Shown here piece after piece: positions 1 to 64,000 of a stretch of 64,000 nt of DNA. The notes under the pieces are model-generated. The model was not told where the DNA came from. It saw only the letters and a list, made by a program, of their open reading frames with translations, and did no database searches. Positions within the stretch are counted from its first letter, which is position 1, and every line of letters begins with the position of its first letter. The DNA lies in contig NZ_HE997184.1 of assembly GCF_000312445.1 (NCBI RefSeq), forward strand, positions 133,346 to 197,345, written 5' to 3'. The position numbers and the translations under genes are program-made. Origin of the DNA: Phocaeicola abscessus CCUG 55929. GTDB lineage: Bacteria > Bacteroidota > Bacteroidia > Bacteroidales > Bacteroidaceae.

Positions 1-2
1 TG

Positions 3-1277
3 GTAAGCAGAGCAATCTATAAAGGCATGTTGCAATTTCTTTGCTGGCAATATCATCAGCCTTATATCGTACAGCCTCTGCCCGTAAACCATTTCGAAAT
101 ATCCATGACGGACGAAAACGAAGCGACCCTGAGCTGGCAACCGACGGACGACCCCTTAGAACCGACGGCCAAAGCGACGAAATACATTGTCTATCGCCGT
201 ACAGGAGACGGCGCTTTCGACAACGGCGTCTTAGTCGAAAGTCAAACCTTCCGCACCGTCATCCCCCAGGATACGGTGTGCAGCTTTAAAGTCGCCGCTG
301 TAAATGCAGGTGGAGAAAGCTTCCCTTCCGAAATTCTATCCGTAGGAAGAGCCAGTCGCAGTAAAGGCACCGTGCTGATCGTAAACGGTTTCGACCGTAT
401 CAGCGCACCTGCCGACTTCATCGACCCGGAGGACTCGTTACGCGCCGGTTTTCTGGACTACGAAGATCATGGTGTAGCCTATCTGAAAGATATCAGTTAT
501 ACCGGAAAAATGAATGTGTTCGACCGGAGTGCGGAGTTCGTGTCGAATGATGAAACCGGTTTCGGAAACAGCGAAAGCGATTATGAAACAACAGTCGTCG
601 CCGGCAATCGTTTCGATTACCCCGCTTTGCACGGGGCAGCCGTGTTACGTGCGGGATACTCGTTCACCTCGTGCAGCAACGAGGCTGTCAGCCACCGGAG
701 CGTATCCCTGAATCAGTACCAGTTCGTAGACCTAATACTCGGGAAACAATATCGTTCGAAGATGGGACGAGGAGGTATCTATCCCTTGGAATTTGCGACG
801 TTCGATCACGACATGCAAAATGTTATTGAAGCATATTGCGCCCAAGGGGGGAACCTGTTCGTGTCGGGCGCTTTCGTTGCCAGCGATTTATGGAACAATC
901 GATACGTGCAACCGAACGAAACCGATCAGCGGTTTACGCAGCAAGTGCTGAAATTCAAATGGGAAAAGAGCAACGCTGCCCACGAGGGGAAAATCGAGAG
1001 CGAAGATGCCGGCTATTCGCTTTTCAGCGGCAACTTTACTTATTATAACAAGTTGAATGACAAGTCGTATGCCGTAGAAGCGCCAGACGCGATCCGCCCC
1101 GTGGGAAAAGGCGCCGAAATCGTATTGCGTTATGCGGAAAACGGCTTAGGAGCAGGTATCGCCTATAAAGGGCCGTACAAGATCGTCGTATGGGGATTCC
1201 CTTTCGAATCGATACGGGAAGAGCAAGCACGCGATCTACTGATGGAAAAGATATTGAACTTCTTTAACGCCGATTAA
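3..1277 (+). CDS. C-terminal part of secreted amidase-like protein with FN3 domain (5' partial)
   Basis: The frame is open from the first bases of the window, so the first Met at 27 is not the start and the N-terminus lies outside. Residues about 30-110 read as a fibronectin type III-like beta domain (core around TKYIVYRRTGDG and VAAVNAGGESFPSE). The remaining 300 residues begin with KGTVLIVNGFDRIS and look like an alpha/beta domain. Bacteroidales proteins of this build are often annotated as N-acetylmuramoyl-L-alanine amidase or xanthan lyase-like; the catalytic part would be upstream and cannot be seen. Only 10 bases separate it from the AmpG-like permease, which supports a role in cutting peptidoglycan fragments for uptake. 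That function is inferred from context. Confidence 0.6.
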   Translation, partial: VSRAIYKGMLQFLCWQYHQPYIVQPLPVNHFEISMTDENEATLSWQPTDDPLEPTAKATKYIVYRRTGDGAFDNGVLVESQTFRTVIPQDTVCSFKVAAVNAGGESFPSEILSVGRASRSKGTVLIVNGFDRISAPADFIDPEDSLRAGFLDYEDHGVAYLKDISYTGKMNVFDRSAEFVSNDETGFGNSESDYETTVVAGNRFDYPALHGAAVLRAGYSFTSCSNEAVSHRSVSLNQYQFVDLILGKQYRSKMGRGGIYPLEFATFDHDMQNVIEAYCAQGGNLFVSGAFVASDLWNNRYVQPNETDQRFTQQVLKFKWEKSNAAHEGKIESEDAGYSLFSGNFTYYNKLNDKSYAVEAPDAIRPVGKGAEIVLRYAENGLGAGIAYKGPYKIVVWGFPFESIREEQARDLLMEKILNFFNAD

Positions 1278-1287
1278 TCTGACAGGG

Positions 1288-2622
1288 ATGAAAAGAAAGC
1301 ATATTTCGCCATGGGCTTGGATCCCGACACTTTACTTTGCCGAAGGAATCCCTTATTTCATTGTCAATACCATTTCGGTGACCATGTTCACGAGGATGGG
1401 AGTACCCAACGGAGAAATGGCACTGTTTACCAGCTTATTGTATCTGCCGTGGACCATCAAGCCACTATGGAGCCCCTTTGTAGACATCGTCAAGACCAAG
1501 CGATGGTGGATATTCGCCATGCAAATACTGATCGCCGTCACATTCGTCCTGCTGACGCTGTCCATCCCCCACCCCGATTCGACAATCATTCAAGCTATGC
1601 AGACACCGATCGAGCTCTTCGACTTTACGCTGCTGTTATTCATCGTCACCGCTTTCGCTTCCGCTACGCATGACATCGCCGCCGACGGGTTTTATATGTT
1701 GGCGCTCACGCAGAAAGAACAATCTTTTTTCGTCGGTATCCGAAGCACCTTTTATCGGCTGTCATCCATCTTCGGTCAAGGGGTGCTCGTCTTTATTGCA
1801 GGCGTGTTGGAAACGAAAACGAATCATATCCCGATGGCCTGGACTATCACAATGGGCTTGACGGCGATCATCTTCGCCTCGATCTCCTGTTACCATCTCT
1901 TCTTTATTCCGAAACCGAAAGCCGATGCGCCTCGCGTAGCAAACGAGGCGAATAGAAAAGCGGGTAAGATTTTTCGGGCTTTCGGCCGTACCTTTTCCAC
2001 CTATTTCAAAAAGCCGAGCATCTGGTTAGCCATTCTTTTCATGTTGCTTTACCGGTTACCCGAAGCATTCTTGCTCAAGATGGTGAATCCTTTCCTGTTA
2101 GGATCGGCCGAAAACGGAGGTTTAGCGCTTTCGACACAAGAAGTCGGTATCATTTACGGTACGATCGGTGTATTGTTTCTGACGATCGGAGGCATTATTG
2201 GAGGGATCGCCGCCTCGTACTGGGGACTGAAGAAATCGCTTTGGCCGATGGCAGCCTGTATGACGCTTCCCTGCCTGACCTTCGTATACCTGAGCATTTT
2301 TCTCCCGACAAACGCTGTCCTCGTAGCGATCTGCGTGGCCGTCGAACAGTTCGGATACGGATTCGGCTTCACCGCCTACCTGCTGTGCATGATGTACTTT
2401 GCCGAAGGCGAATTCAAAACAGCCCATTATGCCATCTGCACGGCTTTTATGGCGCTCAGCATGATGATTCCGGGAATGTTTGCAGGCTACCTACAGGAAT
2501 GGTTAGGGTACGAGCTGTTTTTCTGGATGGTCATGCTGTGCTGCCTGCCTACAGTGATCGTCACCTTCCTGGTAAGGCAAAAAGTCGATCGTCATTACGG
2601 ACTTAAAAACGGCAGAGAATGA
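1288..2622 (+). CDS. murT: MFS permease, AmpG/MurT-like muropeptide or MurNAc transporter
   Basis: A 444-residue inner-membrane protein with about 12 hydrophobic segments and the N-terminal WIPTLYFAEGIPYFIVN signature of Bacteroidota AmpG-like carriers. AmpG proteins import peptidoglycan fragments. In Tannerella forsythia the related MurT takes up MurNAc and is encoded with murK and murQ. Here it sits 10 bases after an amidase-like gene and 68 bases before murQ, so the substrate is very probably MurNAc or a small muropeptide. The start is the first ATG of the frame. The symbol is assigned by family and context, not by experiment. Confidence 0.75.
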   Translation: MKRKHISPWAWIPTLYFAEGIPYFIVNTISVTMFTRMGVPNGEMALFTSLLYLPWTIKPLWSPFVDIVKTKRWWIFAMQILIAVTFVLLTLSIPHPDSTIIQAMQTPIELFDFTLLLFIVTAFASATHDIAADGFYMLALTQKEQSFFVGIRSTFYRLSSIFGQGVLVFIAGVLETKTNHIPMAWTITMGLTAIIFASISCYHLFFIPKPKADAPRVANEANRKAGKIFRAFGRTFSTYFKKPSIWLAILFMLLYRLPEAFLLKMVNPFLLGSAENGGLALSTQEVGIIYGTIGVLFLTIGGIIGGIAASYWGLKKSLWPMAACMTLPCLTFVYLSIFLPTNAVLVAICVAVEQFGYGFGFTAYLLCMMYFAEGEFKTAHYAICTAFMALSMMIPGMFAGYLQEWLGYELFFWMVMLCCLPTVIVTFLVRQKVDRHYGLKNGRE

Positions 2623-2690
2623 CGAAATAGCGTTACCATAAGAATAAGCGACGGAATTATCCCGCGCGAGATAAATTTTAAACGAATAAG

Positions 2691-3527
2691 ATGATGGAAT
2701 TCGAAAAAATATCGGAAGAACCTTCTCTCTACAATGATCTGGAAAAAAAGTCGGTTCGCGAAGTGTTGGAAGAAATCAATACGGAAGATCAAAAGGTAGC
2801 CTTAGCAGTAAAAAAGGCTATTCCGCAAATTGAAACGTTAGTCGATTTGATCGTGCCGCGAATGAAGAAAGGCGGTCGTATCTTTTATATAGGCGCCGGC
2901 ACCAGCGGACGTTTGGGCGTATTGGACGCGTCGGAAATACCTCCGACTTTCGGCATGCCCCCGACCCTGATTATCGGATTGATCGCGGGAGGAGACACGG
3001 CCTTGCGCCATCCCGTAGAACATGCGGAAGACGACGAGCTAAAAGGCTGGCAAGAATTAATGAACCACCATGTCAATACCAAAGACACCGTAATCGGAAT
3101 CGCCGCCTCGGGTAGCACCCCTTATGTCATCGCTGCCCTGCACGAAGCGCATGCACACGGCATCCTTACGGGGTGCATCACCAGTAATCCCGATACGCCG
3201 ATGGCGGCGGAAGTCGACGTACCTATCGAAATGATCGTAGGCCCGGAATTCATTACGGGCAGTTCGCGAATGAAGTCGGGAACAGGACAAAAGATGATCT
3301 TAAATATGATTTCGACGGCAGTCATGATTCGATTGGGACGGATCAAGGGGAATAAGATGGTCAACATGCAGCTCACCAACCAAAAGTTGATCGATCGCGG
3401 TACGCGAATGATCGTAGAAGAATTAGGTGTGGATTACGGCAAGGCACATACCCTGCTGTTGATGCATGGCTCCGTTCGAAAAGCGATCGAAGCATATGGT
3501 AACGGACACCAGGAAAGTATAGGATGA
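2691..3527 (+). CDS. murQ: N-acetylmuramic acid 6-phosphate etherase
   Basis: A 278-residue SIS-domain enzyme that cleaves the lactyl ether of MurNAc-6-phosphate to GlcNAc-6-phosphate and D-lactate in the cytoplasm. The sugar-phosphate signature GAGTSGRLGVLDASEIPP is clear, with the conserved catalytic Glu at residue 82; ITGSSRMKSGTGQK is the second conserved block. It is slightly shorter than the E. coli enzyme (about 298). The start could be Met1 or Met2 (ATGATG). Its stop overlaps the next gene's start as ATGA, suggesting coupled translation. No MurNAc kinase gene separates it from murT, unlike the murTKQ order described in T. forsythia. Confidence 0.93.
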   Translation: MMEFEKISEEPSLYNDLEKKSVREVLEEINTEDQKVALAVKKAIPQIETLVDLIVPRMKKGGRIFYIGAGTSGRLGVLDASEIPPTFGMPPTLIIGLIAGGDTALRHPVEHAEDDELKGWQELMNHHVNTKDTVIGIAASGSTPYVIAALHEAHAHGILTGCITSNPDTPMAAEVDVPIEMIVGPEFITGSSRMKSGTGQKMILNMISTAVMIRLGRIKGNKMVNMQLTNQKLIDRGTRMIVEELGVDYGKAHTLLLMHGSVRKAIEAYGNGHQESIG

Positions 3528-4120
3528 AAACAGACGGCATGCACCGAAAAATAAGGCTGTATCGCAAATTGTCCGGCAGTTGTTTCGTGCTGGGCACAGC
3601 AGCGCTTATCTTCGCCTTCGTTTTAAAACAGGCGGAAGGGTCGCTTAGTTGCTCGTTGTTATTTTTTTTCTTCGGATGGGGGTTCGCTATGGAGGCGAAA
3701 AGAAAAAAGCGCCTTTCGAAAGGAAATACCGCTTCTGCAGAAGTCGAAGAGAAGCGTCGGAAAGCGATGCGGGAATACGAAGAAAAAGCATACGAACGCT
3801 TCGTAAAGAAATACGGGAAGGAGGACCAACGAATCGACCTGAACCGGAAACGGTACGGCGGCATGGTGGATACGATCCTCGTTTTCAAAAAGCCCAGACA
3901 CATCCTGATCGACGGGCTAGACTACGAATGGCGTGACATCCTGGATGTAAACACGGAAACGGATAAATTTGATCGCGAATATACCGTAACGGTTAAAGTA
4001 AAAGGCTTCGACCGTTCTTTCATTCGTTTGGAAGTAGGGACGGAACGGGAAAAAGCGGAAAAAATCCGGAAACTGATCCAAAAGATTGTCTGGTATAACC
4101 AAATACAGCCGGAAAACTGA
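3524..4120 (+). CDS. Hypothetical membrane protein with coiled-coil and PH-like tail
   Basis: A 198-residue protein overlapping the murQ stop by four bases. Two hydrophobic segments near the N-terminus (about residues 17-35 and 41-56) are followed by a strongly charged, probably helical stretch (about 58-110) and a beta-rich C-terminal part (VDTILVFKKPRHILIDGLDY onward). No family is recognised with confidence. The ATGA overlap places it in the peptidoglycan-salvage operon, but a link to that pathway is only positional. Confidence 0.6.
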   Translation: MKTDGMHRKIRLYRKLSGSCFVLGTAALIFAFVLKQAEGSLSCSLLFFFFGWGFAMEAKRKKRLSKGNTASAEVEEKRRKAMREYEEKAYERFVKKYGKEDQRIDLNRKRYGGMVDTILVFKKPRHILIDGLDYEWRDILDVNTETDKFDREYTVTVKVKGFDRSFIRLEVGTEREKAEKIRKLIQKIVWYNQIQPEN

Positions 4121-4273
4121 TGCCCGGAGCAAATACTCGCTGTCTATTCCTCCTGAGGTGTGTCCGGCAGAGCAATTTGCCACCGCCGAAGTTAAGGAAC
4201 ATATCCGTCGAAATACACTGCCGGAACGACGTTTTTTACAGTCGCCGGCATTTGAAAAATCGTGGCAAGTCTG

Positions 4274-4281
4274 TATTTTTG
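4274..4281 (+). promoter_or_regulatory. Bacteroidota -7 promoter box for the ZIP gene
   Basis: TATTTTTG matches the TAnnTTTG consensus of Bacteroidota housekeeping promoters and lies 19 bases before the ATG at 4301, in the 180-base gap after the upstream operon. No strong -33 element was identified. Confidence 0.5.
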
Positions 4282-4300
4282 CAACAGTTAAAAAACATAT

Positions 4301-5083
4301 ATGGTAAAAGAAATCATTTGGGGAATACTTATTCCTTTTATAGGAACGAGCTTGGGGGCCGCATTCGTATTCTGTCTGCGAAAAGAAATCAGCACGAGGG
4401 TGCAACGCATGTTGATTGGTTTCGCAGCCGGCATTATGGTGGCGGCTTCCGTCTGGAGTTTATTGATTCCCGCTATCCAACAGTCGGCCAATATGGGAAA
4501 ATGGTCGTTCATCCCAGCCACCATCGGCTTTTGGATCGGCATTCTGTTCCTTTTGGTGTTGGACCACGTGGTTCCTCACCTGCATCAGCATGCGAAAAAT
4601 CCGGAAGGGCCGAAGTCTCATCTGAAACGAACTACGATGCTGCTGCTCGCCGTTACCTTACACAACATTCCCGAAGGGATGGCCGTAGGGGCTATCTATG
4701 CCGGTTTGCTCGAAGCCAATACCTACGTCACCGTCACGGGAGCCTTCGCTTTAGCCTTGGGAATCGCCATCCAGAATATCCCCGAAGGCGCCATAATCTC
4801 TATGCCGCTGAAGTCGGCCGGCATGAAAACGCGAAAAGCGTTTCTCTACGGCGTACTCTCCGGCGTGGTCGAACCTGTGGGAGCGGTGTTGACCATCCTC
4901 ATCACAGGAACCATGCTGATGCTCCTGCCTTATATGTTAAGTTTCGCGGCAGGAGCCATGATCTATGTCGTAGTAGAAGAACTGATCCCCGAAATGTCAG
5001 AAGGTAACCATTCCAATATCGGAACGGTCGCCTTTGCCGTGGGATTCAGTATTATGATGGTGCTCGACGTAGCTTTGGGCTGA
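4301..5083 (+). CDS. ZIP family divalent metal transporter
   Basis: A 260-residue polytopic inner-membrane protein of the ZupT/GufA branch of the ZIP family. The diagnostic metal-site helices are visible: HNIPEGMAVG (about residues 124-133) and NIPEGAIISMPL (about 156-167). A His-containing stretch (HVVPHLHQHAK) lies in the variable loop before them. ZIP carriers move Zn2+, Fe2+ or Mn2+ into the cytoplasm; the substrate cannot be decided from sequence. It has its own promoter and converges on msrAB with a 38-base gap. Confidence 0.88.
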   Translation: MVKEIIWGILIPFIGTSLGAAFVFCLRKEISTRVQRMLIGFAAGIMVAASVWSLLIPAIQQSANMGKWSFIPATIGFWIGILFLLVLDHVVPHLHQHAKNPEGPKSHLKRTTMLLLAVTLHNIPEGMAVGAIYAGLLEANTYVTVTGAFALALGIAIQNIPEGAIISMPLKSAGMKTRKAFLYGVLSGVVEPVGAVLTILITGTMLMLLPYMLSFAAGAMIYVVVEELIPEMSEGNHSNIGTVAFAVGFSIMMVLDVALG

Positions 5084-5121
5084 GTCCGGCGCAATTTAGC
5101 AATCCTTCGATCGGGACGCGC

Positions 5122-6168
5122 TTATTTGTCGAATAAATTCAAATAGCTGCCGTACCCTTCGACTTTCATCCTATCCTTCGGGATAAAGCGCAACGAGGCG
5201 CTGTTGATGCAGTATCGCAATCCGCCCTTATCGGCCGGTCCGTCCGTAAAAACATGTCCCAGATGGGCATCGCTTTTCGAGCTGCGCACTTCTACCCGCG
5301 TCATCCCGTGCGACTTATCCACGTTCTCCGTGATGAGACTCTTGCTGATAGGCTTGGAGAAAGCCGGCCAACCACACCCCGAATCGAACTTGTCGGTCGA
5401 AACGAAAAGCGGTTCGCCTGAAATGATATCCACGTAAATACCTTCCCTGAATTCATCGAAATACGCATTCCGAAAAGGAGGTTCCGTCCCGTTTTTCCGC
5501 GTCACGTTATATTGCATTTCGGTGAGCGTCCGCCGTAAAGTCGCCTCGTCGGGGCGCGCATATTTCTTGATCTTCCTGTTCGCCTCACGTGCCATGACGA
5601 ACAATTCGGGCGCGATATGGCAATACCCATTCTTATTTTTATCCAGATAATCCTGATGATACTCCTCCGCCTTATAAAAATTCTTCAAGGGTCGGACTTC
5701 GATGACTATCGGCTTCGCATAAGTTTTCGCCAACTTGGCTATTTCCGCCTCGATAACCGGGCGATCAACTTGGTCGGTATAATAAATCCCAGTTCGGTAC
5801 TGCGTTCCGACATCGCCGCCCTGACGGTTGAGGCTTGTCGGATCGATCGTCTTAAAATACAGTTCCAATAACAGGGGCAGCGTCACCTCTTCTTCGTCGT
5901 AGATTACGCGCACCGTTTCGGCATGTCCCGTATTATTACGACAAACCTGTTCGTACAAAGGATTTGCCGTACGTCCGTTAGCATACCCTACTTCCGTTTT
6001 CCTTACGCCGTTAATCTGTTTAAAAAAATGCTCGGTCCCCCAGAAGCATCCTCCGGCCAAATAAATTTCTTTCCTCATCTTTTCCTTATCCACATTTTTC
6101 TGTGCATTACCCTGACATGCGTACAATCCAAACAACACTATCCAAAAGAAGTAAAAAAAGTTTTTCAT
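5122..6168 (-). CDS. msrAB: Bifunctional methionine sulfoxide reductase MsrA-MsrB, exported
   Basis: A 348-residue fusion that reduces both epimers of methionine sulfoxide. An N-terminal hydrophobic segment ending in LYACQG looks like a lipoprotein signal (Cys18), so it probably acts in the periplasm or on the envelope. MsrA is residues about 34-190, with the catalytic GCFWGTE motif (Cys41). MsrB is about 205-345, with CGWPAFSKP and the catalytic Cys in [11 protein letters not shown]. The two CxxC pairs that bind zinc in many MsrB proteins are absent (the segment reads [11 protein letters not shown]). Fused exported MsrAB is known in several bacteria. Confidence 0.95.
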
Positions 6169-6184
6169 ACAAATTTTGTTTTTT

Positions 6185-6192
6185 CAAAAATA
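6185..6192 (-). promoter_or_regulatory. Likely -7 box for msrAB
   Basis: On the minus strand this reads TATTTTTG, a TAnnTTTG match 16 bases upstream of the msrAB start. The implied leader is very short. Confidence 0.4.
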
Positions 6193-6518
6193 TGATAAAT
6201 CGCCGCAAAAATTGAAAGAATAAGAAAGATTAACGTAATCTGTGCCGCTTGTATTCTCGTCGTTGCTCATCCTTCGCTCAAGCCGAAAGAGGAATAAAAA
6301 ACGAGAAATCAGTAAACGAGAGAATTTTTTCGGTAAAATAGTTAGCAGAAAATAACGGATTTAGTCTATCTTTGCAGATTGGAATACAGCGTCACTTCAA
6401 CGCCCACCAGCGACAAAGCCGTCCTGAAGGGACTTCGGAAATGCCCCGTTCGGAACGGCCGCCTGACGCAACGAGCATCGATACTTGCGACGAGGGAATA
6501 CATACGAGGGAATAAACC
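6193..6518. other. Intergenic region between divergent msrAB and amidohydrolase genes
   Basis: With the two promoter boxes this gap is about 350 bases. Besides the promoter at 6367 it holds a roughly 145-base leader for the amidohydrolase gene. The leader contains a short tandem repeat just before the start (ACGAGGGAATA twice, 14 bases apart, about 6489-6513) and GC-rich sequence sharing GGCCGCCTGACG with the 41-bp repeats at 18.6 kb. No RNA gene or further coding sequence was recognised. Confidence 0.4.
6367..6374 (+). promoter_or_regulatory. Likely -7 box for the amidohydrolase gene
   Basis: TATCTTTG is a good TAnnTTTG match. The resulting transcript would have a leader of about 140 bases before the ATG at 6519. 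Confidence 0.5.
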
Positions 6519-7925
6519 ATGTGCAAACTATTGACAACGATATTCGCTATGATTACGATCGGAGCAACGGCGCAGGAGGTAATAATGGATGTACATTCGC
6601 ACATCATTCCTCCTCCATATCTCGCTTACCTCGAACGGCACGACGCATTGCTGGACGAAGGGGTTCCTCTGCCCCAATGGAACGTGGGCGACCAACTGAA
6701 GTGGATGGACGAGACGGGCGTGCAGACTTCCGTGCTGACGCTGGCTGCGCCGCATCCGTACTTCGGCGATGCCGCCGAGAATGCAAGGCTCATCCGGCAG
6801 ACGAACGAAGCAGCAGCCAAACTGAAAGCGGCGTATCCCGACCGCTTCAAGTTCTGCGCCGCGTTGCCCCTACCCGATGTGAACGCCGCGATCGAGGAAA
6901 CGACATATGCGCTCGACGTATTGAAAGCCGACAGTATCAAACTGGCCACCAATGCGTGTGGGCAATATCTTGGTGCACCTGAGCTCGACACCCTTTTCTC
7001 CGTACTGCACCAAAGAAATGCCATCGTCATACTCCATCCGCACAAACCCGACCCCGTAAATAAGGAAGTGATGTGCCAGACACCCCTCGCCATGCAGGAA
7101 TATCTCTCGGAAACGACGCGCGCGGTCTCGAACTTGATAAGCCGCAACGTGCCCGCCCGCTACCCGAACATCCGCATCGTCGTACCTCATTGCGGAGCCT
7201 ATCTGCCGCTGGCCGTACCGAGAATGAAATCGCTCGCGCCCGTAATGCGTCAGAACGGCATGATAGGAGAAACCGACTGGGAGAAAAACCTCGCCGCACT
7301 CTATTACGACCTGGCAGGCGCCCGCTCACCCGAAACCGTCCGGATGCTGCTCACCATCACCACGCCCGACCGCCTGCTCTACGGCTCCGACTACCCATAC
7401 GTCGCTCCGCAGCTTCTCACGTCGAGCCTCGCGCGAATGAAACAGTATCTCGCCGACGAACCCGACCTGGCACCATTCCGCAAGATGATCCTGGAGTACA
7501 ACGCCCGCTGGCTGTTCGGTGACCTACCGGAAAAACCGACAGCGGAGACGAACAAGAACAAAACGGTCGTAAGAATAGCCGAGATAGAGGTTTATCCCGA
7601 ATACCTTACCGCGTATCTGGAAGCTGCGCGGGAAATAGAACGCCTCAGCCTCACCGAGGAAAAAGGCGTAATCTGCCTTTTCCCGAACCGAATGAAAGAG
7701 GACGGCACGCAAATCCGAATCCTTGAGATCTATGCCTCCGAAGAAGCCTATCAACATCACATCCGGACGCCGCACTTCCTGAATTACAAGCAGGGTACGA
7801 TGAAAATGGTAAAGTCGTTGAAGCTGAACGACCTCCAACCCTCGACCCGGAATCGATGCGAGGAATTTTTACGAAGATGCGGTAAAAAGGGCGACGGTCT
7901 GAACTTGCTCAGACAAATCGCCTAA
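6519..7925 (+). CDS. Amidohydrolase (ACMSD-like) fused to an antibiotic-biosynthesis-monooxygenase-like domain
   Basis: A 468-residue protein with a signal-like N-terminus (residues 1-18, ending GATAQE). Residues about 22-335 are an amidohydrolase-2 TIM barrel: the HxH metal motif is MDVHSHIIPP (His26, His28), with HPHKPDP, VVPHCGAYLPL and the late Asp in LLYGSDYPY. Family members decarboxylate or hydrolyse small acids; the substrate is unknown. After a linker, residues about 350-450 (VVRIAEIEVYPEYLTAYLEA to MKMVKSLKL) resemble a small ABM/YgiN-type ferredoxin-like fold, often a monooxygenase or isomerase domain. Fusion of the two is unusual. It converges on the YitT-like gene. Confidence 0.75.
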   Translation: MCKLLTTIFAMITIGATAQEVIMDVHSHIIPPPYLAYLERHDALLDEGVPLPQWNVGDQLKWMDETGVQTSVLTLAAPHPYFGDAAENARLIRQTNEAAAKLKAAYPDRFKFCAALPLPDVNAAIEETTYALDVLKADSIKLATNACGQYLGAPELDTLFSVLHQRNAIVILHPHKPDPVNKEVMCQTPLAMQEYLSETTRAVSNLISRNVPARYPNIRIVVPHCGAYLPLAVPRMKSLAPVMRQNGMIGETDWEKNLAALYYDLAGARSPETVRMLLTITTPDRLLYGSDYPYVAPQLLTSSLARMKQYLADEPDLAPFRKMILEYNARWLFGDLPEKPTAETNKNKTVVRIAEIEVYPEYLTAYLEAAREIERLSLTEEKGVICLFPNRMKEDGTQIRILEIYASEEAYQHHIRTPHFLNYKQGTMKMVKSLKLNDLQPSTRNRCEEFLRRCGKKGDGLNLLRQIA

Positions 7926-7971
7926 CAGTCGAACGTGTGCGCGATACGGCGTCGAAGGTCTTCGAACGAGA

Positions 7972-8982
7972 TTATTCGGGTTGGATGTCATTCTTCGAAG
8001 GAAGCGACTTCCAGCCTTCGCCATACGTATCGTAAGCATCGGTAACGATGACAAAAGCCGTCGGATCCACCTCCTTGACCTTCCTGTTAATAGAAATCAC
8101 TTCCCTGTGACTGACCACTAAGAAAAGCAATTCCTTTTCCTTTCCCGAATACAATCCGCTGCTCTTTAGCAGGGTCGCCGTACGATCCATATCATGCAGG
8201 ATATACTGATGCAATTCCGGCAAATTTTTATCGCTGATAATGAAAATCATCTTGTCGTCTTTGGTGCCATTCAGCACGAAAGCTATCACGCGCGAAGTAA
8301 CGAAGATGGCAATCAACGAATATAGCGACAAATAGATAGAAGGTTCCGAATCAATGGCTTGAGCGCTGCCGACTCCGAATCCGATGACTACCAACCCGAA
8401 CAGAACTACGACGGCATCGACCATCAGGATGGCCGTAGAAAACCGAATATGAAGATATTTCTGCATGATCATGGCAACGATGTCCGTACCTCCGGAAGTA
8501 GCCTTCGAACGAACGATCAAACCGCTTCCTATGCCGATAATCACCGCACCTATGATGGTAGTCAGAATCAGATGATCGGAAAAATTCATGATTCCTCCCA
8601 ACAGAACGGAAGGATCCAATGCTTCCAAGGCTTCCTGAGTAGGGTATGATACTTTGGAAAGGATATTCATCATCATCGGTGTAGTAAGGGCGGCGACGAT
8701 CGTCCGTCCGCCGATATTCGATCCTAAGAGCAACATCGAAATGCAAAGCAGCGGAATATCGAACATATAACCGAAAGTACCGACCTGAATACTCGGGATC
8801 ACGTTGTGCAAAACGATACTCGCTCCATAAACACCACCAGGAACGAGCTTATACGGATTGATAAAATAGACGAAACCCACGGCCATCGCCAGACAGCCCA
8901 AAAACAATTTCCCCCACTCGAGCCACCAGTTTACACATTTCGTAGGTCCTAAAAGCTTTTTCAAAGAAACTTTCTTCATCAT
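7972..8982 (-). CDS. YitT family membrane protein (DUF161/DUF2179)
   Basis: A 336-residue protein with about six transmembrane helices (residues about 15-215) and a C-terminal soluble DUF2179-type domain (about 225-325, from DDKMIFIISDKNLPELHQYIL). Family members are integral inner-membrane proteins of unknown transport function. The frame stays open to 9117, but a TATATTTG promoter box at 9009-9016 lies inside that extension and the conserved hydrophobic N-terminus follows MMKKVSLKKLLG, so 8982 is the preferred start. The N-terminal choice is the main uncertainty. Confidence 0.85.
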   Translation of the reverse strand: MMKKVSLKKLLGPTKCVNWWLEWGKLFLGCLAMAVGFVYFINPYKLVPGGVYGASIVLHNVIPSIQVGTFGYMFDIPLLCISMLLLGSNIGGRTIVAALTTPMMMNILSKVSYPTQEALEALDPSVLLGGIMNFSDHLILTTIIGAVIIGIGSGLIVRSKATSGGTDIVAMIMQKYLHIRFSTAILMVDAVVVLFGLVVIGFGVGSAQAIDSEPSIYLSLYSLIAIFVTSRVIAFVLNGTKDDKMIFIISDKNLPELHQYILHDMDRTATLLKSSGLYSGKEKELLFLVVSHREVISINRKVKEVDPTAFVIVTDAYDTYGEGWKSLPSKNDIQPE

Positions 8983-9008
8983 ATATCGCATTCTGACTTT
9001 AAATCCAA

Positions 9009-9016
9009 CAAATATA
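9009..9016 (-). promoter_or_regulatory. -7 box for the YitT family gene
   Basis: The minus strand reads TATATTTG, a TAnnTTTG match 26 bases upstream of the chosen start. It argues against the longer open frame being the real protein. Confidence 0.55.
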
Positions 9017-9105
9017 CAAACAATCTCTTTAATATCTCTGAAACTTTCGAAAATTCTTTGGAAAAAATGAATAATCGCTTCCTCACCCTTCTTCCGCCTT
9101 CGGTA

Positions 9106-9138
9106 CAAGTTTTTCACCGGGCACTCCCCAAAAACTTG
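9106..9138 (-). terminator. Hairpin downstream of the tRNA array
   Basis: Inverted repeat CAAGTTTTT / AAAAACTTG, 9-bp stem with a 15-base loop, about 100 bases after the last tRNA in the direction of transcription and before the YitT promoter. It probably ends the tRNA transcript. Confidence 0.5.
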
Positions 9139-9237
9139 CGATACGGATTTTCTGCGTGCCTCGACAACGACAACCGGTTGAAAAAGAAACAGGGACGGAC
9201 TGATACTTCGTCACGGCCGAAGAAAGCCATCTCGACG

Positions 9238-9310
<73 letters not shown>

Positions 9311-9319
9311 AATAATCCG

Positions 9320-9403
9320 TGAAGGAAATGAGACTCGAACTCACACGACAAAACTGTCACTACCCCCTCAAAGTAGCGCGTCTACCAATTCCGCCATTCC
9401 TCC
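9320..9403 (-). tRNA. tRNA-Leu(GAG)
   Basis: Class II tRNA with a long variable arm. The minus strand begins GGAGGAATGGCGGAATTGG. The anticodon stem CTACT/GGTAG encloses TTGAGGG, giving anticodon GAG. The acceptor pairs GGAGGAA with TTCCTTC with one G-U. CCA is not encoded. Confidence 0.93.
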
Positions 9404-9412
9404 GATATTATG

Positions 9413-9485
<73 letters not shown>

Positions 9486-9494
9486 ACGATAATG

Positions 9495-9575
9495 TGCCCA
9501 GAACAGGACTCGAACCTGCATGCCTTGCGACACACGCACCTGAAACGTGCGCGTCTACCATTCCGCCACCTGGGC
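9495..9575 (-). tRNA. tRNA-Leu(CAG)
   Basis: Class II tRNA. The minus strand begins GCCCAGGTGGCGGAATGG. The anticodon stem CACGT/GCGTG closes a loop TTCAGGT, giving anticodon CAG. A different pairing register would read TTC, but the chosen register matches the neighbouring tRNA-Leu and the long variable arm. Confidence 0.9.
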
Positions 9576-9580
9576 TCCTG

Positions 9581-9653
<73 letters not shown>

Positions 9654-9710
9654 AAAGCAATATACAACCGAACCCCATCATTAACTCCTTAAATCTCTCG
9701 ATTGCGGAGG

Positions 9711-9742
9711 CAAAGGTAATGTTGTTTTTCTAAACGACCAAA
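9711..9742 (-). promoter_or_regulatory. Promoter of the tRNA array
   Basis: The minus strand carries TTTG (at 9742-9739), 20 bases, then TACCTTTG (9718-9711). This is a good -33/-7 pair for the Bacteroidota housekeeping sigma factor. Confidence 0.65.
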
Positions 9743-9810
9743 GATTTTAGCCATTTTTTCAATGCTGCAGATGCTTTGTCGATCCGCTCCCGACAGCTCC
9801 GTTTGTCCGT

Positions 9811-10974
9811 CTACGACATCCGGTCCCGGTAATCCTCATAACGGAAATCGCGATACACCTCCAACGTATCGTTCGTATGCCACATCGCGATCGACGGGTG
9901 ACGAACACCGTTGAACATGTTCGTCTTCACCATCGTGTAATGAATCATATCTTCCAGCACGAGTCGTTCTCCGATCCTCAATTCGTGATCAAACCGCCAG
10001 CAGTCCATGTAATCGCCGCTCAGACAACTATTCCCGCCCAAGCGATAAATATGTTCTCCACTTCCGGCCGTCCTAACCACATCGGCAGGCAAGGTTTCCG
10101 CCCCCCTGACGGTCGGTTGATAAGGCATCTCCAAACAGTCGGGCATGTGACAAGTAAAACTTACATTCAGGATGGCCGTCCGAATGCCGTGGCTTTCGAC
10201 GATATCCACCACAGAGGCGATCAAGGGTCCCGTCTGCCAGACGAAAGCCGATCCGGGCTCGAGGATCACTCTCAACTGCGGATACCTACGCCGGAAATCG
10301 GTCAATATCGCTATCAGATGCTCGACATCATACCCCTGACGGGTCATCAAATGCCCTCCACCGAAATTGATCCACTGCAACTGGGGAAACCAAGGCGAGA
10401 ACTTTGCTTCCACCTGTCGCAAAATCCGCTCGAAGGCATAGGAATCGCTCTCGCATAAACAATGGCAATGGAAGCCCTCTATTCCCTCAGGGAGTTTTTC
10501 TGGCAGCCGGTCGGAAGTAACGCCGAACCGGGAGCCCGATGCGCAAGGATTGTACAGTGCCACCTTCACTTCCGAGTATTCGGGGTTCACCCGGATTCCG
10601 CAGGAAATCTTCTCCGAATTCATCTTCGTCATCGGATAAAACTTGTCGAACTGACCCAACGAATTGAACGTCACGGATACGCTACATCTCCTGATCTCCG
10701 AGAAATCGTCTTCCGTATAGGCCGGAGAATAAGTATGGGCCTTGCTCCCGAACTCCTCGAAAGCCAAGCGCGCCTCGTACGCCGAACTGGCGGTAGTGTG
10801 GCGGATGTATTCGCGAAACAAAGGGAACGACTTCCACACGGCAAAAGCCTTGAATGCCAGAATGATCTCTATGCCCGCCTCGTCGGCCACACGTCGGATC
10901 AGTTTCAGGTTGTTCCTCAGCAATTCCTCTTCCATCACATAGCAAGGCGATGGCACCTTATTGATATCTAACAT
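9811..10974 (-). CDS. nspC: Carboxynorspermidine decarboxylase
   Basis: A 387-residue PLP enzyme of the alanine-racemase-fold decarboxylases. It removes CO2 from carboxynorspermidine or carboxyspermidine, the last step of the alternative spermidine pathway common in Bacteroidota. The PLP Lys is expected at residue 42 in ILAFKAFAVW. The NFGGGHLMT glycine loop (phosphate binding) and GNSCLSGDYMD (active-site Cys/Asp region) are also present. It starts 14 bases after the pcrA stop, so it is probably co-transcribed with the helicase; no functional link is known. Confidence 0.93.
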   Translation of the reverse strand: MLDINKVPSPCYVMEEELLRNNLKLIRRVADEAGIEIILAFKAFAVWKSFPLFREYIRHTTASSAYEARLAFEEFGSKAHTYSPAYTEDDFSEIRRCSVSVTFNSLGQFDKFYPMTKMNSEKISCGIRVNPEYSEVKVALYNPCASGSRFGVTSDRLPEKLPEGIEGFHCHCLCESDSYAFERILRQVEAKFSPWFPQLQWINFGGGHLMTRQGYDVEHLIAILTDFRRRYPQLRVILEPGSAFVWQTGPLIASVVDIVESHGIRTAILNVSFTCHMPDCLEMPYQPTVRGAETLPADVVRTAGSGEHIYRLGGNSCLSGDYMDCWRFDHELRIGERLVLEDMIHYTMVKTNMFNGVRHPSIAMWHTNDTLEVYRDFRYEDYRDRMS

Positions 10975-10988
10975 GTCTGAAATAAATT

Positions 10989-13313
10989 TTATCCGATTAT
11001 CCTAAATCTGGCGAATTTCAACAAGAGCTGTTTCACGCCGGCGTTCCGGAAGCTCACCGTGGCCTTGCAATTGTCTCCGCTTCCCTCTATCCGCACCACG
11101 TCGCCGATGCCGAACCGTTCGTGTTCGATGACCCGTCCAACGGCCAATCCGCCGGCAGCCTGATCTTCCGCGCATACCCCCGGTGCGACGACACTCCTCT
11201 GCTTCAAAGGGTGCTCCGCTTCCCCGGCGGTGTCGGATGCGGGAAAGAAAGAACCCGACAGTTGTTTCGACGGTTTGCGTCCCACGGGTCTAAGCAGGCG
11301 GCGCGGAAATGCCGTCTCGCCCGTTTTTTCAACCGTTTCCCCCTCGCGAGCTTGCGGCAAATCCAGGTAGCGGGCGTCGATATCCTTCAGAAAGCGGCTC
11401 GGACTGCTGAACTCCATCTGCCCGTACCGATACCTCATCTTGGCGAACGAAAGGTAACAATGTTCTTCAGCTCGGGTGATCGCCACGTAGAATAACCGTC
11501 GTTCCTCCTCCAACTGACGCTCAGAGCGGAGCGACATCGGACTCGGGAAGAGGTTCTCTTCCAAACCGACGATGAACACGTTTTTAAACTCCAAGCCCTT
11601 AGCCGAATGGATGGTCATCAGGGTCACCTTCTCCGCATCCTCTTCCTGTTCATTATCCTGATCGGTCAGCAAGGCGATTTCGGAAAGGTAATCGGCCAGG
11701 CGGACGTCCTCGCTCCCTTCCTCCCGTCGCCCTTCCACAAAATCTTTCATTCCGTTCATCAGCTCCTCCACATTTTCCTGCCGGCTCACATCCTCCGGAT
11801 CCTTGCCCTGATAAATATCGCCGATAAGGCCCGATCGCCGGATCGTGTCCATGCCGGCTTCGTAAGCATTCTCCGTCGCCGCCCGTTCGCGCAGGCCTTC
11901 CATCAGCTTCCGAAACTCGTCCAATTTCGACATCGTCCCCTTGTTGACCGAAAGCCCGTATGTCGACGGGTCGGTCAACACGGTCCACAAACTGACATGG
12001 TGCTGCGAGGCAGCCGAGGTAATCTTCGTCAAAGTAGTCTCTCCAATCCCCCGCGCCGGGTAATTGACGATACGCTTGAAAGCCTCCTCATCGTGGGGAT
12101 TGACCGACAGGCGGAAATACGAGATCACATCCTTGATCTCCTTTCGTTGATAGAACGACAAGCCCCCATATATCTTATAAGGAATATTTTGTTTACGGAG
12201 CATTTCCTCAAAGATTCTGCTTTGCGCATTGGTACGGTACAGCACGGCAACGTCGCTATAGGCGTAATGTTCTCTGGCATGCAGACGGGCGATCCGGTTC
12301 ACCACGATGGCGCTCTCCTCCGTATCGCTGTAAGCGGAGAAAACGCGCAAAGGTTCTCCCGGAAGGTTCTTCGAATAGATATCTTTCCGGATCTGATCGG
12401 CATTTTTCGCGATCAAGCTGTTGGCAGCATTCACGATCAATTGCGTAGACCGATAGTTCTGTTCCAGCTTGAACAGTTTGACGTTCCGATACAGTTTCGT
12501 AAACTGAAGGATATTATCGATGTTGGCTCCGCGGAAAGAATAAATGCTCTGCGCATCGTCTCCGACCACACACACCTGCTGATGTTCCTTCGTCAGTTGA
12601 AGGATGATGGAGTGTTGCGCATAGTTGGTATCCTGATACTCGTCGACGAGCACGTACCGGAACTGGTCGGCGTACTTCTTCCGGATCTCCTCGCGGTCGC
12701 GAAACAGCCGGTAGGTGTAAACCAGCAAATCGTCGAAGTCCATCGCATCGCTTTGCCGACAACGCTCGACATACTGCTGGTAGATGAGATGCGTGAGCGG
12801 AATCTTATCGTCGGCATCGCGCCGCAACGTTTCCGCATCCTGCCCGTAATCGCGAGGCAGGACGAGGCAGTTCTTCGCCATGCTAATACGGCTTTGAATC
12901 GTTCCGGGCCGATACGTCTTATCGTCCAACCGCATATCCCGAATGATGGTCTTCAGCATGCTCTTGGAATCCGCCGCATCGTAAATGGTAAAATTCGGGG
13001 AGAAGCCTACCGCTTCGTACTCCCGCCGCAGGATACGGGAAAAGACGGCATGAAAAGTACCCATCCACAGATAGGTAGCCCGGCTCCCCACTTGCCGTTC
13101 GATGCGCTCTTTCATCTCTCGCGCCGCCTTGTTGGTAAAGGTCAGGGCGAGGATCGACCATGGTTCGTACCCCTGCTCCAACAGGTACGCGATCTTGTAC
13201 GTCAGCACCCTGGTCTTACCCGAACCTGCTCCGGCAATTACCAGCGCGGGACCGTCCTTATACAATACGGCCTCTCGCTGACTGTCGTTCAACTCATCCA
13301 AATAATCAGCCAT
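10989..13313 (-). CDS. pcrA: UvrD/PcrA-type ATP-dependent DNA helicase
   Basis: A 774-residue SF1A 3'-5' helicase for repair and conflict resolution. N-terminal motifs are clear: Q motif LNDSQREAV, Walker A GAGSGKT (residues 28-34), TFTNKAAREM, Walker B VLVDEYQDTN and GDDAQSIYSFRGA. Later come QNYRS, LMTIHSAKGLEF and VAITRAEEHCYLSFA. The C-terminus (FGIGDVVRIEG) is the small Tudor-like domain of PcrA. The frame is open to 13442, but the promoter box at 13334 and family N-termini favour the Met of MADYLDELN. Whether pcrA or uvrD is the better name is a convention. Confidence 0.95.
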   Translation of the reverse strand: MADYLDELNDSQREAVLYKDGPALVIAGAGSGKTRVLTYKIAYLLEQGYEPWSILALTFTNKAAREMKERIERQVGSRATYLWMGTFHAVFSRILRREYEAVGFSPNFTIYDAADSKSMLKTIIRDMRLDDKTYRPGTIQSRISMAKNCLVLPRDYGQDAETLRRDADDKIPLTHLIYQQYVERCRQSDAMDFDDLLVYTYRLFRDREEIRKKYADQFRYVLVDEYQDTNYAQHSIILQLTKEHQQVCVVGDDAQSIYSFRGANIDNILQFTKLYRNVKLFKLEQNYRSTQLIVNAANSLIAKNADQIRKDIYSKNLPGEPLRVFSAYSDTEESAIVVNRIARLHAREHYAYSDVAVLYRTNAQSRIFEEMLRKQNIPYKIYGGLSFYQRKEIKDVISYFRLSVNPHDEEAFKRIVNYPARGIGETTLTKITSAASQHHVSLWTVLTDPSTYGLSVNKGTMSKLDEFRKLMEGLRERAATENAYEAGMDTIRRSGLIGDIYQGKDPEDVSRQENVEELMNGMKDFVEGRREEGSEDVRLADYLSEIALLTDQDNEQEEDAEKVTLMTIHSAKGLEFKNVFIVGLEENLFPSPMSLRSERQLEEERRLFYVAITRAEEHCYLSFAKMRYRYGQMEFSSPSRFLKDIDARYLDLPQAREGETVEKTGETAFPRRLLRPVGRKPSKQLSGSFFPASDTAGEAEHPLKQRSVVAPGVCAEDQAAGGLAVGRVIEHERFGIGDVVRIEGSGDNCKATVSFRNAGVKQLLLKFARFRIIG

Positions 13314-13333
13314 TTCTTTCTGTTTTTTCGGTA

Positions 13334-13341
13334 CAAATATA
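13334..13341 (-). promoter_or_regulatory. -7 box for pcrA-nspC
   Basis: The minus strand reads TATATTTG 20 bases before the chosen pcrA start. The rest of the 13314-13637 gap holds the fimbrillin terminator and a G-rich tract and shows no gene. Confidence 0.5.
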
Positions 13342-13550
13342 ATGATAATTATCAAATAAAACCCCATGAAAAGCGCCTTAGCCGACCACGCAGATGCCGG
13401 TCTCAAGTGTGATGTCCACGTAAATTCAGGATGAAACTTCAAGGGAAATCTGAAACTCAGATTTTTCCAGGTCTGTTGTTGAAGCGATTTTCAATCTTCT
13501 CGATCGATCAGGAAAACCCATCACCAACGTCTAGACGCCTAAAAACAACC

Positions 13551-13581
13551 GGCGGCGCCCCCGTATCATCGGGGCGCCGCC
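13551..13581 (-). terminator. Terminator of the fimbrillin-like gene
   Basis: Perfect 11-bp GC-rich stem GGCGGCGCCCC / GGGGCGCCGCC with a 9-base loop. On the minus strand it is followed by GGTTGTTTTT, so it is a typical intrinsic terminator about 57 bases after the stop. Confidence 0.85.
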
Positions 13582-13637
13582 GTCTTATCTATTCCCTCCC
13601 CTCCCTATGGGGGGGGAGGGGTCAGGGGAGAGAGCCT

Positions 13638-14708
13638 TTACAACACAGTGCCATCCTGCTTGGTGAGCGTCAGCACACTGCCGTTCCAATTCAGATAAAC
13701 GTGATACACCTTCCCTTTTTCCACCGTCTTGGCGGGGAGGCTGTTGAAGGAGTAATCCTCATCTACGACATCTTTTCGTTGCATATGTGCGCCCATTTTC
13801 TCGACTCTGTCGGTGCTGACTACCCAGCGGTAGAAAACCTGCTGGGCACCGGCACCCAGCTTTTGCCCGTAGAGAGGCAGCCAACCATCTTTATTGACAG
13901 AAAAATGAACGCATGCTTTATGCTCCCAATCCAAAGCACCGGCGGTCACCGTACCGGTAGTCACATCCATTTGCACCGTATTAGAAGAGCCATGAAAACC
14001 GTTCCATATAAAGGAGGTGGCAGATTGACTGTCATACTGCATCCTTACCTTAAGCGGCAAGTCCATCTCCGCGTCGGTGCCGTTCTTCAGGTGAAGCGCC
14101 ATCATCCAGCCGGTATGCTTCAGATCCAGCTGGAGTGTCTTTAGCCGTGCTTTCGTCGTATTCTTGCGGGAGAAGAGCAGCATGGGGTTGATGATGCCGG
14201 TTTCGGTCCAATTTGTTCCTTTCTTTTTCAGCGTGATGTTTTCTTCTTCTTCTTTTTCAAACTGATAATTCGCCGTGCCGGTTTTGAAGCAACCACTATA
14301 ATTTTCGGCTCTAAGGTTCTGCTGATACACGGCATAGAAGTCGAAAGCATCGGCAGCAGGTATTTCATCGGGTACGGTCAACATGAACGTTGCCTTCTTG
14401 CCATCGGCACTGATACTGGTCGGCACGATGGGTGCGTCTACATTGTAATAGTTTTCACCGTATTTGAAGCAAAGCATCAGCTTGTCACCGGCTTTCCACT
14501 TCATGACGATGCCAGCGGGTATTCTGTCGTCGCTCTCGTACGTGGCACGGGTGGCAAATGCGTCGTCCGTAGTCTCTGGTAGGGTGACTTGCAAGTTGAC
14601 GACACGTGCGTTGTTCTCTTGGCTGTCTTGTACAGCCTCTGTCAGGTCTTGGTTGGAGCAGCCGGCCGCAATCAGGGCAAGGACTGCGAGGGTCAATTTT
14701 ACTTTCAT
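13638..14708 (-). CDS. Fimbrillin family-like lipoprotein
   Basis: A 356-residue exported lipoprotein. Starting at the Met of MKVKLTLAVLALIAAGCSN gives a clean lipobox (AAGC). The mature part begins with a low-complexity linker, then VVNLQVTLPE, the FATRATYESDD segment with the Arg-containing processing-like site seen in Bacteroidales fimbrillins, and a beta-rich body with WKAGDKLML and FDFYAVYQ. These are surface adhesin or pilus-subunit-like proteins. A longer frame reaches 14750 but would bury the signal peptide. A 48-residue peptide gene ends 28 bases upstream on the same strand. Confidence 0.75.
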   Translation of the reverse strand: MKVKLTLAVLALIAAGCSNQDLTEAVQDSQENNARVVNLQVTLPETTDDAFATRATYESDDRIPAGIVMKWKAGDKLMLCFKYGENYYNVDAPIVPTSISADGKKATFMLTVPDEIPAADAFDFYAVYQQNLRAENYSGCFKTGTANYQFEKEEEENITLKKKGTNWTETGIINPMLLFSRKNTTKARLKTLQLDLKHTGWMMALHLKNGTDAEMDLPLKVRMQYDSQSATSFIWNGFHGSSNTVQMDVTTGTVTAGALDWEHKACVHFSVNKDGWLPLYGQKLGAGAQQVFYRWVVSTDRVEKMGAHMQRKDVVDEDYSFNSLPAKTVEKGKVYHVYLNWNGSVLTLTKQDGTVL

Positions 14709-14736
14709 ACTACTCGTTGGTTTAATGAGTTTTACA

Positions 14737-14883
14737 TTACCAGTCTTCACCCGGCAGTCCCGGCAGCGTACCGCTTCCGCAAAGCACCTGAGAGGTTTCT
14801 ACTTCGATGACTTCGATTTGAGGAGACGCGTACTGGCCTTCGGCGGCTCTGCAGAGATGGAGGGATTTGTCCTTCTTTTCCAT
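14737..14883 (-). CDS. Small peptide (48 aa) upstream of the fimbrillin-like gene
   Basis: ATG at 14883, TAA at 14737. The peptide has a charged N-terminus (MEKKDKSLHLCRAAEG), then PQIEVIEVET and a glycine-rich, Cys-containing tail CGSGTLPGLPGEDW. Short Bacteroidota peptides with an Ile/Val-Glu stretch followed by a Gly-rich acidic tail are frequent neighbours of fimbrillin-like genes. Their role is not established. No signal peptide is visible. It lies 28 bases upstream of the lipoprotein start, so the two are likely one transcript. Confidence 0.6.
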   Translation of the reverse strand: MEKKDKSLHLCRAAEGQYASPQIEVIEVETSQVLCGSGTLPGLPGEDW

Positions 14884-15357
14884 AAAATAAAAATTAAATT
14901 ATAAAAACAGTTGTGATTGAACTCGATGAATACGGTCTACCCCGCCGGACATTGGCGTCTCCGCAACAACGGAGCGACACGTCTTCTCGCCGCCTCGACC
15001 CGGGAAGCCCGGCGAGGAGAAAGGGAAGCGGATATCGTGAGAACGGCGTGGCTCATCTGCGTTTTTCGGTTAATGACGGGGCAATGATAACTATATTTTT
15101 TAAAATAAACAAAATTTCAAGGCTTTTTGCGGAGAAAAATAGTACCGTACCTCTTTTTAGACCCCTTTATCGGAAAACCTCTACGTGATACGGGGAAATG
15201 CGCCGTCGAGGGAGTGTCTGCGAGAAACGCCTCCGTCGGGCGCGTCGCCCGAGATGGGGGAAGACGAAAACAAAAAATATTTCAACTGTTCCTCTTCCTT
15301 TTCATAATATAATATCGTACATTTGCACTGCAATTAAAACCCAGGTAATATTACACC
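14884..15357. other. Divergent intergenic region between the fimbrillin operon and prs
   Basis: 474 bases. The right end holds the prs promoter (15318). Near 14890-14920 the minus strand is AT-rich and may promote the peptide-fimbrillin operon, but no clear TAnnTTTG was found. A second AT-rich patch lies at 15083-15120. Short frames in the GC-rich middle look random. Confidence 0.4.
15318..15325 (+). promoter_or_regulatory. -7 box for prs
   Basis: TACATTTG, 32 bases before the prs start, preceded by an AT-rich stretch. Confidence 0.55.
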
Positions 15358-16299
15358 ATGAATTCGATATCTCCTTTCAAAGTTTTCTCGGGGACCAAGT
15401 CGAGATACCTCGCGGAGAAGATTTGCCAAAGTCTTCGCTGCCCACTCGGCAACCTGATCGTCACGCACTTTGCCGACGGCGAGTTCGCGGTATCTTTCGA
15501 AGAGTCCATCCGCGGCAACGATGTCTTTTTAGTGCAATCCACCTTCCCGAACTCGGACAATCTGATGGAGCTGCTGCTCATGATCGATGCGGCCAAGCGC
15601 GCGTCAGCCAAAAGCATCATCGCCGTCATCCCCTACTTCGGTTGGGCGCGTCAGGACCGTAAAGACAAGCCCCGCGTTTCCCTCGGCGCCAAGTTGGTTG
15701 CCGACCTGTTGAGGGTGGCCGGCATCGACCGGCTGATCACGATGGATCTGCATGCCGACCAGATACAGGGTTTCTTCGACATCCCCGTCGACCACCTCTA
15801 CGCCTCCGCCATCTTCGTGCCGTACATCGAATCCCTGCACCTGGACCATCTGGCGGTCGCCACCCCCGACGTGGGCGGATCGAAACGGGCGAGCACCTAC
15901 TCCAAGTTCCTCGACGTACCCTTGGTACTGTGCCACAAGACGCGGGAAAAAGCGAATGTGGTCGGCACCATGCAGATCATCGGCGACGTGAAGGGGAAAA
16001 ACGTCATCCTCATGGACGACATGGTCGACACGGCCGGCACCATCACCAAAGCCGCCGACGTGATGAAGGAGGCCGGCGCCCTGTCCGTCAGGGCCATCGC
16101 TTCCCACGCCGTCATGTCGGGCCCCGCTTCCGAACGCATTATGCGTTCGCAGTTGGAGGAGATGGTCTTCACCGACAGCATCCCCTTCGACAGGGAGAAA
16201 TGCCCGAAAGTGAAGCAGCTTTCTATCGCCGACCTGTTTGCGGAAACCATTCGCCGCGTGATGAACAACGAGTCCATCTCCGACCAATACATCATCTGA
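15358..16299 (+). CDS. prs: Ribose-phosphate pyrophosphokinase (PRPP synthetase)
   Basis: A 313-residue cytoplasmic enzyme that makes PRPP from ribose-5-phosphate and ATP. Family signatures in order: FSGTKSRYLAEKICQSL, FADGEFAV, IPYFGWARQDRKDKPR, DLHADQIQGFFDIPVDHLY, and the PRPP-binding loop VILMDDMVDTAGTI. Length and all catalytic blocks match class I enzymes. Monocistronic by spacing, with its own promoter. Confidence 0.97.
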   Translation: MNSISPFKVFSGTKSRYLAEKICQSLRCPLGNLIVTHFADGEFAVSFEESIRGNDVFLVQSTFPNSDNLMELLLMIDAAKRASAKSIIAVIPYFGWARQDRKDKPRVSLGAKLVADLLRVAGIDRLITMDLHADQIQGFFDIPVDHLYASAIFVPYIESLHLDHLAVATPDVGGSKRASTYSKFLDVPLVLCHKTREKANVVGTMQIIGDVKGKNVILMDDMVDTAGTITKAADVMKEAGALSVRAIASHAVMSGPASERIMRSQLEEMVFTDSIPFDREKCPKVKQLSIADLFAETIRRVMNNESISDQYII

Positions 16300-16425
16300 A
16301 CATTCATAACAATAAACAGGCGAAGGGCGCGTCGGACAGAGTTCGACCGCCCTTCGCGCTCATCGGACTGCCTGACGCCGCGAATTATCTTCGCGCAAAA
16401 GCGGAATTTTCCCGAAAAAAGTCCG

Positions 16426-16433
16426 TAACTTTG
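16426..16433 (+). promoter_or_regulatory. -7 box for the TlpA-like gene
   Basis: TAACTTTG, 23 bases upstream of the ATG at 16457. Confidence 0.55.
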
Positions 16434-16456
16434 CCTCGAATCATCATTACAGCCAT

Positions 16457-17554
16457 ATGAAAAAATACATGTACATTTGGGCAGCATGCAGCATCGTTGC
16501 ATGGACTGCGTGCAACCGAACTCCGGGCTATCGCATAACGGGGACGGTCGAAGGCATCGCCGAGGGCGACACCGTATACCTGCAGGAACTCTCGGACGGC
16601 CTCTTGACGAAACTGGATTCGGCTATCGTCAAAAACGGCAAGTTCACTTTCACGGGAAGACAGGACACGGCGGCGGTGCGCTACCTCACTTACATGAAAG
16701 GCGAGAAGCGCCTTTTCACCGATTTCTTCCTCGAGAACGGCCAGATCGCCGCCGTGCTGAGCGAGAACGGCAGCGCCACCGGCACGGCGAACAACGACGT
16801 CTATCAGGCTTTCAAAGACAAGTACGTCGCCCTGCAAAACGAGATCCGCGAGACTTACAGGAAGACGAAAACCGACTCGACGCTCACCGCCGAGCAGGTG
16901 GACGCGATCATGCAGGAACTCGACAGAAAAGACAGCCTCGGTACCGACCTGATTTATCGGGTTATCGACGAGCACATCGACAATCCCGTCGGCCTGCTCC
17001 TCCTCCCCCGATACGCCTATTCTCTACCCATCGAGCGACAGCGGACCCTGTTGGAGAAAGTCCCCGAACGATACACCGCCAACGCCGACATTCGGAAGCT
17101 GAAAGAGCATATCGCTACGCTCGACCGTACAGCGGTGGGCAAGCAATTTCTGGACTTCGGCATGAACGATCCGGAAGGCCGACCGATACGGCTGTCCGAT
17201 TTCATCGGCAAGTACAAATATACGCTGATCGATTTCTGGGCGAGCTGGTGCGGCCCCTGCCGCGCCGAGATGCCAAACGTGGTCGCCGCTTATCGAACCT
17301 TCGCTCCGAAGGGCTTCGGCATCGTCGGCGTATCGTTGGATAACGACGCCGACAAGTGGAAGCAGGCCATCAAAGACCTGCATATCACGTGGCCACAGAT
17401 GTCCGACCTGAAAGGTTGGGAATGCGAGGGCTCCCGCCTCTACGGCGTGAACGGCATCCCCGCCACGGTGCTGGTCGACCGGGAAGGCACGATCGTGGAG
17501 CGCGATCTCCGCGGAGAAGCGTTGATCCAACGGCTGAACGAACTGTTCCGATAA
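16457..17554 (+). CDS. Exported TlpA/ResA-like thiol-disulfide oxidoreductase with DUF4369 domain
   Basis: A 365-residue lipoprotein (lipobox around Cys19, IVAWTACN). Residues about 25-125 are a DUF4369-type beta domain (YRITGTVEGIAEGDTVYL). Residues about 225-365 are a thioredoxin fold with the redox motif WASWCGPCRAEMP and the cis-Pro in NGIPATVLVD. Proteins of this layout are common in Bacteroidota and keep periplasmic thiols reduced or help cytochrome c maturation; the client is unknown. A strong palindrome at 17581 ends the transcript. Confidence 0.9.
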   Translation: MKKYMYIWAACSIVAWTACNRTPGYRITGTVEGIAEGDTVYLQELSDGLLTKLDSAIVKNGKFTFTGRQDTAAVRYLTYMKGEKRLFTDFFLENGQIAAVLSENGSATGTANNDVYQAFKDKYVALQNEIRETYRKTKTDSTLTAEQVDAIMQELDRKDSLGTDLIYRVIDEHIDNPVGLLLLPRYAYSLPIERQRTLLEKVPERYTANADIRKLKEHIATLDRTAVGKQFLDFGMNDPEGRPIRLSDFIGKYKYTLIDFWASWCGPCRAEMPNVVAAYRTFAPKGFGIVGVSLDNDADKWKQAIKDLHITWPQMSDLKGWECEGSRLYGVNGIPATVLVDREGTIVERDLRGEALIQRLNELFR

Positions 17555-17580
17555 GCGGAAACGCCCGGAACCACCGTCGA

Positions 17581-17614
17581 AGCAGGAGGTAACCCCGCGG
17601 GGTTACCTCCTGCT
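17581..17614 (+). terminator. Perfect 34-bp palindrome, probable intrinsic terminator
   Basis: Seventeen bases (AGCAGGAGGTAACCCCG) are followed directly by their exact reverse complement, beginning 27 bases after the stop of the TlpA-like gene. The stem is long and GC-rich; the U tract after it is weak (CTCATTT). Confidence 0.65.
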
Positions 17615-17728
17615 CTCATTTCTCGCCCTCTCCCGTCGTCGGACGACGGAGGGAAGGCCACACGCCCCCGCGAAACCGGCAGACGTACGGATTTCCCAAC
17701 TCTCATTCAGGCCTCGTGTCCGGAGCAA

Positions 17729-18502
17729 CTATTCGGAGGCAGGCTCTGAGGGCTCGTCACCGCCGCGTTTCTTCTGCGCCTGACTCTGCCGGTAGGCCGT
17801 CTTCATCTCGCGGACGAACTGGTTTACATGGTCGATGAGCGGGGCGAGGAGCGCACGGTCTTCCGCCGTGCCCAGCAGCCAGCTCGCCTCGATGTAAGCG
17901 CAAACCGAATAGTAGGCCTCGTCGGTCTGCGGACGCACTTTCTTGGCTACGGGCAAATGGGCGGCGCCGCGCTGTTCCGTCCGGCTCGCACGCAACTGCT
18001 GGTATTCCGCATTCACCGTACGCAGGCGTTCCACCGTCTCCGTCAGTCGCAGCTTCGTGACGTCGGGCTTTACCTCCGCCTTATCCAGATCTTCCAACAG
18101 TCCGACGATGTGGAGCGTCTCCACGTCGAACGCCTCTTTCTGCAAGCCCGCATACGGGCCCGTCACATAGCTCAGTCGCTCGGCCGCAGCGCGCGTTTCC
18201 GCATCGAACGCTCCTCCCTCGTGACGGATCCCGTCGAAGAGGTAGGTCACCAAAGAGTCCCGCTCGCCATCCTTTTCCAACAGCTGCCGGGTGACGATGT
18301 CGGCCGTGGCCTCGCGATTGATCGAGATCTCCGCCTCGATCAGATCGTTCCATTCTTTCATCAGCTCGGCACTGACGTGAATCTTTTCCAACGCCACCGT
18401 CGATACGATGGTGCGCATCCGACTGTGAAACTGCGCGTGCAGCGCATTCGAGAAACTCGTGCAATTACTGCCTTCAATGGTCATTCTTTTTTCCATACTC
18501 AT
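17729..18502 (-). CDS. DUF6261 family protein
   Basis: A 257-residue, mostly alpha-helical cytoplasmic protein with no signal peptide or membrane segment. The N-terminal segment (GSNCTSFSNALHAQFHSRM) and overall length fit DUF6261, a Bacteroidota-specific family of unknown function often present in several copies. The C-terminus is polar and low-complexity. The ATG at 18502 shares its A with the TAA stop of an upstream frame that runs through a 41-bp tandem repeat (TAATG), suggesting coupled translation. Confidence 0.65.
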   Translation of the reverse strand: MSMEKRMTIEGSNCTSFSNALHAQFHSRMRTIVSTVALEKIHVSAELMKEWNDLIEAEISINREATADIVTRQLLEKDGERDSLVTYLFDGIRHEGGAFDAETRAAAERLSYVTGPYAGLQKEAFDVETLHIVGLLEDLDKAEVKPDVTKLRLTETVERLRTVNAEYQQLRASRTEQRGAAHLPVAKKVRPQTDEAYYSVCAYIEASWLLGTAEDRALLAPLIDHVNQFVREMKTAYRQSQAQKKRGGDEPSEPASE

Positions 18503-18879
18503 TATATTTTAGTTAAACAATAGCCTGTTTTTGTTCGTAAGAATCGATCTGTTCGACGGCGCACGGGCCGGCGAAAAACCTGCAGTCTGCGCGGTCGAAG
18601 AAGGCCGCCTGACGGGGATGCGACTCGCCGCGCGGACGAAGAAGGCCGCCTGACGGGGATACGACTCGCCGCGCGGACGAAGAAGGCCGCCTGACGGGGA
18701 TACGACTCGCTGCGCGGTCGAAGAAGGCCGCCTGACGGGGATACGACTCGCTGCGCGGTCGAAGAAGGCCGCCTGACGGGGATACGACTCGCCGCGCGGA
18801 CGAAGAAGGCCGCCTGCCCGAGTCGGAGATCATAGGAGATATGTAAGAGCTGCGCATCATTCAGTCGTCGTTTAGTCAT
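18502..18879 (-). CDS. Possible repeat-encoded leader protein (125 aa) coupled to the DUF6261 gene
   Basis: From the ATG of MTKRRLNDAQLLHISYDLR, seven bases after a TATATTTG box, the frame stays open through five 41-bp repeats and ends in TAATG at the next gene's start. The repeat encodes a 41-residue period rich in Arg, Ser and Pro because 41 bp is not a multiple of three. The composition looks non-biological, so this may be only a transcribed leader. The promoter position and the stop-start overlap are what support it. Confidence 0.3.
   Translation of the reverse strand: MTKRRLNDAQLLHISYDLRLGQAAFFVRAASRIPVRRPSSTAQRVVSPSGGLLRPRSESYPRQAAFFVRAASRIPVRRPSSSARRVASPSGGLLRPRRLQVFRRPVRRRTDRFLRTKTGYCLTKI
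18601..18820. repeat. 41-bp tandem repeat, about 5.3 copies
   Basis: AAGGCCGCCTGACGGGGAT recurs at 18601, 18642, 18683, 18724 and 18765, and a partial copy starts at 18806, each exactly 41 bases apart. Copies differ at a few bases (CGCGGAC versus TGCGGTC, GATGC versus GATAC). It lies between the promoter and the DUF6261 gene. Confidence 0.95.
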
Positions 18880-18885
18880 GGACAA

Positions 18886-18893
18886 CAAATATA
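18886..18893 (-). promoter_or_regulatory. -7 box upstream of the repeat leader
   Basis: The minus strand reads TATATTTG. The transcript would cross the whole 41-bp repeat before the DUF6261 start, about 380 bases downstream. Confidence 0.5.
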
Positions 18894-18990
18894 CACCTTT
18901 TTTCCAAACGGCAAACGAAAGGGGGAGAATTTTTGGAAAATAACTCCTTCCCAGTCTATTCGATCCTTCTCGAACAGTTTTTCAGGGATC

Positions 18991-20292
18991 TCACGGTACG
19001 GTGAAACGATATTTTTTCACTACGCGGATCAGATAAGTGGTTTTGGTGCCGGCTCGTATGATGTTCTTGCCTTCTGCAAACTGGAAGGTATAGTAAACCT
19101 TTTCGTTTTTACACAAATATCGTCGGTCGATAGCGATCTCCGATTCGTTTTTTCCGCGTTCGACGATTCGGGCATTCAGCGCCCTCAACTTGGGCCCGAG
19201 GAAAATCTTTCGCATCCCCCTGGCTTCATCAGCCGAAGGAAGTCTCCATTCCCCGATCCCGTTCACCGAATAGTCCCGGATCAGCTGCTCGGTGTCGGCA
19301 GCCTTTCCTCTCCACTCCTTCATACTGAGTAAAAGCAAATCCGCACCGGTAGCAGTGACGTGATCCGCGCCGACCACGATGCAGTCGTTCCAAATAGTAC
19401 CCGCAGCCGGTATCTCCCCGTTTTCTTCGGGGTCGTCCGGAAGCGGGTCTTCGTCTCCTTTCTCTCCGAATGTGAAGTTCACGTCGATCGGTTCTTCCCA
19501 CCCTTTGGCCACCAACGTTCCGCTGATATCCAACACTCCGTTATAAGTGCCTGTGGCATTAAAGGGGCGATTCGCCTGCGGAGCGCCGGAGTACGTATAC
19601 CCGTACACCTGCGTTTCCCCGTTCCGGATCACGGTGATGGAGAAAACGGTCTTACTCGCGCTTCCCGGGAAGATGTAACAGGGGCCTGCTCTCCAGTTTC
19701 CCTCTCCGTCTTCGGTGCAGTCCGCTTCCAATTTCGTTCCGTCTCCGCTGTATTTTCCGGCTAACGACAAATGGGGATAATGGGGCGAGATGCTTACCTT
19801 CACCTCGTCCGCATCCTTTATACCGCTCAAGTTCACATGGACTGCAGCCACCGCGTATCCCAACGTAATCACGGCTTTGGCGCTCTTGCCTTTCAGGGTG
19901 ACATCTGCCATGCCGTGCATCAAAGGTGTTTTCGCATATCCGCGGTCGGCGATGCGAATCACATCGTCCAATTGCGGCTTTTCTTCAATTATATATTCCT
20001 CGCCGATACCTGCAAGTGCCACTAATCGATAGCTTCCTTCGGGAAGTCGGAAATTCATTTCTTCCTCGTTCGATGCTATTTGCTGCCTATCTATATACTT
20101 TCCTTTCGAAGAAAACGCATAGATATAAACGGGGAAATGGATGTCGGCCTCTTCCGGGGCTCTTGTAGAAATTTTCAGCGAAACGGGTGCGTCGACGGTG
20201 TCTTCTTCAGCTAATTTCTGGCATGATCCGATCAGCAAAAAGAGGGGGATCAGGGGTACCGTCCTTGCAAAGATTCTTGTAATCTGTTTCAT
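18991..20292 (-). CDS. FimB/Mfa2-like lipoprotein with DUF1566-like C-terminal motif
   Basis: A 433-residue lipoprotein (MKQITRIFARTVPLIPLFLLIGSCQ, lipobox IGSC). The N-terminal half has the FimB/Mfa2-type immunoglobulin-like pattern (VYIYAFSSKGKYIDRQQI, FRLPEGSYRLVALAGI), seen in minor-fimbria anchor subunits. The C-terminal half contains NGIGEWRLPSADEARGM, the core of DUF1566-like modules. It is probably a cell-surface or pilus-associated protein. The upstream frame extends to 20421, but the signal peptide sets the start at 20292. It stands alone, 3.2 kb from the fimbrillin-like gene. Confidence 0.65.
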   Translation of the reverse strand: MKQITRIFARTVPLIPLFLLIGSCQKLAEEDTVDAPVSLKISTRAPEEADIHFPVYIYAFSSKGKYIDRQQIASNEEEMNFRLPEGSYRLVALAGIGEEYIIEEKPQLDDVIRIADRGYAKTPLMHGMADVTLKGKSAKAVITLGYAVAAVHVNLSGIKDADEVKVSISPHYPHLSLAGKYSGDGTKLEADCTEDGEGNWRAGPCYIFPGSASKTVFSITVIRNGETQVYGYTYSGAPQANRPFNATGTYNGVLDISGTLVAKGWEEPIDVNFTFGEKGDEDPLPDDPEENGEIPAAGTIWNDCIVVGADHVTATGADLLLLSMKEWRGKAADTEQLIRDYSVNGIGEWRLPSADEARGMRKIFLGPKLRALNARIVERGKNESEIAIDRRYLCKNEKVYYTFQFAEGKNIIRAGTKTTYLIRVVKKYRFTVP

Positions 20293-20432
20293 GTTTTTTT
20301 CATTAATAGTAATAGTTTTTATGCTTTCGTATCCGAGACGAGCGGTTTTACCTCCTTTCTTTTCCGTAGCGCATCTCTGTAAATACTTCGCTTCAAGGTT
20401 GAAGTCAGTTTGTCTGTGCAATAAGTAAAATA

Positions 20433-20465
20433 GCGGTTCGAGGGTGTCGGCATCCTCGAACCCGC
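20433..20465 (-). terminator. Terminator of the ROK kinase gene
   Basis: Inverted repeat with an 8-bp core (GTTCGAGG/CCTCGAAC) extended by GCG/CGC around one bulged G. On the minus strand it is followed by TATTTTACTTATT. It starts 31 bases after the kinase stop. Confidence 0.7.
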
Positions 20466-20495
20466 TTTATCGATACAAGCGGAACATTCTTTCCA

Positions 20496-21473
20496 TCAGA
20501 TGCTCTTTGCTTCCCAGCCCAAGGCGCTTGCTCCCAAGACGGCGGCATCGGCATCTTTCAGTTCCGATACTAGCAATTTGGTCTTGCCTTTGAAGATTTT
20601 CAACACGTTCTCGTCGATGGCTTTTTGAATAGGCTTCATGATGTAGGCGCCCGATTTGGCCAGGCCGCCGAACAGCACGATCGCCTCGGGACTGGAGAAC
20701 GCAATAAAGTCGGCCAAGGCTTCTCCCAGAATGGTTCCCGTATAGTTAAAGATGTCTTTTGCCAGCTGGTCGCCCTTAACGGCGGCCTCGTACACATCCT
20801 TCGAGGTAATCTCCTCGGCCGAGATTTCTCTCAACAAACTCGGTCCCGGACGGGCCACGAGGAATTCGCGTGCCGTACGGGCCACGCCTGTGGCCGAGCA
20901 GTAAGCTTCCAAGCAGCCTTTACGCCCGCAACCGCATAGCCGGCCGTTTTCGCGACGGACGATCACGTGTCCCAACTCGCCGGCAAAGCCGTCGTGCCCG
21001 TACACCAGCTGGCCATTGATCACGATACCGCTTCCCACGCCCGTCCCGAGCGTAATCATGATAAAGTCTTTCATACCGCGAGCTACGCCGTAAGTCATCT
21101 CGCCGATAGCGGCCGCATTCGCATCGTTGGTCAACGCGCAGGGGATGCCTACCGCCTCTTCGAACATGGCGGCCAGGGGGATCACTCCTTTCCAAGGCAG
21201 ATTCGGCGCGAACTCTATCGTTCCGCTGTAATAGTTTCCATTGGGTGCACCGATGCCGAACCCTTTGAAAGAGTCGATGCCGCCGAATTTCTTTACCAAC
21301 GGTTTCACTTTCTCCGAGATCGCCTTTACATAATCCTCGACATGCGTATACTGTTGCGTTTTAACGGAATCGGTAGCCAATACATTGCCTCTCTGGTCCA
21401 CCACTCCGAAGACGGAATTCGTCCCGCCGATATCCATCCCTAATACATAGAGTTTTTCTGCACTTGTTGCCAT
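20496..21473 (-). CDS. ROK family glucokinase
   Basis: A 325-residue cytoplasmic sugar kinase. ATP-binding DIGGTNSVFGVVD opens the protein, LTNDANAAAIGEM holds the catalytic Asp, TLGTGVGSGIVI follows, and the ROK zinc signature is CGCGRKGCLEAYCS with the preceding GHVIVRRENG. Glucose is the usual substrate in Bacteroidales; GlcNAc or ManNAc are possible. It is not the BadF-type MurK of T. forsythia. The start is placed at MATSAEKL because the promoter box lies only 27 bases upstream, inside the longer frame. Confidence 0.9.
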   Translation of the reverse strand: MATSAEKLYVLGMDIGGTNSVFGVVDQRGNVLATDSVKTQQYTHVEDYVKAISEKVKPLVKKFGGIDSFKGFGIGAPNGNYYSGTIEFAPNLPWKGVIPLAAMFEEAVGIPCALTNDANAAAIGEMTYGVARGMKDFIMITLGTGVGSGIVINGQLVYGHDGFAGELGHVIVRRENGRLCGCGRKGCLEAYCSATGVARTAREFLVARPGPSLLREISAEEITSKDVYEAAVKGDQLAKDIFNYTGTILGEALADFIAFSSPEAIVLFGGLAKSGAYIMKPIQKAIDENVLKIFKGKTKLLVSELKDADAAVLGASALGWEAKSI

Positions 21474-21499
21474 GATATATGAGTTAAATAATTTTTTAG

Positions 21500-21530
21500 C
21501 AAAAATAAGCAAACTACGAGAAAGAGCAAA
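21500..21530 (-). promoter_or_regulatory. Promoter of the ROK kinase gene
   Basis: The minus strand carries TTTG, 19 bases, then TATTTTTG: an ideally spaced -33/-7 pair. Confidence 0.65.
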
Positions 21531-21544
21531 TTTTTAACTCATTA

Positions 21545-21577
21545 TTTGAATTATTGCTGTAACATTTTGTACTTTTG
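21545..21577 (+). promoter_or_regulatory. Promoter of the five-gene efflux operon
   Basis: TTTG at 21545, 21 bases, then TACTTTTG at 21570-21577, 40 bases before the ABC ATPase start. Confidence 0.6.
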
Positions 21578-21616
21578 CCCTGTCTAATGAGCAATTGAGA
21601 CCATCCAGAACAACTT

Positions 21617-22333
21617 ATGATCCACTTAGAGCATATACACAAGACCTATCACAACGGAAGCCCTCTCCATGTGTTAAAAGGGATTGATCTGCATATCGAT
21701 AAAGGCGAATTCGTCTCTATCATGGGAGCGTCCGGTTCCGGCAAATCCACCTTATTGAATATATTGGGCATCCTCGACAATTACGATTCGGGCAAATATT
21801 ATTTGAACAACGTGTTCATCAAAGACTTGAGCGAAACGAAGAGCGCAGAATACCGGAACCGCATGATCGGGTTCGTTTTCCAATCGTTCAACCTGATCGC
21901 TTTTAAAGATGCGCTGGAAAATGTCGCACTGCCTCTCTTCTACCAAGGCATAGGCCGGAAGAAACGCAATACGATGGCCATGGAATATTTAGAGAAACTC
22001 GGTCTGAAGGAATGGGCGCATCACCTGCCCAACGAACTCTCCGGAGGACAAAAACAACGCGTAGCCATTGCCAGAGCTCTGATTACGAAACCTCAAGTGA
22101 TCTTAGCGGACGAACCCACAGGCGCGCTGGACAGCAAGACCTCGGTGGAAGTCATGACGCTGCTGAAGGAACTTCACCAGCAGGAGGGCCTGACCATCAT
22201 CGTGGTTACTCACGAAAGCGGCGTAGCCAACGAAACGAACAAAATCATCCGTCTGAAAGACGGTCTTATCGAACGAATCGAAGAAAACACCGGCCATAAT
22301 TCGCGATTCGGAGATAACGGACTATTGAAATAA
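21617..22333 (+). CDS. ABC transporter ATPase, MacB/LolD type
   Basis: A 238-residue nucleotide-binding protein. Walker A is GASGSGKST (about residues 38-46), the Q-loop is FQSFNLIAF, the signature is LSGGQKQR and Walker B is VILADEPTGALD followed by the H-loop VVTHE. It powers the two MacB-like permeases encoded next (6-base gap), so the ATPase is a separate chain rather than fused as in E. coli MacB. First gene of an operon reaching the TolC-like gene. Confidence 0.95.
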   Translation: MIHLEHIHKTYHNGSPLHVLKGIDLHIDKGEFVSIMGASGSGKSTLLNILGILDNYDSGKYYLNNVFIKDLSETKSAEYRNRMIGFVFQSFNLIAFKDALENVALPLFYQGIGRKKRNTMAMEYLEKLGLKEWAHHLPNELSGGQKQRVAIARALITKPQVILADEPTGALDSKTSVEVMTLLKELHQQEGLTIIVVTHESGVANETNKIIRLKDGLIERIEENTGHNSRFGDNGLLK

Positions 22334-22338
22334 CCAGC

Positions 22339-23598
22339 ATGATCGACCTTACACAGGAAATATACGGTACCATCAAGCGGAACAAACTTCGCACCTTTCT
22401 TACGGGCTTCGCCGTAGCTTGGGGAATATTCATGCTCATCGTGCTGCTCGGCGCCGGCAACGGACTGATTCATGCCTTCACCGAGGCGACCGCCGATATC
22501 GCTTCCAATTCGGTGAACGTATATCCGGGAAGGACGACAAAGGCCTTCAGAGGTTACAAGGAAGGCCGCAACATCCGGTTCGACATGAAAGACATCGGAC
22601 TGACGCAAGAAGCACTGAACGACAGGTTGGAGGAAATCGGAGCCACTATCTCCCAGGGGAGGATGAACATCAGCCACGGCAAAAATCACAGCTCTACGAA
22701 CTTAAGCGGCATATACCCGAATTACTTCTCCTCCAGAGGATACAAACTGAAGGAGGGGCGCCTGATCAACAGCTTCGACATTCGACAGCATCGCAAGGTC
22801 ATCGTATTGCATACCAAAACCATCGAACAACTCTTCGAGAAGGAGGAACAAGCGAAAGCCGTCGGGCAATATATCACCGCGGGCGGCATAGCCTATCGCA
22901 TCATCGGCATTTATTCCGATGCGGGCAATATGCGTCCGAGCGTTTACATCCCCTTTACGACGGCTCAACTCATTTATAACAAAGTCAACGACATCAGTCA
23001 GCTGAATCTGTTGACAAAGCATATCAGCACCCAGGCGCATTTCGATCGGCTCGAAAAAAACATCCGCGAAACGTTAGGCGCTCGGCACGAATTCGCCCCC
23101 GACGATCAAAGCGCCGTCTGGATAGGAGGCATGTTCGAACAGCTCCAACAGCAGGAGAAGGGCATGTCCATCCTTCGGATAGCCATCTGGGTGATCGGCA
23201 TCTTCACCCTCCTGAGCGGCATCGTGGGGGTGAGCAACATCATGCTGATCACCGTCAAGGAACGAACCCGCGAATTCGGCATTCGCAAAGCCTTGGGCGC
23301 CAAGCCGATCTCCATTCTCCGGTTGATTATCGTGGAGAGCATCGCGATCACGACGATCTTCGGTTACGTCGGCATGGTCATAGGTATTGCCGCCACGGAA
23401 TACATGAACGCCGTGGCAGGCAGTAAAGTCGTAGACATAGGTATCTTTCAGTTCACCGTGTTCTCGAATCCGACCGTCGATATCCGTATCGCCATTCAGG
23501 CCACGCTGACGTTAATTATTGCAGGTACGCTGGCGGGATTCTTCCCCGCCCGGAAAGCCGTGATGATAAAACCGATCGAAGCCTTAAAAGCAGAATAA
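22339..23598 (+). CDS. MacB-like permease, first of two
   Basis: A 419-residue FtsX/MacB-type inner-membrane protein: one helix near residues 20-45, a large periplasmic domain (MacB_PCD, about 50-270) and three C-terminal helices (GIFTLLSGIVGVSNIMLI, the segment around residue 335, and near 390). The motif VKERTREFGIRKALGAKP between helices is diagnostic. With its neighbour at 23600 it probably forms a heterodimer exporting a substrate from the periplasm or inner membrane. The substrate is unknown. Confidence 0.92.
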   Translation: MIDLTQEIYGTIKRNKLRTFLTGFAVAWGIFMLIVLLGAGNGLIHAFTEATADIASNSVNVYPGRTTKAFRGYKEGRNIRFDMKDIGLTQEALNDRLEEIGATISQGRMNISHGKNHSSTNLSGIYPNYFSSRGYKLKEGRLINSFDIRQHRKVIVLHTKTIEQLFEKEEQAKAVGQYITAGGIAYRIIGIYSDAGNMRPSVYIPFTTAQLIYNKVNDISQLNLLTKHISTQAHFDRLEKNIRETLGARHEFAPDDQSAVWIGGMFEQLQQQEKGMSILRIAIWVIGIFTLLSGIVGVSNIMLITVKERTREFGIRKALGAKPISILRLIIVESIAITTIFGYVGMVIGIAATEYMNAVAGSKVVDIGIFQFTVFSNPTVDIRIAIQATLTLIIAGTLAGFFPARKAVMIKPIEALKAE

Positions 23599-23599
23599 C

Positions 23600-24841
23600 A
23601 TGTGGAAGACAGACATAGACAAATGGGAAGAGATACTGATTACCATCACCCGTAATAAAACGCGGAGCTTGCTCACCGCCTTCGGCATCTTCTGGGGAAT
23701 CTTCATGCTCGTAGCCCTGATGGGAGGAGCGCAAGGTCTGCAAGAGGTGATGTCGGCCAACTTCAAAGGCTTTGCCACCAACTCGGCCATCTTCGGTGCG
23801 GACAAGACCAGCAAACCGTATAAGGGGTTTCGGAAAGGACGTACGTGGAACTTGGAACTGGACGATATCAACCGGATCAAACGACAAGTCGCCGAAGTGG
23901 ACGTCGTTACGCCGAACGTCAGCAACTGGGGAGGGGCCGTCTATGCCGATAGGAGTTCGGAATGTATTGTCAAGGGACTATATCCGGAATATGAAAAAAT
24001 AGAAGCTCAAAATATCAGTATGGGACGGTTCATCAACGAGGTGGACGTGCGGGATCGCCGCAAAGTCTGCACCATCGGGAAACAGATCTACGAAAAACTC
24101 TTTCCGAATAAGGAAAATCCGATCGGTAAATTTATCCGGATGGACGGCATCTATTACCAGATCGTCGGACTGAGCCTTTCGACGAGCAACATGAACATCA
24201 ACGGCGGTTCGGAGCAGAGCGTAGTACTGCCTATTACCACCATGCAACAGGCTTACAACAAAGGCAAGAAAGTAGACATCATCTGCATCACCGCCAAACC
24301 CGGCTACAAGGCCACGGACATCGCGCCGAAAGTGGAAGCGGTCATCAAACGAGCTCATTACATTCATCCGGACGACAAGCAGGCCGTCATCATGGTAAAC
24401 ACCGAGGCCATGTTCCAAATGGTCGACAACCTGTTTGCCGGGATCCGCCTCCTCTCCTGGATGGTCGGGTTAGGCACCTTACTGGCCGGAGCCATCGGCG
24501 TAAGCAACATCATGATGGTCACCGTGAAAGAACGCACCAGCGAAATCGGTATTCGCAGAGCCATCGGAGCACGTCCGAGAGACATCCTGAGCCAGATTCT
24601 TTCCGAAAGCCTGGTACTGACTGCCATCGCCGGCATGTTCGGCATCTGCTTCGGCGTGTTTATCCTGCAGATGCTGGAGATGGGAACGGCACAATCCGAC
24701 AATCCCGGCCACTTCCAGATCAGTTTCTGGATGGCTATCGGCGCCTGCGCATTGCTGATAGTCTTAGGCATGTTGGCCGGATTGCTTCCCGCCTATCGCG
24801 CCATGGCGATCAAACCGATCGATGCCATCAGAGACGAATAA
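23600..24841 (+). CDS. MacB-like permease, second of two
   Basis: A 413-residue paralogue of the preceding gene, one base downstream, with the same one-plus-three helix plan and the motif VKERTSEIGIRRAIGARP. Both open with a matching segment (ITRNKTRSLLTAFGIFWGIFML here; IKRNKLRTFLTGFAVAWGIFML before). The two copies have clearly diverged in the periplasmic domain, which favours heterodimers over a recent duplication. Confidence 0.92.
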   Translation: MWKTDIDKWEEILITITRNKTRSLLTAFGIFWGIFMLVALMGGAQGLQEVMSANFKGFATNSAIFGADKTSKPYKGFRKGRTWNLELDDINRIKRQVAEVDVVTPNVSNWGGAVYADRSSECIVKGLYPEYEKIEAQNISMGRFINEVDVRDRRKVCTIGKQIYEKLFPNKENPIGKFIRMDGIYYQIVGLSLSTSNMNINGGSEQSVVLPITTMQQAYNKGKKVDIICITAKPGYKATDIAPKVEAVIKRAHYIHPDDKQAVIMVNTEAMFQMVDNLFAGIRLLSWMVGLGTLLAGAIGVSNIMMVTVKERTSEIGIRRAIGARPRDILSQILSESLVLTAIAGMFGICFGVFILQMLEMGTAQSDNPGHFQISFWMAIGACALLIVLGMLAGLLPAYRAMAIKPIDAIRDE

Positions 24842-24870
24842 CGAAAAACTAATAATCAAATCGTACCTAT

Positions 24871-25968
24871 ATGAAAAAGTATTTCAAATTTATCGCACTT
24901 GGAATCATCGCCTTCATCTTTATCGGAACATTCGCATTCCTCTATAACAAGTCGAAACCGAAAACGATTACCTACGACACGGTCAAGGCGGAAATAAAAG
25001 ATCTGCAGAAGACGACCATTGCGACCGGCAAGATAGAACCTCGCGACGAGATCCTGATCAAACCGCAAATCTCAGGCATCATCGCGGAAGTGTACAAGGA
25101 AGCCGGCGAGCAAGTCAAGCAGGGAGAGGTGATCGCAAAGGTGAAAGTGATTCCCGAGTTGGGACAATTGAACTCGGCGGAAAGCCGCGTCCGCTTGGCC
25201 GAGATCAGCGCCAAACAGTCGGAAACGGACTTCGAACGGATGAAGAAATTGTATGAAGACAAACTCATCAGCAGCGAAGAATACGAGAAGAGTGAAGTCA
25301 CCGTAAAACAGACACGCGAAGAACTGCAAACGGCCAAAGACAACTTAGAAATCGTGAAAGAAGGGATTACCAAGCACAGCGCATCGTTCAGCAGCACCCT
25401 GATCCGTTCTACCATCACCGGCCTGATCCTCGACGTTCCCGTGAAGGCGGGTAACTCCGTGATCATGAGCAACACCTTCAACGACGGCACCACCATCGCC
25501 ACCGTGGCCGATATGAACGACCTCATCTTCCGCGGGAAAATCGACGAAACGGAAGTCGGGCAAATCCACGAAAACATGCCCGTTAAGATTACCATCGGAG
25601 CCCTGCAGAACCTGGAATTCGCTGCCAAACTGGAATACATCTCGCCGAAGGGCGTAGAAGAGAACGGCGCCAACCAGTTCGAGATAAAAGCCGCCATCAT
25701 CGTGCCCGACAGCGTGACCATCCGCTCGGGATACAGTGCCAATGCGGAGATCGTATTAGCCAGTGCGACAAAGGCGCTGACCGTTCCCGAAAGCACGATC
25801 GAGTTCAGCGGAGATTCTGCCTACGTCTACGTGCTGAACGCGAAATCTCCCGACCAGCAATTTCACCGGCGCCTCGTCACTACAGGACTGAGCGACGGCA
25901 TCAGCATCGAGATCAAGAGCGGATTAACGGCGGATGAAACCGTTCGCGATAAACAAAAAGAAAAATGA
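24871..25968 (+). CDS. MacA-like periplasmic adaptor (HlyD/RND family)
   Basis: A 365-residue membrane-fusion protein anchored by an N-terminal helix (residues about 5-25). The lipoyl half-motifs surround a predicted coiled-coil hairpin (about 90-170, KQSETDFERMKKLYEDKLIS), with a beta-barrel from FRGKIDETEVGQI onward. It bridges the MacB-like permeases and the TolC-like channel encoded in the same operon. Its stop overlaps the next start (ATGA). Confidence 0.92.
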   Translation: MKKYFKFIALGIIAFIFIGTFAFLYNKSKPKTITYDTVKAEIKDLQKTTIATGKIEPRDEILIKPQISGIIAEVYKEAGEQVKQGEVIAKVKVIPELGQLNSAESRVRLAEISAKQSETDFERMKKLYEDKLISSEEYEKSEVTVKQTREELQTAKDNLEIVKEGITKHSASFSSTLIRSTITGLILDVPVKAGNSVIMSNTFNDGTTIATVADMNDLIFRGKIDETEVGQIHENMPVKITIGALQNLEFAAKLEYISPKGVEENGANQFEIKAAIIVPDSVTIRSGYSANAEIVLASATKALTVPESTIEFSGDSAYVYVLNAKSPDQQFHRRLVTTGLSDGISIEIKSGLTADETVRDKQKEK

Positions 25969-27290
25969 CCATGAAATACAGATCTTTCTCAGCAGCCCTT
26001 GTCTGGGCAATCGCTTTTCCCTTGTTCGCACAAGCAGAATGGAGCTTGACAAAGTGTATCGACTACGCCATCGCGCACAACTTGGGCATCAAGCAACAGG
26101 AAACGACAAGAGACTCGCGCGAAGTGGATGTAAATACGGCCAAATGGAGCCGACTGCCGAATCTGAACGCCAATGTGGGACAGTCGTTCAATTTCGGGCG
26201 CGGACTGAAAGCCGACAATACGTATGCCAACCGCAATACCCGGAGCTCCAATTTCTCGGTAGGTGCCAACATCCCGCTATTTACGGGAATGCAAATCCCT
26301 CATGCCATCGCTCTCAGCAAGCTGAACCTGAAAGCCGCGATCGAGGACTTGAACAAGGCGAAAGAAGACATCAGCATCCAGGTAACCTCGTATTACCTGC
26401 AAGTGCTGTTTACGGACGAACTCACCCGCATCGCCCGCGAACAGGTGGAACTCAGCCGAGAACAACTGAACGCGAAGATCGAATTCTTCAAGAACGGCAA
26501 AGCGGCCGAGTCGGACGTGTACGAAGCTCGTGCCAGAGTGGCTCAGGACGAGCTTTCCGCTACGCAAGCCGACAATAACTACCGGTTGGCCATCCTCGAC
26601 CTGACGCAACTCCTGGAGCTTCCCTCGCCGGAAGGATTCAGCATCGTGTCGCCCGCCACCGACGATCCTTTCGAAGCGCTGGCGCTCCCCGATGCCATTT
26701 ACAACGAGGCAGTAGTTACGAAGTCGTCCGTCAAAGCTGCCCAATACCGCTTGGAGGGCGCCAAAAGGAATATCGGGATCGCCCGAAGCGCCTTATTCCC
26801 ACAGCTGAGCTTCTCCGCCGGAATGGGAAGCAATTACTACAATGTCTCCGGTCACGAGAACGCCAGCTTCAGCAGTCAATGGCATCAGAACTTTTCCAAA
26901 TACCTGAGCTTCAATCTCAGCGTACCGCTCTTCAACCGTTTTCAGACACGCAACAATATCCGGAAGGCGCATATCGATCGCTCCGCCCTGTCGTGGCAGT
27001 TGGAAGAGAGCAAGAAAACGCTGTACAAGGAGATCCAACAGGCCTATTACAATGCAGTGGCCGCCGAAAGCAAATACCGAAGCAGTCGAGCGGCTACCGA
27101 AGCGGCCGAAGCTTCGTTCAACCTGACGAAAGCCAAATACGCCGAAGGAAAAGCAACCGCCACGGAATACAACGAGGTACGCACCAGCTGGATGAAAGCC
27201 GTATCCGACTGGGCGCAAGCCAAGTACGAATACCTGTTCCGCACCAAGATCCTGGACTTTTACAAAGGGACGCCGATCGTCTTAAAGTAA
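25965..27290 (+). CDS. TolC family outer-membrane efflux protein
   Basis: A 441-residue protein with a cleavable signal peptide (to about residue 22, FPLFAQAEW). Two repeated long helical segments carry the TolC pattern (NTAKWSRLPNLNANVGQSF; then AALFPQLS-like ARSALFPQLSFSAGMG). It forms the outer-membrane exit duct for the pump encoded upstream. It overlaps the adaptor gene by four bases and is the last gene of the operon. Confidence 0.93.
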   Translation: MTMKYRSFSAALVWAIAFPLFAQAEWSLTKCIDYAIAHNLGIKQQETTRDSREVDVNTAKWSRLPNLNANVGQSFNFGRGLKADNTYANRNTRSSNFSVGANIPLFTGMQIPHAIALSKLNLKAAIEDLNKAKEDISIQVTSYYLQVLFTDELTRIAREQVELSREQLNAKIEFFKNGKAAESDVYEARARVAQDELSATQADNNYRLAILDLTQLLELPSPEGFSIVSPATDDPFEALALPDAIYNEAVVTKSSVKAAQYRLEGAKRNIGIARSALFPQLSFSAGMGSNYYNVSGHENASFSSQWHQNFSKYLSFNLSVPLFNRFQTRNNIRKAHIDRSALSWQLEESKKTLYKEIQQAYYNAVAAESKYRSSRAATEAAEASFNLTKAKYAEGKATATEYNEVRTSWMKAVSDWAQAKYEYLFRTKILDFYKGTPIVLK

Positions 27291-27396
27291 GATCGCAGAA
27301 ATTCGATAGGGGCTCACGGCTCGGACTGTCGAAGGTTCTTCGGAGAACTCCCTGCCGAAGTACCCGTCGAAGTTTAAACCACGAAAGACTGCGGTT

Positions 27397-27561
27397 TTAC
27401 TCCGGCTCTTTCGGCCATTCTTTCCGAAAGAGGCATCCCTCCGACTCGCAATGCTCACACCGCGCGTCCTTGTGCCTGCAGCGACGCCTCCACTGCCGCC
27501 AGGCCATCGCACAAGCGAGTACCAGAATAATTCCGGCGATAAGCATGCTCTGTGTATTCAT
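27397..27561 (-). CDS. FeoB-associated Cys-rich membrane protein (54 aa)
   Basis: ATG at 27561, TAA at 27397, starting 6 bases after the feoAB stop on the same strand. One N-terminal helix (MLIAGIILVLACAMAW) is followed by a basic segment and a Cys-rich tail with CRHKDARCEHC and EGC. Small proteins of this build follow feoB in many Bacteroidota and Firmicutes and may assist Fe2+ uptake; their exact role is not proven. Confidence 0.85.
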   Translation of the reverse strand: MNTQSMLIAGIILVLACAMAWRQWRRRCRHKDARCEHCESEGCLFRKEWPKEPE

Positions 27562-27567
27562 CTCACT

Positions 27568-29928
27568 CTATATAAACAATCGGACGACCTCGTAGGCCAC
27601 AAAAGCGCAGATCCACGCCACAGTGCATTGCCAAATCACCATGACGAAAGCATAGCGTCCGCCCATCTCGTGCCGCACGGTGGCGATCGTTGCCACACAC
27701 GGAGTATAAAGCAGGCAGAAGATCAGCAAGGAGCACGTAGAAGCCGCCGTCAATACCGTAGCGAGCCCCGCCTGACTGCCGAACAGGATGGTGAGCGTAG
27801 ATACCACGCTTTCCTTGGCCATAAAACCGGAGATCAATGCCGTTACGATCTTCCAATCGCCGAGACCGAGCGGAGCAAAGACAGGAGCTATCACGCCGGC
27901 GAGACTTGCCAGGATGCTGTCTTGCGAATTCTCGACGAGCTGCAAACGGAAATCGAAAGTCTGAAAGAACCAGATCACGATGGTAGCAATGAAGATGACG
28001 GAGAAAGCCCGCTGGATGAAGTCTTTCGACTTATCCCAAAGCAGACGCGCCACGCTGAAGGCGCCCGGCATCCGGTAATTGGGCAATTCCATCACGAAGG
28101 GAACGGCTTCGCCTCTCCATATCGTCTTTTTCAGCACGATGGCCACCAGAATGCCCACCACTATGCCGATGAAATACAGACCGACCATCACCGCCGCCGC
28201 ATGCTCGGGGAAGAAGGCCGCCGTCAGGAAAGCATAGATAGGGAGCTTGGCCGTACAACTCATGAAAGGAGTCAGCATGACCGTCAACTTGCGGTCGCGC
28301 TCCGAAGGTAACGTCCGCGAAGCCATCACGCTCGGGACGCTGCATCCGAAGCCCATCAACAAGGGTACGATGGAACGTCCCGAAAGTCCTAATTTGCGCA
28401 AGAGCTTATCCATGACGAAGGCGATACGAGCCATATACCCGCTGTCTTCCAGCAACGAAAGGAAGAAGAAGAGCGTGACGATGATGGGCAAGAAGCTGAG
28501 TACGGTGCCCACGCCGGCGAAGATACCGTTAACAATCAAAGAATGAACGGCTTCGGCAATGTTCCAGGAAGCGAGCAACCCATCGGTATAATCCGTCAAT
28601 TCGGCGATCAGGTCTTCCAGCAATCCCTGCAGCCCTCCGCCGATCACTTCGAATGTCAGCCAGAACATCAGTATCATCATGCCGAGGAAGGCGGGAAGCG
28701 CCGTATATTTTCCCGTCAGGATACGATCGATCCGTCGGCTGCGTCGGTGCTCCTTGCTTTCCTGCGGCCTGACCACCGTACGCTCGCAGACGCGACGGAT
28801 ATAGGAGAAACGCATGTCGGCCATCGCTGCGGCCGGATCCAGTCCCCTCTCCTGCTCCAATTGTTTGCGTATATGCTCGAGCGTTTCGAGCTCATTTTCC
28901 GACAGTTTCAACGCCGCCTTCACCAGGCGATCTCCTTCCACCAGCTTGCCGGCGGCGAAGCGAAGGGGGATGTCGGCAGCCTTCGCATGATCTTCGATCA
29001 GATGCATGACCGCGTGAATACATCGATGAAGGGCGCCTCCCCGTTCGTTCGGATCGCAGAAATCCTGACGTTCCGGTCGCTCCTGGTACTTGGCCACGTG
29101 AACGGCATGGTTCACCAGCTCGGCTACTCCTTCGTTCTTCGTGGCGGAAATAGGGACGACAGGCACACCCAGCAACTCCTCCATCTCATTGATACGGATG
29201 GTTCCGCCGTTGTTTCTGACCTCATCCATCATATTCAGAGCGAGGACGAGGGGGACGTCCAGTTCCATCAGTTGCATCGTCAGGTATAGATTCCGCTCGA
29301 TATTGGTCGCGTCGACGATGTTGATGATTCCCGTGGGTTTGGACTTGAGGATGAATTCGCGCGAGATGACTTCTTCGTTCGTATACGGGGAGAGGGAATA
29401 AATGCCCGGCAAGTCGGTCACCAAGGTACCGGGATGTCCCTTGATAGGTCCGATCTTTTGGTCGACGGTAATGCCGGGGAAATTTCCTACGTGTTGATTC
29501 ATTCCCGTCAGTTGGTTGAAGAGGGTCGTTTTTCCGCAATTCTGATTGCCGACCAAGGCAAAAGTGAGCTTCGTCGCTTTGGGCAGCGGATGTTCCGTTT
29601 CCTTGCGATGAAAACGTCCGGTTTCTCCCAAACCGGGGTGTTCCTGTTCGGTCGTATCGGTTGCGGGCCGTCGATGCGTATGAGATTCGTTCTTCAGACA
29701 TTTCTCACAAGGAACGACTGCGATCTTCTCCGCATCGGCCAGGCGGAGGGTCAACTCGTAGCCTTGCACCTGCAGTTGCATGGGATCTCCCATCGGAGCG
29801 TATTTGTTTAGCGTGATTTCCGTTCCCGGGATAAGCCCCATGTCTAAGAAATGTTGTCTTAGGGCACCCTCTCCGCCTACGGTTTCCACCGTCGCTGTCC
29901 GACCTATTCCCAAGTCTTTCAGTGTCAT
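27568..29928 (-). CDS. feoB: Fused FeoA-FeoB ferrous iron transporter
   Basis: A 786-residue protein. Residues 1-75 are a FeoA SH3-like domain (LRQHFLDMGLIPGTEITL). After a linker with CEKC and His-rich segments comes the FeoB G domain: G1 GNQNCGKTT, G3 DLPG, G4 NMMD. The C-terminal 400 residues are the membrane channel with Gate motifs (MGFGCSVPSVMASRTL and FMSCTAKLPIYAFLTAAFF). It imports Fe2+ across the inner membrane. The FeoA-FeoB fusion is usual in Bacteroidota. The start is the Met of MTLKDLGIG, 28 bases after the promoter box. Confidence 0.96.
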   Translation of the reverse strand: MTLKDLGIGRTATVETVGGEGALRQHFLDMGLIPGTEITLNKYAPMGDPMQLQVQGYELTLRLADAEKIAVVPCEKCLKNESHTHRRPATDTTEQEHPGLGETGRFHRKETEHPLPKATKLTFALVGNQNCGKTTLFNQLTGMNQHVGNFPGITVDQKIGPIKGHPGTLVTDLPGIYSLSPYTNEEVISREFILKSKPTGIINIVDATNIERNLYLTMQLMELDVPLVLALNMMDEVRNNGGTIRINEMEELLGVPVVPISATKNEGVAELVNHAVHVAKYQERPERQDFCDPNERGGALHRCIHAVMHLIEDHAKAADIPLRFAAGKLVEGDRLVKAALKLSENELETLEHIRKQLEQERGLDPAAAMADMRFSYIRRVCERTVVRPQESKEHRRSRRIDRILTGKYTALPAFLGMMILMFWLTFEVIGGGLQGLLEDLIAELTDYTDGLLASWNIAEAVHSLIVNGIFAGVGTVLSFLPIIVTLFFFLSLLEDSGYMARIAFVMDKLLRKLGLSGRSIVPLLMGFGCSVPSVMASRTLPSERDRKLTVMLTPFMSCTAKLPIYAFLTAAFFPEHAAAVMVGLYFIGIVVGILVAIVLKKTIWRGEAVPFVMELPNYRMPGAFSVARLLWDKSKDFIQRAFSVIFIATIVIWFFQTFDFRLQLVENSQDSILASLAGVIAPVFAPLGLGDWKIVTALISGFMAKESVVSTLTILFGSQAGLATVLTAASTCSLLIFCLLYTPCVATIATVRHEMGGRYAFVMVIWQCTVAWICAFVAYEVVRLFI

Positions 29929-29956
29929 ATCATCCCTTCCTTGATTATTCGTCGTG

Positions 29957-29964
29957 CAAAGATA
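29957..29964 (-). promoter_or_regulatory. -7 box for feoAB
   Basis: The minus strand reads TATCTTTG, 28 bases upstream of the start. No Fur-like palindrome was recognised nearby by eye. Confidence 0.5.
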
Positions 29965-30027
29965 CTGCAACTATTTCGCAATACGAATGCAAATCCGGGA
30001 AATTGGATCCAATATACCTACTTCTTG

Positions 30028-32490
30028 CTATAGCGATTTCTTGGGATAAAGTTGCTCCCACCACGTATCATCGTCTTGCAAATACTTCTGAAACCAGGCG
30101 AAGATGGTATTTTGCCAGCGGAAGCGTTTGTCGTAGTCCAGAATATGGTGATCCTGATTATCGACGACAACGAAAGCGGTCGGTCTCCCCAGCAACTTTA
30201 AGGCGGTAAACATTTGTATACTCTCGCCTATCGGTACATTGGTATCGGCACTTCCGTGCAAAAACAGCAGCGGAGTACGAATCTTATCGGCATTGAACAG
30301 AGGGCTGCGGTCGACAAACAGGTCTTTACGAGTCCAAGGATAGCTGTCGGCCATCGACACTTCGCTGTACGAATACCCCCAATACCCTTCGCCCCAGTAG
30401 CTGGTATGGTCGCTGATCCCGGCATGGGAGACGGCCGCGGCGAAAAGATCCGTCTTCGTCTGAAGATACTGGGTCATGAAACCTCCGTAAGAAGCGCCGA
30501 TGCATCCGATCTTCCCTTCGTCGACAAAAGAGTGTTGCTGACAGAATGCTTTCGTGCCCTCGATGATATCCTGAGCCACTCCCTCGCCGGCGGTATTCAC
30601 ATGGCGTGCGGAAAACTCCTGACCGAAGCCGGTCGCACCACTCGGATTAATGACGTACACCACATATCCCATCGCAGCGTAAAGATGTTGCGGGTAACGG
30701 CTCTCAAAATTCCGGTTCGTGGGACTGCACCCGCCATAATAATTGACGATGAGCGGATACTTCTCGGACGGATCGAAACGAGGCGGCAGATAATAACGTC
30801 CGCTAATGGTATCGCCGCGGGAATTTACGAAGTTCCATGCCTGACAGAGACCTAACTCGACGCCTTTCAGAAGCACGGCACTCAAATCTTCGATCAATAC
30901 GGACTTCGTACGCTTCAAATTCATCGAATAAACACGATCGGAATTCATGGCACCTTGTCCGACGTATACCAATACGGGAGCGTTTCCGGCCAAAGAGAAA
31001 GCCTTTACCAACTCCTCCGGTTCGTCCAATCGTACGATCTTGCCGTCTTTCGGATTCAAGCGATAGAGGCTGAGACTATCTTTGTTCTCCGCCTGGAAGT
31101 AAATCTGGTTGTCATAATCGCTCCACACAGTGTGACCGACGCTCGGATGAAAGTGTTTCGTCAACGGCGTCACCCGCTTGTCGGACAGATTCATCAAAAA
31201 CAGTTGGTTGTCCGTCATGCTCGGAATTTGATCCGGTTTCACGTTTTTCCCGATGCCGGCAAAACTTTCCGGCGTTCCCGAAATCAACACCTGCGTTCCG
31301 TCGGGCGAGAACTGCGCATGTCCCACGAATCCGTCCTTATCCACGAGCAGTTCCGTCTGCAAAGTCTCGACATTCATCCGATACACGGAAGTCAAGGTAG
31401 TGGGTCGTCGAGTCAGTCGGGTCTCCGATTTCCGCAACAAGAGGTACTTGCCATCCTTCGATATGTCGGAGACGTAGACGTTATGATGGCCATAAGCCAA
31501 AGGTTGGAGCGTCCCCGTTTTCAGATCGAACTTGGCGGGGTACGAGCGGGTACGCCATCCGGGCTGCCGGTCGTCAGGCGTTAGGATCTCGTAAATGTCC
31601 GTTCTCTCTTTCGGCCCTTCCTGTGTCATCCCCACGATCAGATACTCTTCGGTAGGAGCAAATGTGAGCGTTCCCTCGGGTAGATTCCGAGCTGCGACGG
31701 TTTCCTTTCCGTCCGCCGGGTCGACGGTGATCAATTCCCGCCCGTGCGCACCCTTTCGGGTATAATAGTAACGATTCGAGTGCGGCATCCACGTCAACCG
31801 ATCGCTGCGCTCAGCCAATACGCGCCCGGTCGCCAATTCCGTCAAACGCTGCGAACGGCTCGTGGCTCCTCCCGGCAGGATGGTGGTGTAACTCGATAGC
31901 AGATGCGTTCCGGCCGGCGAGACCGAAACGGCACTGACGCGTCTGCCGTCGGTCACATCGTGCAAGGTGATCGGCCTCCCCGTCGCCCGATCGATCGCCG
32001 AGACGGGTCCGCCTCTTTCGGCGGAAATGCGGATCCGGAGTTTATCCGTCTGCTTACCGTCCGCAAAGTATTCGAGGACGAACCGGTGCACCCCCGGCTC
32101 CAGAAGCAATTCCCCCGCCGACACTTTCCGGTCGTCCATAAAAAGTCGATAATCCTTCAAGCCATCTACGGAAAGTTTCGTCTTGGAAAAGCGCGTATTC
32201 TGCACGCTAAATCCCAATAGATACAGCCCGCGAGCAGTATCCGGCAAAGCGATGCCTCTCTCGTCACCAATCCATGTATTCGAAGAGGCGAAAACATCGG
32301 CCGAGGGAAGTGGCAAATCCAAGAAACGCTCGAAAGCGAACAGGTTCGAATTCACATCCACGCTGTCGACCATCCACGGCGTGCGCACCTCATACGGACC
32401 GACGTACTTCACCGCAGTGATATCGATATCTCCGGCCGAAGCCGTCAGTGCGGAACTAAAGGTCAAGGCCGCAAAAAGCAATTTATTCAT
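30028..32490 (-). CDS. Exported S9 family (prolyl oligopeptidase/DPP-like) peptidase
   Basis: An 820-residue protein with a signal peptide (cleavage near TASAGD). A long beta-propeller-like region (about 180-530; repeats such as DISKDGKYLLLRKSE and AQFSPDGTQVLIS) precedes the alpha/beta hydrolase. The catalytic Ser is in GASYGGFM (about residue 665), the Asp in HGSADTNVPIGES and the His in NQDHHILD. Such enzymes trim dipeptides or oligopeptides in the periplasm of peptide-fermenting Bacteroidales. It has its own promoter. Confidence 0.93.
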   Translation of the reverse strand: MNKLLFAALTFSSALTASAGDIDITAVKYVGPYEVRTPWMVDSVDVNSNLFAFERFLDLPLPSADVFASSNTWIGDERGIALPDTARGLYLLGFSVQNTRFSKTKLSVDGLKDYRLFMDDRKVSAGELLLEPGVHRFVLEYFADGKQTDKLRIRISAERGGPVSAIDRATGRPITLHDVTDGRRVSAVSVSPAGTHLLSSYTTILPGGATSRSQRLTELATGRVLAERSDRLTWMPHSNRYYYTRKGAHGRELITVDPADGKETVAARNLPEGTLTFAPTEEYLIVGMTQEGPKERTDIYEILTPDDRQPGWRTRSYPAKFDLKTGTLQPLAYGHHNVYVSDISKDGKYLLLRKSETRLTRRPTTLTSVYRMNVETLQTELLVDKDGFVGHAQFSPDGTQVLISGTPESFAGIGKNVKPDQIPSMTDNQLFLMNLSDKRVTPLTKHFHPSVGHTVWSDYDNQIYFQAENKDSLSLYRLNPKDGKIVRLDEPEELVKAFSLAGNAPVLVYVGQGAMNSDRVYSMNLKRTKSVLIEDLSAVLLKGVELGLCQAWNFVNSRGDTISGRYYLPPRFDPSEKYPLIVNYYGGCSPTNRNFESRYPQHLYAAMGYVVYVINPSGATGFGQEFSARHVNTAGEGVAQDIIEGTKAFCQQHSFVDEGKIGCIGASYGGFMTQYLQTKTDLFAAAVSHAGISDHTSYWGEGYWGYSYSEVSMADSYPWTRKDLFVDRSPLFNADKIRTPLLFLHGSADTNVPIGESIQMFTALKLLGRPTAFVVVDNQDHHILDYDKRFRWQNTIFAWFQKYLQDDDTWWEQLYPKKSL

Positions 32491-32512
32491 GATAGTAATG
32501 ATTAATTTTGCT

Positions 32513-32520
32513 CAAATATA
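32513..32520 (-). promoter_or_regulatory. -7 box for the S9 peptidase gene
   Basis: The minus strand reads TATATTTG, 22 bases before the start at 32490. Confidence 0.55.
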
Positions 32521-32734
32521 CGGAAAGTTCGAATAAATCGGCGCAGACAAACCGAAAAAATCTGCAAGCGGTTCCCAGCAAATATGACGGTTTTAAGAAC
32601 CAACGTCTCATCAGCCCTGGTCCATACCCATCTTATAAATCATAGAATTATTAACCAATGTTTTCGCCCTCGGCCTGCCCGCTTGCATCGCAAAATTTCA
32701 GCGGATATCTTTCATTTCTTCGAAAAACATTTAG

Positions 32735-32742
32735 TAGTTTTG
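32735..32742 (+). promoter_or_regulatory. -7 box of the interrupted glycoside hydrolase gene
   Basis: TAGTTTTG, 27 bases before the ATG at 32770. Confidence 0.5.
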
Positions 32743-32769
32743 GAAAATCAAACTAAGAACGACGACAGT

Positions 32770-33636
32770 ATGAAAAGGATTTTTGCTCTGTTAGGCGTAT
32801 CGATCATCGTCTGGACCTGTTCTTGCAGCCGGACGCCAGAAGGCGTACAGCCCTTCGATATGCAGAAGATTTCTCGATCATTAAAGGATAAACGTTCAGG
32901 AATGGCGAAAAGCGAAATCTTCGGGAGGCAGGTGCTGCAGCTGGCACCCTCGGACGGGAACGACGGTATTGTGATTTGGAGGAAAGGAGACCGACCGGAT
33001 TGGACCGACGCCCGTTACCTGACAGCCGAAGTATACGATAAAGCGGAGCACAGCGGCGTGATCCATTTGGAGTTTTACAAGACCGATACCGTTTCCGAAA
33101 AAGTGGTCGTACAAGGAGGACAAAGGGCGGGAACGGCAACCGAATCACCGTGGATTTCGTGCATGATCGGCGTCTTGCCGCAACTGAAAACCCGAATCGT
33201 CTTTCCGCTCTCGCATCTGGATGCGCAACAAATCTTTCTGAATCGGTTCCCTCGTCAACTCAAAGCTACGGTAACGGGCAATCGGTTAGCTCCCGCCGAC
33301 ATCTCCAAAGTCATCCTGAGATTCGGCCCGTACGACGACACATCTTATCAGACGAGCTACGAAATAGCGTCCATTTCACTTACCGATGAACTGCCGGCAG
33401 CCTACGAACCCGGCAATCCGATGATCGATCCGCTAGGACAGCGCACGGATAAAGCATGGCCGGGCAAGCTGAAGCATGAAGAGGATATGATCCGACAGCA
33501 CCAGCATGCGGCCGACAGAGTGAAAGGGGCGGCCTACCCTGCCTCGTGGAGCAAGTACGGAGGATGGAAAGCGAAAAGGTTCGCGGCTACCGGGTTCTTC
33601 CGGATAAAAGTAGTACCTGTGAATGTAATCGGCTGA
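32770..33636 (+). pseudogene. 5' part of an interrupted glycoside hydrolase gene
   Basis: The start is the Met of MKRIFALLGVSII, giving a lipoprotein-type signal (VWTCSCSR); the frame open from 32584 has no signal. The 278 codons up to 33603 encode a beta-sandwich-like N-terminal region (FYKTDTVSEKVVVQGG, DISKVILRFGPYDDTSY) and end in SKYGGWKAKRFAATGFFR. The next codons (to 33636) come from the inserted element and add a short foreign tail. The missing catalytic part resumes at 44834 in the same frame. Any product would lack a catalytic domain. Confidence 0.88.
33597..33602. other. Left attachment core (attL), CTTCCG
   Basis: CTTCCG is the only clear sequence shared by the two junctions. Left flank: chromosomal GGGTT before it, element GATAAAAG after it. 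Joining it with the copy at 44828 restores the hydrolase frame. Confidence 0.75.
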
Positions 33637-33643
33637 TTACTAA

Positions 33644-33667
33644 TAGAAAACAGAATATATGATATAA
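33644..33667. repeat. Left subterminal inverted repeat of the element
   Basis: TAGAAAACAGAATATATGAT matches the reverse complement of 44797-44819 (TAGAAAGCAGAATATGGCAT) at most positions. These are probably arm-type recombinase binding sites, about 42 bases inside the left core and 8 bases inside the right core. Confidence 0.65.
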
Positions 33668-33908
33668 TAAGGTGAACGATTAAGAAACGAGCGAGTTTCT
33701 TTTCCTTTCTTTATTCTGCAATGCTTCAAAGAACACGTTAATTCTATGTTGCAAAGATAATGATTTCTTTATGAAAAGCAGTAGGAATTAGAGAAAAAGT
33801 GCTTGTTGTTCCATTCTTTTTACTTTTCAAATAATTACAAAAGGATAGATATACAAAATAAAGCTATAAATATATCGTAAAACAAGCGGTTTGATGAAAT
33901 ATAATTGT

Positions 33909-33916
33909 TATCTTTG
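33909..33916 (+). promoter_or_regulatory. -7 box for the XRE regulator gene
   Basis: TATCTTTG, 32 bases before the ATG at 33949. Confidence 0.55.
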
Positions 33917-33948
33917 CATTTGATAATTGTAAATCAAAGACTTGGAAG

Positions 33949-34143
33949 ATGAAACTGAACAGAATAAAACTTGTGCTTGTGGAAAAAGAAATTTCCCAAA
34001 CGCAATTGGCAAAGGAACTTGGCAAGAGTTTCAGTACAATCAATGCGTATTGCAGCAATCGCAAACAACCCTCTTTAGACTTGCTGAATAAAATAGCGGA
34101 ATATCTATCCGTGAATATCAAGGACTTAATTGTCGATAAATAA
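33949..34143 (+). CDS. XRE family helix-turn-helix regulator (64 aa)
   Basis: A 64-residue single-domain DNA-binding protein: KEISQTQLAKELGKSFSTIN is the Cro/C1-type HTH, and it ends in LSVNIKDLIVDK. Such minimal regulators in Bacteroidota often precede type II restriction-modification genes (controller proteins). Here only a 26-codon frame beginning MEDK follows before the histidine kinase, so it may be an orphan from a lost system, or it may regulate the element cargo. Confidence 0.85.
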   Translation: MKLNRIKLVLVEKEISQTQLAKELGKSFSTINAYCSNRKQPSLDLLNKIAEYLSVNIKDLIVDK

Positions 34144-34152
34144 GAAGTAGGT

Positions 34153-34233
34153 ATGGAAGATAAAATATTAAAGTCTGTTTCCTGCGAGGACGTCAGGGTG
34201 AAATTCCAACTCTCATGTATCTTATGGGTATGA
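34153..34233 (+). pseudogene. 26-codon remnant following the XRE gene (possible truncated gene)
   Basis: ATG at 34153, nine bases after the XRE stop, encoding MEDKILKSVSCEDVR plus 11 residues before TGA at 34233. Tight spacing and a gene-like start suggest the beginning of a co-transcribed gene cut off early. No family can be named. Confidence 0.25.
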
Positions 34234-34346
34234 ATCAAGTATGTTTCCTTTAAAGGTCTAAAAACGAAGTATGTCAGTACCTTCCTGCACTTATTTAATC
34301 ATAAAATTGAGTGTTTTGACAATTCGTTATAAATTTAGAGCAAAAA

Positions 34347-35363
34347 ATGAAAACAAAACATCAGATTAAACAATGGTTGCTAATCACTATCATAACATTT
34401 TTTCTTTATGATGTGATATGGCTTGCTGGAGATTATGATGATTTTTCACGGAGTGTTTTAAACCATTCAAGTGAAATTATTGAAGATTTTGTTTATTGCT
34501 CATTATTCTCCTTGACAAGCATTTTTATATGTAATCAGCTTATTAAACTGTCTGAGAAACGTCAGCATATAACAAATAAGCAATTAACAGGAATTGCATG
34601 GTGCGTGATTTTTATAAATATAATTCTTGCTTTTATTTGTGAGTTTATTTATGAGGGCGTAATTTGTAGCAATGTCCCTGATAATGATTTTTGGGGAAAC
34701 TCTTATATCTTTGCCTTAATTGCATCTCTCATAGGATTGATCAACGTGAATCATTACTATACAAAGATCGTTGAAAGTCACTATAATGAATATATATCGT
34801 TTAAGAAGAAATCTCTCAAAGCTCAGTTAGATCCACATTTTCTATTCAACAGCCTAAGTGTCTTGGCTGAGTTGACAAGAGAAAACGGGGCTAAGGCTGA
34901 AGAATTTACGCTTCGTCTTGCAAATGTGTACAGACATGTATTAAAAACAATTGACATGGATATAGTTCCGTTGTCAGAAGCAATGCTTTTTGCAAAGAAT
35001 TATACCGGGATATTGCATGTGCGGTTCGGAGAGTCAGTTGTATTCCGTATTGCTGATTTCCCTATAAATAGTAATGAGTATATGTTGCCAATGAGCATAC
35101 AAGTCCTTGTGGAAAATGCGATTAAACATAATTTGGCTTCCCGTGAAAGCCCATTGATTATATGTATAGATCGCAAGGATAATAAAATTTTAGTTTCAAA
35201 CAATATTCAAACAAACAAAGACAATGTGACGAAACCTTCCTTTTCCTTAGGTATGGGATTGCAAAATTTGCAACAAAGATACATCATCGAGACAGGGACA
35301 GGTATTGATATTAGGGAGAGCAACACAGAATTTACAGTATACGTTCCAATTATTGAAAAATGA
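34347..35363 (+). CDS. LytS-type membrane histidine kinase
   Basis: A 338-residue sensor kinase. Four hydrophobic segments (about residues 10-28, 48-66, 83-103, 118-136) form the membrane domain with little outside it. The His_kinase module begins KAQLDPHFLFNSL, with the phosphorylated His at 164. The ATP-binding part has the N box VLVENAIKHNL and the glycine box GMGLQNLQQRY. Kinases of this class pair with LytTR regulators. The stop overlaps the regulator start (ATGA). The gene is AT-rich like the rest of the cargo. Confidence 0.93.
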   Translation: MKTKHQIKQWLLITIITFFLYDVIWLAGDYDDFSRSVLNHSSEIIEDFVYCSLFSLTSIFICNQLIKLSEKRQHITNKQLTGIAWCVIFINIILAFICEFIYEGVICSNVPDNDFWGNSYIFALIASLIGLINVNHYYTKIVESHYNEYISFKKKSLKAQLDPHFLFNSLSVLAELTRENGAKAEEFTLRLANVYRHVLKTIDMDIVPLSEAMLFAKNYTGILHVRFGESVVFRIADFPINSNEYMLPMSIQVLVENAIKHNLASRESPLIICIDRKDNKILVSNNIQTNKDNVTKPSFSLGMGLQNLQQRYIIETGTGIDIRESNTEFTVYVPIIEK

Positions 35364-36109
35364 ACAAGATTGTTATTATAGAAGATGAGACATTAAGTGC
35401 CAATCGCCTCATTAGATTGATAAAGGATTACGATGATTCCATTACTATCCTTGGTCCATTCCAAACAACTGATGAGGTCAAGAACTTTCTTACAAGTGAC
35501 CACGATTATGATTTAATCATATCAGACATAAGGCTTGGTGCACATACTGTATTTGAAGCCTTTGAGTTGAACATGCCAACCTCCTTCGTCATTTTTACAA
35601 CTGCATATGATGAATATGCAATGAATGCTATCAAATCAAATGGCATAGATTATTTGCTTAAACCTGTGAATAGTAAAGATCTGTTCAACTCTTTGGATAA
35701 AATCAATATGCTATTACATAAAGCTACTCCACCTACCGCACTGTCTGCAGTGGCACGGGATATGCAAATATGGCGCTCACGCTTTTTGGTTACCAAGGGT
35801 GACGAGTTAGTCCCATTGAAAGCTGACGAAATCAGTTGCATTTATAGTGGAGAACGTCAAGTAGTGGCTTATACACATGATGGTGAAGTCTATGTCATGA
35901 ACGACGGTCTGTCAGATTTAGAAACAACCCTCAATCCTGACATATTTTTTCGTATTAATCGACAATATATCGCCAACATCAATTACTTAGAAAAGATTTC
36001 ATTCTTTTTCAGCTCTAAACTTCATGTTAGGATCAAGGGATGCAGCGATAATAATATAATAATCAGCAAAACCAGAGCCAGCAAATTCAAGCAATGGCTT
36101 AACAAATAA
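35360..36109 (+). CDS. LytTR family response regulator
   Basis: A 249-residue regulator. The receiver domain (1-120) has the acidic pair Glu8-Asp9, the phospho-acceptor Asp56 (LIISDIRLG) and the conserved Lys in YLLKPVN. The LytTR DNA-binding domain (about 145-249) spans FLVTKGDELVPLKADEISCI to the FFRINRQYIANINYLEKI core. LytTR proteins bind paired direct repeats about 21 bp apart; exactly such a pair (36525 and 36546) precedes the 539-residue lipoprotein gene. Translationally coupled to the kinase. Confidence 0.94.
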   Translation: MNKIVIIEDETLSANRLIRLIKDYDDSITILGPFQTTDEVKNFLTSDHDYDLIISDIRLGAHTVFEAFELNMPTSFVIFTTAYDEYAMNAIKSNGIDYLLKPVNSKDLFNSLDKINMLLHKATPPTALSAVARDMQIWRSRFLVTKGDELVPLKADEISCIYSGERQVVAYTHDGEVYVMNDGLSDLETTLNPDIFFRINRQYIANINYLEKISFFFSSKLHVRIKGCSDNNIIISKTRASKFKQWLNK

Positions 36110-36120
36110 ACTCATGCCTT

Positions 36121-36471
36121 ATGGGAAAAGTAAAGAAAACTTCTTTGTGTTTTTATGCTTTTGGTTCATTGATAGTTTTACTATTAATGTCATCATGCAA
36201 CACTTTTAAAGAAATAGTAAAGGAGGAGGTCGTGGAATCAATCACTGACCCCAAAACAGGTACCCCTGTTTTCACGCGAGAGTATGACACGAAACCTTAT
36301 CAAATTAATGTTGGAGAAATCATAAGGGCCAGGAAAGAACAAAAGAAGAAAAAGAAAAGGGAATTAATTGAGAATTACGAGATAGAACAGACCGATAGTG
36401 CGCAACAAATAAAAGCGGATTCAACAAGCAAGTGCAAAATTACGGAATCTGCTCAAAAAATCGATCCATAG
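36121..36471 (+). CDS. Small lipoprotein of the LytTR cargo
   Basis: A 116-residue protein with a signal segment (about residues 10-26) and lipobox LMSSCN. The mature part is very hydrophilic, with a Lys/Arg/Glu-rich stretch (ARKEQKKKKKRELIENYEI). No family was recognised. It starts 11 bases after the response regulator, so it belongs to the same operon and may be a periplasmic partner of the kinase; that is inference. Confidence 0.75.
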   Translation: MGKVKKTSLCFYAFGSLIVLLLMSSCNTFKEIVKEEVVESITDPKTGTPVFTREYDTKPYQINVGEIIRARKEQKKKKKRELIENYEIEQTDSAQQIKADSTSKCKITESAQKIDP

Positions 36472-36524
36472 TAGCAAAACTTGCCAATTATTAGAAAGTA
36501 GATAAAAAGTTTGAACGCGATTTC

Positions 36525-36555
36525 TTCCGTTTCACCGTCATTTATTTCCGTTTCA
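36525..36555 (+). promoter_or_regulatory. Candidate LytTR operator: two TTCCGTTTCA direct repeats
   Basis: TTCCGTTTCA occurs at 36525-36534 and again at 36546-36555, exactly 21 bases apart, ending 34 bases before the -7 box at 36590. LytTR regulators such as AgrA bind about 9-bp direct repeats with a 12-13-bp spacer and a TnCGTT-like core. The spacing, core and position fit an activator site; binding is not shown. Confidence 0.6.
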
Positions 36556-36589
36556 TGACATTTCGACTTGCAGAATACTATATATAATT

Positions 36590-36597
36590 TACTTTTG
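36590..36597 (+). promoter_or_regulatory. -7 box for the 539-aa lipoprotein gene
   Basis: TACTTTTG, 35 bases before the ATG at 36633 and just downstream of the candidate LytTR repeats. Confidence 0.55.
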
Positions 36598-36632
36598 GGA
36601 CACTAATCGTTTAATCCTAAATAAAACTCAAC

Positions 36633-38252
36633 ATGAAAAAATTAGTATTTCTTATGTTGACTGCAAGTCTCATTACAGCTTGTTCGTCAGAAGACCTTAG
36701 TCCAGGTGCTGAAACAGCACAGACCACTAACCAATCTGCGACTTCGTCAGTTTCAGTTTCGAACGAGGGTTACTTGGTGTTTCCCACAGTCCAGAGTCTA
36801 CAAAATTTCGTGGAGCAATATTCGGAAGACGGCGCAGGAGCCTCTGCGTGTCAAAAATTTCTCCCTAACACAAGAGCAATTGGTGGGGCTCATTTTGAAT
36901 CTGTAGCAGATTTGAGTGAACGTCTTGCTAATGGTCGCCATATAACACGCGCGAACTCTGAAGCTAGTATTGATCAAAAAGTCAACAGCATATCCAATGA
37001 GGACCTAAAAGGACTGGATGAGTTGGAAGAGATGACCCAAGACGAATATAATGTTATGAAGGCAGAGAATCTGCTCTTTGATGATATTATGACACACATG
37101 GTTGACACAACTCTTCGTGTATGCGTGGAAGGTAGACTTTATAAAATCACAGATCAGGGGACATTCTCCATTGATGTCAAGAAAGAGAAGCTGCTTGATG
37201 AATCTATCAGAACATTTAATCCTGAACTTAAGCTTAAAGTAAATCCAGGAGCTTCTGTCGCTCTTGATGAGAATGTTACTTTCACAAGAACATTCTCTGA
37301 TAAAAGTATTCAATATTCTGAATTTGAGGCTGTAGACGAACCAATAACAGCAACTCTAACTCGAGCAGCATCTAATGACACATATACAGAGAATGCTTTT
37401 CACGTGGGTTATAATACGAACTCATATTTATGGAAGAATCATAGCGTGGTACAAAAGTTTTTCGATTGGCTCAGGGGCAAGGATGTGTCTCGCGAAAACA
37501 ACTTCTCTAAAAAACATCGTGTTCAGATGAAAGTGTTTGATGTGAACTATGGATTTTATGCTAGTGCTGGTATAAAAGTAAATATGCAGAAAAGGAAAAA
37601 GTTCTTAGGCATCCCATATTGGAAAGGTGAAAAAGCTTCCAAGATCGTAATTGGATTTAATGGTTTAGATGGAGTTATGAAATACAACAATCCAAGAAAC
37701 TATTCCACCATTAACCCTACAATGAATACGAATTGGAATACTTTCACGGGTGCAATAAATAATATTCAGTCAAAATTCTTCTATGGTAACTATCATAAAT
37801 TGAAGTTCATAAAAGATTGGACAGACGATATAATATGCCTGATTCCCGAAATTAAGATTGGAGATAAAGATTGGCGTGAGAAGGTAGGCAACAAACTTTA
37901 TGAAGCACCAGCGAAGGCCGTCTATTCTCAATTAAAATCATTGGAGAATAAGTATATCTATTCTCCAGTAAAGAAAAGAATTACACCAACAGATCCTATG
38001 ATGGCTTACTTAGTATGGGGTAATACCAATATTGAGTTTAATAAGGAACATCCGTATATTACAGGAGTGAAAGAATACACTAATTGTAAATCAAAATCGG
38101 TAATCTTTGATAGATCATTCGGATTTTCGTTTACTAATGCTGGAGGCATTACAGGTTTCCTTCCTTCCGAGTTTGACATTAATAAACTGGATGTGTTTGG
38201 TGCCGCTTATTATGACAATCAATGGCGTGGAGTACGTTTCTATAAATATTAA
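36633..38252 (+). CDS. Large lipoprotein of unknown function (539 aa), likely LytTR target
   Basis: Lipoprotein signal MKKLVFLMLTASLITACSS (Cys17), then an Asp/Ser/Thr-rich linker. Residues about 45-65 (GYLVFPTVQSLQNFVEQY) resemble the short helical segment that opens many Bacteroidales surface lipoproteins. A central region holds an acidic helical part and beta-like stretches; the C-terminal half contains MKVFDVNYGFYASAGIKVNM and a basic segment KRKKFLGIPYWKGEKASK. No known domain was recognised. Low GC and position in the cargo mark it as acquired. It starts 5 bases upstream of the barrel gene's operon junction, so the two are probably co-expressed. Confidence 0.7.
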   Translation: MKKLVFLMLTASLITACSSEDLSPGAETAQTTNQSATSSVSVSNEGYLVFPTVQSLQNFVEQYSEDGAGASACQKFLPNTRAIGGAHFESVADLSERLANGRHITRANSEASIDQKVNSISNEDLKGLDELEEMTQDEYNVMKAENLLFDDIMTHMVDTTLRVCVEGRLYKITDQGTFSIDVKKEKLLDESIRTFNPELKLKVNPGASVALDENVTFTRTFSDKSIQYSEFEAVDEPITATLTRAASNDTYTENAFHVGYNTNSYLWKNHSVVQKFFDWLRGKDVSRENNFSKKHRVQMKVFDVNYGFYASAGIKVNMQKRKKFLGIPYWKGEKASKIVIGFNGLDGVMKYNNPRNYSTINPTMNTNWNTFTGAINNIQSKFFYGNYHKLKFIKDWTDDIICLIPEIKIGDKDWREKVGNKLYEAPAKAVYSQLKSLENKYIYSPVKKRITPTDPMMAYLVWGNTNIEFNKEHPYITGVKEYTNCKSKSVIFDRSFGFSFTNAGGITGFLPSEFDINKLDVFGAAYYDNQWRGVRFYKY

Positions 38253-38257
38253 GAATT

Positions 38258-38815
38258 ATGTTAAGATGTATTGTCTTTTCAATCATGATAATGGTATCTT
38301 TTGCGTGTAACGCGCAAGAGATACCTGTCAAATGTCTTGAAACTGAATTTGGCTTTGGTATTACTTTGCCTCTTGACCAGTATCATGGTGGGGATAAATT
38401 AGTTGGACCATCATTAGCAGTGAATCTTCGATACAACATCAAGAACACACCTTGGGATTGTGGCTTTCTACTGCAGACGGATGGAGCACGGCGTGATTTC
38501 TGGCATGATAGGAATAGCGATAAATGGCAGACTAACAGAACTATGATTTTGGCCGCTACGGGTGGTTACAATTTTCGACAGGGGCAAAAAGTAAATCCTT
38601 TCATCAATGTCGCCTTAGGTGTTGGTTTTAATCAAACCGTGGGAGATGAGTTCATGGATATAAATGCAACATCCCCTGTAATAATGCCTAAAATTGGTGT
38701 GGAATTATGGCATATAATTAGAGTTAACACACATGTCATGGTAACACGTAAAGGATTTAACACCTATGGCTTAACCCTTGGATTAGTCTTGGGTGGACGA
38801 CCTAATAAGAACTAA
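38258..38815 (+). CDS. Small outer-membrane beta-barrel-like protein (185 aa)
   Basis: Signal peptide to about residue 19 (MVSFACNAQE). The mature protein has alternating hydrophobic patterns with Gly and aromatic residues (FGFGITLPLDQY, ILAATGGYNFRQ, NVALGVGFNQ, GLTLGLVLGG) typical of an eight-stranded barrel. It begins 5 bases after the 539-residue lipoprotein gene. Function unknown; it may anchor or export the lipoprotein. Confidence 0.65.
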   Translation: MLRCIVFSIMIMVSFACNAQEIPVKCLETEFGFGITLPLDQYHGGDKLVGPSLAVNLRYNIKNTPWDCGFLLQTDGARRDFWHDRNSDKWQTNRTMILAATGGYNFRQGQKVNPFINVALGVGFNQTVGDEFMDINATSPVIMPKIGVELWHIIRVNTHVMVTRKGFNTYGLTLGLVLGGRPNKN

Positions 38816-38918
38816 ATGTAAGAACTGTTGTTATAAAGATAGAGGGTAAGTAAAAACAGCAATACTACTTATCCTCTATCCATCTTTTATCTGTATTAAA
38901 CAGAAAATAAATTGTAAC

Positions 38919-38970
38919 TTAACGTGAGTTCGACAAAATCAGATGTTTTAATCCGTCGAACTCACGTTAA
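38919..38970. repeat. 16-bp perfect inverted repeat between cargo and mobilization module
   Basis: TTAACGTGAGTTCGAC at 38919-38934 and its exact reverse complement at 38955-38970, with a 20-base spacer. It lies between the convergent barrel gene and MobC-like gene. It could be a bidirectional terminator or the trace of a small inserted element. Confidence 0.8.
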
Positions 38971-38978
38971 ATTATGAT

Positions 38979-39398
38979 TTACCCAACAATCATGGAATAC
39001 TCCTCTGTTAGTTTTATCGCTTGCACTTGCAGTTTAATGATTGCTTCAGAATAAGTTTCGATTTTGCGGAGCATTCTTTGGGCGGTAGCTGTTGAGTGGT
39101 AGCAGTTAAGTGTCTTGACTGCTTCATTATAGAGAACACCAATCTTATAAATTTGGGATATTATGTTAGTGAGTTCACGCATGTATTTCTCATTAGAAGA
39201 ATTCTCTGTGATAACCTTGAAAGATTCTCCAAGTAATCTTGCCCTTAGATAATCGCTCTTTGTTTTTGCTCCAGACTTTCGATATAATTCGATGACTTTT
39301 TGCTGGTCTTTGGGATTAGGTATTCTGATATGCCATCTGTTCCATTTGGGGCAGGTGGTGCATTTGCCATCAGGCTTGTTTGTTTTCTTTCTTTTCAT
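38979..39398 (-). CDS. MobC-like mobilization accessory protein
   Basis: A 139-residue basic protein. The N-terminus has Lys/Arg and a CTTCPKW segment; then RIPNPKDQQKVIELYRKSGAKTKSDYLRARLLG resembles the DNA-binding part of Bacteroides BfmC/MobC-type relaxosome proteins, followed by a helical bundle. In related elements the relaxase gene follows directly. Here the next 160 bases are non-coding and then the cargo begins in the opposite direction, so the relaxase appears to be missing. Confidence 0.55.
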   Translation of the reverse strand: MKRKKTNKPDGKCTTCPKWNRWHIRIPNPKDQQKVIELYRKSGAKTKSDYLRARLLGESFKVITENSSNEKYMRELTNIISQIYKIGVLYNEAVKTLNCYHSTATAQRMLRKIETYSEAIIKLQVQAIKLTEEYSMIVG

Positions 39399-39449
39399 TG
39401 TTTCTATGTTTTCTAATCACGACTTTGGAGTGATTTAATCCCCTTTCGG

Positions 39450-39504
39450 GGCAAGGGTCTTTGTGGGACAAATGGCAATTTGTGGTACAAAGACACACCT
39501 TGCC
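39450..39504. repeat. Nested inverted repeat, oriT-like
   Basis: Three nested arms are visible: GGCAAGG/CCTTGCC outside, GTCTTTGT/ACAAAGAC in the middle and ACAAAT/ATTTGT inside around GGCA. It lies just upstream of the MobC-like gene, where transfer origins of mobilizable elements are usually found. Confidence 0.6.
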
Positions 39505-39538
39505 AATATCAAGAAAGAGGTTGATAAGCCCCAGCTGT

Positions 39539-39594
39539 GTTACTGCATTCTGTGAATGCGGTAACTCGGCAGGGGTTTGCATTCGAGGAATGCA
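39539..39594. repeat. Two adjacent GCATTC/GAATGC hairpins, oriT-like
   Basis: First hairpin 39539-39565: GTTACTGCATTC, loop TGT, GAATGCGGTAAC (one T-G pair). Second 39578-39594: TGCATTC, loop GAG, GAATGCA. Both share the GCATTC core and lie between the DUF3408 and MobC-like genes. Confidence 0.65.
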
Positions 39595-39599
39595 GTGGT

Positions 39600-40235
39600 T
39601 CAGAGTTTCCGCCATCTTTCCACATCCTCCTTGTATTGGTCGAGGTGTTCCCGAAGCACTTGTTCCACGTATCCTGAAACGCTCGCTCCCTGCTCACCGA
39701 TTTTCCGCACCACGAAGTCCAATCTTCGTTGGGTTTCCTCTGACACATACACAGCTTTGCGATGGCTGTTGCGAAAGGGGCGGAGGTATTTCCCTTGAAA
39801 CCGGGCTAAGTCCTCTCTGTCCTTGCCTTTCGTCTTGCTCTTACCCACTTGACGAGAAACTTCTTCCGTGCCCGTTTTAATTTTCTCTGAGCTGATTATT
39901 TTTTCCTCCGAAGCATCTTCATCATCTGAAGGGTCAAACATCGCAGTGCGCCGTGAAGGAATCCCGGTAGTTCCGTCCTCTGCCATCCGTTTCAGTGCTT
40001 CTTCCAATATTCTTTCTCGCTTCTCTTCCGCTGTCAATGGCTCTTCGGACAAAGCCTCTTCTTCATCATCTTCATCCATTTTTATAGGCTCAAATCTATT
40101 CTTCTCCTCTTCATAATCGGAGGGCTGGTCAAAATCGGGCAACTTTTCGGGCTTGCGGAGCTTAACGCCATAATTTCCCATATCTCTAATGGCTTGTTCC
40201 AAGCGCTGTTTCCTTTGTTCATCTATTCTTGCCAT
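39600..40235 (-). CDS. DUF3408 family protein of integrative elements
   Basis: A 211-residue protein with a charged, acidic, low-complexity N-terminal two-thirds and a C-terminal ribbon-helix-helix-like segment (KAVYVSEETQRRLDFVVRKIGEQGASVSGYVEQVLREHL). DUF3408 proteins are carried by Bacteroidota conjugative and mobilizable elements and probably bind DNA in transfer or partition. It overlaps the upstream HTH gene by 13 bases. Confidence 0.85.
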   Translation of the reverse strand: MARIDEQRKQRLEQAIRDMGNYGVKLRKPEKLPDFDQPSDYEEEKNRFEPIKMDEDDEEEALSEEPLTAEEKRERILEEALKRMAEDGTTGIPSRRTAMFDPSDDEDASEEKIISSEKIKTGTEEVSRQVGKSKTKGKDREDLARFQGKYLRPFRNSHRKAVYVSEETQRRLDFVVRKIGEQGASVSGYVEQVLREHLDQYKEDVERWRKL

Positions 40236-40537
40236 AATTTCTTGGGTATCGGGTTATAGTGTTTTTCAAGCATGGCTTGTATGTCGCTCTGCTTGTAGAG
40301 TATCTTCCCTCCGATTTTGTAGAAAGGAAGCGTTCCTGAGTTTCTGTACTCTTGGAGCGTACGTGTGCTGAGCTGTAATTGGCTGCAAACCTCTTCACCA
40401 GTGAGGTAAACCTCTCCACCCAACATCGGACGGGCAGTGGCGCAATAACGCTCCAGTTTCTTTAAGATGCCCTCCATCAGTTGTGCAAACATCTGCATCT
40501 GAGGGTCTTGCTGTGTAATGATTTCGTTCTCTGCCAT
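40223..40537 (-). CDS. HTH_17 excisionase-like protein
   Basis: A 104-residue protein whose C-terminal half is a winged HTH of the excisionase/MerR type: YLTGEEVCSQLQLSTRTLQEYRNSGTLPFYKIGGKILYKQSDI. Such proteins act as recombination directionality factors or regulators in Bacteroidota elements. It follows a paralogue by 3 bases. Confidence 0.85.
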   Translation of the reverse strand: MAENEIITQQDPQMQMFAQLMEGILKKLERYCATARPMLGGEVYLTGEEVCSQLQLSTRTLQEYRNSGTLPFYKIGGKILYKQSDIQAMLEKHYNPIPKKLWQE

Positions 40538-40540
40538 TGT

Positions 40541-40810
40541 TTATTCATTTTTTGAGTTCAGTATCTCCATGATGTCACTCTCCTTGTAATAGCACTTATG
40601 TCCAATCATTGAATAAGGAATTTTACCCGTATCTCTGTATGATTGTAGGGTACGCTTGCTGATGCCCAAACGCTTGCACACGGCTTCGTTGTCGAGCCAT
40701 TGCTCGGTCTCAGGAGGATTACCGATGAGTTTCTCCACACGATGGATAAAGTCTGCAAATTCGGAGCGATGTCGCTCCCACGCTTTGCGGTCGATGATAA
40801 TGAGTTTCAT
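40541..40810 (-). CDS. HTH_17 excisionase-like protein, second copy
   Basis: An 89-residue protein with the same fold as its neighbour (WLDNEAVCKRLGISKRTLQSYRDTGKIPYSMIGHKCYYKESDIMEIL). First gene of the HTH-HTH-DUF3408 operon, behind a promoter box at 40891. Paired HTH_17 genes are typical of this class of element. Confidence 0.85.
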   Translation of the reverse strand: MKLIIIDRKAWERHRSEFADFIHRVEKLIGNPPETEQWLDNEAVCKRLGISKRTLQSYRDTGKIPYSMIGHKCYYKESDIMEILNSKNE

Positions 40811-40890
40811 TGCCTTAATTTTGTTTTGATTACTTTATTGTTACTCAGCAAACAAACTGTTATGCAGTCCATTGCCGTACTTCTCGGGTG

Positions 40891-40898
40891 CAAAAGTA
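40891..40898 (-). promoter_or_regulatory. -7 box for the HTH operon
   Basis: The minus strand reads TACTTTTG, 80 bases upstream of the first HTH gene. Confidence 0.55.
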
Positions 40899-41235
40899 AA
40901 CCCTCGGAAGCACCGCTGCAAGAAATGAGGATAAGCAGGGAAATAGAAAGAAAGCAATAGAAAAACAAAGGAAATCCGTCTGTGTTATTGCGGTAATGAG
41001 ATGAGGTGCCGGTTCGTTCCTTTTATTATTTTGTTGTTTTATCGATAATTCGATAGTTCGACAAATCGAGATGTCGAAGTGTCGATAGATAGTTTTATCG
41101 ATAGATTATTTTGACGATATATAGTTTTGACAACAGATAGTCATGACAACAAATTGTACAAACAATAGATTGTCCGTATTATCGTCAGTCCTATCTGTTG
41201 TTAGTTGTTACGCCTTGCGTCCAAAGAGCCTGAGT

Positions 41236-41445
41236 ATGCCGTATTCTTGTCGTGCCTATACTCTCTACGGCAGCCCAGCCCTGCAAGGTTGGGAGAGATG
41301 AATACGACCGCATGGATATAGAAAATGGCAATACCACCTTGAAACAGAAAAATCCTACGGTGGAGATTCTTCTCTCCATCCGCAGGACTCGACCTTGCAG
41401 GGCAGACAGGCTGCCGTTGTACCTTTGCACGATAAGAAACGGCAT
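41236..41445. repeat. Large imperfect inverted repeat
   Basis: The arm 41236-41289 matches the reverse complement of 41392-41445. Shared blocks in order are ATGCCGT, TTCTT, TCGTGC, ACGGCAGCC and GCCCTGCAAGGT. The spacer is about 100 bases. A plus-strand TACCTTTG lies in the right arm (41420). Confidence 0.75.
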
Positions 41446-41469
41446 CAGGAACTTTGCGTGCGCCTTTGC

Positions 41470-41955
41470 CTACAACGCCTTCGGGCTTGCCTCCTCCGTC
41501 TGTTTGACCGTTGGCAGGTTGTTGCTCTCGATGAGCAGCACTATCGTGCCTGTCAGTTCGGTGTAAAGACGGTCGTATTGTCCGCTTGCGGCAAATGCGT
41601 CCGTCAGTTCATACTTGGCGAATGTGGCTTGAACAGCCTTGTCCGCCAACAATAAAAGCGAAAGCCTCTCGGGGAGCGGTGTAGGAAGTTCCCTCTCAAA
41701 CTCGTCCTCCAAGACAGAAACAAGGGTATCGTACTTTGAGAAATGCAGTCCACTGAAAAGCACTTCACTTGCTATTCTTTCTGCTTCTAAATGATTAAAA
41801 CCTTGCGCCACGGCATCGCAGTAGGCTGTCAGTGCCATGTCGGCTCTTGCCGTGATAAGCTCCTTGTCTCCCAATCGCTCGGGGTGATGTTCACTCATAT
41901 AGCTTTCCAACTTCAATCGGAAGTAGGAAATTTCCTTTTTGTTCTTCTGTTTCAT
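41470..41955 (-). CDS. DUF1896 family protein
   Basis: A 161-residue helical protein starting at MKQKNKKEISYFRLKLESYM; the longer frame to 41997 adds only a polar tail. The pattern SEHHPERLGDKELITARADMALTAYCDAVAQG is typical of DUF1896 proteins found beside integrases of Bacteroidota elements. Function unknown. It ends next to the large inverted repeat. Confidence 0.8.
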   Translation of the reverse strand: MKQKNKKEISYFRLKLESYMSEHHPERLGDKELITARADMALTAYCDAVAQGFNHLEAERIASEVLFSGLHFSKYDTLVSVLEDEFERELPTPLPERLSLLLLADKAVQATFAKYELTDAFAASGQYDRLYTELTGTIVLLIESNNLPTVKQTEEASPKAL

Positions 41956-42009
41956 TGTTCTTCTTGTTAAAAAGTTGGACTTCTTTTTTTGAATCATTCA
42001 TTACGGCTG

Positions 42010-43293
42010 TTACATCCCAATTATGGGACTTGACTTTTTCGGTGTTCTTGACGGACACAGCCGTAAGGCTTTACGCAGTACCCTTGTATGCTCACTACCC
42101 ATCAGGGGTTGCATTTCCTTGGCAATCTTGCTCTTGGTCACCCGTGCATAAATCTCGGTCGTGGAGATAAAGCGATGCCCCAGCATCTTGCTCACCGTTT
42201 CTATCGGAAGTCCGTTCTCCAGACAGATGGTCGTGGCAAAGGTGTGCCGTGCGGTGTGCGAGGTCGCTTGGGTATGCGGTGGCAGTCCTGCCTTAATACA
42301 TATCTCCTGAATAGTTCTATTGAAATTACTGTTGCTGGGAAACTCTCGAAAGAAAAGCCCCTCCCTTCGTCCGGGGCTCACTATGGCGAGTATTTTCTCG
42401 GCAATGGGCAGTAACGGGACAATACTTCTGTTCTGTGTCTTTGTGCGACAGAGCGATATGTACCTACGCCCATCCCCGAATGTATAAACATCGTCCATTC
42501 GGAGTTTCTTTAAGTCTGAGAATGCCAGCCCCGTGAAACAGCCCAAGAGGAAAATAAGTCTGCAATGGTTGTCCACTGAGCGGTGCGGACGGTAAGCCAA
42601 GAGTTTTTGCAGGTCGTCCGCCGTAAGTGCATTGCGCTCGTAGGTAGGCGTTTCTATGTCTATGAGTTCAAAAGGGTCTTCACGAACGTATCGCTCCTGC
42701 AATGCCTTGCGAATGACCTGATGCAAGTGGCGTAGGCGGTTGCCGACACTGCTTTCCTTGTTTCCCAAGTCCCGAAGCATGAAAAGGCGATAGTCCTCAA
42801 GCAAAGTCTTGTCCACCTCTGTGGGCATACAGTCTGCCCTGTCCCTTACTTGCAGGAAATGAACAAAACTCTTGTAGCTGTCCTTAAAAGCCCTGACGGT
42901 TGCCTTGCTTAAGGTTCTGCCCTGCAATTCCTCCTTGTATTCACAAACGGATTGATATAGCTCCGCAAGTGTTGGCATAGGGCGACTTTGCTGCATATAA
43001 CGCTCCTTGAGGTATTCCGCCGTGATATAGTTTTCTTCCCTTAGTGTACGTTCATAGAGTGAATGCAAGCACTCTTCGATTGAGTTCAGTTGCAGATTGA
43101 TGCCGCTTGAATTACCTGCTGTCGCCTTGATGCGCCCTTTTCGGGCAAGCCACTCATCGGGGGAAGTTTGCAACTGCGTGGAAAACGATGAGGACGTACC
43201 ATTGCAGGTGATACGGCAACGGATTACGCATACTCCGTGTTCATTGGTCTTGCTTCTGTCCGTGTAGAATAGTATGGAAAATGTACTTTTCAT
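42010..43293 (-). CDS. Tyrosine recombinase (integrase) A
   Basis: A 427-residue site-specific recombinase with an N-terminal arm-binding region, a SAM-like core-binding domain (about 105-200) and the catalytic domain. Catalytic residues visible: HTARHTFA (His/Arg), LGH (His) and the nucleophile Tyr in STTEIYARV. The usual first Arg is replaced (CFTGLAFSDLKKL), as in IntDOT-type enzymes, where this position is Ser. It ends 54 bases upstream of DUF1896 and lies 12 bases after the second recombinase. Confidence 0.93.
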   Translation of the reverse strand: MKSTFSILFYTDRSKTNEHGVCVIRCRITCNGTSSSFSTQLQTSPDEWLARKGRIKATAGNSSGINLQLNSIEECLHSLYERTLREENYITAEYLKERYMQQSRPMPTLAELYQSVCEYKEELQGRTLSKATVRAFKDSYKSFVHFLQVRDRADCMPTEVDKTLLEDYRLFMLRDLGNKESSVGNRLRHLHQVIRKALQERYVREDPFELIDIETPTYERNALTADDLQKLLAYRPHRSVDNHCRLIFLLGCFTGLAFSDLKKLRMDDVYTFGDGRRYISLCRTKTQNRSIVPLLPIAEKILAIVSPGRREGLFFREFPSNSNFNRTIQEICIKAGLPPHTQATSHTARHTFATTICLENGLPIETVSKMLGHRFISTTEIYARVTKSKIAKEMQPLMGSEHTRVLRKALRLCPSRTPKKSSPIIGM

Positions 43294-43305
43294 TGTGCTG
43301 CGGTT

Positions 43306-44559
43306 TTAGTTGGTCAGTTGATAATGTGCGAGTTGTGGAAGTATTTTCTCTATGTCCAGAAAGACACGCTCGGGAGAAGTCTCCGCATACACTTGCGTGG
43401 TTTTGATTTGACTGTGTCCGAGCATTTTGGAAACGCTCTCAATGGACACGCCCTTCGACAGTGTCATCTGCGATGCGAAGGTATGCCGTGCCATGTGATA
43501 GGTCAGCGTTTTCTGAATACCGCAAAGCCGTGCTATCTTTTTGAGGTGTATGTTTACCGTGTCGCATCCGGGTATGGGCAGCAGATACCCCTTGGGCGGT
43601 TCGTGTCGGAAAGCCCTCGTGTGAATGCCCCGATAACGCTTGATAATGGCAGCGGCTTCGGGAAGTAGGGGGATGTGGCACACGTTGCCCGTCTTTATTC
43701 TCGGCTTGCGTATCCAAGTCATTCCCGCTTCGTGAAAGATGTGCTGCTCCGTCAAGTGATACACGTCGGTATAGGAAAGTCCCGTCAGGCAGGAGAAAAG
43801 GAACATATCCCTCGACACTTTTTCATAGCCTTGCAATTTATCTTCTCCCAAGGCTGCGATACGACTTACCTCCTCCCTCGTGATGTAACGTGGAGTACCC
43901 ACTTCCCAACGAATGGAATGGTTGATGAAGGGATAGGTGTCAATGATATGCCGTTTATGCAGGTCTTTGAGCAAGGAAGCCAGCATGGAGAGATAACCAG
44001 CCGAAGTGTTGAGCTTGAAGCCCTTTTCTTTGGCGAAGTAGTCTTCCAAGTCCTTGACAAGGGCGGCATCGGCTTTCTGTACGGGAATATCCTCCACATG
44101 GTAGCGATACCTGACGAAGTTTGCCAGATGCTTGCGAAAGAGCAACAGGCATTTTAGTCTGCGTTCGCTGCGGTCTATGCCCACACGCTCACGGAAGCGG
44201 TCGATATACTCGTCCGTATGATAAAGCAGTCCCTGCGCCTCGCTGTTTAGCCCGAACACCAATTCCCGTACTCGCTCTGCCGTGATGGGAGCATCGGATT
44301 TACCCGAAAGAGACTCATAAACCTTGTGTATGCTCACTTGTAGGCGGTCAAGTTCCTTGTTTACCGATACGGCTTCGGCACTCTTGCCCAGCAGTCGGTT
44401 CTTGCGACTATCCCACAAACGAGGAGTACACGAGCATTTGCAACTGAACTGTACCATAGAGCGTCCTGCGCTGATGCGTCCCATGATGGGACTTTTTCCG
44501 TTTTTGTCCTGCGTACCTCTCTTGAGGTAGAAAAGCAGCTTGAATTTTTCTTTTTCCAT
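43306..44559 (-). CDS. Tyrosine recombinase (integrase) B
   Basis: A 417-residue paralogue with the same domain order. HMARHTFA, LGH and KTTQVYAET give the catalytic His, Arg and Tyr; the first Arg position is Ser (CLTGLSYTDVYHL). It is the gene nearest the right end of the element. Tandem recombinases are frequent in Bacteroidota elements, and both may be needed for integration or excision. Confidence 0.93.
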   Translation of the reverse strand: MEKEKFKLLFYLKRGTQDKNGKSPIMGRISAGRSMVQFSCKCSCTPRLWDSRKNRLLGKSAEAVSVNKELDRLQVSIHKVYESLSGKSDAPITAERVRELVFGLNSEAQGLLYHTDEYIDRFRERVGIDRSERRLKCLLLFRKHLANFVRYRYHVEDIPVQKADAALVKDLEDYFAKEKGFKLNTSAGYLSMLASLLKDLHKRHIIDTYPFINHSIRWEVGTPRYITREEVSRIAALGEDKLQGYEKVSRDMFLFSCLTGLSYTDVYHLTEQHIFHEAGMTWIRKPRIKTGNVCHIPLLPEAAAIIKRYRGIHTRAFRHEPPKGYLLPIPGCDTVNIHLKKIARLCGIQKTLTYHMARHTFASQMTLSKGVSIESVSKMLGHSQIKTTQVYAETSPERVFLDIEKILPQLAHYQLTN

Positions 44560-44796
44560 TGTTTTTTACTTGCAAAATTACACTTCTTTGAGGAACTTTG
44601 AGCGATGCAAAACATTGATAATGAAAGAGAAAACACCGTTTTAGTTACCACTTTCAGCCGTCCTTTTCCTTTCATCGTTTGTCGAACGATTTGGTAACTG
44701 AACTCCCTCCTTTTCGCTCCCTTTTCTGCCTGTTTTCTATGATGCAACCCTAAGAAGAAACAAGCAATATCCGCTGTATTTCAGTCAGATATGAAT

Positions 44797-44819
44797 TTTA
44801 TGCCATATTCTGCTTTCTA
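44797..44819. repeat. Right subterminal inverted repeat of the element
   Basis: Partner of 33644-33667; its reverse complement starts TAGAAAGCAGAATATGGCAT. Confidence 0.65.
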
Positions 44820-44827
44820 CTCCCATA

Positions 44828-44833
44828 CTTCCG
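44828..44833. other. Right attachment core (attR), CTTCCG
   Basis: Element sequence ends TCCCATA before it; chromosomal AACACAATACG follows. Same six bases as the left core at 33597. Confidence 0.75.
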
Positions 44834-46133
44834 AACACAATACGACGGTTCACGGTGGTGGCTGGTCGATCCCGAAGGTTACGCCTTTCTGAGCGCCGGC
44901 ATCGATTGCATATCCGCCTCGGCAAGCGGGCCGGTCATCGGGATCGAAGACTTGTTCGAATGGTTGCCCGACAGCGATCCAGCCTTCCGGGAAGCCGTAT
45001 CGGAAAGGCACGACCTCCCCGCCGTCGACTTTTACGTAGCGAATCTGATCCGTATCTTCGGAAAAGACTGGAAAGCACGGTGGTCGGCGTTTACCGTCGA
45101 CCTTCTGAAGAGTCTCCGCTTCAACACGGTGGGGAACTGGTCGGATCTCTCCTTCGCCCAGCATAGCGGCATTCCGTACGTGCTTCCCCTGAGAGATTTC
45201 CCGTCGACCGCAACCGTTGTCTATCGCGATTTTCCCGATGTATTCTCGGACGAATACAGACGGAATGCGGAAATCTTCGCACAACAATTGAACGACTACA
45301 AAGACGATCCTTATCTGATCGGCTATTTCCTCCGGAACGAACCCCAATGGGCTTTCGGTTATCATAACCTCGCCTATGAAATGTTCGCCACCCCCGGAGC
45401 TTCCGAGACGAAAAACACCTTCATCGACTGGCTGAAAACGAGGTACGGGGGCAACATCCATGCCCTCAACGAAACCTGGGGATTGAATCTGAAGGACTTC
45501 GAGGCCTTGAAAGCGGAAACTTTCAAGAATTACCCGTCGGAAACGGCAAAGACCGACTTCAACGATTTTTCCTCCGTCATGGTCAAGAAATACGTCGACG
45601 TCCCATGCGATGAAGTCGCGAAAGTCGACAAGCATCACCTGAACTTGGGCATGCGTTACGCCTGGATCAGTTCGGATTTGCTTTATAAAGCCGGCGAACG
45701 ATTCGACGTCTTCTCGATCAACGGATACGGAATGTTTCCTCCCCCAACGGCCGAGATAGCAAAGAAAAGCGGGAAACCGGTCATGATCGGCGAATTCCAT
45801 CACGGAGCCGTCGATCGCGCCTTGCCTGCCACCGGCATCATTGGTGTATTGTCTCAGGAAGATCGGGCGGCCGCTTATCGGAATTACATGGAAGAGGGGT
45901 TTTCACGACCGGAGTTGGTAGGAATGCACTACTTCCAGTGGGTAGATCAGCCTTACACCGGCCGGTTCGACGGAGAGAACTACAACATCGGAGTCGTCAA
46001 CACAGCCGACATCCCTTACGAAGAACTGATGAAAGGGATGAAGCAAACCAACGGACGTATCTACGAAGTGGCTACCGGCAAAGCCCAGCCGTATCGCAAA
46101 GATATTCCTCCGACTCCGGCCATACATTATTAA
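44834..46133 (+). pseudogene. 3' part of the interrupted glycoside hydrolase gene (catalytic domain)
   Basis: Joined after CTTCCG, the frame reads on as TQYDGSRWWLVDPEGYAFLSAG and runs 432 codons to the stop. This is the TIM-barrel part of a GH42/GH50-like (beta-galactosidase or agarase type) enzyme. YLIGYFLRNEPQWAF has the expected acid/base Glu in an NEP motif, and KPVMIGEFHHGA has the probable nucleophile Glu. An internal ATG at 44952 could restart translation, but that product would lack the signal peptide and the first part of the barrel. The exact GH family is not certain. Confidence 0.88.
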
Positions 46134-46261
46134 TTTCAGCATCGTCAATCAACTATAAAGGCCGACATGCGACTTCCGCAAAAGTCAAACGCAGTCTTTC
46201 TCGTGACCGACGGACGTAGGGTGCGGCAACCTTGCGAAGCCGTATGGCTTTTGCGGAGAAC

Positions 46262-46963
46262 CTAACGCCTCATGAGGTAGCTCCGCTGCCCCTCATCAAA
46301 CTTCTCGATGGCATATCGGAGCATCGTGCGAGGCATCTCGTGCCGATATCGTTCCACAAAAGAGAAAAGTCGCTGCACATCCCGTTTGCCAGCTTCGCGG
46401 AGCATCCAGCCCACTGCTTTATGAATCAAATCGTGGGGATGAGGCATCAGTTTCGCAGCCAAGGCATACGTGTCGTCCAGTTCATGCTTCTGGATAAAAG
46501 CGTATGTCGAAACGATAGCGATCCGATTGTCCCACAGCGATGCACTCTCAGCCAAGCGGTAAAGCACTTCATGCGACTTGCCCAGCAGGTATTCCCCCAC
46601 TACCGTAGGAGCGGACAAATCGACCAGATCCCAATTGTTGACATATGCCGAATGAGCTAAATAGAAGGAGTACGCGTCCTCCCGCTCTTCTTCCGTTCCC
46701 TGCCTGCTCTTCAACACGAGGATAAGAAGTACGCATAACCGCACTTCGTGCCATTTCGAAACGATCGCGGGTTTCAATTCTTCGAACGAAGCCTTCCCAT
46801 ACCGTTTCGCAACAGCCCTTATATCCGGCACTACCACGCCGAGAAACCGATCACCTTCCGCATATTCGCCCTTCCCCGTCTTGAAGAAACGGGGCAAATG
46901 CAAGCGTTTCTCCTCTTTGGCATACGCCTGCAATACTGTCATTAGTTGTTCTTCCATATTCAT
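46262..46963 (-). CDS. AlkD-like DNA alkylation repair protein
   Basis: A 233-residue all-helical HEAT-like protein. Typical segments: FFKTGKGEYAEGDRFLGVVVPDIRAVAK, AYVNNWDLVDLSA, DNRIAIVSTYAFI and DLIHKAVGWMLREAGKRD. AlkD enzymes excise bulky or cationic alkylated bases without flipping them. The frame is open to 47059, but family N-termini fit MNMEEQLMTVLQAYA. It converges with the hydrolase remnant. Confidence 0.9.
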   Translation of the reverse strand: MNMEEQLMTVLQAYAKEEKRLHLPRFFKTGKGEYAEGDRFLGVVVPDIRAVAKRYGKASFEELKPAIVSKWHEVRLCVLLILVLKSRQGTEEEREDAYSFYLAHSAYVNNWDLVDLSAPTVVGEYLLGKSHEVLYRLAESASLWDNRIAIVSTYAFIQKHELDDTYALAAKLMPHPHDLIHKAVGWMLREAGKRDVQRLFSFVERYRHEMPRTMLRYAIEKFDEGQRSYLMRR

Positions 46964-47516
46964 CGCGACAAATATAAGGAGGATTTCTCGATCATGGAAA
47001 TGCGAATTCCGAAAACGATGACGTCTTTTTCCTTTGACGGTACTACTATCATCTTCCAATCCTAATCTGAATAATTCTTATAGTTCACATATCCATACGG
47101 AACAGCGGATATCGCACACAATCCCATGACTAACCAACAGTAAAAAACATTTTTGTCAAACACCGCTATCAACCGCCGCTCCAAACCGTTTTCAGGTCGT
47201 CTTCTCGATGAATAGCTCCGCAAAGATACAACTTCACTCTTTACCTGCGATAATTTTAGTTCGCAGGTATGATAAAGAGAGGCGAAATCGGGAAATTTTC
47301 ATTCCCAACGAAGAACCAAGCCGATCCGATGACCTCAATCTCAACGGATCGATCTCGAATTTCCACGACGCGATTCGGAATCCAATCTTCCATCAACGAG
47401 TATAAAAGATACACTTTTATGTTGAATAACATATCGCATCCTGTTCAAGTGTTTCAACTAAGCACTACTTTTACGTTGTTCATAATACATATCCGTTTAA
47501 TTTATATCACACGTTC
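46964..47516. other. Intergenic region between alkD-like gene and galM
   Basis: 553 bases. A minus-strand TATCTTTG box at 47221-47228 points toward the AlkD gene but would leave a leader of about 250 bases, which contains a 33-codon frame (GTG start near 47150, including VFYCWLVMGLCAISAVPYGY) that may be the remnant of a membrane-protein gene. The galM side shows no clear promoter. Confidence 0.35.
47221..47228 (-). promoter_or_regulatory. Possible -7 box, leftward
   Basis: The minus strand reads TATCTTTG. It may drive the AlkD-like gene through a long leader. Confidence 0.35.
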
Positions 47517-48659
47517 ATGAAAAAAACATCATTGACAGCAGGTTTGGTATTCGCTATGCTAAACGCTTGCACTCCGTCACAGCAGAAGACAGTACTGACC
47601 CAATCGGGATTGAATCCCGAAAATTTCGAGACCATCGTCGGTACCCGACAAGTTCGCCTATATACATTGAAGAACAAGACCGGTATGGAAGTATGCATTA
47701 CGAACTTCGGCGGGCGGATCGTTTCGATCTGGGTGCCGGATAAGAACGGCGAGATGAAAGATGTGGTGCTCGGCTTCGATCATATCAAAGATTATCAAAC
47801 GATCCCCAGCGATTTCGGTGCCATCATCGGCAGATATGCCAACCGTATCGCATTTGGGAAGATCACCGTCGACGGCCGTACCTTCCAATTGCCGACCAAT
47901 AATTACGGGCATACGCTGCACGGCGGGCCAGACGGCTGGCAATACCGCGTTTACGAGGCGACACAAACGGACGATCACACTTTGAAGTTAACGATGACTT
48001 CTCCCGACGGAGATATGAATTTTCCCGGCAACGTATCGGTAAGCGTCACCTATCAATTAACCGAAGACAACGCCATCGACATCCGTTACGAAGCCACTTC
48101 CGACAAGAAGACGGTCATCAACATGACCAACCACTCTTATTTCAACCTGAATGCAAACCCTGCCGAGGCGACTATGAACAATATCCTTTACGTAGCCGCC
48201 GACAGCATCACTCCCGTCGACAGCACGTTCATGACCACAGGCGAAATGATGGCGGTAGCCGGCACGCCGTTCGATTTCCGCACCCCTGCTCCGTTGACCG
48301 ACAGAGTCACAGCCTTCGATCATGAACAGATCAGGTTCGGTCACGGAATCGACCATAACTTCGTATTGAACACAAAAGGCGACGACAGCCGGATAGCCGC
48401 CCGATTAGTGAGCCCCGTCACCGGCATCTCGTTGGAGGTTTATACCGACGAACCCGGCATCCAAGTCTATACCGGCAATTTCTTGGATGATACCGTAACG
48501 GGCAAAGACGGTATCACTTATCCGCAACGAGCGGCCGTGTGTTTGGAGACGCAACATTATCCGGATACTCCCAATAAACCACAATGGCCTTCCGCCTACC
48601 TGGAACCGGGAAAAACCTATCACAGCCATTGCATCTTTAAGTTCGGCGTAGTTCAATAA
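47517..48659 (+). CDS. galM: Aldose 1-epimerase, lipoprotein type
   Basis: A 380-residue mutarotase that interconverts alpha and beta anomers of galactose or glucose. The N-terminus is a lipoprotein signal (FAMLNACTPS), so it acts outside the cytoplasm. Family blocks: FGGRIVSIWVPDKNG, RYANRIAFGKITVDG, NNYGHTLHGGPDGW (catalytic His region), NMTNHSYFNLN, HGIDHNFVL and the C-terminal catalytic Glu in AVCLETQHYPD. Single gene by spacing. Confidence 0.94.
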   Translation: MKKTSLTAGLVFAMLNACTPSQQKTVLTQSGLNPENFETIVGTRQVRLYTLKNKTGMEVCITNFGGRIVSIWVPDKNGEMKDVVLGFDHIKDYQTIPSDFGAIIGRYANRIAFGKITVDGRTFQLPTNNYGHTLHGGPDGWQYRVYEATQTDDHTLKLTMTSPDGDMNFPGNVSVSVTYQLTEDNAIDIRYEATSDKKTVINMTNHSYFNLNANPAEATMNNILYVAADSITPVDSTFMTTGEMMAVAGTPFDFRTPAPLTDRVTAFDHEQIRFGHGIDHNFVLNTKGDDSRIAARLVSPVTGISLEVYTDEPGIQVYTGNFLDDTVTGKDGITYPQRAAVCLETQHYPDTPNKPQWPSAYLEPGKTYHSHCIFKFGVVQ

Positions 48660-48756
48660 GTATCCAACAGCAAAAACAGCATAGCAGGCAAGCATGGAAT
48701 AGGTGATGGATATAAATATTCATTGCATAAACCATGCTTGATGCAAAAGAATTGCC

Positions 48757-48764
48757 TATCTTTG
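48757..48764 (+). promoter_or_regulatory. -7 box for tkt-rpiB
   Basis: TATCTTTG, 22 bases before the tkt start. An inverted repeat AAGCATGG (48690) / CCATGCTT (48732) lies just upstream and could be an operator. Confidence 0.55.
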
Positions 48765-48786
48765 TGGTAATAAAACCAAAATCATC

Positions 48787-50805
48787 ATGAACGACCAGAA
48801 ATTAATGAATCATGCAGCCGATAACATCCGTATCTTAGCTGCTTCCATGGTGGAAAAAGCCCGATCCGGGCATCCGGGCGGAGCAATGGGAGGCGCCGAC
48901 TTCATCAATGTACTGTTTACTGAGTTCTTGCAATACGATCCGCAAAAGCCCGATTGGGAAGGGCGCGACCGCTTCTACTTAGACCCCGGCCATATGTCGC
49001 CCATGCTTTACGCCACACTCGCCTTAACCGGAAAATTCACCTTGACTGAGCTTCAGGAATTCCGGCAGTGGGGGGCACCTACCCCCGGACACCCCGAGCG
49101 CGATGTGAATCGCGGCATCGAAAACACCTCCGGACCGCTCGGGCAAGGCCACACCTTCGCCGTAGGCGCCGCCATGGCCGCCAAATTCCTCGCCGCCCGT
49201 ACGGGAAACCCTACTTTCGCCAAAGAAACCGTCTATACCTATATCTCGGACGGCGGCATCCAAGAAGAGATCTCGCAAGGCGCAGGAAGAATCGCAGGAG
49301 CCTTAGGGCTCGATAACTTGATCATGTTCTACGATTCGAACGATATTCAGCTCTCTACCGAGACCAAGGACGTCACCACCGAGGATACGGCCATGAAATA
49401 CCGGGCATGGAACTGGCACGTCATCGAAATCGACGGTAACGATTGCTACCAAATACGCGAAGCGCTATCGAAAGCAAAAGCCGAGACGGCACGCCCGACC
49501 ATCATCATCGGCAAATGCATCATGGGAAAAGGGGCGCGTAAAGCAGATAACTCCTCTTACGAAAAGGATTGCAAGACTCACGGAGCCCCGTTGGGCGAGG
49601 GCGCCTATACTCATACAGTCCGTAACTTGGGCGGCGATCCGGAAAACCCATTCGTCGTCTTCGACGAGGTAAAGGAATTGTACGCCCAACGAAAGGAAGA
49701 ACTGAAAAAGATAACGGACGCCCGCCATCGAGAAGAAGCCGAATGGGCTGCGTTGAATCCGGATATGGCCGTCCAACAAGCCGAATGGTTCGGCGGTAAA
49801 GCGCCAAAAGTAGACTGGCAAGCGATTCGGCAAAAGGCAGGTGTCGCCACGCGCAACGCTTCCGCCACCGTCCTCGGGATTTTAGCAGAACAAGTGCCGA
49901 ACATGGTATGCGCCTCCGCCGACCTGTCGAATTCCGACAAAACGGATGGTTTTTTGAAAAAGACGCAAGCATTCCGGAAAGGCGATTTCAGCGGTGCCTT
50001 CTTCCAGGCCGGTGTTTCGGAACTGACAATGGCCTGTTGCTGCATCGGAATGATGTTGCACGGCGGCGTGATCGCGGCATGCGGCACCTTCTTCGTCTTT
50101 TCGGACTACATGAAACCAGCTATCCGCATGGCCGCATTGATGGAAATCCCGGTGAAATTCATCTGGACACACGATGCTTTCCGCGTAGGAGAAGACGGCC
50201 CCACCCACGAGCCGGTAGAACAGGAAGCCCAGATCCGCTTGATGGAAAAACTGAAGAATCATCATGGCAAGAACTCGATGCTGGTCGTCCGGCCCGCCGA
50301 TGCGGAAGAAACGACCGTCGCATGGAAATTGGCGATGGACAATACAGATACCCCTACCGCACTGATCTTTTCTCGGCAAAACGTCGACATGCTGCCTCCA
50401 GGGAACGACTACAACCAAGCGACAAAAGGCGCCTATATCGTGAAAGGTTCCGACGAGAACCCCGACGTGATTTTAGTAGCCTCGGGTTCCGAAGTATCGA
50501 CATTGGAAGCCGGTACAGTCCTACTGCGCCAAGACGGCATCAAAGTACGCATCGTGTCGGCACCTTCCGAAGGCCTGTTCCGTTCGCAGCCGAAAGCCTA
50601 TCAGGAAAGCGTACTCCCCCCAAAGGCCAAAATATTCGGGTTGACCGCCGGTCTGCCCGTCAATCTCGAAGGCTTAGTCGGTGCAAACGGCCAGGTATTC
50701 GGTTTGGAATCCTTCGGGTTCAGCGCCCCCTACAAAGTTTTGGACGAGAAGTTAGGCTTCACGGCCGAAAACGTATACCATCAAGTTAAAGACATGCTGA
50801 AATGA
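48787..50805 (+). CDS. tkt: Transketolase
   Basis: A 672-residue TPP enzyme of the pentose phosphate pathway that moves two-carbon units between sugar phosphates. Visible blocks: KARSGHPGGAMGGADF, HMSPMLYA, GPLGQGH, the TPP-binding segment YISDGGIQEE, and in the second half HDAFRVGEDGPTHEPVEQ. Full length. Its stop overlaps the rpiB start (ATGA). Confidence 0.97.
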   Translation: MNDQKLMNHAADNIRILAASMVEKARSGHPGGAMGGADFINVLFTEFLQYDPQKPDWEGRDRFYLDPGHMSPMLYATLALTGKFTLTELQEFRQWGAPTPGHPERDVNRGIENTSGPLGQGHTFAVGAAMAAKFLAARTGNPTFAKETVYTYISDGGIQEEISQGAGRIAGALGLDNLIMFYDSNDIQLSTETKDVTTEDTAMKYRAWNWHVIEIDGNDCYQIREALSKAKAETARPTIIIGKCIMGKGARKADNSSYEKDCKTHGAPLGEGAYTHTVRNLGGDPENPFVVFDEVKELYAQRKEELKKITDARHREEAEWAALNPDMAVQQAEWFGGKAPKVDWQAIRQKAGVATRNASATVLGILAEQVPNMVCASADLSNSDKTDGFLKKTQAFRKGDFSGAFFQAGVSELTMACCCIGMMLHGGVIAACGTFFVFSDYMKPAIRMAALMEIPVKFIWTHDAFRVGEDGPTHEPVEQEAQIRLMEKLKNHHGKNSMLVVRPADAEETTVAWKLAMDNTDTPTALIFSRQNVDMLPPGNDYNQATKGAYIVKGSDENPDVILVASGSEVSTLEAGTVLLRQDGIKVRIVSAPSEGLFRSQPKAYQESVLPPKAKIFGLTAGLPVNLEGLVGANGQVFGLESFGFSAPYKVLDEKLGFTAENVYHQVKDMLK

Positions 50806-51245
50806 GAACAATCGGATTAGCAGCTGACCATGCAGGCTTCGAATTGAAAGAATTCGCCAAGCGATGGCTGGAAACGAAAGGTTATGCAATCAAAGACTTC
50901 GGTACACACAGTACCGAAAGCTGCGATTACTCCGATTACGGACATGCATTGGCCTTCAGTGTCGAATCAGGAGAATGCGCCTTCGGCATAGCCGTTTGCG
51001 GATCGGGAGAAGGGATCGGTATGACGGTCAACAAACATCAGGGCATTCGAGCCGCCCTATGTTGGAAACCGGAGATCGCACGCTTAGCCCGTCAGCACAA
51101 CGACGCCAACATCTTGGTCCTTCCGGGAAGATTCATCTCTCAAGAGGAAACAGTTCCTGTCTTGGAAGCATTCTTCGATAGCGAGTTTGAGGGAGGACGC
51201 CATCTGCGTCGGATAAAAAAGATCCCACTATTCCCTCGCCCGTGA
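50802..51245 (+). CDS. rpiB: Ribose-5-phosphate isomerase B
   Basis: A 147-residue RpiB/LacAB-family isomerase linking ribulose-5-P and ribose-5-P. AADHAGFELK opens the protein; the active-site Cys lies in AVCGSGEGIGMTVNK, and GIRAALCWKPEIARLARQHNDANILVLPGR is the conserved binding region. Coupled to tkt, so the two non-oxidative pentose phosphate enzymes are made together. Confidence 0.96.
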   Translation: MRTIGLAADHAGFELKEFAKRWLETKGYAIKDFGTHSTESCDYSDYGHALAFSVESGECAFGIAVCGSGEGIGMTVNKHQGIRAALCWKPEIARLARQHNDANILVLPGRFISQEETVPVLEAFFDSEFEGGRHLRRIKKIPLFPRP

Positions 51246-51305
51246 AGGTGAAATCGTCTCGATCACTTTCCATCTAGGCTTTTAAAAAAGAATAGTAATA
51301 AAAGT

Positions 51306-51339
51306 AAAAAAAGAGAAGCTTTCTCACTTCTCTTTTTTT
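51306..51339 (+). terminator. Bidirectional terminator after tkt-rpiB
   Basis: Thirteen-bp perfect stem (A7 GAGAAG / CTTCTC T7) with an 8-base loop, U-rich on both strands. Confidence 0.9.
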
Positions 51340-51381
51340 AATTGCTTATATTTGCTATGAAAAACCGCAAATAAACGTACG

Positions 51382-52482
51382 ATGATGAAAAAAGTTTTAC
51401 TTATGATATGCTGTGGCGCAGCCCTCTCGAACATCGCCTTCGCACAAGACGACAGCAAATACTTAGCAGGGGCCGTCCCTGTAATCGATGGGAAAGTTAC
51501 ATTCAATTCGACGATCAATGCCCCTACGCTTACCAAAGAAGAACTTTTTAGGGTGATGAAAAATTGGGCGACCGATTATTTCAAGCCCCAAGCTGCCGAC
51601 AAAGAGAAATTAATCCCCCGTATCCTGTTGAGCAACGAAGCAGATGGCTCGATCGCCGCTTATGGCGAAGAATATATGATCTTCAATTCCTCATTCCTCT
51701 CATTAGACCGCACGCGCATCAACTATCACTTCTTTATTACATGTAGCAACGGCCGATGCGAGTTGTCGATGACACACATCCATTACCTCTACGACGAAGA
51801 GCGTGACGGGGGCATCAAATACGATGCCGACACGTGGATCGACGATAAGACCGCTCTGAATAAAAAGAAGACGAAACTTGCCCCTCTCTGCGGAAAATTT
51901 CGTAGAAAAACGATCGATTTGAAAGAGGAACTTTTCAAATCGGCTCAAAATGCTATCGGAACTTATCTCATCAGTCTCGACCAGCAGAAGAACCCGCAGA
52001 TGCATACGGCTAAGACACCGACTGCCCCGGCAGTAACTTTAACGCAAAACGCAGGAAACGACCTAAGGGAACAAGTCGACGGAGAGACTTCGAATGCCGC
52101 CGTAACCACCTCCGAAGCCGCAAAGGAATCGTCCGCTACGGAAAACCGGATTAAAACGACATCTCATATAACGGTCGTAGCAAATGACGAGGAATTCACT
52201 TTAGGAAACGATGCTTGGGGCGGACTCGGAGAAATGTTCGGCAAGAAAGTCGCATTCATTCTGATCGACACGCAAAAGACCATGGCCAATATGATGCTCG
52301 TCCGCAATGAAACTTACGAAATTCGTTTCTATCAGGAGGACGGACATCACGAACCTTCGTCAATCATAAAATGCAAAAAGTTCATGCAACAAACTATGGA
52401 AGGCGCCGAAGCAACCAAAATAAACGGGAATGCCAATCCCCGAAGCGCCTATAACATGTATGTAGGTGAAATTATAGAATAA
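51382..52482 (+). CDS. DUF4468 domain exported protein
   Basis: A 366-residue protein with a signal peptide (ALSNIAFAQDD). Residues about 30-150 match the DUF4468 pattern (VPVIDGKVTFNSTINAPTLTKEELFRVMKNW), a TBP-like fold common in Bacteroidota secreted proteins. A low-complexity linker (about 205-260) separates it from a C-terminal region (TVVANDEEFTLGNDAWGGL). Function unknown. A single ATG at 51385 could replace the first. Confidence 0.8.
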   Translation: MMKKVLLMICCGAALSNIAFAQDDSKYLAGAVPVIDGKVTFNSTINAPTLTKEELFRVMKNWATDYFKPQAADKEKLIPRILLSNEADGSIAAYGEEYMIFNSSFLSLDRTRINYHFFITCSNGRCELSMTHIHYLYDEERDGGIKYDADTWIDDKTALNKKKTKLAPLCGKFRRKTIDLKEELFKSAQNAIGTYLISLDQQKNPQMHTAKTPTAPAVTLTQNAGNDLREQVDGETSNAAVTTSEAAKESSATENRIKTTSHITVVANDEEFTLGNDAWGGLGEMFGKKVAFILIDTQKTMANMMLVRNETYEIRFYQEDGHHEPSSIIKCKKFMQQTMEGAEATKINGNANPRSAYNMYVGEIIE

Positions 52483-52565
52483 GAAAGGAAACAAATACTT
52501 AGGTATTTACGGAAAAAATATTTTATTTTTCTGTTCGGCTCATGATAGTTTATGTAAATTTAGTG

Positions 52566-52573
52566 TATATTTG
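52566..52573 (+). promoter_or_regulatory. -7 box of the ferredoxin oxidoreductase operon
   Basis: TATATTTG, 24 bases before the TPR gene start. Confidence 0.6.
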
Positions 52574-52597
52574 TAAGAAATAAAAAAGAGAGCGATC

Positions 52598-52873
52598 ATG
52601 AAGAATAGGCTGTTAGAAATAAAAGATTTAATTCGAAAAGATGAAGTAAACACCGCCATCATGCTCCTCGAAAATTACATCAGCCGTAACCCGGAAAACG
52701 ATGAGGCTTATTATCTTCTCGGCAATCTGTATCGGAAACAAGGGAATTGGCAAATGGCGCTAAACAACTACTCAGAAGCTATCGAAAGGAATCCCGATGG
52801 TCCAGCCGTTCAAGCCTATTCCATGTTAATGGATATTTTAAATTTCTACAACAAGGATATGTATAACCAATAA
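52598..52873 (+). CDS. Small TPR protein leading the ferredoxin oxidoreductase operon
   Basis: A 91-residue protein with two TPR-like helix pairs (AIMLLENYISRNPENDEAYYLLGNLYRKQGNWQMALNNYSEAIERNPDG). No signal peptide. The ferredoxin gene follows after 10 bases, so it is part of the operon and may act in complex assembly; that is inference. Confidence 0.8.
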   Translation: MKNRLLEIKDLIRKDEVNTAIMLLENYISRNPENDEAYYLLGNLYRKQGNWQMALNNYSEAIERNPDGPAVQAYSMLMDILNFYNKDMYNQ

Positions 52874-52883
52874 TAACTGACTT

Positions 52884-53114
52884 ATGGGGAAGATCAAAGG
52901 TGCAATCGTGGTAAATACGGAGCGATGTAAAGGCTGCGGACTATGTGTAATAGCTTGCCCGTTACACATCGTTGCACTCACTACAAAGCAAGTCAACAAA
53001 AAAGGATATGTGTTCGCGCAACAAGTGGAGGACGATACCTGCACGGGGTGTACATCCTGCGCTATCGTTTGCCCGGATGCATGTATAACGGTTTATAGGG
53101 TCAAAGAACAATAA
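52884..53114 (+). CDS. korD: 2x[4Fe-4S] ferredoxin subunit of the 2-ketoacid oxidoreductase
   Basis: A 76-residue polyferredoxin-type subunit with two complete cluster motifs, CKGCGLCVIACP and CTGCTSCAIVCPDAC. It carries electrons from the thiamine centre to ferredoxin. KorD/VorD is the delta subunit encoded next to the alpha subunit. Confidence 0.9.
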   Translation: MGKIKGAIVVNTERCKGCGLCVIACPLHIVALTTKQVNKKGYVFAQQVEDDTCTGCTSCAIVCPDACITVYRVKEQ

Positions 53115-53125
53115 AGGAACTCACT

Positions 53126-54211
53126 ATGGCAGCAGAAGATGTAGTTTTAATGAAGGGCAATGAAGCCATCGCCCAAGCAGCCATCAACTTCGGCGTGGAT
53201 GCTTATTTCGGTTATCCGATTACTCCGCAGTCGGAAGTTTTGGAAACGCTCGCCGCCTTGAAACCGTGGGAAACGACAGGTATGGTAGTAGTCCAGGCGG
53301 AAAGCGAATTAGCAGCTATCAATATGGTGTACGGAGGCGCCGGAAGCGGGAAAATGTGCATGACCTCCTCCTCGAGTCCGGGCGTGAGCTTAAAACAGGA
53401 AGGTATATCCTACCTTGCAGGTGCGGAACTTCCCTGTTTAATCGTCAACGTGATGAGGGGAGGTCCCGGACTGGGGACGATCCAGCCCAGTCAGGCAGAT
53501 TATTTTCAAACAGTAAAAGGCGGAGGGCACGGCGATTATCGCCTGATCACCTTAGCGCCGGCATCCGTTCAGGAGATGGCCGACCATGTCGGTCTGGCTT
53601 TCGATTTGGCTTTCAAATATCTCAATCCGGCCATCATCCTCGCCGACGGAGTCATCGGTCAGATGATGGAAAAAGTCGTTTTACCCCCCCCCCGCCGCCG
53701 ATTGACTGACGAAGAAGTCATCGCTCGTTGCCCTTGGGCTGCGAACGGGCGGACGAACGGCAGAGCTCCCAATATTATCACCTCCTTAGAGCTCGACCCG
53801 GCTATCATGGAGAAGCGCAATATTCACCTTCAGGAGAAATACAAAACGATTCAGGAGAAAGAAGTGCGCTTTGAGGAGATAACATGCGAAGACGCCGAAT
53901 ATCTTATCGTAGCGTTCGGATCGTGCGCGCGTATTGCGTTAAAGGCCGTCGAAGGGGCGCGTTCCGAAGGCATTAAAGTCGGTTTGCTCCGTCCCATCAC
54001 GTTGTGGCCGTTTCCGGACAAGACGATTGCCGAACGAGCCAAACGGGTAAAAGGAATACTTGTCGTCGAGCTGAATGCCGGACAAATGGTTGAAGATGTC
54101 AAACTTGCCGTCGAATGCAAGATCCCCGTCGAACATTTCGGCAGATTAGGCGGCATCGTTCCCGATCCGGATGAAGTGATCGCCGCATTGAAAGAGAAAA
54201 TCGTGAAATAA
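53126..54211 (+). CDS. korA: 2-ketoacid:ferredoxin oxidoreductase alpha subunit (KorA/VorB)
   Basis: A 361-residue subunit with the pyrimidine-binding domain (GNEAIAQAAINFGVDAYFGYPITPQSE), the AESELAAINMVYGGAGSG block and GGPGLGTIQPSQADYFQ. The complex oxidises 2-oxoglutarate or branched-chain 2-oxoacids to acyl-CoA with reduced ferredoxin; the specificity cannot be settled from sequence. A run of ten C bases (53684-53693) encodes the PPPR stretch after residue 186. Confidence 0.9.
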   Translation: MAAEDVVLMKGNEAIAQAAINFGVDAYFGYPITPQSEVLETLAALKPWETTGMVVVQAESELAAINMVYGGAGSGKMCMTSSSSPGVSLKQEGISYLAGAELPCLIVNVMRGGPGLGTIQPSQADYFQTVKGGGHGDYRLITLAPASVQEMADHVGLAFDLAFKYLNPAIILADGVIGQMMEKVVLPPPRRRLTDEEVIARCPWAANGRTNGRAPNIITSLELDPAIMEKRNIHLQEKYKTIQEKEVRFEEITCEDAEYLIVAFGSCARIALKAVEGARSEGIKVGLLRPITLWPFPDKTIAERAKRVKGILVVELNAGQMVEDVKLAVECKIPVEHFGRLGGIVPDPDEVIAALKEKIVK

Positions 54212-54221
54212 ATCGAATCGT

Positions 54222-54386
54222 ATGAATACAATTGCTCTCAGAAACGTATTGAATATCATCTTTCTCGCCTTGGCGATCGTGGCGGTCATCCTTTACTTCA
54301 CAGCAGGATTTACCGTATTCATCTATGTATGCGCTGTCGCCATCTTCGTGAAATTGATAGAATTCTCTTTACGATTCATGTTTTAA
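54222..54386 (+). CDS. 54-aa membrane miniprotein inside the kor operon
   Basis: ATG at 54222, ten bases after the korA stop; TAA at 54386, 18 bases before korB. Two hydrophobic segments (NIIFLALAIVAVILYF and TVFIYVCAVAIFVKLI) joined by a TAGF turn predict a two-helix hairpin in the inner membrane. It may tether the soluble oxidoreductase to the membrane. Spacing and composition are gene-like. Confidence 0.7.
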   Translation: MNTIALRNVLNIIFLALAIVAVILYFTAGFTVFIYVCAVAIFVKLIEFSLRFMF

Positions 54387-54404
54387 CCAATAGGAGATTA
54401 GATT

Positions 54405-55217
54405 ATGACAAGAGAAGAAATCATAAAGCCCGAGAATATCGTATATACCAAACCCGTCCTCATGAACGATAACCCCATGCACTACTGCCCGGGCTGCAGT
54501 CACGGAGTGGTTCACAAACTCATTGCGGAAGTTATCGAAGAGATGGGCATGGAGCACAAAACTGTCGCCATCTCGCCCGTGGGATGTTCTGTCTTTGCCT
54601 ACAATTACTTGGATATCGATTGGCAAGAAGCCGCTCACGGCAGAGCGCCGGCACTGGCAACCGCCGTCAAACGGCTTTGGCCCGACAGATTGGTCTTTAC
54701 CTATCAAGGCGACGGCGACTTGGCCTGCATCGGTACGGCCGAAACCATCCATGCCTTGAATCGCGGGGAGAACATCACGATCATCTTCATCAACAACGCT
54801 ATTTACGGGATGACTGGCGGACAGATGGCCCCGACGACCTTGCTCGGCATGAAGACAGCGACGTGCCCCTACGGCCGCGATCCGAAGCTCCACGGCTATC
54901 CGTTAAAGATGGCCGACATCGCCGCCCAGCTCGAGGGTACTTGTTATGTGACCCGGCAATCGGTCGACACCGTCGCCCGTATCCGTCGCGCCAAAAAAGC
55001 GATTCGGAAAGCGTTCGACAACTCCATGCAGGGCAAAGGTTCCAACCTCGTCGAAATCGTCTCGACGTGTAATTCCGGTTGGAAAATGAGTCCGGTAAAA
55101 TCAAACCAATGGCTGGAACAGAATATGGTTCCGTCTTACCCTTTGGGCGATTTAAAAGATGTCGCACAGGTTACCACGCCGAATGTATTCAATTTAGCTC
55201 TCGCAGAAAATAATTAA
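54405..55217 (+). CDS. korB: 2-ketoacid:ferredoxin oxidoreductase beta subunit (TPP-binding)
   Basis: A 270-residue subunit carrying the thiamine diphosphate site: YCPGCSHGVVHKLI, VGCSVFAYNYLD, GRAPALATAVKR, then GDGDLACIGTAETIHALNRGENITIIFINNAIYGMTGGQ with the GDGD...NN Mg2+/TPP motif. Pairs with KorA to form the catalytic core. Confidence 0.95.
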   Translation: MTREEIIKPENIVYTKPVLMNDNPMHYCPGCSHGVVHKLIAEVIEEMGMEHKTVAISPVGCSVFAYNYLDIDWQEAAHGRAPALATAVKRLWPDRLVFTYQGDGDLACIGTAETIHALNRGENITIIFINNAIYGMTGGQMAPTTLLGMKTATCPYGRDPKLHGYPLKMADIAAQLEGTCYVTRQSVDTVARIRRAKKAIRKAFDNSMQGKGSNLVEIVSTCNSGWKMSPVKSNQWLEQNMVPSYPLGDLKDVAQVTTPNVFNLALAENN

Positions 55218-55222
55218 AAAAC

Positions 55223-55768
55223 ATGAAACAAGAAATAATCATAGCAGGATTCGGAGGACAAGGAGTTTTGTCGATGGGCAAAATCCTGGCTTACTCCGGA
55301 CTGATGGAAGACAAAGAAGTGACCTGGATGCCCGCCTACGGCCCCGAGCAACGCGGCGGTACCGCCAACGTAACGGTCATCGTCAGCGACGACCGCATCT
55401 CCTCTCCCATCTTGAGCCAATACGATACCGCCATCATCCTCAATCAACCTTCATTGGCCAAGTTCGAAAGCAAAGTCAAATCCGAAGGAATCCTCATTTA
55501 CGATGGTTACGGCATCATCGAACCTCCTACGCGCAAAGACATTCAAGTCTATCGGATCGATGCGATGGACGAGGCCAACGAGCGGGGAATGGCGAAAACG
55601 TTCAACATGATGGTCCTGGGAGGGCTGCTGAAACTGAGGCCGGTCGTATCTATCGAAAGCGTGATAAAGGCCCTGCGCAAGACCTTGCCGGAACGACATC
55701 ACCACCTGATTCCCGAGAACGAAGAAGCGATCCGCATCGGTATGGACATTATCAGAAAAGTAGAATGA
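55223..55768 (+). CDS. korC: 2-ketoacid:ferredoxin oxidoreductase gamma subunit
   Basis: A 181-residue gamma domain (IIAGFGGQGVLSMGKILAYSG, YGPEQRGGTANVTVIVSDDRI) that binds CoA-linked intermediates in the complex. Starts 5 bases after korB; its stop overlaps the porin start (ATGA). Confidence 0.95.
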   Translation: MKQEIIIAGFGGQGVLSMGKILAYSGLMEDKEVTWMPAYGPEQRGGTANVTVIVSDDRISSPILSQYDTAIILNQPSLAKFESKVKSEGILIYDGYGIIEPPTRKDIQVYRIDAMDEANERGMAKTFNMMVLGGLLKLRPVVSIESVIKALRKTLPERHHHLIPENEEAIRIGMDIIRKVE

Positions 55769-57885
55769 GTTTGCGTGCTTTGTTCCCGCTCATGAAAAGA
55801 AAGGGGTTCTTCCTCACCGTCGCTTTCTGGTGCTGTCAAGCCGGTTTAATGGCGCAGCTAAACAACGGCCTCGGTTCATCGGCCAGCGGGTTGTCGATGG
55901 GAAATCGCGACAGGAACGGCAACCCGATCGATACCACGGCTGTGGTGGATGCCAATACCGTCCCCATCGGGTTGTTTTCGTGGAAGATCGACCGCCGCTT
56001 CGGCGACGTCGCCAACGTTCCCGTCGATACGCTCGAACATCAGTTCCAAAACACGAATATGACGGACGGAATGACCGGTCAATACAACTTTTTGGGGAAC
56101 TTAGGTGCTCCGCGATTAAGTCGCATCTACTTCGATCGGCGGGATTGGAGCCAATTCATCTTTACCGATCCTTACGATTTCAGTGTCATCCGTCCGGAAG
56201 ACCTGATCTTTACAAATACGAAATCGCCTTTTACCAATCTGAGCTACTACAAAGAATTCGACAGTCAAAACGGCGAAGAACGCTTCAAATCGTATTTCGC
56301 CATCAACGCCAACAGGAAATTGAACTTCGGCTTTTATGCCGACTATATCTACGGACGCGGACATTATACCGATCAATCCACCGCTTTGTTCAACGGCGGC
56401 GTATTCTCGTCGTATAGAGGCGACAAATACGCCATGCACTTCATCTTTAACAACGATAACTTGAAAGTAGCCGAAAACGGAGGCATCTCGGACGACAGAT
56501 ACATCACCAATCCGTTGGATATGGCCGAAGGGAAGCGACAATACAAATCGTACGATATCCCCGTGAACCTGCAACAGGTCTGGAATCACCATACGAGCTA
56601 TCACGCTTTCTTAACTCATCGGTACAGCCTCGGCTTTCACAGGGAGAAGACCGATTCCGTAACAAAAGATTCCGTCAGAACCGTCCGGATATTCGTTCCG
56701 GTCACCAGCTTTATTCACACTTTCCAGTACGATACCAATCAACGGAAGTACATCTCGTACAACGTCAAGCAAAATCAGACATACTGGAAGAATCAGTATT
56801 TAGGAAACGATTCCGTGGATCAAACTCACCGGATATCCGTCAAAAACACGTTCGCCCTCGAATTGAAAGAGGGTTTCAACAAATGGGCGCAGGTCGGTCT
56901 GACCGCTTTCATCTCCCACGAGTACCGCAGTTTCTCGCTGCCCGACAGTGTTCTGAACAAAAACGTCCGGCAAAGAACGACCTATAAGGAGAACGTGATC
57001 TCGGTAGGAGGTCGATTGGCCAAACGCTTAGGGAAAACCATCCATTACAAAGCCTTGGGCGAACTGGCGATAGCCGGCGAAGATGCCGGACAATTCACTT
57101 TGGAAGGAAACGCCGACTTGAACATCCGACTGCTTGGCGATACGGTCCGGCTGGATTTGAACGGCTTCGTAAAGAACCAACATCCGGTCTTCTATTTCCG
57201 GCACTTCCATTCCAAACATTATTGGTGGGATAACGAATGGGATAAGACGATGCGAACCCGTATCGAAGGGAAATTGAGTTTCGACAAGTTCGGAACCGTA
57301 GTCCGGGCGGGTGTCGAGAATATCAAAAACTATGTTTACCTGACCAACACGAGCAGCGCGGTGACTGATTCGGAGGGAAAAACCACGAGATTCTTAAACG
57401 ATGCCGCCGTGAAACAAGACGACGGGAATATCCAAGTACTGACAGCTCAGATTCAACAGCGCTTCCACGTAGGCATTCTGCACGTGGATGCGGAAGCTAC
57501 TTACCAGAAATCGAGCAAAAAAGACGCGCTCCCCTTGCCGCCTTTATCGGTGTACGGAAATATCTACCTCCAGACGGCGCTTGCCAAAAAAGTGCTCCGC
57601 ATCGAATTGGGCGCCGACGTGCGTTACTTCACCAAATACAACGCCCCCGACTATGCCGTGGCTATGGGGCAATATTATTTGCAGAACCCCGACAACATCG
57701 TCTCTATCGGGGGATATCCGATCGTCAACGCCTATGTGAACATGCACCTGAAACGAACGAGAATCTTCGTCATGATGTCGCACCTCAATGAGGGGTCAGG
57801 CAGTTCGAATTACTTCCTCGCTCCTCACTACCCCATTAATCCAAAAATCTTTAAGATCGGATTGTCGTGGAATTTCTTCGACTAA
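55765..57885 (+). CDS. Putative porin (Porin_10 family outer-membrane barrel)
   Basis: A 706-residue protein with a signal peptide ending near GLMAQLNN (possibly from the second Met, MKRKGFFLTVAF). The body is one long series of amphipathic strands rich in Tyr, Phe, Asn and Lys (RDWSQFIFTDPYDFS, FGFYADYIYGRGHY, HYWWDNEWDKTMRTRIEG) ending in FKIGLSWNFFD, a typical C-terminal aromatic for barrel insertion. Translationally coupled to korC, an odd partner for an outer-membrane protein. Confidence 0.85.
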   Translation: MSLRALFPLMKRKGFFLTVAFWCCQAGLMAQLNNGLGSSASGLSMGNRDRNGNPIDTTAVVDANTVPIGLFSWKIDRRFGDVANVPVDTLEHQFQNTNMTDGMTGQYNFLGNLGAPRLSRIYFDRRDWSQFIFTDPYDFSVIRPEDLIFTNTKSPFTNLSYYKEFDSQNGEERFKSYFAINANRKLNFGFYADYIYGRGHYTDQSTALFNGGVFSSYRGDKYAMHFIFNNDNLKVAENGGISDDRYITNPLDMAEGKRQYKSYDIPVNLQQVWNHHTSYHAFLTHRYSLGFHREKTDSVTKDSVRTVRIFVPVTSFIHTFQYDTNQRKYISYNVKQNQTYWKNQYLGNDSVDQTHRISVKNTFALELKEGFNKWAQVGLTAFISHEYRSFSLPDSVLNKNVRQRTTYKENVISVGGRLAKRLGKTIHYKALGELAIAGEDAGQFTLEGNADLNIRLLGDTVRLDLNGFVKNQHPVFYFRHFHSKHYWWDNEWDKTMRTRIEGKLSFDKFGTVVRAGVENIKNYVYLTNTSSAVTDSEGKTTRFLNDAAVKQDDGNIQVLTAQIQQRFHVGILHVDAEATYQKSSKKDALPLPPLSVYGNIYLQTALAKKVLRIELGADVRYFTKYNAPDYAVAMGQYYLQNPDNIVSIGGYPIVNAYVNMHLKRTRIFVMMSHLNEGSGSSNYFLAPHYPINPKIFKIGLSWNFFD

Positions 57886-57896
57886 CTCTAATACGT

Positions 57897-58757
57897 ATGA
57901 TCGTACCTGTCAAGCCGGAAAGAAGACTCCGAAAAAAGAAATTAAAGAGAAACGGATACCTATTTCTGTCGATTCTTCTGTCGGGGACTCTCTCGCTGCT
58001 TTCTATCAAGTGCCGAGAAAGCAAACATGAATATGTTCCGAGAGATTATCCGGAAATCTTGACTTCGGGCGTGCTCCACGCCGTCACCGAATACAATTCC
58101 ATCAGCTTCTATGCCCGTACGGACACGGTGGAAGGTTTCCATTACGAGCTATTGCAGGCTTTTGCCAAGAGTAAAGGATTGAAAGTGGAGATCGTTCCAA
58201 AAATGAACTTCGACGAGCGACTGAAGGGCGTTCTCTCCGGGAGGTACGACCTATTGGCCAACAGCACGCCCACCACCAGCGAACTCTCAGACACCCTGAG
58301 CTTTACCCATCCGATCCTCGTAAGCAAACAGATTCTTGTACAACGGATGGCTCTCGAGGGAAACGACACGACCTTTATCCACAACCACTTAGAGCTGGCA
58401 AACAAAATCATTCATGTAGCAAAGGGCTCACCGGTAATTAGTCGCATCCGGAACTTAAGCAACGAGATCGGCGAGAACATCCAAGTGAAGGAAATCGAAC
58501 GATACGGACCGGAACAATTACTGGCACTGGTCTCCAACGGTGATATCGACTATGCCGTCTGCGACGAAAATACGGCCAAAGCCTCGCTGGTCGACTTCCC
58601 CAACCTGGACATCGGCATGGATATCAGCTTCTCGCAATTCTACTCGTGGGGTGTCAACAAACGATCCCCCATATTGTTAGACAGCCTGAACAGCTGGTTG
58701 GACCACTTCCTCCCCACGAGAGACTTCAGGAGGCTGAAAGAAAAATACTTTCGATAG
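57897..58757 (+). CDS. Periplasmic substrate-binding (SBP_bac_3/MltF N-terminal-like) protein
   Basis: A 286-residue exported protein starting at MIVPVKPERR, 11 bases after the porin. After a basic segment and a hydrophobic signal helix (GYLFLSILLSGTLSLLSI) comes a two-lobe binding domain (SGVLHAVTEYNSISFYART, GFHYELLQAFAKSKGLKVEIV, GRYDLLANSTPTTSELSDTLSFTHPIL, YAVCDENTAKASLVDFPNL). The lytic transglycosylase domain of MltF is absent. It may bind an amino acid or a muropeptide; no transporter genes are adjacent. Confidence 0.85.
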   Translation: MIVPVKPERRLRKKKLKRNGYLFLSILLSGTLSLLSIKCRESKHEYVPRDYPEILTSGVLHAVTEYNSISFYARTDTVEGFHYELLQAFAKSKGLKVEIVPKMNFDERLKGVLSGRYDLLANSTPTTSELSDTLSFTHPILVSKQILVQRMALEGNDTTFIHNHLELANKIIHVAKGSPVISRIRNLSNEIGENIQVKEIERYGPEQLLALVSNGDIDYAVCDENTAKASLVDFPNLDIGMDISFSQFYSWGVNKRSPILLDSLNSWLDHFLPTRDFRRLKEKYFR

Positions 58758-58784
58758 CGGTTCGGAAAAATACCAAAATCTTAC

Positions 58785-58792
58785 TATCTTTG
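58785..58792 (+). promoter_or_regulatory. -7 box for the Gfo/Idh/MocA gene
   Basis: TATCTTTG, 35 bases before the ATG at 58828. Confidence 0.55.
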
Positions 58793-58827
58793 TGAAGCGT
58801 ATGAAAAACTCATGATAAGGAGTAACT

Positions 58828-59817
58828 ATGGAGTCACTGAAAATGGTTAATTGGGGGTTTATCGGTTGCGGTACGGTCACGGAAAAGAAAAGCGGTCCGG
58901 CTTTCTCCCTGGTCGAAGGATCGCGAGTAGTGGCGGTGATGAGCCGCGATAAGGAAAAGGCCGAATCCTACGCCGAACGGCATCACATCCCCAAATGGTA
59001 TTCCGATCCGTTAGCGCTAATCGAGGACGACGAAGTAAACGCCATCTATATCGCCACTCCGCCTTCTTCGCACGCCACGTTCGCCATCATGGCCATGAAA
59101 GCGGGGAAACCCGTTTACATCGAGAAACCGATGGCTGCCAATTACGAAGATTGCTGCCGCATCAACCGCATCTCGAAAGAGACGGGGGTCTCCTGTTTCG
59201 TCGCTTATTACCGACGTTATCTCCCTTACTTCCAAAAAGTAAGAGAGATCATCGAAGGCGGCGGGATAGGCCATGTGATGAACGTACAGATCCGCTTCGC
59301 CCAACCTCCGAGAGATCTGGACTACAACAGCACCAACCTCCCCTGGCGCGTACAGCCGGACATTGCCGGCGGCGGTTATTTCTACGACTTGGCACCGCAC
59401 CAGCTCGACCTCTTGCAAGACATGTTCGGCTGCATCCTCGAGGCCGAAGGATTCAAAAGCAATCGCGGCGGACTGTACACCGCCGAAGATACGGTAAGCG
59501 CCTGTTTCAAATTCGAATCCGGATTGCCCGGCTCGGGGTCGTGGTGCTTCGTCGCCCACGAATCGGCGAAGGAAGATCGCATCGAGATTATCGGAGACAA
59601 GGGGATGATGAGCTTCTCGGTATTCACGTACGACCCAATAACGCTTCACACGGAAAAAGGGCAGGAAGAATACTGTCCGCCCAACCCGCCGTACGTGCAG
59701 CTGCCGTTGATTCGACTTATCGTCGAACACTTGCAGGGCAAAGCCATTTGCACCTGCGACAACATCAGCGCTACCCCCGATAATTGGGTTATGGATCGTA
59801 TCCTGAACAAAATCTGA
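58828..59817 (+). CDS. Gfo/Idh/MocA family NAD(P)-dependent oxidoreductase
   Basis: A 329-residue dehydrogenase. The Rossmann fold starts at WGFIGCGTVTEKKSGPAF (start could be Met6, MVNWGF). The catalytic Lys lies in PVYIEKPMA, and the His/Asp pair in GGYFYDLAPHQLDLLQDMFG. The family oxidises or isomerises sugars and inositols; substrate unknown. The next gene follows after 9 bases. Confidence 0.92.
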   Translation: MESLKMVNWGFIGCGTVTEKKSGPAFSLVEGSRVVAVMSRDKEKAESYAERHHIPKWYSDPLALIEDDEVNAIYIATPPSSHATFAIMAMKAGKPVYIEKPMAANYEDCCRINRISKETGVSCFVAYYRRYLPYFQKVREIIEGGGIGHVMNVQIRFAQPPRDLDYNSTNLPWRVQPDIAGGGYFYDLAPHQLDLLQDMFGCILEAEGFKSNRGGLYTAEDTVSACFKFESGLPGSGSWCFVAHESAKEDRIEIIGDKGMMSFSVFTYDPITLHTEKGQEEYCPPNPPYVQLPLIRLIVEHLQGKAICTCDNISATPDNWVMDRILNKI

Positions 59818-59826
59818 TTATGCCAG

Positions 59827-61032
59827 ATGATCCTGTCGAGCCGATGTATCCTCCTCCCCTCCATGCTGCTTTTCTGCCTCTTGAGACTGCACGGCCAGGA
59901 GGTAAGAGATAGCAGCCGGTATGCACTCGAAAACTCGCCGACCGCCCCTCCGCAAACCTCTACCCTGAAACCGAACGGACTCCCGAACGAACCGTACGAT
60001 CTGCTTCACTTGGCCGACGACATCGCTCGCATCTGGCGACAGTCGGGCCGGCGGGTACGCAAGGAAATAAAAAAGTTCAACGCCATCGATACCGTTTACA
60101 TCGCGCCGAACAAGTACAACTTGGCCTTCATGCTGGAACGAAGCTATTGGTACGAGAACGTGCGCTTGGGAGGAAACACGGCGGAAAGCAGACAAAGTAT
60201 CGCCTTCAGCCCCAACCCCGACATGAAGGTAGGCATTTACTTCGGGTGGCGATGGTTGTTCCTCGGGTATACGTTCGATCTGAACGATGTGTTGGGAAAG
60301 AACGAGAAGAAGAAAAACAAGAAAGAGTTCGCCCTCAGCATCTACAGCTCCAAGTTTGGCGTAGACCTGTATTACAGAAAAACGGGAAGCAACTTCAAGA
60401 TACGCTCCTATCAGGGCTTCGACATCCCGAACGAACAGCGACGCGACCCGAATCGCGACTTCGACGGATTGCAATGCAGGATAAAAGGGATCGACGCTTA
60501 CTGGATCTTCAATTACAAACGGTTCTCCTACCCGGCCGTATACAGCCAATCGACGAACCAGAAGCGAAGTACGGGCTCGCTGATGGCGGGTTTCTCCTAT
60601 TCCCTACATCATTATCTGTTCGACCCTTCCCGATTGCCGTACCTCATGCGACTCCAACTCAACGAGGCGATGCACATCGGCGAAATCAAATATTCCAACT
60701 ACAGTCTGAACTTCGGCTACGGATACAACTGGGTGTTTGCCAAGCACTGTGCGGCCAATCTCTCCCTCCTGCCAGCCATCGGTTACAAGAAATCGAAAAT
60801 ATTCGCCGGCAAACAAGGCGCAGACGAGCCTTCGCTCCTCAATTTCAAATGGCTTAAGAAGGTCAACCTCGATCTGATAGGCCGGGCGGGCGTCGTGTGG
60901 AACGACAGCAAACACTTCGTCGGCGCATCCGTCGTCACGCACACCTACAATTACAGAAAAGAGAGCTTCACCCTCACCAATTCTTTCGCAACGCTGCGCA
61001 TCTACGCCGGATTCAACTTCTGGAAACGCTGA
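59827..61032 (+). CDS. DUF4421 domain outer-membrane-type protein
   Basis: A 401-residue protein with a signal peptide (LLFCLLRLHGQEV). The repeated aromatic/Gly strand pattern (VGIYFGWRWLFLGYTFDLND, LNFGYGYNWVFAKHCAANL, GVVWNDSKHFVGASVVTHTY) and the terminal IYAGFNFWKR indicate a barrel. DUF4421 is restricted to Bacteroidota and has no known function. It probably shares a transcript with the upstream dehydrogenase. Confidence 0.8.
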   Translation: MILSSRCILLPSMLLFCLLRLHGQEVRDSSRYALENSPTAPPQTSTLKPNGLPNEPYDLLHLADDIARIWRQSGRRVRKEIKKFNAIDTVYIAPNKYNLAFMLERSYWYENVRLGGNTAESRQSIAFSPNPDMKVGIYFGWRWLFLGYTFDLNDVLGKNEKKKNKKEFALSIYSSKFGVDLYYRKTGSNFKIRSYQGFDIPNEQRRDPNRDFDGLQCRIKGIDAYWIFNYKRFSYPAVYSQSTNQKRSTGSLMAGFSYSLHHYLFDPSRLPYLMRLQLNEAMHIGEIKYSNYSLNFGYGYNWVFAKHCAANLSLLPAIGYKKSKIFAGKQGADEPSLLNFKWLKKVNLDLIGRAGVVWNDSKHFVGASVVTHTYNYRKESFTLTNSFATLRIYAGFNFWKR

Positions 61033-61160
61033 ATCCTTCCCGATTAAGGCACGAGGCGTTGACGCCTGCAGATGTCGCTTACTTGGCACAACAAGACATA
61101 TTGCAGAAAGAACACTTCCTTCGACCGCCGACGCGATATCAGGCCACGACGCTATAAAAA

Positions 61161-61190
61161 CTCGGGGATACGCACCGGCACACCCCCGAG
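61161..61190 (-). terminator. Terminator of the FadL-like gene
   Basis: Stem CTCGGGG/CCCCGAG with a 16-base loop; on the minus strand it is followed by TTTTTATAG. It lies 43 bases after the stop of the minus-strand gene and may also serve the convergent DUF4421 gene. Confidence 0.6.
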
Positions 61191-61232
61191 GACACCATGA
61201 AGCGGTTATTACGCTATGCAATCCTTATCTTT

Positions 61233-62873
61233 TTAAAAGCGAGCTCCTATGGTCAATAACAACTGATGACGGGAAAAATCGATCTTGGTGGCAGGAAGCG
61301 TAGCCTCTTTCAACTTATCGTCGAAGGGGAAGAACTCCGTCTTATACACATCGTACTTGTATGCCAGATCGGCGTACCACCTATTTCCGCGATAACCCAA
61401 ACCGCACGTCGCCGTATGGCGATCCTTCGAGTTCAGAAAAGTTGTATTCGTGCTGTATGGAGCCAATGCATTATAGGCATTCTTATCGAAGGCGGCGGTA
61501 GCGTAATTATATCCGGCACGAACACTGAAAGCCTGAACAAAGCGATACTCCGCTCCGACTTTCATCGTATGAACGCCCTTCAAATACTTCTTCACGCTGA
61601 CCTGATCGCCTAATTCATCGCCGTCTACATCCCTCAACTTGCAGGTGCCGTAATCGGCGTATTCGTACTCGGCCCCGAAGGCGAAGGAAGTTCCGACCGT
61701 ACTTCCCATGTTTACGTTGAACTTCCATGGAGTTTGAATACGATAATCATAAGTCAGGTAATCCTGAGACAAATAATCGCTCAAGCGTTGGGAGTTGAAA
61801 GGTTTCTTTTCGCGATTGTCGAAAGCATGGATTTTCGAAGAAAGCACCGCGTCGTAATGTTCGGACAGGTCGTACCACGTCGGGGTATGGACGGCTATAC
61901 CGAAGCGGAAAGGGGATTCTTCGAACGGCCGAAAAATAGCACCCACTTTCAGGTCGACTCCCGTTCCGCTCAGCTCATAATAATTGTCGAGCGTATAACC
62001 ACCGTTATCGACCGGCTTGTCGCCCTCTTGCGGAATGGAATAAATACCGCCGTCCGATCCCTTGAAACCGATCAAATTTTCGGTATAAGTGGAAAAGCGG
62101 CTGTAATTAAGGTCGTAAACGCCTACCGTAGCTCCCAAATAAAACCGGTCGTCGAGATTAAAGGCCACATTGAAGTCATACGCCTGAATACCGCCCTTTT
62201 CCCGGCTATAGTAATTATTGTTCGCCCCGTTCCATCCGGCCGGACTATCGTACCCCAACGCTTTATTCGATTCCCAGCCTACCAAACCCGTACGGATGCC
62301 CATCAGGCCGAGTACGGAATACTTGGAATAGGCGTTTTGCGTGTAAGGATTTCCCTCCGACTCGAAAATCGAATTTATTTCTTTTTCGGTGATCCCCGCG
62401 TTATTCAAATTGTTGGCCAACTGCCATGTCTGCGAAAAACCGTCCAGATTGCCTCCCATCTCGAAGAGTCGGTTGAAATTTCGGCTCTTATGGTAGTTGA
62501 ATGCAAAGTTCACATACCGCAGGGAGGTGGTGTTACCGATCTTGTTGCTGTATACGAATCCGATCTGGTCAAACGAAGCGCGCGTTTTATCCTGATTGAT
62601 CTTCGTTCCCGCAAACGTGGCCTCGGCGCCCGTATGATTAAACCCGAAGGATACGGAAAGATCGTTGCTTCGGAAGATACCTATACCCGCGGGATTCGTT
62701 CCGATGGTCGATATATCGCCGCCCAAAGCACCCATCGCTCCGCCCATCCCGACGAAACGGGCTGTTCCGTTCAACTCATTGCTCATCACGCGCTCCGCAT
62801 CGTATAAGTTCTGCGCCTCTACTGTAGTCACAGCCCCTAACATAAAAGCTGCAATTATCCATTTATTTTTCAT
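61233..62873 (-). CDS. OmpP1/FadL-like outer-membrane protein
   Basis: A 546-residue barrel protein. The signal peptide (MKNKWIIAAFMLGAVTTVEAQ) sets the start; the longer frame to 62945 is rejected. The mature N-terminus ARFVGMGGAMGALGGDISTIGTNPAGIGIFRS is the typical FadL/PorV-like hatch motif, followed by alternating strands to LLTIGARF. Relatives transport hydrophobic compounds or act in secretion. Not clearly linked to its neighbours. Confidence 0.85.
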   Translation of the reverse strand: MKNKWIIAAFMLGAVTTVEAQNLYDAERVMSNELNGTARFVGMGGAMGALGGDISTIGTNPAGIGIFRSNDLSVSFGFNHTGAEATFAGTKINQDKTRASFDQIGFVYSNKIGNTTSLRYVNFAFNYHKSRNFNRLFEMGGNLDGFSQTWQLANNLNNAGITEKEINSIFESEGNPYTQNAYSKYSVLGLMGIRTGLVGWESNKALGYDSPAGWNGANNNYYSREKGGIQAYDFNVAFNLDDRFYLGATVGVYDLNYSRFSTYTENLIGFKGSDGGIYSIPQEGDKPVDNGGYTLDNYYELSGTGVDLKVGAIFRPFEESPFRFGIAVHTPTWYDLSEHYDAVLSSKIHAFDNREKKPFNSQRLSDYLSQDYLTYDYRIQTPWKFNVNMGSTVGTSFAFGAEYEYADYGTCKLRDVDGDELGDQVSVKKYLKGVHTMKVGAEYRFVQAFSVRAGYNYATAAFDKNAYNALAPYSTNTTFLNSKDRHTATCGLGYRGNRWYADLAYKYDVYKTEFFPFDDKLKEATLPATKIDFSRHQLLLTIGARF

Positions 62874-62941
62874 CTCTTCAAGTTTTATACTACCGATAAT
62901 ACTCATACCTAAAAAACACTCTTTCTTTCCCGTTCGCCTTT

Positions 62942-64000
62942 TCATCTGCGACGCGAAGCGCCGCCTCCGCCGCCAGAACTACCTGACGAACGACTGCCTC
63001 CGCTACCGTAATTTCCTCCCGACGAACGGTTGCTGCCGCCACCGAAACTGCTGCCGGAAGGGGAATAACCGCTATTGTTCGACGAACGAGTCACACTGCC
63101 TGCATCCGGCGTATAGGAACGGTTATACCTGCCGCTCTCAGAACTGCGATAGGCGCCTCTTTGGGCAGCGCCGTTATAGCTGTTGCTTTCCCTCGCACTC
63201 TGGCGAGTACTACTCGGGCGATTATACGTCCCTCCGCTCGAACGAGTATAACTGTCGGAATTGCTTCCCGACACGACTCCGCCTCCCGTCCGTGTCCGAC
63301 TGCTGGAAGGACGAACCGACCCGTTGTCATTTCCGGAAACGATACGGCCGCTATAACTGTTTCCGCTTCGCGTGTAACTGTCCGCACCGCTGTTACGCGT
63401 GCGATAGTTATTGGCGTTTCGGCCATTATCGTCGTAAGCCGAGCCGTTACTGCGCGTATACCTTCCCGAACGATCATAATTGGAACGGGCAGCCGGAGTT
63501 CTGTCGTAGTAGTTCGAACGTCCACGATCGTAATTATTGACGTAACGATCATTGTGAATACCAGAGAATCGACGACTCGAGCCATACCATCCGTACACGT
63601 GGCCGCCTCCCCAATAGCCGGGACCGTACCACCCTGCATAATACCACGGCCTGGTCCAATAACCGCCCCAACCGTACCAGCCTCCGTAATACCAAGGCGA
63701 ATACCAACTGTCGTAGTACCAGGGCGAATACCAGCTGCTGTAATACCACGGGGAATTCCAGCCCCAACCGTATCCATAAGGATAGTTAAAGCGCCAGTCC
63801 CACCATAATCTGTTCGAATACGTGGGGAAGGCATAGGCATAAAAGTCGTCTACATACACGTTCCATTCCCACGACGGAAGCATATAGATCATATCCCAAT
63901 ACAATGGGCTACTGATGGATACGGCAAAGCGGGGATTGCGGAAACGCACCAAGCGCATGGCGTATTCGTAATCGCTTTGAGAACCCTTAAAGCCATTTAC
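62942..64000 (-). CDS. Secreted Trp/Tyr-rich, low-complexity protein (5' partial)
   Basis: The frame is open to the window edge (upstream codons read [14 protein letters not shown] before the first Met at 63958), so the N-terminus is missing. Residues after [13 protein letters not shown] contain a striking run of WYS-PWYY repeats (about 60-110), then a long Ser/Gly/Arg/Tyr/Asn-rich tail with SSR, RSNYDRS and SGGGGG motifs to the C-terminus ASRRR. No known domain. The composition suggests a surface or matrix protein. It ends 68 bases before the FadL-like gene on the same strand. Confidence 0.7.

Follow-up and report, generated by a model that had tools for sequence, protein, structure and literature searches.

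We are inclined to regard the integrative element that lies in the window (the whole stretch of DNA analysed, 64 kb) as a Bacteroidales element carrying a self-contained inducible surface module, a view that rests on sequence comparison. The work delimits a lipoprotein family that has no name so far and is steadily accompanied by a small partner protein, and in one lineage of this family a sensor, a predicted binding site and the output are combined on 5 kb that move between genera, which makes the path from signal to surface a directly testable circuit. The five genes listed in an earlier note on this AT-rich cargo are all open reading frames where that note had placed them, and the GC content of the cargo is 33-38% as compared to about 50% in most of the flanking kilobases. 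The features of the cargo region are as follows.

33949..34143, + strand: Xre-type HTH protein, 64 aa (PF01381, 1.6e-13)
34347..35363, + strand: sensor histidine kinase, 338 aa (PF06580, 6e-18)
35360..36109, + strand: LytTR response regulator, 249 aa (PF00072, Response_reg, 5e-9; PF04397, LytTR, 1e-18)
36121..36471, + strand: small lipoprotein, 116 aa, product of the third gene in the regulatory run (lipobox MSSC)
36525..36555, + strand: two direct repeats TTCCGTTTCA with an 11-nt spacer, predicted LytTR binding site (layout as in PMC4847170)
36567..36597, + strand: predicted promoter of the output pair, CTTG-N19-TACTTTTG
36633..38252, + strand: lipoprotein, 539 aa, output protein (lipobox ITAC, followed by SSED)
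38258..38815, + strand: candidate small outer-membrane barrel, 185 aa, partner of the lipoprotein

The element as a whole and its mobility region comprise the following.

33594..44833, strand not assigned: integrative element over its full length, 11,240 bp, boundaries accurate to about 5 bp
38908..38981, strand not assigned: 27-bp inverted repeat between the barrel gene and the mobilisation gene
38979..39398, - strand: MobC-like mobilisation accessory protein (PF19514, 1.4e-40)
39600..40235, - strand: DUF3408 protein (PF11888, 4e-26)
40223..40537, - strand: excisionase-family HTH protein (TIGR01764, 8e-8)
40541..40810, - strand: second excisionase-like HTH protein (TIGR01764, 9e-4, below cut-off)
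41470..41997, - strand: DUF1896 protein (PF08989, 1.5e-57)
42010..43293, - strand: tyrosine recombinase (PF00589, 5e-19)
43306..44559, - strand: second tyrosine recombinase (PF00589, 6e-18)

The window genome holds one full copy of this 11.24-kb element, which interrupts a host gene that is continuous in one genome of the same genus; the flank of the host gene was found in one genome besides the window genome among the 60 searched. The idea that the element is an assembly contaminant was dropped, because the host gene broken by it runs uninterrupted in the same-genus genome. With a tyrosine recombinase, an excisionase and both an occupied and an empty site, the element has the marks of an integrative mobilisable one. 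No relaxase was found among the element proteins scanned, which took in not every small ORF and yielded the MobC-like and DUF3408 proteins only, and transfer would need help in trans. An Rfam scan of 33500-45000 gave no match. Three other carriers were identified: Hoylesella marshii, in which the element is colinear at a 99.95% match (locus L006), Prevotella multiformis, in which it lies in two blocks of 99.9% identity (L004) and a recombinase-HsdS cassette is inserted at the 27-bp inverted repeat, and P. pallens, in which it lies in three blocks of 91-96% identity (L005). That the genes travel together, as had been proposed, is borne out by these copies: the five genes occur together in four of four, the window copy included, and dN/dS against P. 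pallens is well under 1 for all five (0.11-0.32; NG86, without error bars). The 64-aa Xre-type HTH protein, whose gene is 100% identical in nucleotide sequence to that of P. pallens, is a probable regulator of the element or the cargo. Two further elements of Bacteroidales, which likewise combine two recombinases with DUF1896 and DUF3408, resemble that of the window. Prevotella sp. oral taxon 299 (L034) shares the DUF3408 side up to the right end at 83-88% DNA identity, and P. nigrescens F0103 (L035) shares DUF3408 to DUF1896 at 86-90%, with two annotated integrases beyond DUF1896. Each matches a piece of the left end of the window element and has ORFs at the MobC position, the latter judged by eye alone, but their cargo between the left end and DUF3408 is different. 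This is an element family with one slot and different cargo in different Prevotella.

The kinase is predicted to have three N-terminal membrane helices and contains the H, N and G motifs (DPHF, VENAIKHN and LGMGL). The start of the regulator gene overlaps the stop of the kinase gene, and the regulator joins a receiver domain with the motif ISDIRLG to a C-terminal LytTR domain, as in LytS/LytTR pairs. The LytS subgroup is characterised by a 5TM LytS sensor domain. No such domain was reported for the window kinase in Pfam (E up to 0.1), and since PF06580 is the sole family reported, the earlier designation as LytS-type holds for the kinase domain alone and not for the sensor. The best-scoring other match of the kinase in 324 genomes stands at 31% over nearly the full length, and a viral-contig scan with the kinase gave no match. 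Six loci with kinase relatives were examined. At L075 a small barrel of OMP type (PF13505) comes after the kinase-regulator pair, but there is no relative of the lipoprotein, and the stretch 7219-7690 is free of exact 9-nt repeats at 19-24 spacing; at L077, in the chosen stretches that were searched, an exact 9-nt repeat at 19-24 spacing lies near the kinase. Both observations are only leads. The small lipoprotein encoded by the third gene has a lipobox as claimed, its basic character being mild (predicted isoelectric points of 8.9 for the precursor and 7.9 for the mature form); it is 80% identical to that of P. pallens over residues 1-108 and matches no family above cut-off in Pfam or NCBIfam.

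The two perfect 10-nt copies of TTCCGTTTCA (36525-36534 and 36546-36555) do indeed stand 21 bp apart directly upstream of the predicted promoter for the last two genes, as had been noted. According to PMC4847170, LytTR sites consist of two repeats of 9-11 nt with a spacer of 11-13 nt at the target promoter, and the window site agrees with this in layout. The two repeats have their centre some 62 bp before the expected start, the proximal repeats of AgrA being centred near -60 (PMC4227749). On the other hand, the -33 box of the output promoter is CTTG rather than the TTTG of the Bacteroidetes-type consensus TTTG/TAnnTTTG (PMC7366714), which counts against control of the pair by the regulator. 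Nowhere else in the window does the doubled pattern match with 3 mismatches or fewer (chance mean 0.01). Of 5000 dinucleotide shuffles of the intergenic region, 6 yielded an exact 10-nt repeat at 20-24 spacing. With any sequence allowed, the window holds three exact 10-nt repeats at this spacing, the TTCCGTTTCA pair and two others, and the single 10-mer is near background there (12 with up to one mismatch versus 6.75 expected). The window genome, P. multiformis and H. marshii have the perfect site once each. P. pallens retains the spacing and an unaltered second repeat but shows two changes in the first, and the site of the element is the only match in that genome at up to 3 mismatches. None of the upstream regions of the six tested homologues without a kinase pair contains an exact repeat of such layout, and three of these six control regions hold low-complexity pairs with one mismatch. 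A scan for sigma-70-type promoters remained at background level (24 found, 21.7 expected).

As to the output pair, the impression that no known system matches held up, in that no curated family lies above cut-off for the 116-, 539- and 185-residue proteins. This extends to the lipoprotein family as a whole in Pfam and NCBIfam, and PHROGs gave nothing. The 539-aa lipoprotein is possibly surface-exposed. The 185-aa protein, which has no Pfam match above cut-off and no terminal aromatic residue, is a barrel candidate through homology: it is 43-44% identical to the neighbour protein at L020 and homologous to that at L099, which matches PF13505 (2e-12). The earlier assignment as a small barrel is thus supported by this relative but by no model, since AlphaFold produced no usable one (pLDDT 45 for the barrel and 26 for the lipoprotein, from two-row alignments of the window and P. 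pallens). The remote-homology search suggested for both proteins led to a two-gene family but to no significant match among PDB sequences: the best E value of the lipoprotein profile was 0.32 with 7 as well as with 12 rows, and that of the barrel profile was 0.018 with 9 rows, to a designed transmembrane barrel and not significant, with no match for 4 rows. Plasmid and phage collections contained no lipoprotein relative at E 0.01, nor did viral-contig scans with the lipoprotein and its 7-row alignment. A defence system was dropped as a candidate after PADLOC gave no match for the five window proteins, and a MACPF or CDCL toxin because the domain was not found.

The homologues show that the predicted lipoprotein-barrel pair belongs to an older, thinly scattered unit. 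Where the lipoprotein homologue is full-length, its gene has a neighbour on the same strand, 1-260 bp off, that encodes a small secreted barrel-like protein (ten of ten loci). These partner proteins have 167-209 aa, and only three of the ten pass the Pfam barrel cut-off. The lipoprotein alignment has 12 members, and marginal profile matches that covered little of the lipoprotein model were omitted before counting (G115, G199, G222, G387, G456, G528, G585, G684, G962 and the second place of G782). G944 holds a lipoprotein remnant, and L101 has two barrel-like genes with a lipoprotein remnant of 30 residues only. The family is sporadic in the Bacteroidales and reaches beyond the order in at least one genome. 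An adjacent LytTR pair was found at none of the ten distant loci (182 bp upstream only in the case of L020), and we therefore take the kinase pair to be something that the mobile lineage has added, and the five-gene set to be a mobile variant of the pair with a switch of its own, not a widespread system. The idea of a general five-gene system is consequently not supported, the full set being present in the three other carriers of the same element and found at none of the distant loci.

We suggest that the membrane kinase senses a signal and phosphorylates the LytTR regulator, as would be expected from their families, and that the regulator, to judge by the layout and conservation of the site, would bind both TTCCGTTTCA repeats and activate a σABfr-type promoter. 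Lipoprotein and partner barrel would then be made and exported to the outer membrane, where the lipoprotein would probably face outward. The kinase, regulator and small lipoprotein genes would be the addition that turned the pair into a portable switch. On the sequence evidence the regulator probably controls the lipoprotein-barrel pair, and the two output proteins very probably work together. The link between regulator and pair rests on four copies, because the kinase pair lies beside the output pair in this element lineage only, and one of the four may be inactive since the lipoprotein gene of H. marshii is interrupted at residue 206 by a stop codon (in a draft genome; the barrel gene is intact). 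A kinase pair directed at other targets, with something else binding the repeats, would fit with the finding of no LytTR pair at any of the ten distant loci (L020 over 182 bp upstream only), but the layout of the repeats, the conserved spacing, the single perfect site per genome in three carriers and the joint conservation in all element copies make mere accidental proximity very unlikely.

But what would the output pair do? Its most likely role is to interact at the surface with other cells or with ligands, and our confidence in any specific task is low. One such task would be competition, with an antibacterial surface lipoprotein, a barrel that is the resistant receptor variant of the producer or an immunity factor, and the kinase pair as the switch. 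BSAP genes adjoin genes for replacement, non-targeted surface molecules, one of them a porin-like OMP (PMC4999547), and a CDCL operon on a mobile genetic element encodes a surface immunity lipoprotein with a porin downstream (PMC11169675). Lipoprotein and barrel are able to diverge independently (47% versus 22% identity between window and L016, 25% versus 44% between window and L020), yet the low barrel identities hinge on global alignment of short, divergent proteins and divergence is sometimes coupled (56% versus 44% between L016 and L017). The sporadic distribution, the two barrel-like genes retained at L101 beside the reduced lipoprotein and the intact barrel beside the broken lipoprotein gene of H. 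marshii would also fit, although the stop codon in the latter comes from a draft genome. Against this, none of the 12 family members scanned matches MACPF or PF01289 and PADLOC matches none of the five window proteins, and we hold competition to be unlikely. It is distinctly improbable that the lipoproteins form a new family for inter-bacterial competition in Bacteroidales, other than MACPF, each with a fast-changing, protective small outer-membrane barrel and here with a LytTR switch on a transferable element; if true, weapon, protection and trigger would be delivered in one transfer. Alternatively, the lipoprotein might capture a nutrient or ligand which the barrel passes on, the kinase sensing the substrate. 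A lipoprotein plus a barrel is the usual layout of uptake systems in Bacteroidetes, and in the related element L034 the slot is occupied by cargo that looks, as judged by eye, to be of TonB-receptor type. However, the partner proteins are much smaller than SusC/TonB receptors, to our knowledge barrels of 167-209 aa are rarely uptake channels, and the window pair matches neither a TonB receptor nor SusD, which leaves us with little confidence in an uptake function.

No literature on the five-gene module was among the matches listed, most subscription journals lying outside the search. With the LytS/LytTR systems YpdAB, BtsSR and AgrCA the module has in common the PF06580 kinase domain, the receiver plus LytTR domain, and 10-nt direct repeats that are spaced by 11 nt and precede the target promoter. 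It differs in that its kinase has three predicted N-terminal helices, no matched sensor domain and no close relative in 324 genomes, and in that the target predicted for it, a lipoprotein-barrel pair, lies on a mobile element. The BSAP loci of Bacteroides (PMC4999547) place a surface-acting protein gene beside a variable surface molecule gene, for BSAP-1 that of a porin-like protein, and a barrel-like gene, as a candidate counterpart, adjoins the lipoprotein gene in ten of ten loci of the present family; the latter differs in the lack of MACPF (12 members), in its partners of 167-209 aa and in having its own two-component switch. Finally, the CDCL operon of B. fragilis (PMC11169675) resembles the module in its mobile element and its lipoproteins and has a porin downstream. 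Different from that operon, the module has no PF01289 match and instead combines a single large lipoprotein with a LytTR pair of its own.

The anatomy that the earlier note had drawn for the module, namely its open reading frames, their families and their order, was found again in full. Six genes are present:

+ strand: 64-residue HTH gene, found by ORF and family scans
34347-35363, + strand: kinase gene, signature motifs kept
35360-36109, + strand: LytTR regulator gene, start overlapping the kinase stop, signature motifs kept
36121-36471, + strand: 116-residue lipoprotein gene
36633-38252, + strand: 539-residue lipoprotein gene
38258-38815, + strand: gene for a 185-residue protein with a signal-like N-terminus

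The GC content of these genes is 33-38%, as compared to about 50% in most flanking kilobases. None of the 116-, 539- and 185-residue proteins matches a Pfam or NCBIfam model above cut-off; below it, the first has a ParB-type match and the second has lipoprotein-signal matches. Elsewhere in the window, at 9237-9653, lie five consecutive tRNA genes, three tRNA-Gly(gcc) alternating with two tRNA-Leu.

That the last five of these genes travel together on an element had also been proposed, and this is borne out. In BLASTN of the fetched loci 33594-44833 behaves as a single unit, which recurs in Hoylesella marshii (99.95% identity across 11,240 bp), Prevotella multiformis (two blocks, 99.94 and 99.98%) and P. 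pallens (three blocks, 91, 92 and 96%) and is present as one full copy in the own genome. The three foreign loci come from a scan of a species collection of 84,980 genomes, which detects close relatives only. As a type, the element is one already known among the integrative elements of Bacteroidales. In its right half lie genes for two tandem tyrosine recombinases, for DUF1896, DUF3408 and MobC-like proteins and for two excisionase-like proteins; no relaxase was recognised among the element proteins scanned. TTCCG is present at both junctions. The element splits a host gene, by eye resembling one for a carbohydrate-active enzyme, whose pieces at 32770-33636 and 44754-46133 align separately to one open frame of 739 codons in a genome of the same genus (57% over 166-1002 and 74% over 988-2292 of that locus, L038). 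The P. multiformis copy additionally carries a mobile and possibly shuffling 2.3-kb cassette (L004, 11351-13635), which encodes a tyrosine recombinase and the specificity protein of a type I restriction system (HsdS); its insertion point corresponds to window 38968-38982, at the inverted repeat beside MobC, and its flanks overlap by 15 bp.

Two further elements share the backbone and carry other cargo in the slot between the left end and the DUF3408/MobC side:

L034, 388-17325: element of Prevotella sp. oral taxon 299
L035, 5905-16976: element of P. nigrescens F0103

In the former, DNA identity is 83-88% between the DUF3408 side and the right end and 85% over 161 bp of the left end, and the ORFs in between resemble, by eye, TonB-receptor and lipoprotein genes. 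The latter is 86-90% identical from DUF3408 to DUF1896 and 91% identical over 95 bp near the left end; its annotated cargo is an outer-membrane barrel protein (PF14905), a peptidase-domain ABC transporter and a hypothetical protein. The five-gene module is therefore one cargo among several.

Within this module the genes are conserved, with dN/dS values against P. pallens (NG86, no errors computed) of 0.32 for the kinase, 0.11 for the regulator, 0.18 for the small lipoprotein, 0.26 for the large lipoprotein and 0.13 for the barrel candidate. Across the five genes dS ranges from 0.16 to 0.70 and differs about three- to fourfold between neighbours (window 34347-38815 against L005 6720-11180), a spread which suggests recombination between element copies. 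A simple story is countered by H. marshii, in whose draft genome the large lipoprotein gene (L006 9001-10617) contains one in-frame stop at residue 206; the kinase, regulator, small lipoprotein and barrel there match at full length.

The predicted switch lies ahead of the last two genes, where the earlier note had placed two repeats 21 bp apart upstream of a promoter, and this holds: TTCCGTTTCA stands at 36525-36534 and 36546-36555, a 10-nt repeat with an 11-nt spacer. According to a published description, a LytTR site comprises a pair of 9-11-nt repeats, direct or inverse, with 11-13 nt between them (PMC4847170). The doubled pattern has no other match in the window at up to three mismatches (chance mean 0.01). 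When the intergenic region was shuffled 5000 times, an exact 10-nt repeat at 20-24 spacing arose in 6 cases; the cargo has no second such repeat, and two more lie elsewhere in the window. Downstream follows a predicted promoter, CTTG-N19-TACTTTTG, which is close to the reported sigma-ABfr consensus TTTG / TAnnTTTG (PMC7366714), its -33 box differing by one base. The centre of the repeat pair lies an estimated 62 bp ahead of the expected start, near the position of about -60 reported for the proximal AgrA repeats (PMC4227749). At up to three mismatches the perfect site occurs once each in the own genome (two others at three mismatches), in P. multiformis (four others at three) and in H. marshii (one other), with one match of the reversed-pattern control in each genome. 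The P. pallens site, which differs at two positions of the first repeat and keeps the second one and the 21-bp spacing unchanged, is the only match in that genome (control four). The predicted site is thus found once per carrier genome, so the regulator may have a single dedicated target. By the proposed mechanism a phosphorelay would run from kinase to regulator, which would bind the two repeats and, once bound, activate transcription of an output presumably located at the surface; the small lipoprotein encoded in the regulatory run might act from the envelope to tune the kinase.

The 539-residue lipoprotein family is sparse. Counting the query genome (H. marshii for the last figure) and marginal matches, it occurs in 2 of 100 relatives and in 6 of 345 genomes of the class; within the order (393 genomes) a single-sequence search gives 5 and a profile search 10, and in the Hoylesella family 6 of the 369 genomes have it. 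Its pairing with a small secreted partner is steady: in all ten loci read that have a full-length homologue (L016-L020, L033, L074, L098-L100) a 167-209-residue protein with a signal-like N-terminus adjoins the lipoprotein on the same strand, 1-260 bp apart. The partner lies upstream in L100 and downstream in the others, and L018, L020 and L098 hold additional partner-type genes. Three of the ten partners are outer-membrane barrels above the Pfam cut-off (L033, PF13568, 4e-16; L098, PF13505, 4e-8; L099, PF13505, 2e-12); the others are called barrels from size, signal and terminal aromatic residue, the last being present in eight of the ten. The 185-residue protein of the window is without this residue; it is 43-44% identical to the L020 partner and homologous to that of L099. 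An alignment of 12 lipoproteins keeps S90, G176 and W531 invariant and V165, Y170, N305, W330, G341 and S495 in nearly all rows. TBLASTN with all six window proteins (E 1e-4) found neither kinase nor regulator in the ten loci; L020 is uninformative here, since that locus extends only 182 bp beyond the lipoprotein gene on its upstream side. Upstream of six of the homologues (L016-L020, L033) exact 10-nt repeats with a spacing of 19-25 are absent; three of these regions have low-complexity pairs with one mismatch.

What, then, would be the task of the lipoprotein and barrel? By default the pair would be assigned to surface interaction in general; competition is the boldest reading. Competition would fit descriptions of BSAP genes that adjoin genes for a surface molecule which is not targeted and serves the producer as a replacement (PMC4999547), and of an MGE-borne CDCL operon in which an immunity lipoprotein is accompanied by a porin (PMC11169675). 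It would also fit the independent divergence of lipoprotein and barrel (47 vs 22% between window and L016, 25 vs 44% between window and L020), although L016 and L017 (56 vs 44%) show no such uncoupling. In two cases, moreover, the lipoprotein is lost and the barrel kept: H. marshii, and L101 (6778-8116), where a 30-residue C-terminal lipoprotein remnant (53% identical) stands directly 5' of two small barrel-like genes. Against competition, no toxin domain was found. Uptake, as another task of the pair, is less likely because of the size of the barrel.

The literature matches listed contain nothing on this module. Its two-component system is ordinary for the LytTR kind and has no close relative: the best-scoring other kinase match among 324 genomes is 31% identical over nearly the full length, matches at E 1e-30 occur in 71 of the 324 (own included), mostly over the kinase domain, and all 22 matching plasmid records stay below 60%. 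The best-scoring relative (L075 5378-8281) likewise comes with a LytTR partner; a small OMP-type barrel (PF13505) follows about 0.5 kb downstream, and the lipoprotein is absent. Small barrels may more often be under the control of LytTR pairs. With respect to known systems, the novelty lies in a lipoprotein family that has no name as yet, in the small protein that accompanies it, and in a mobile copy of both that carries its own switch and predicted site.
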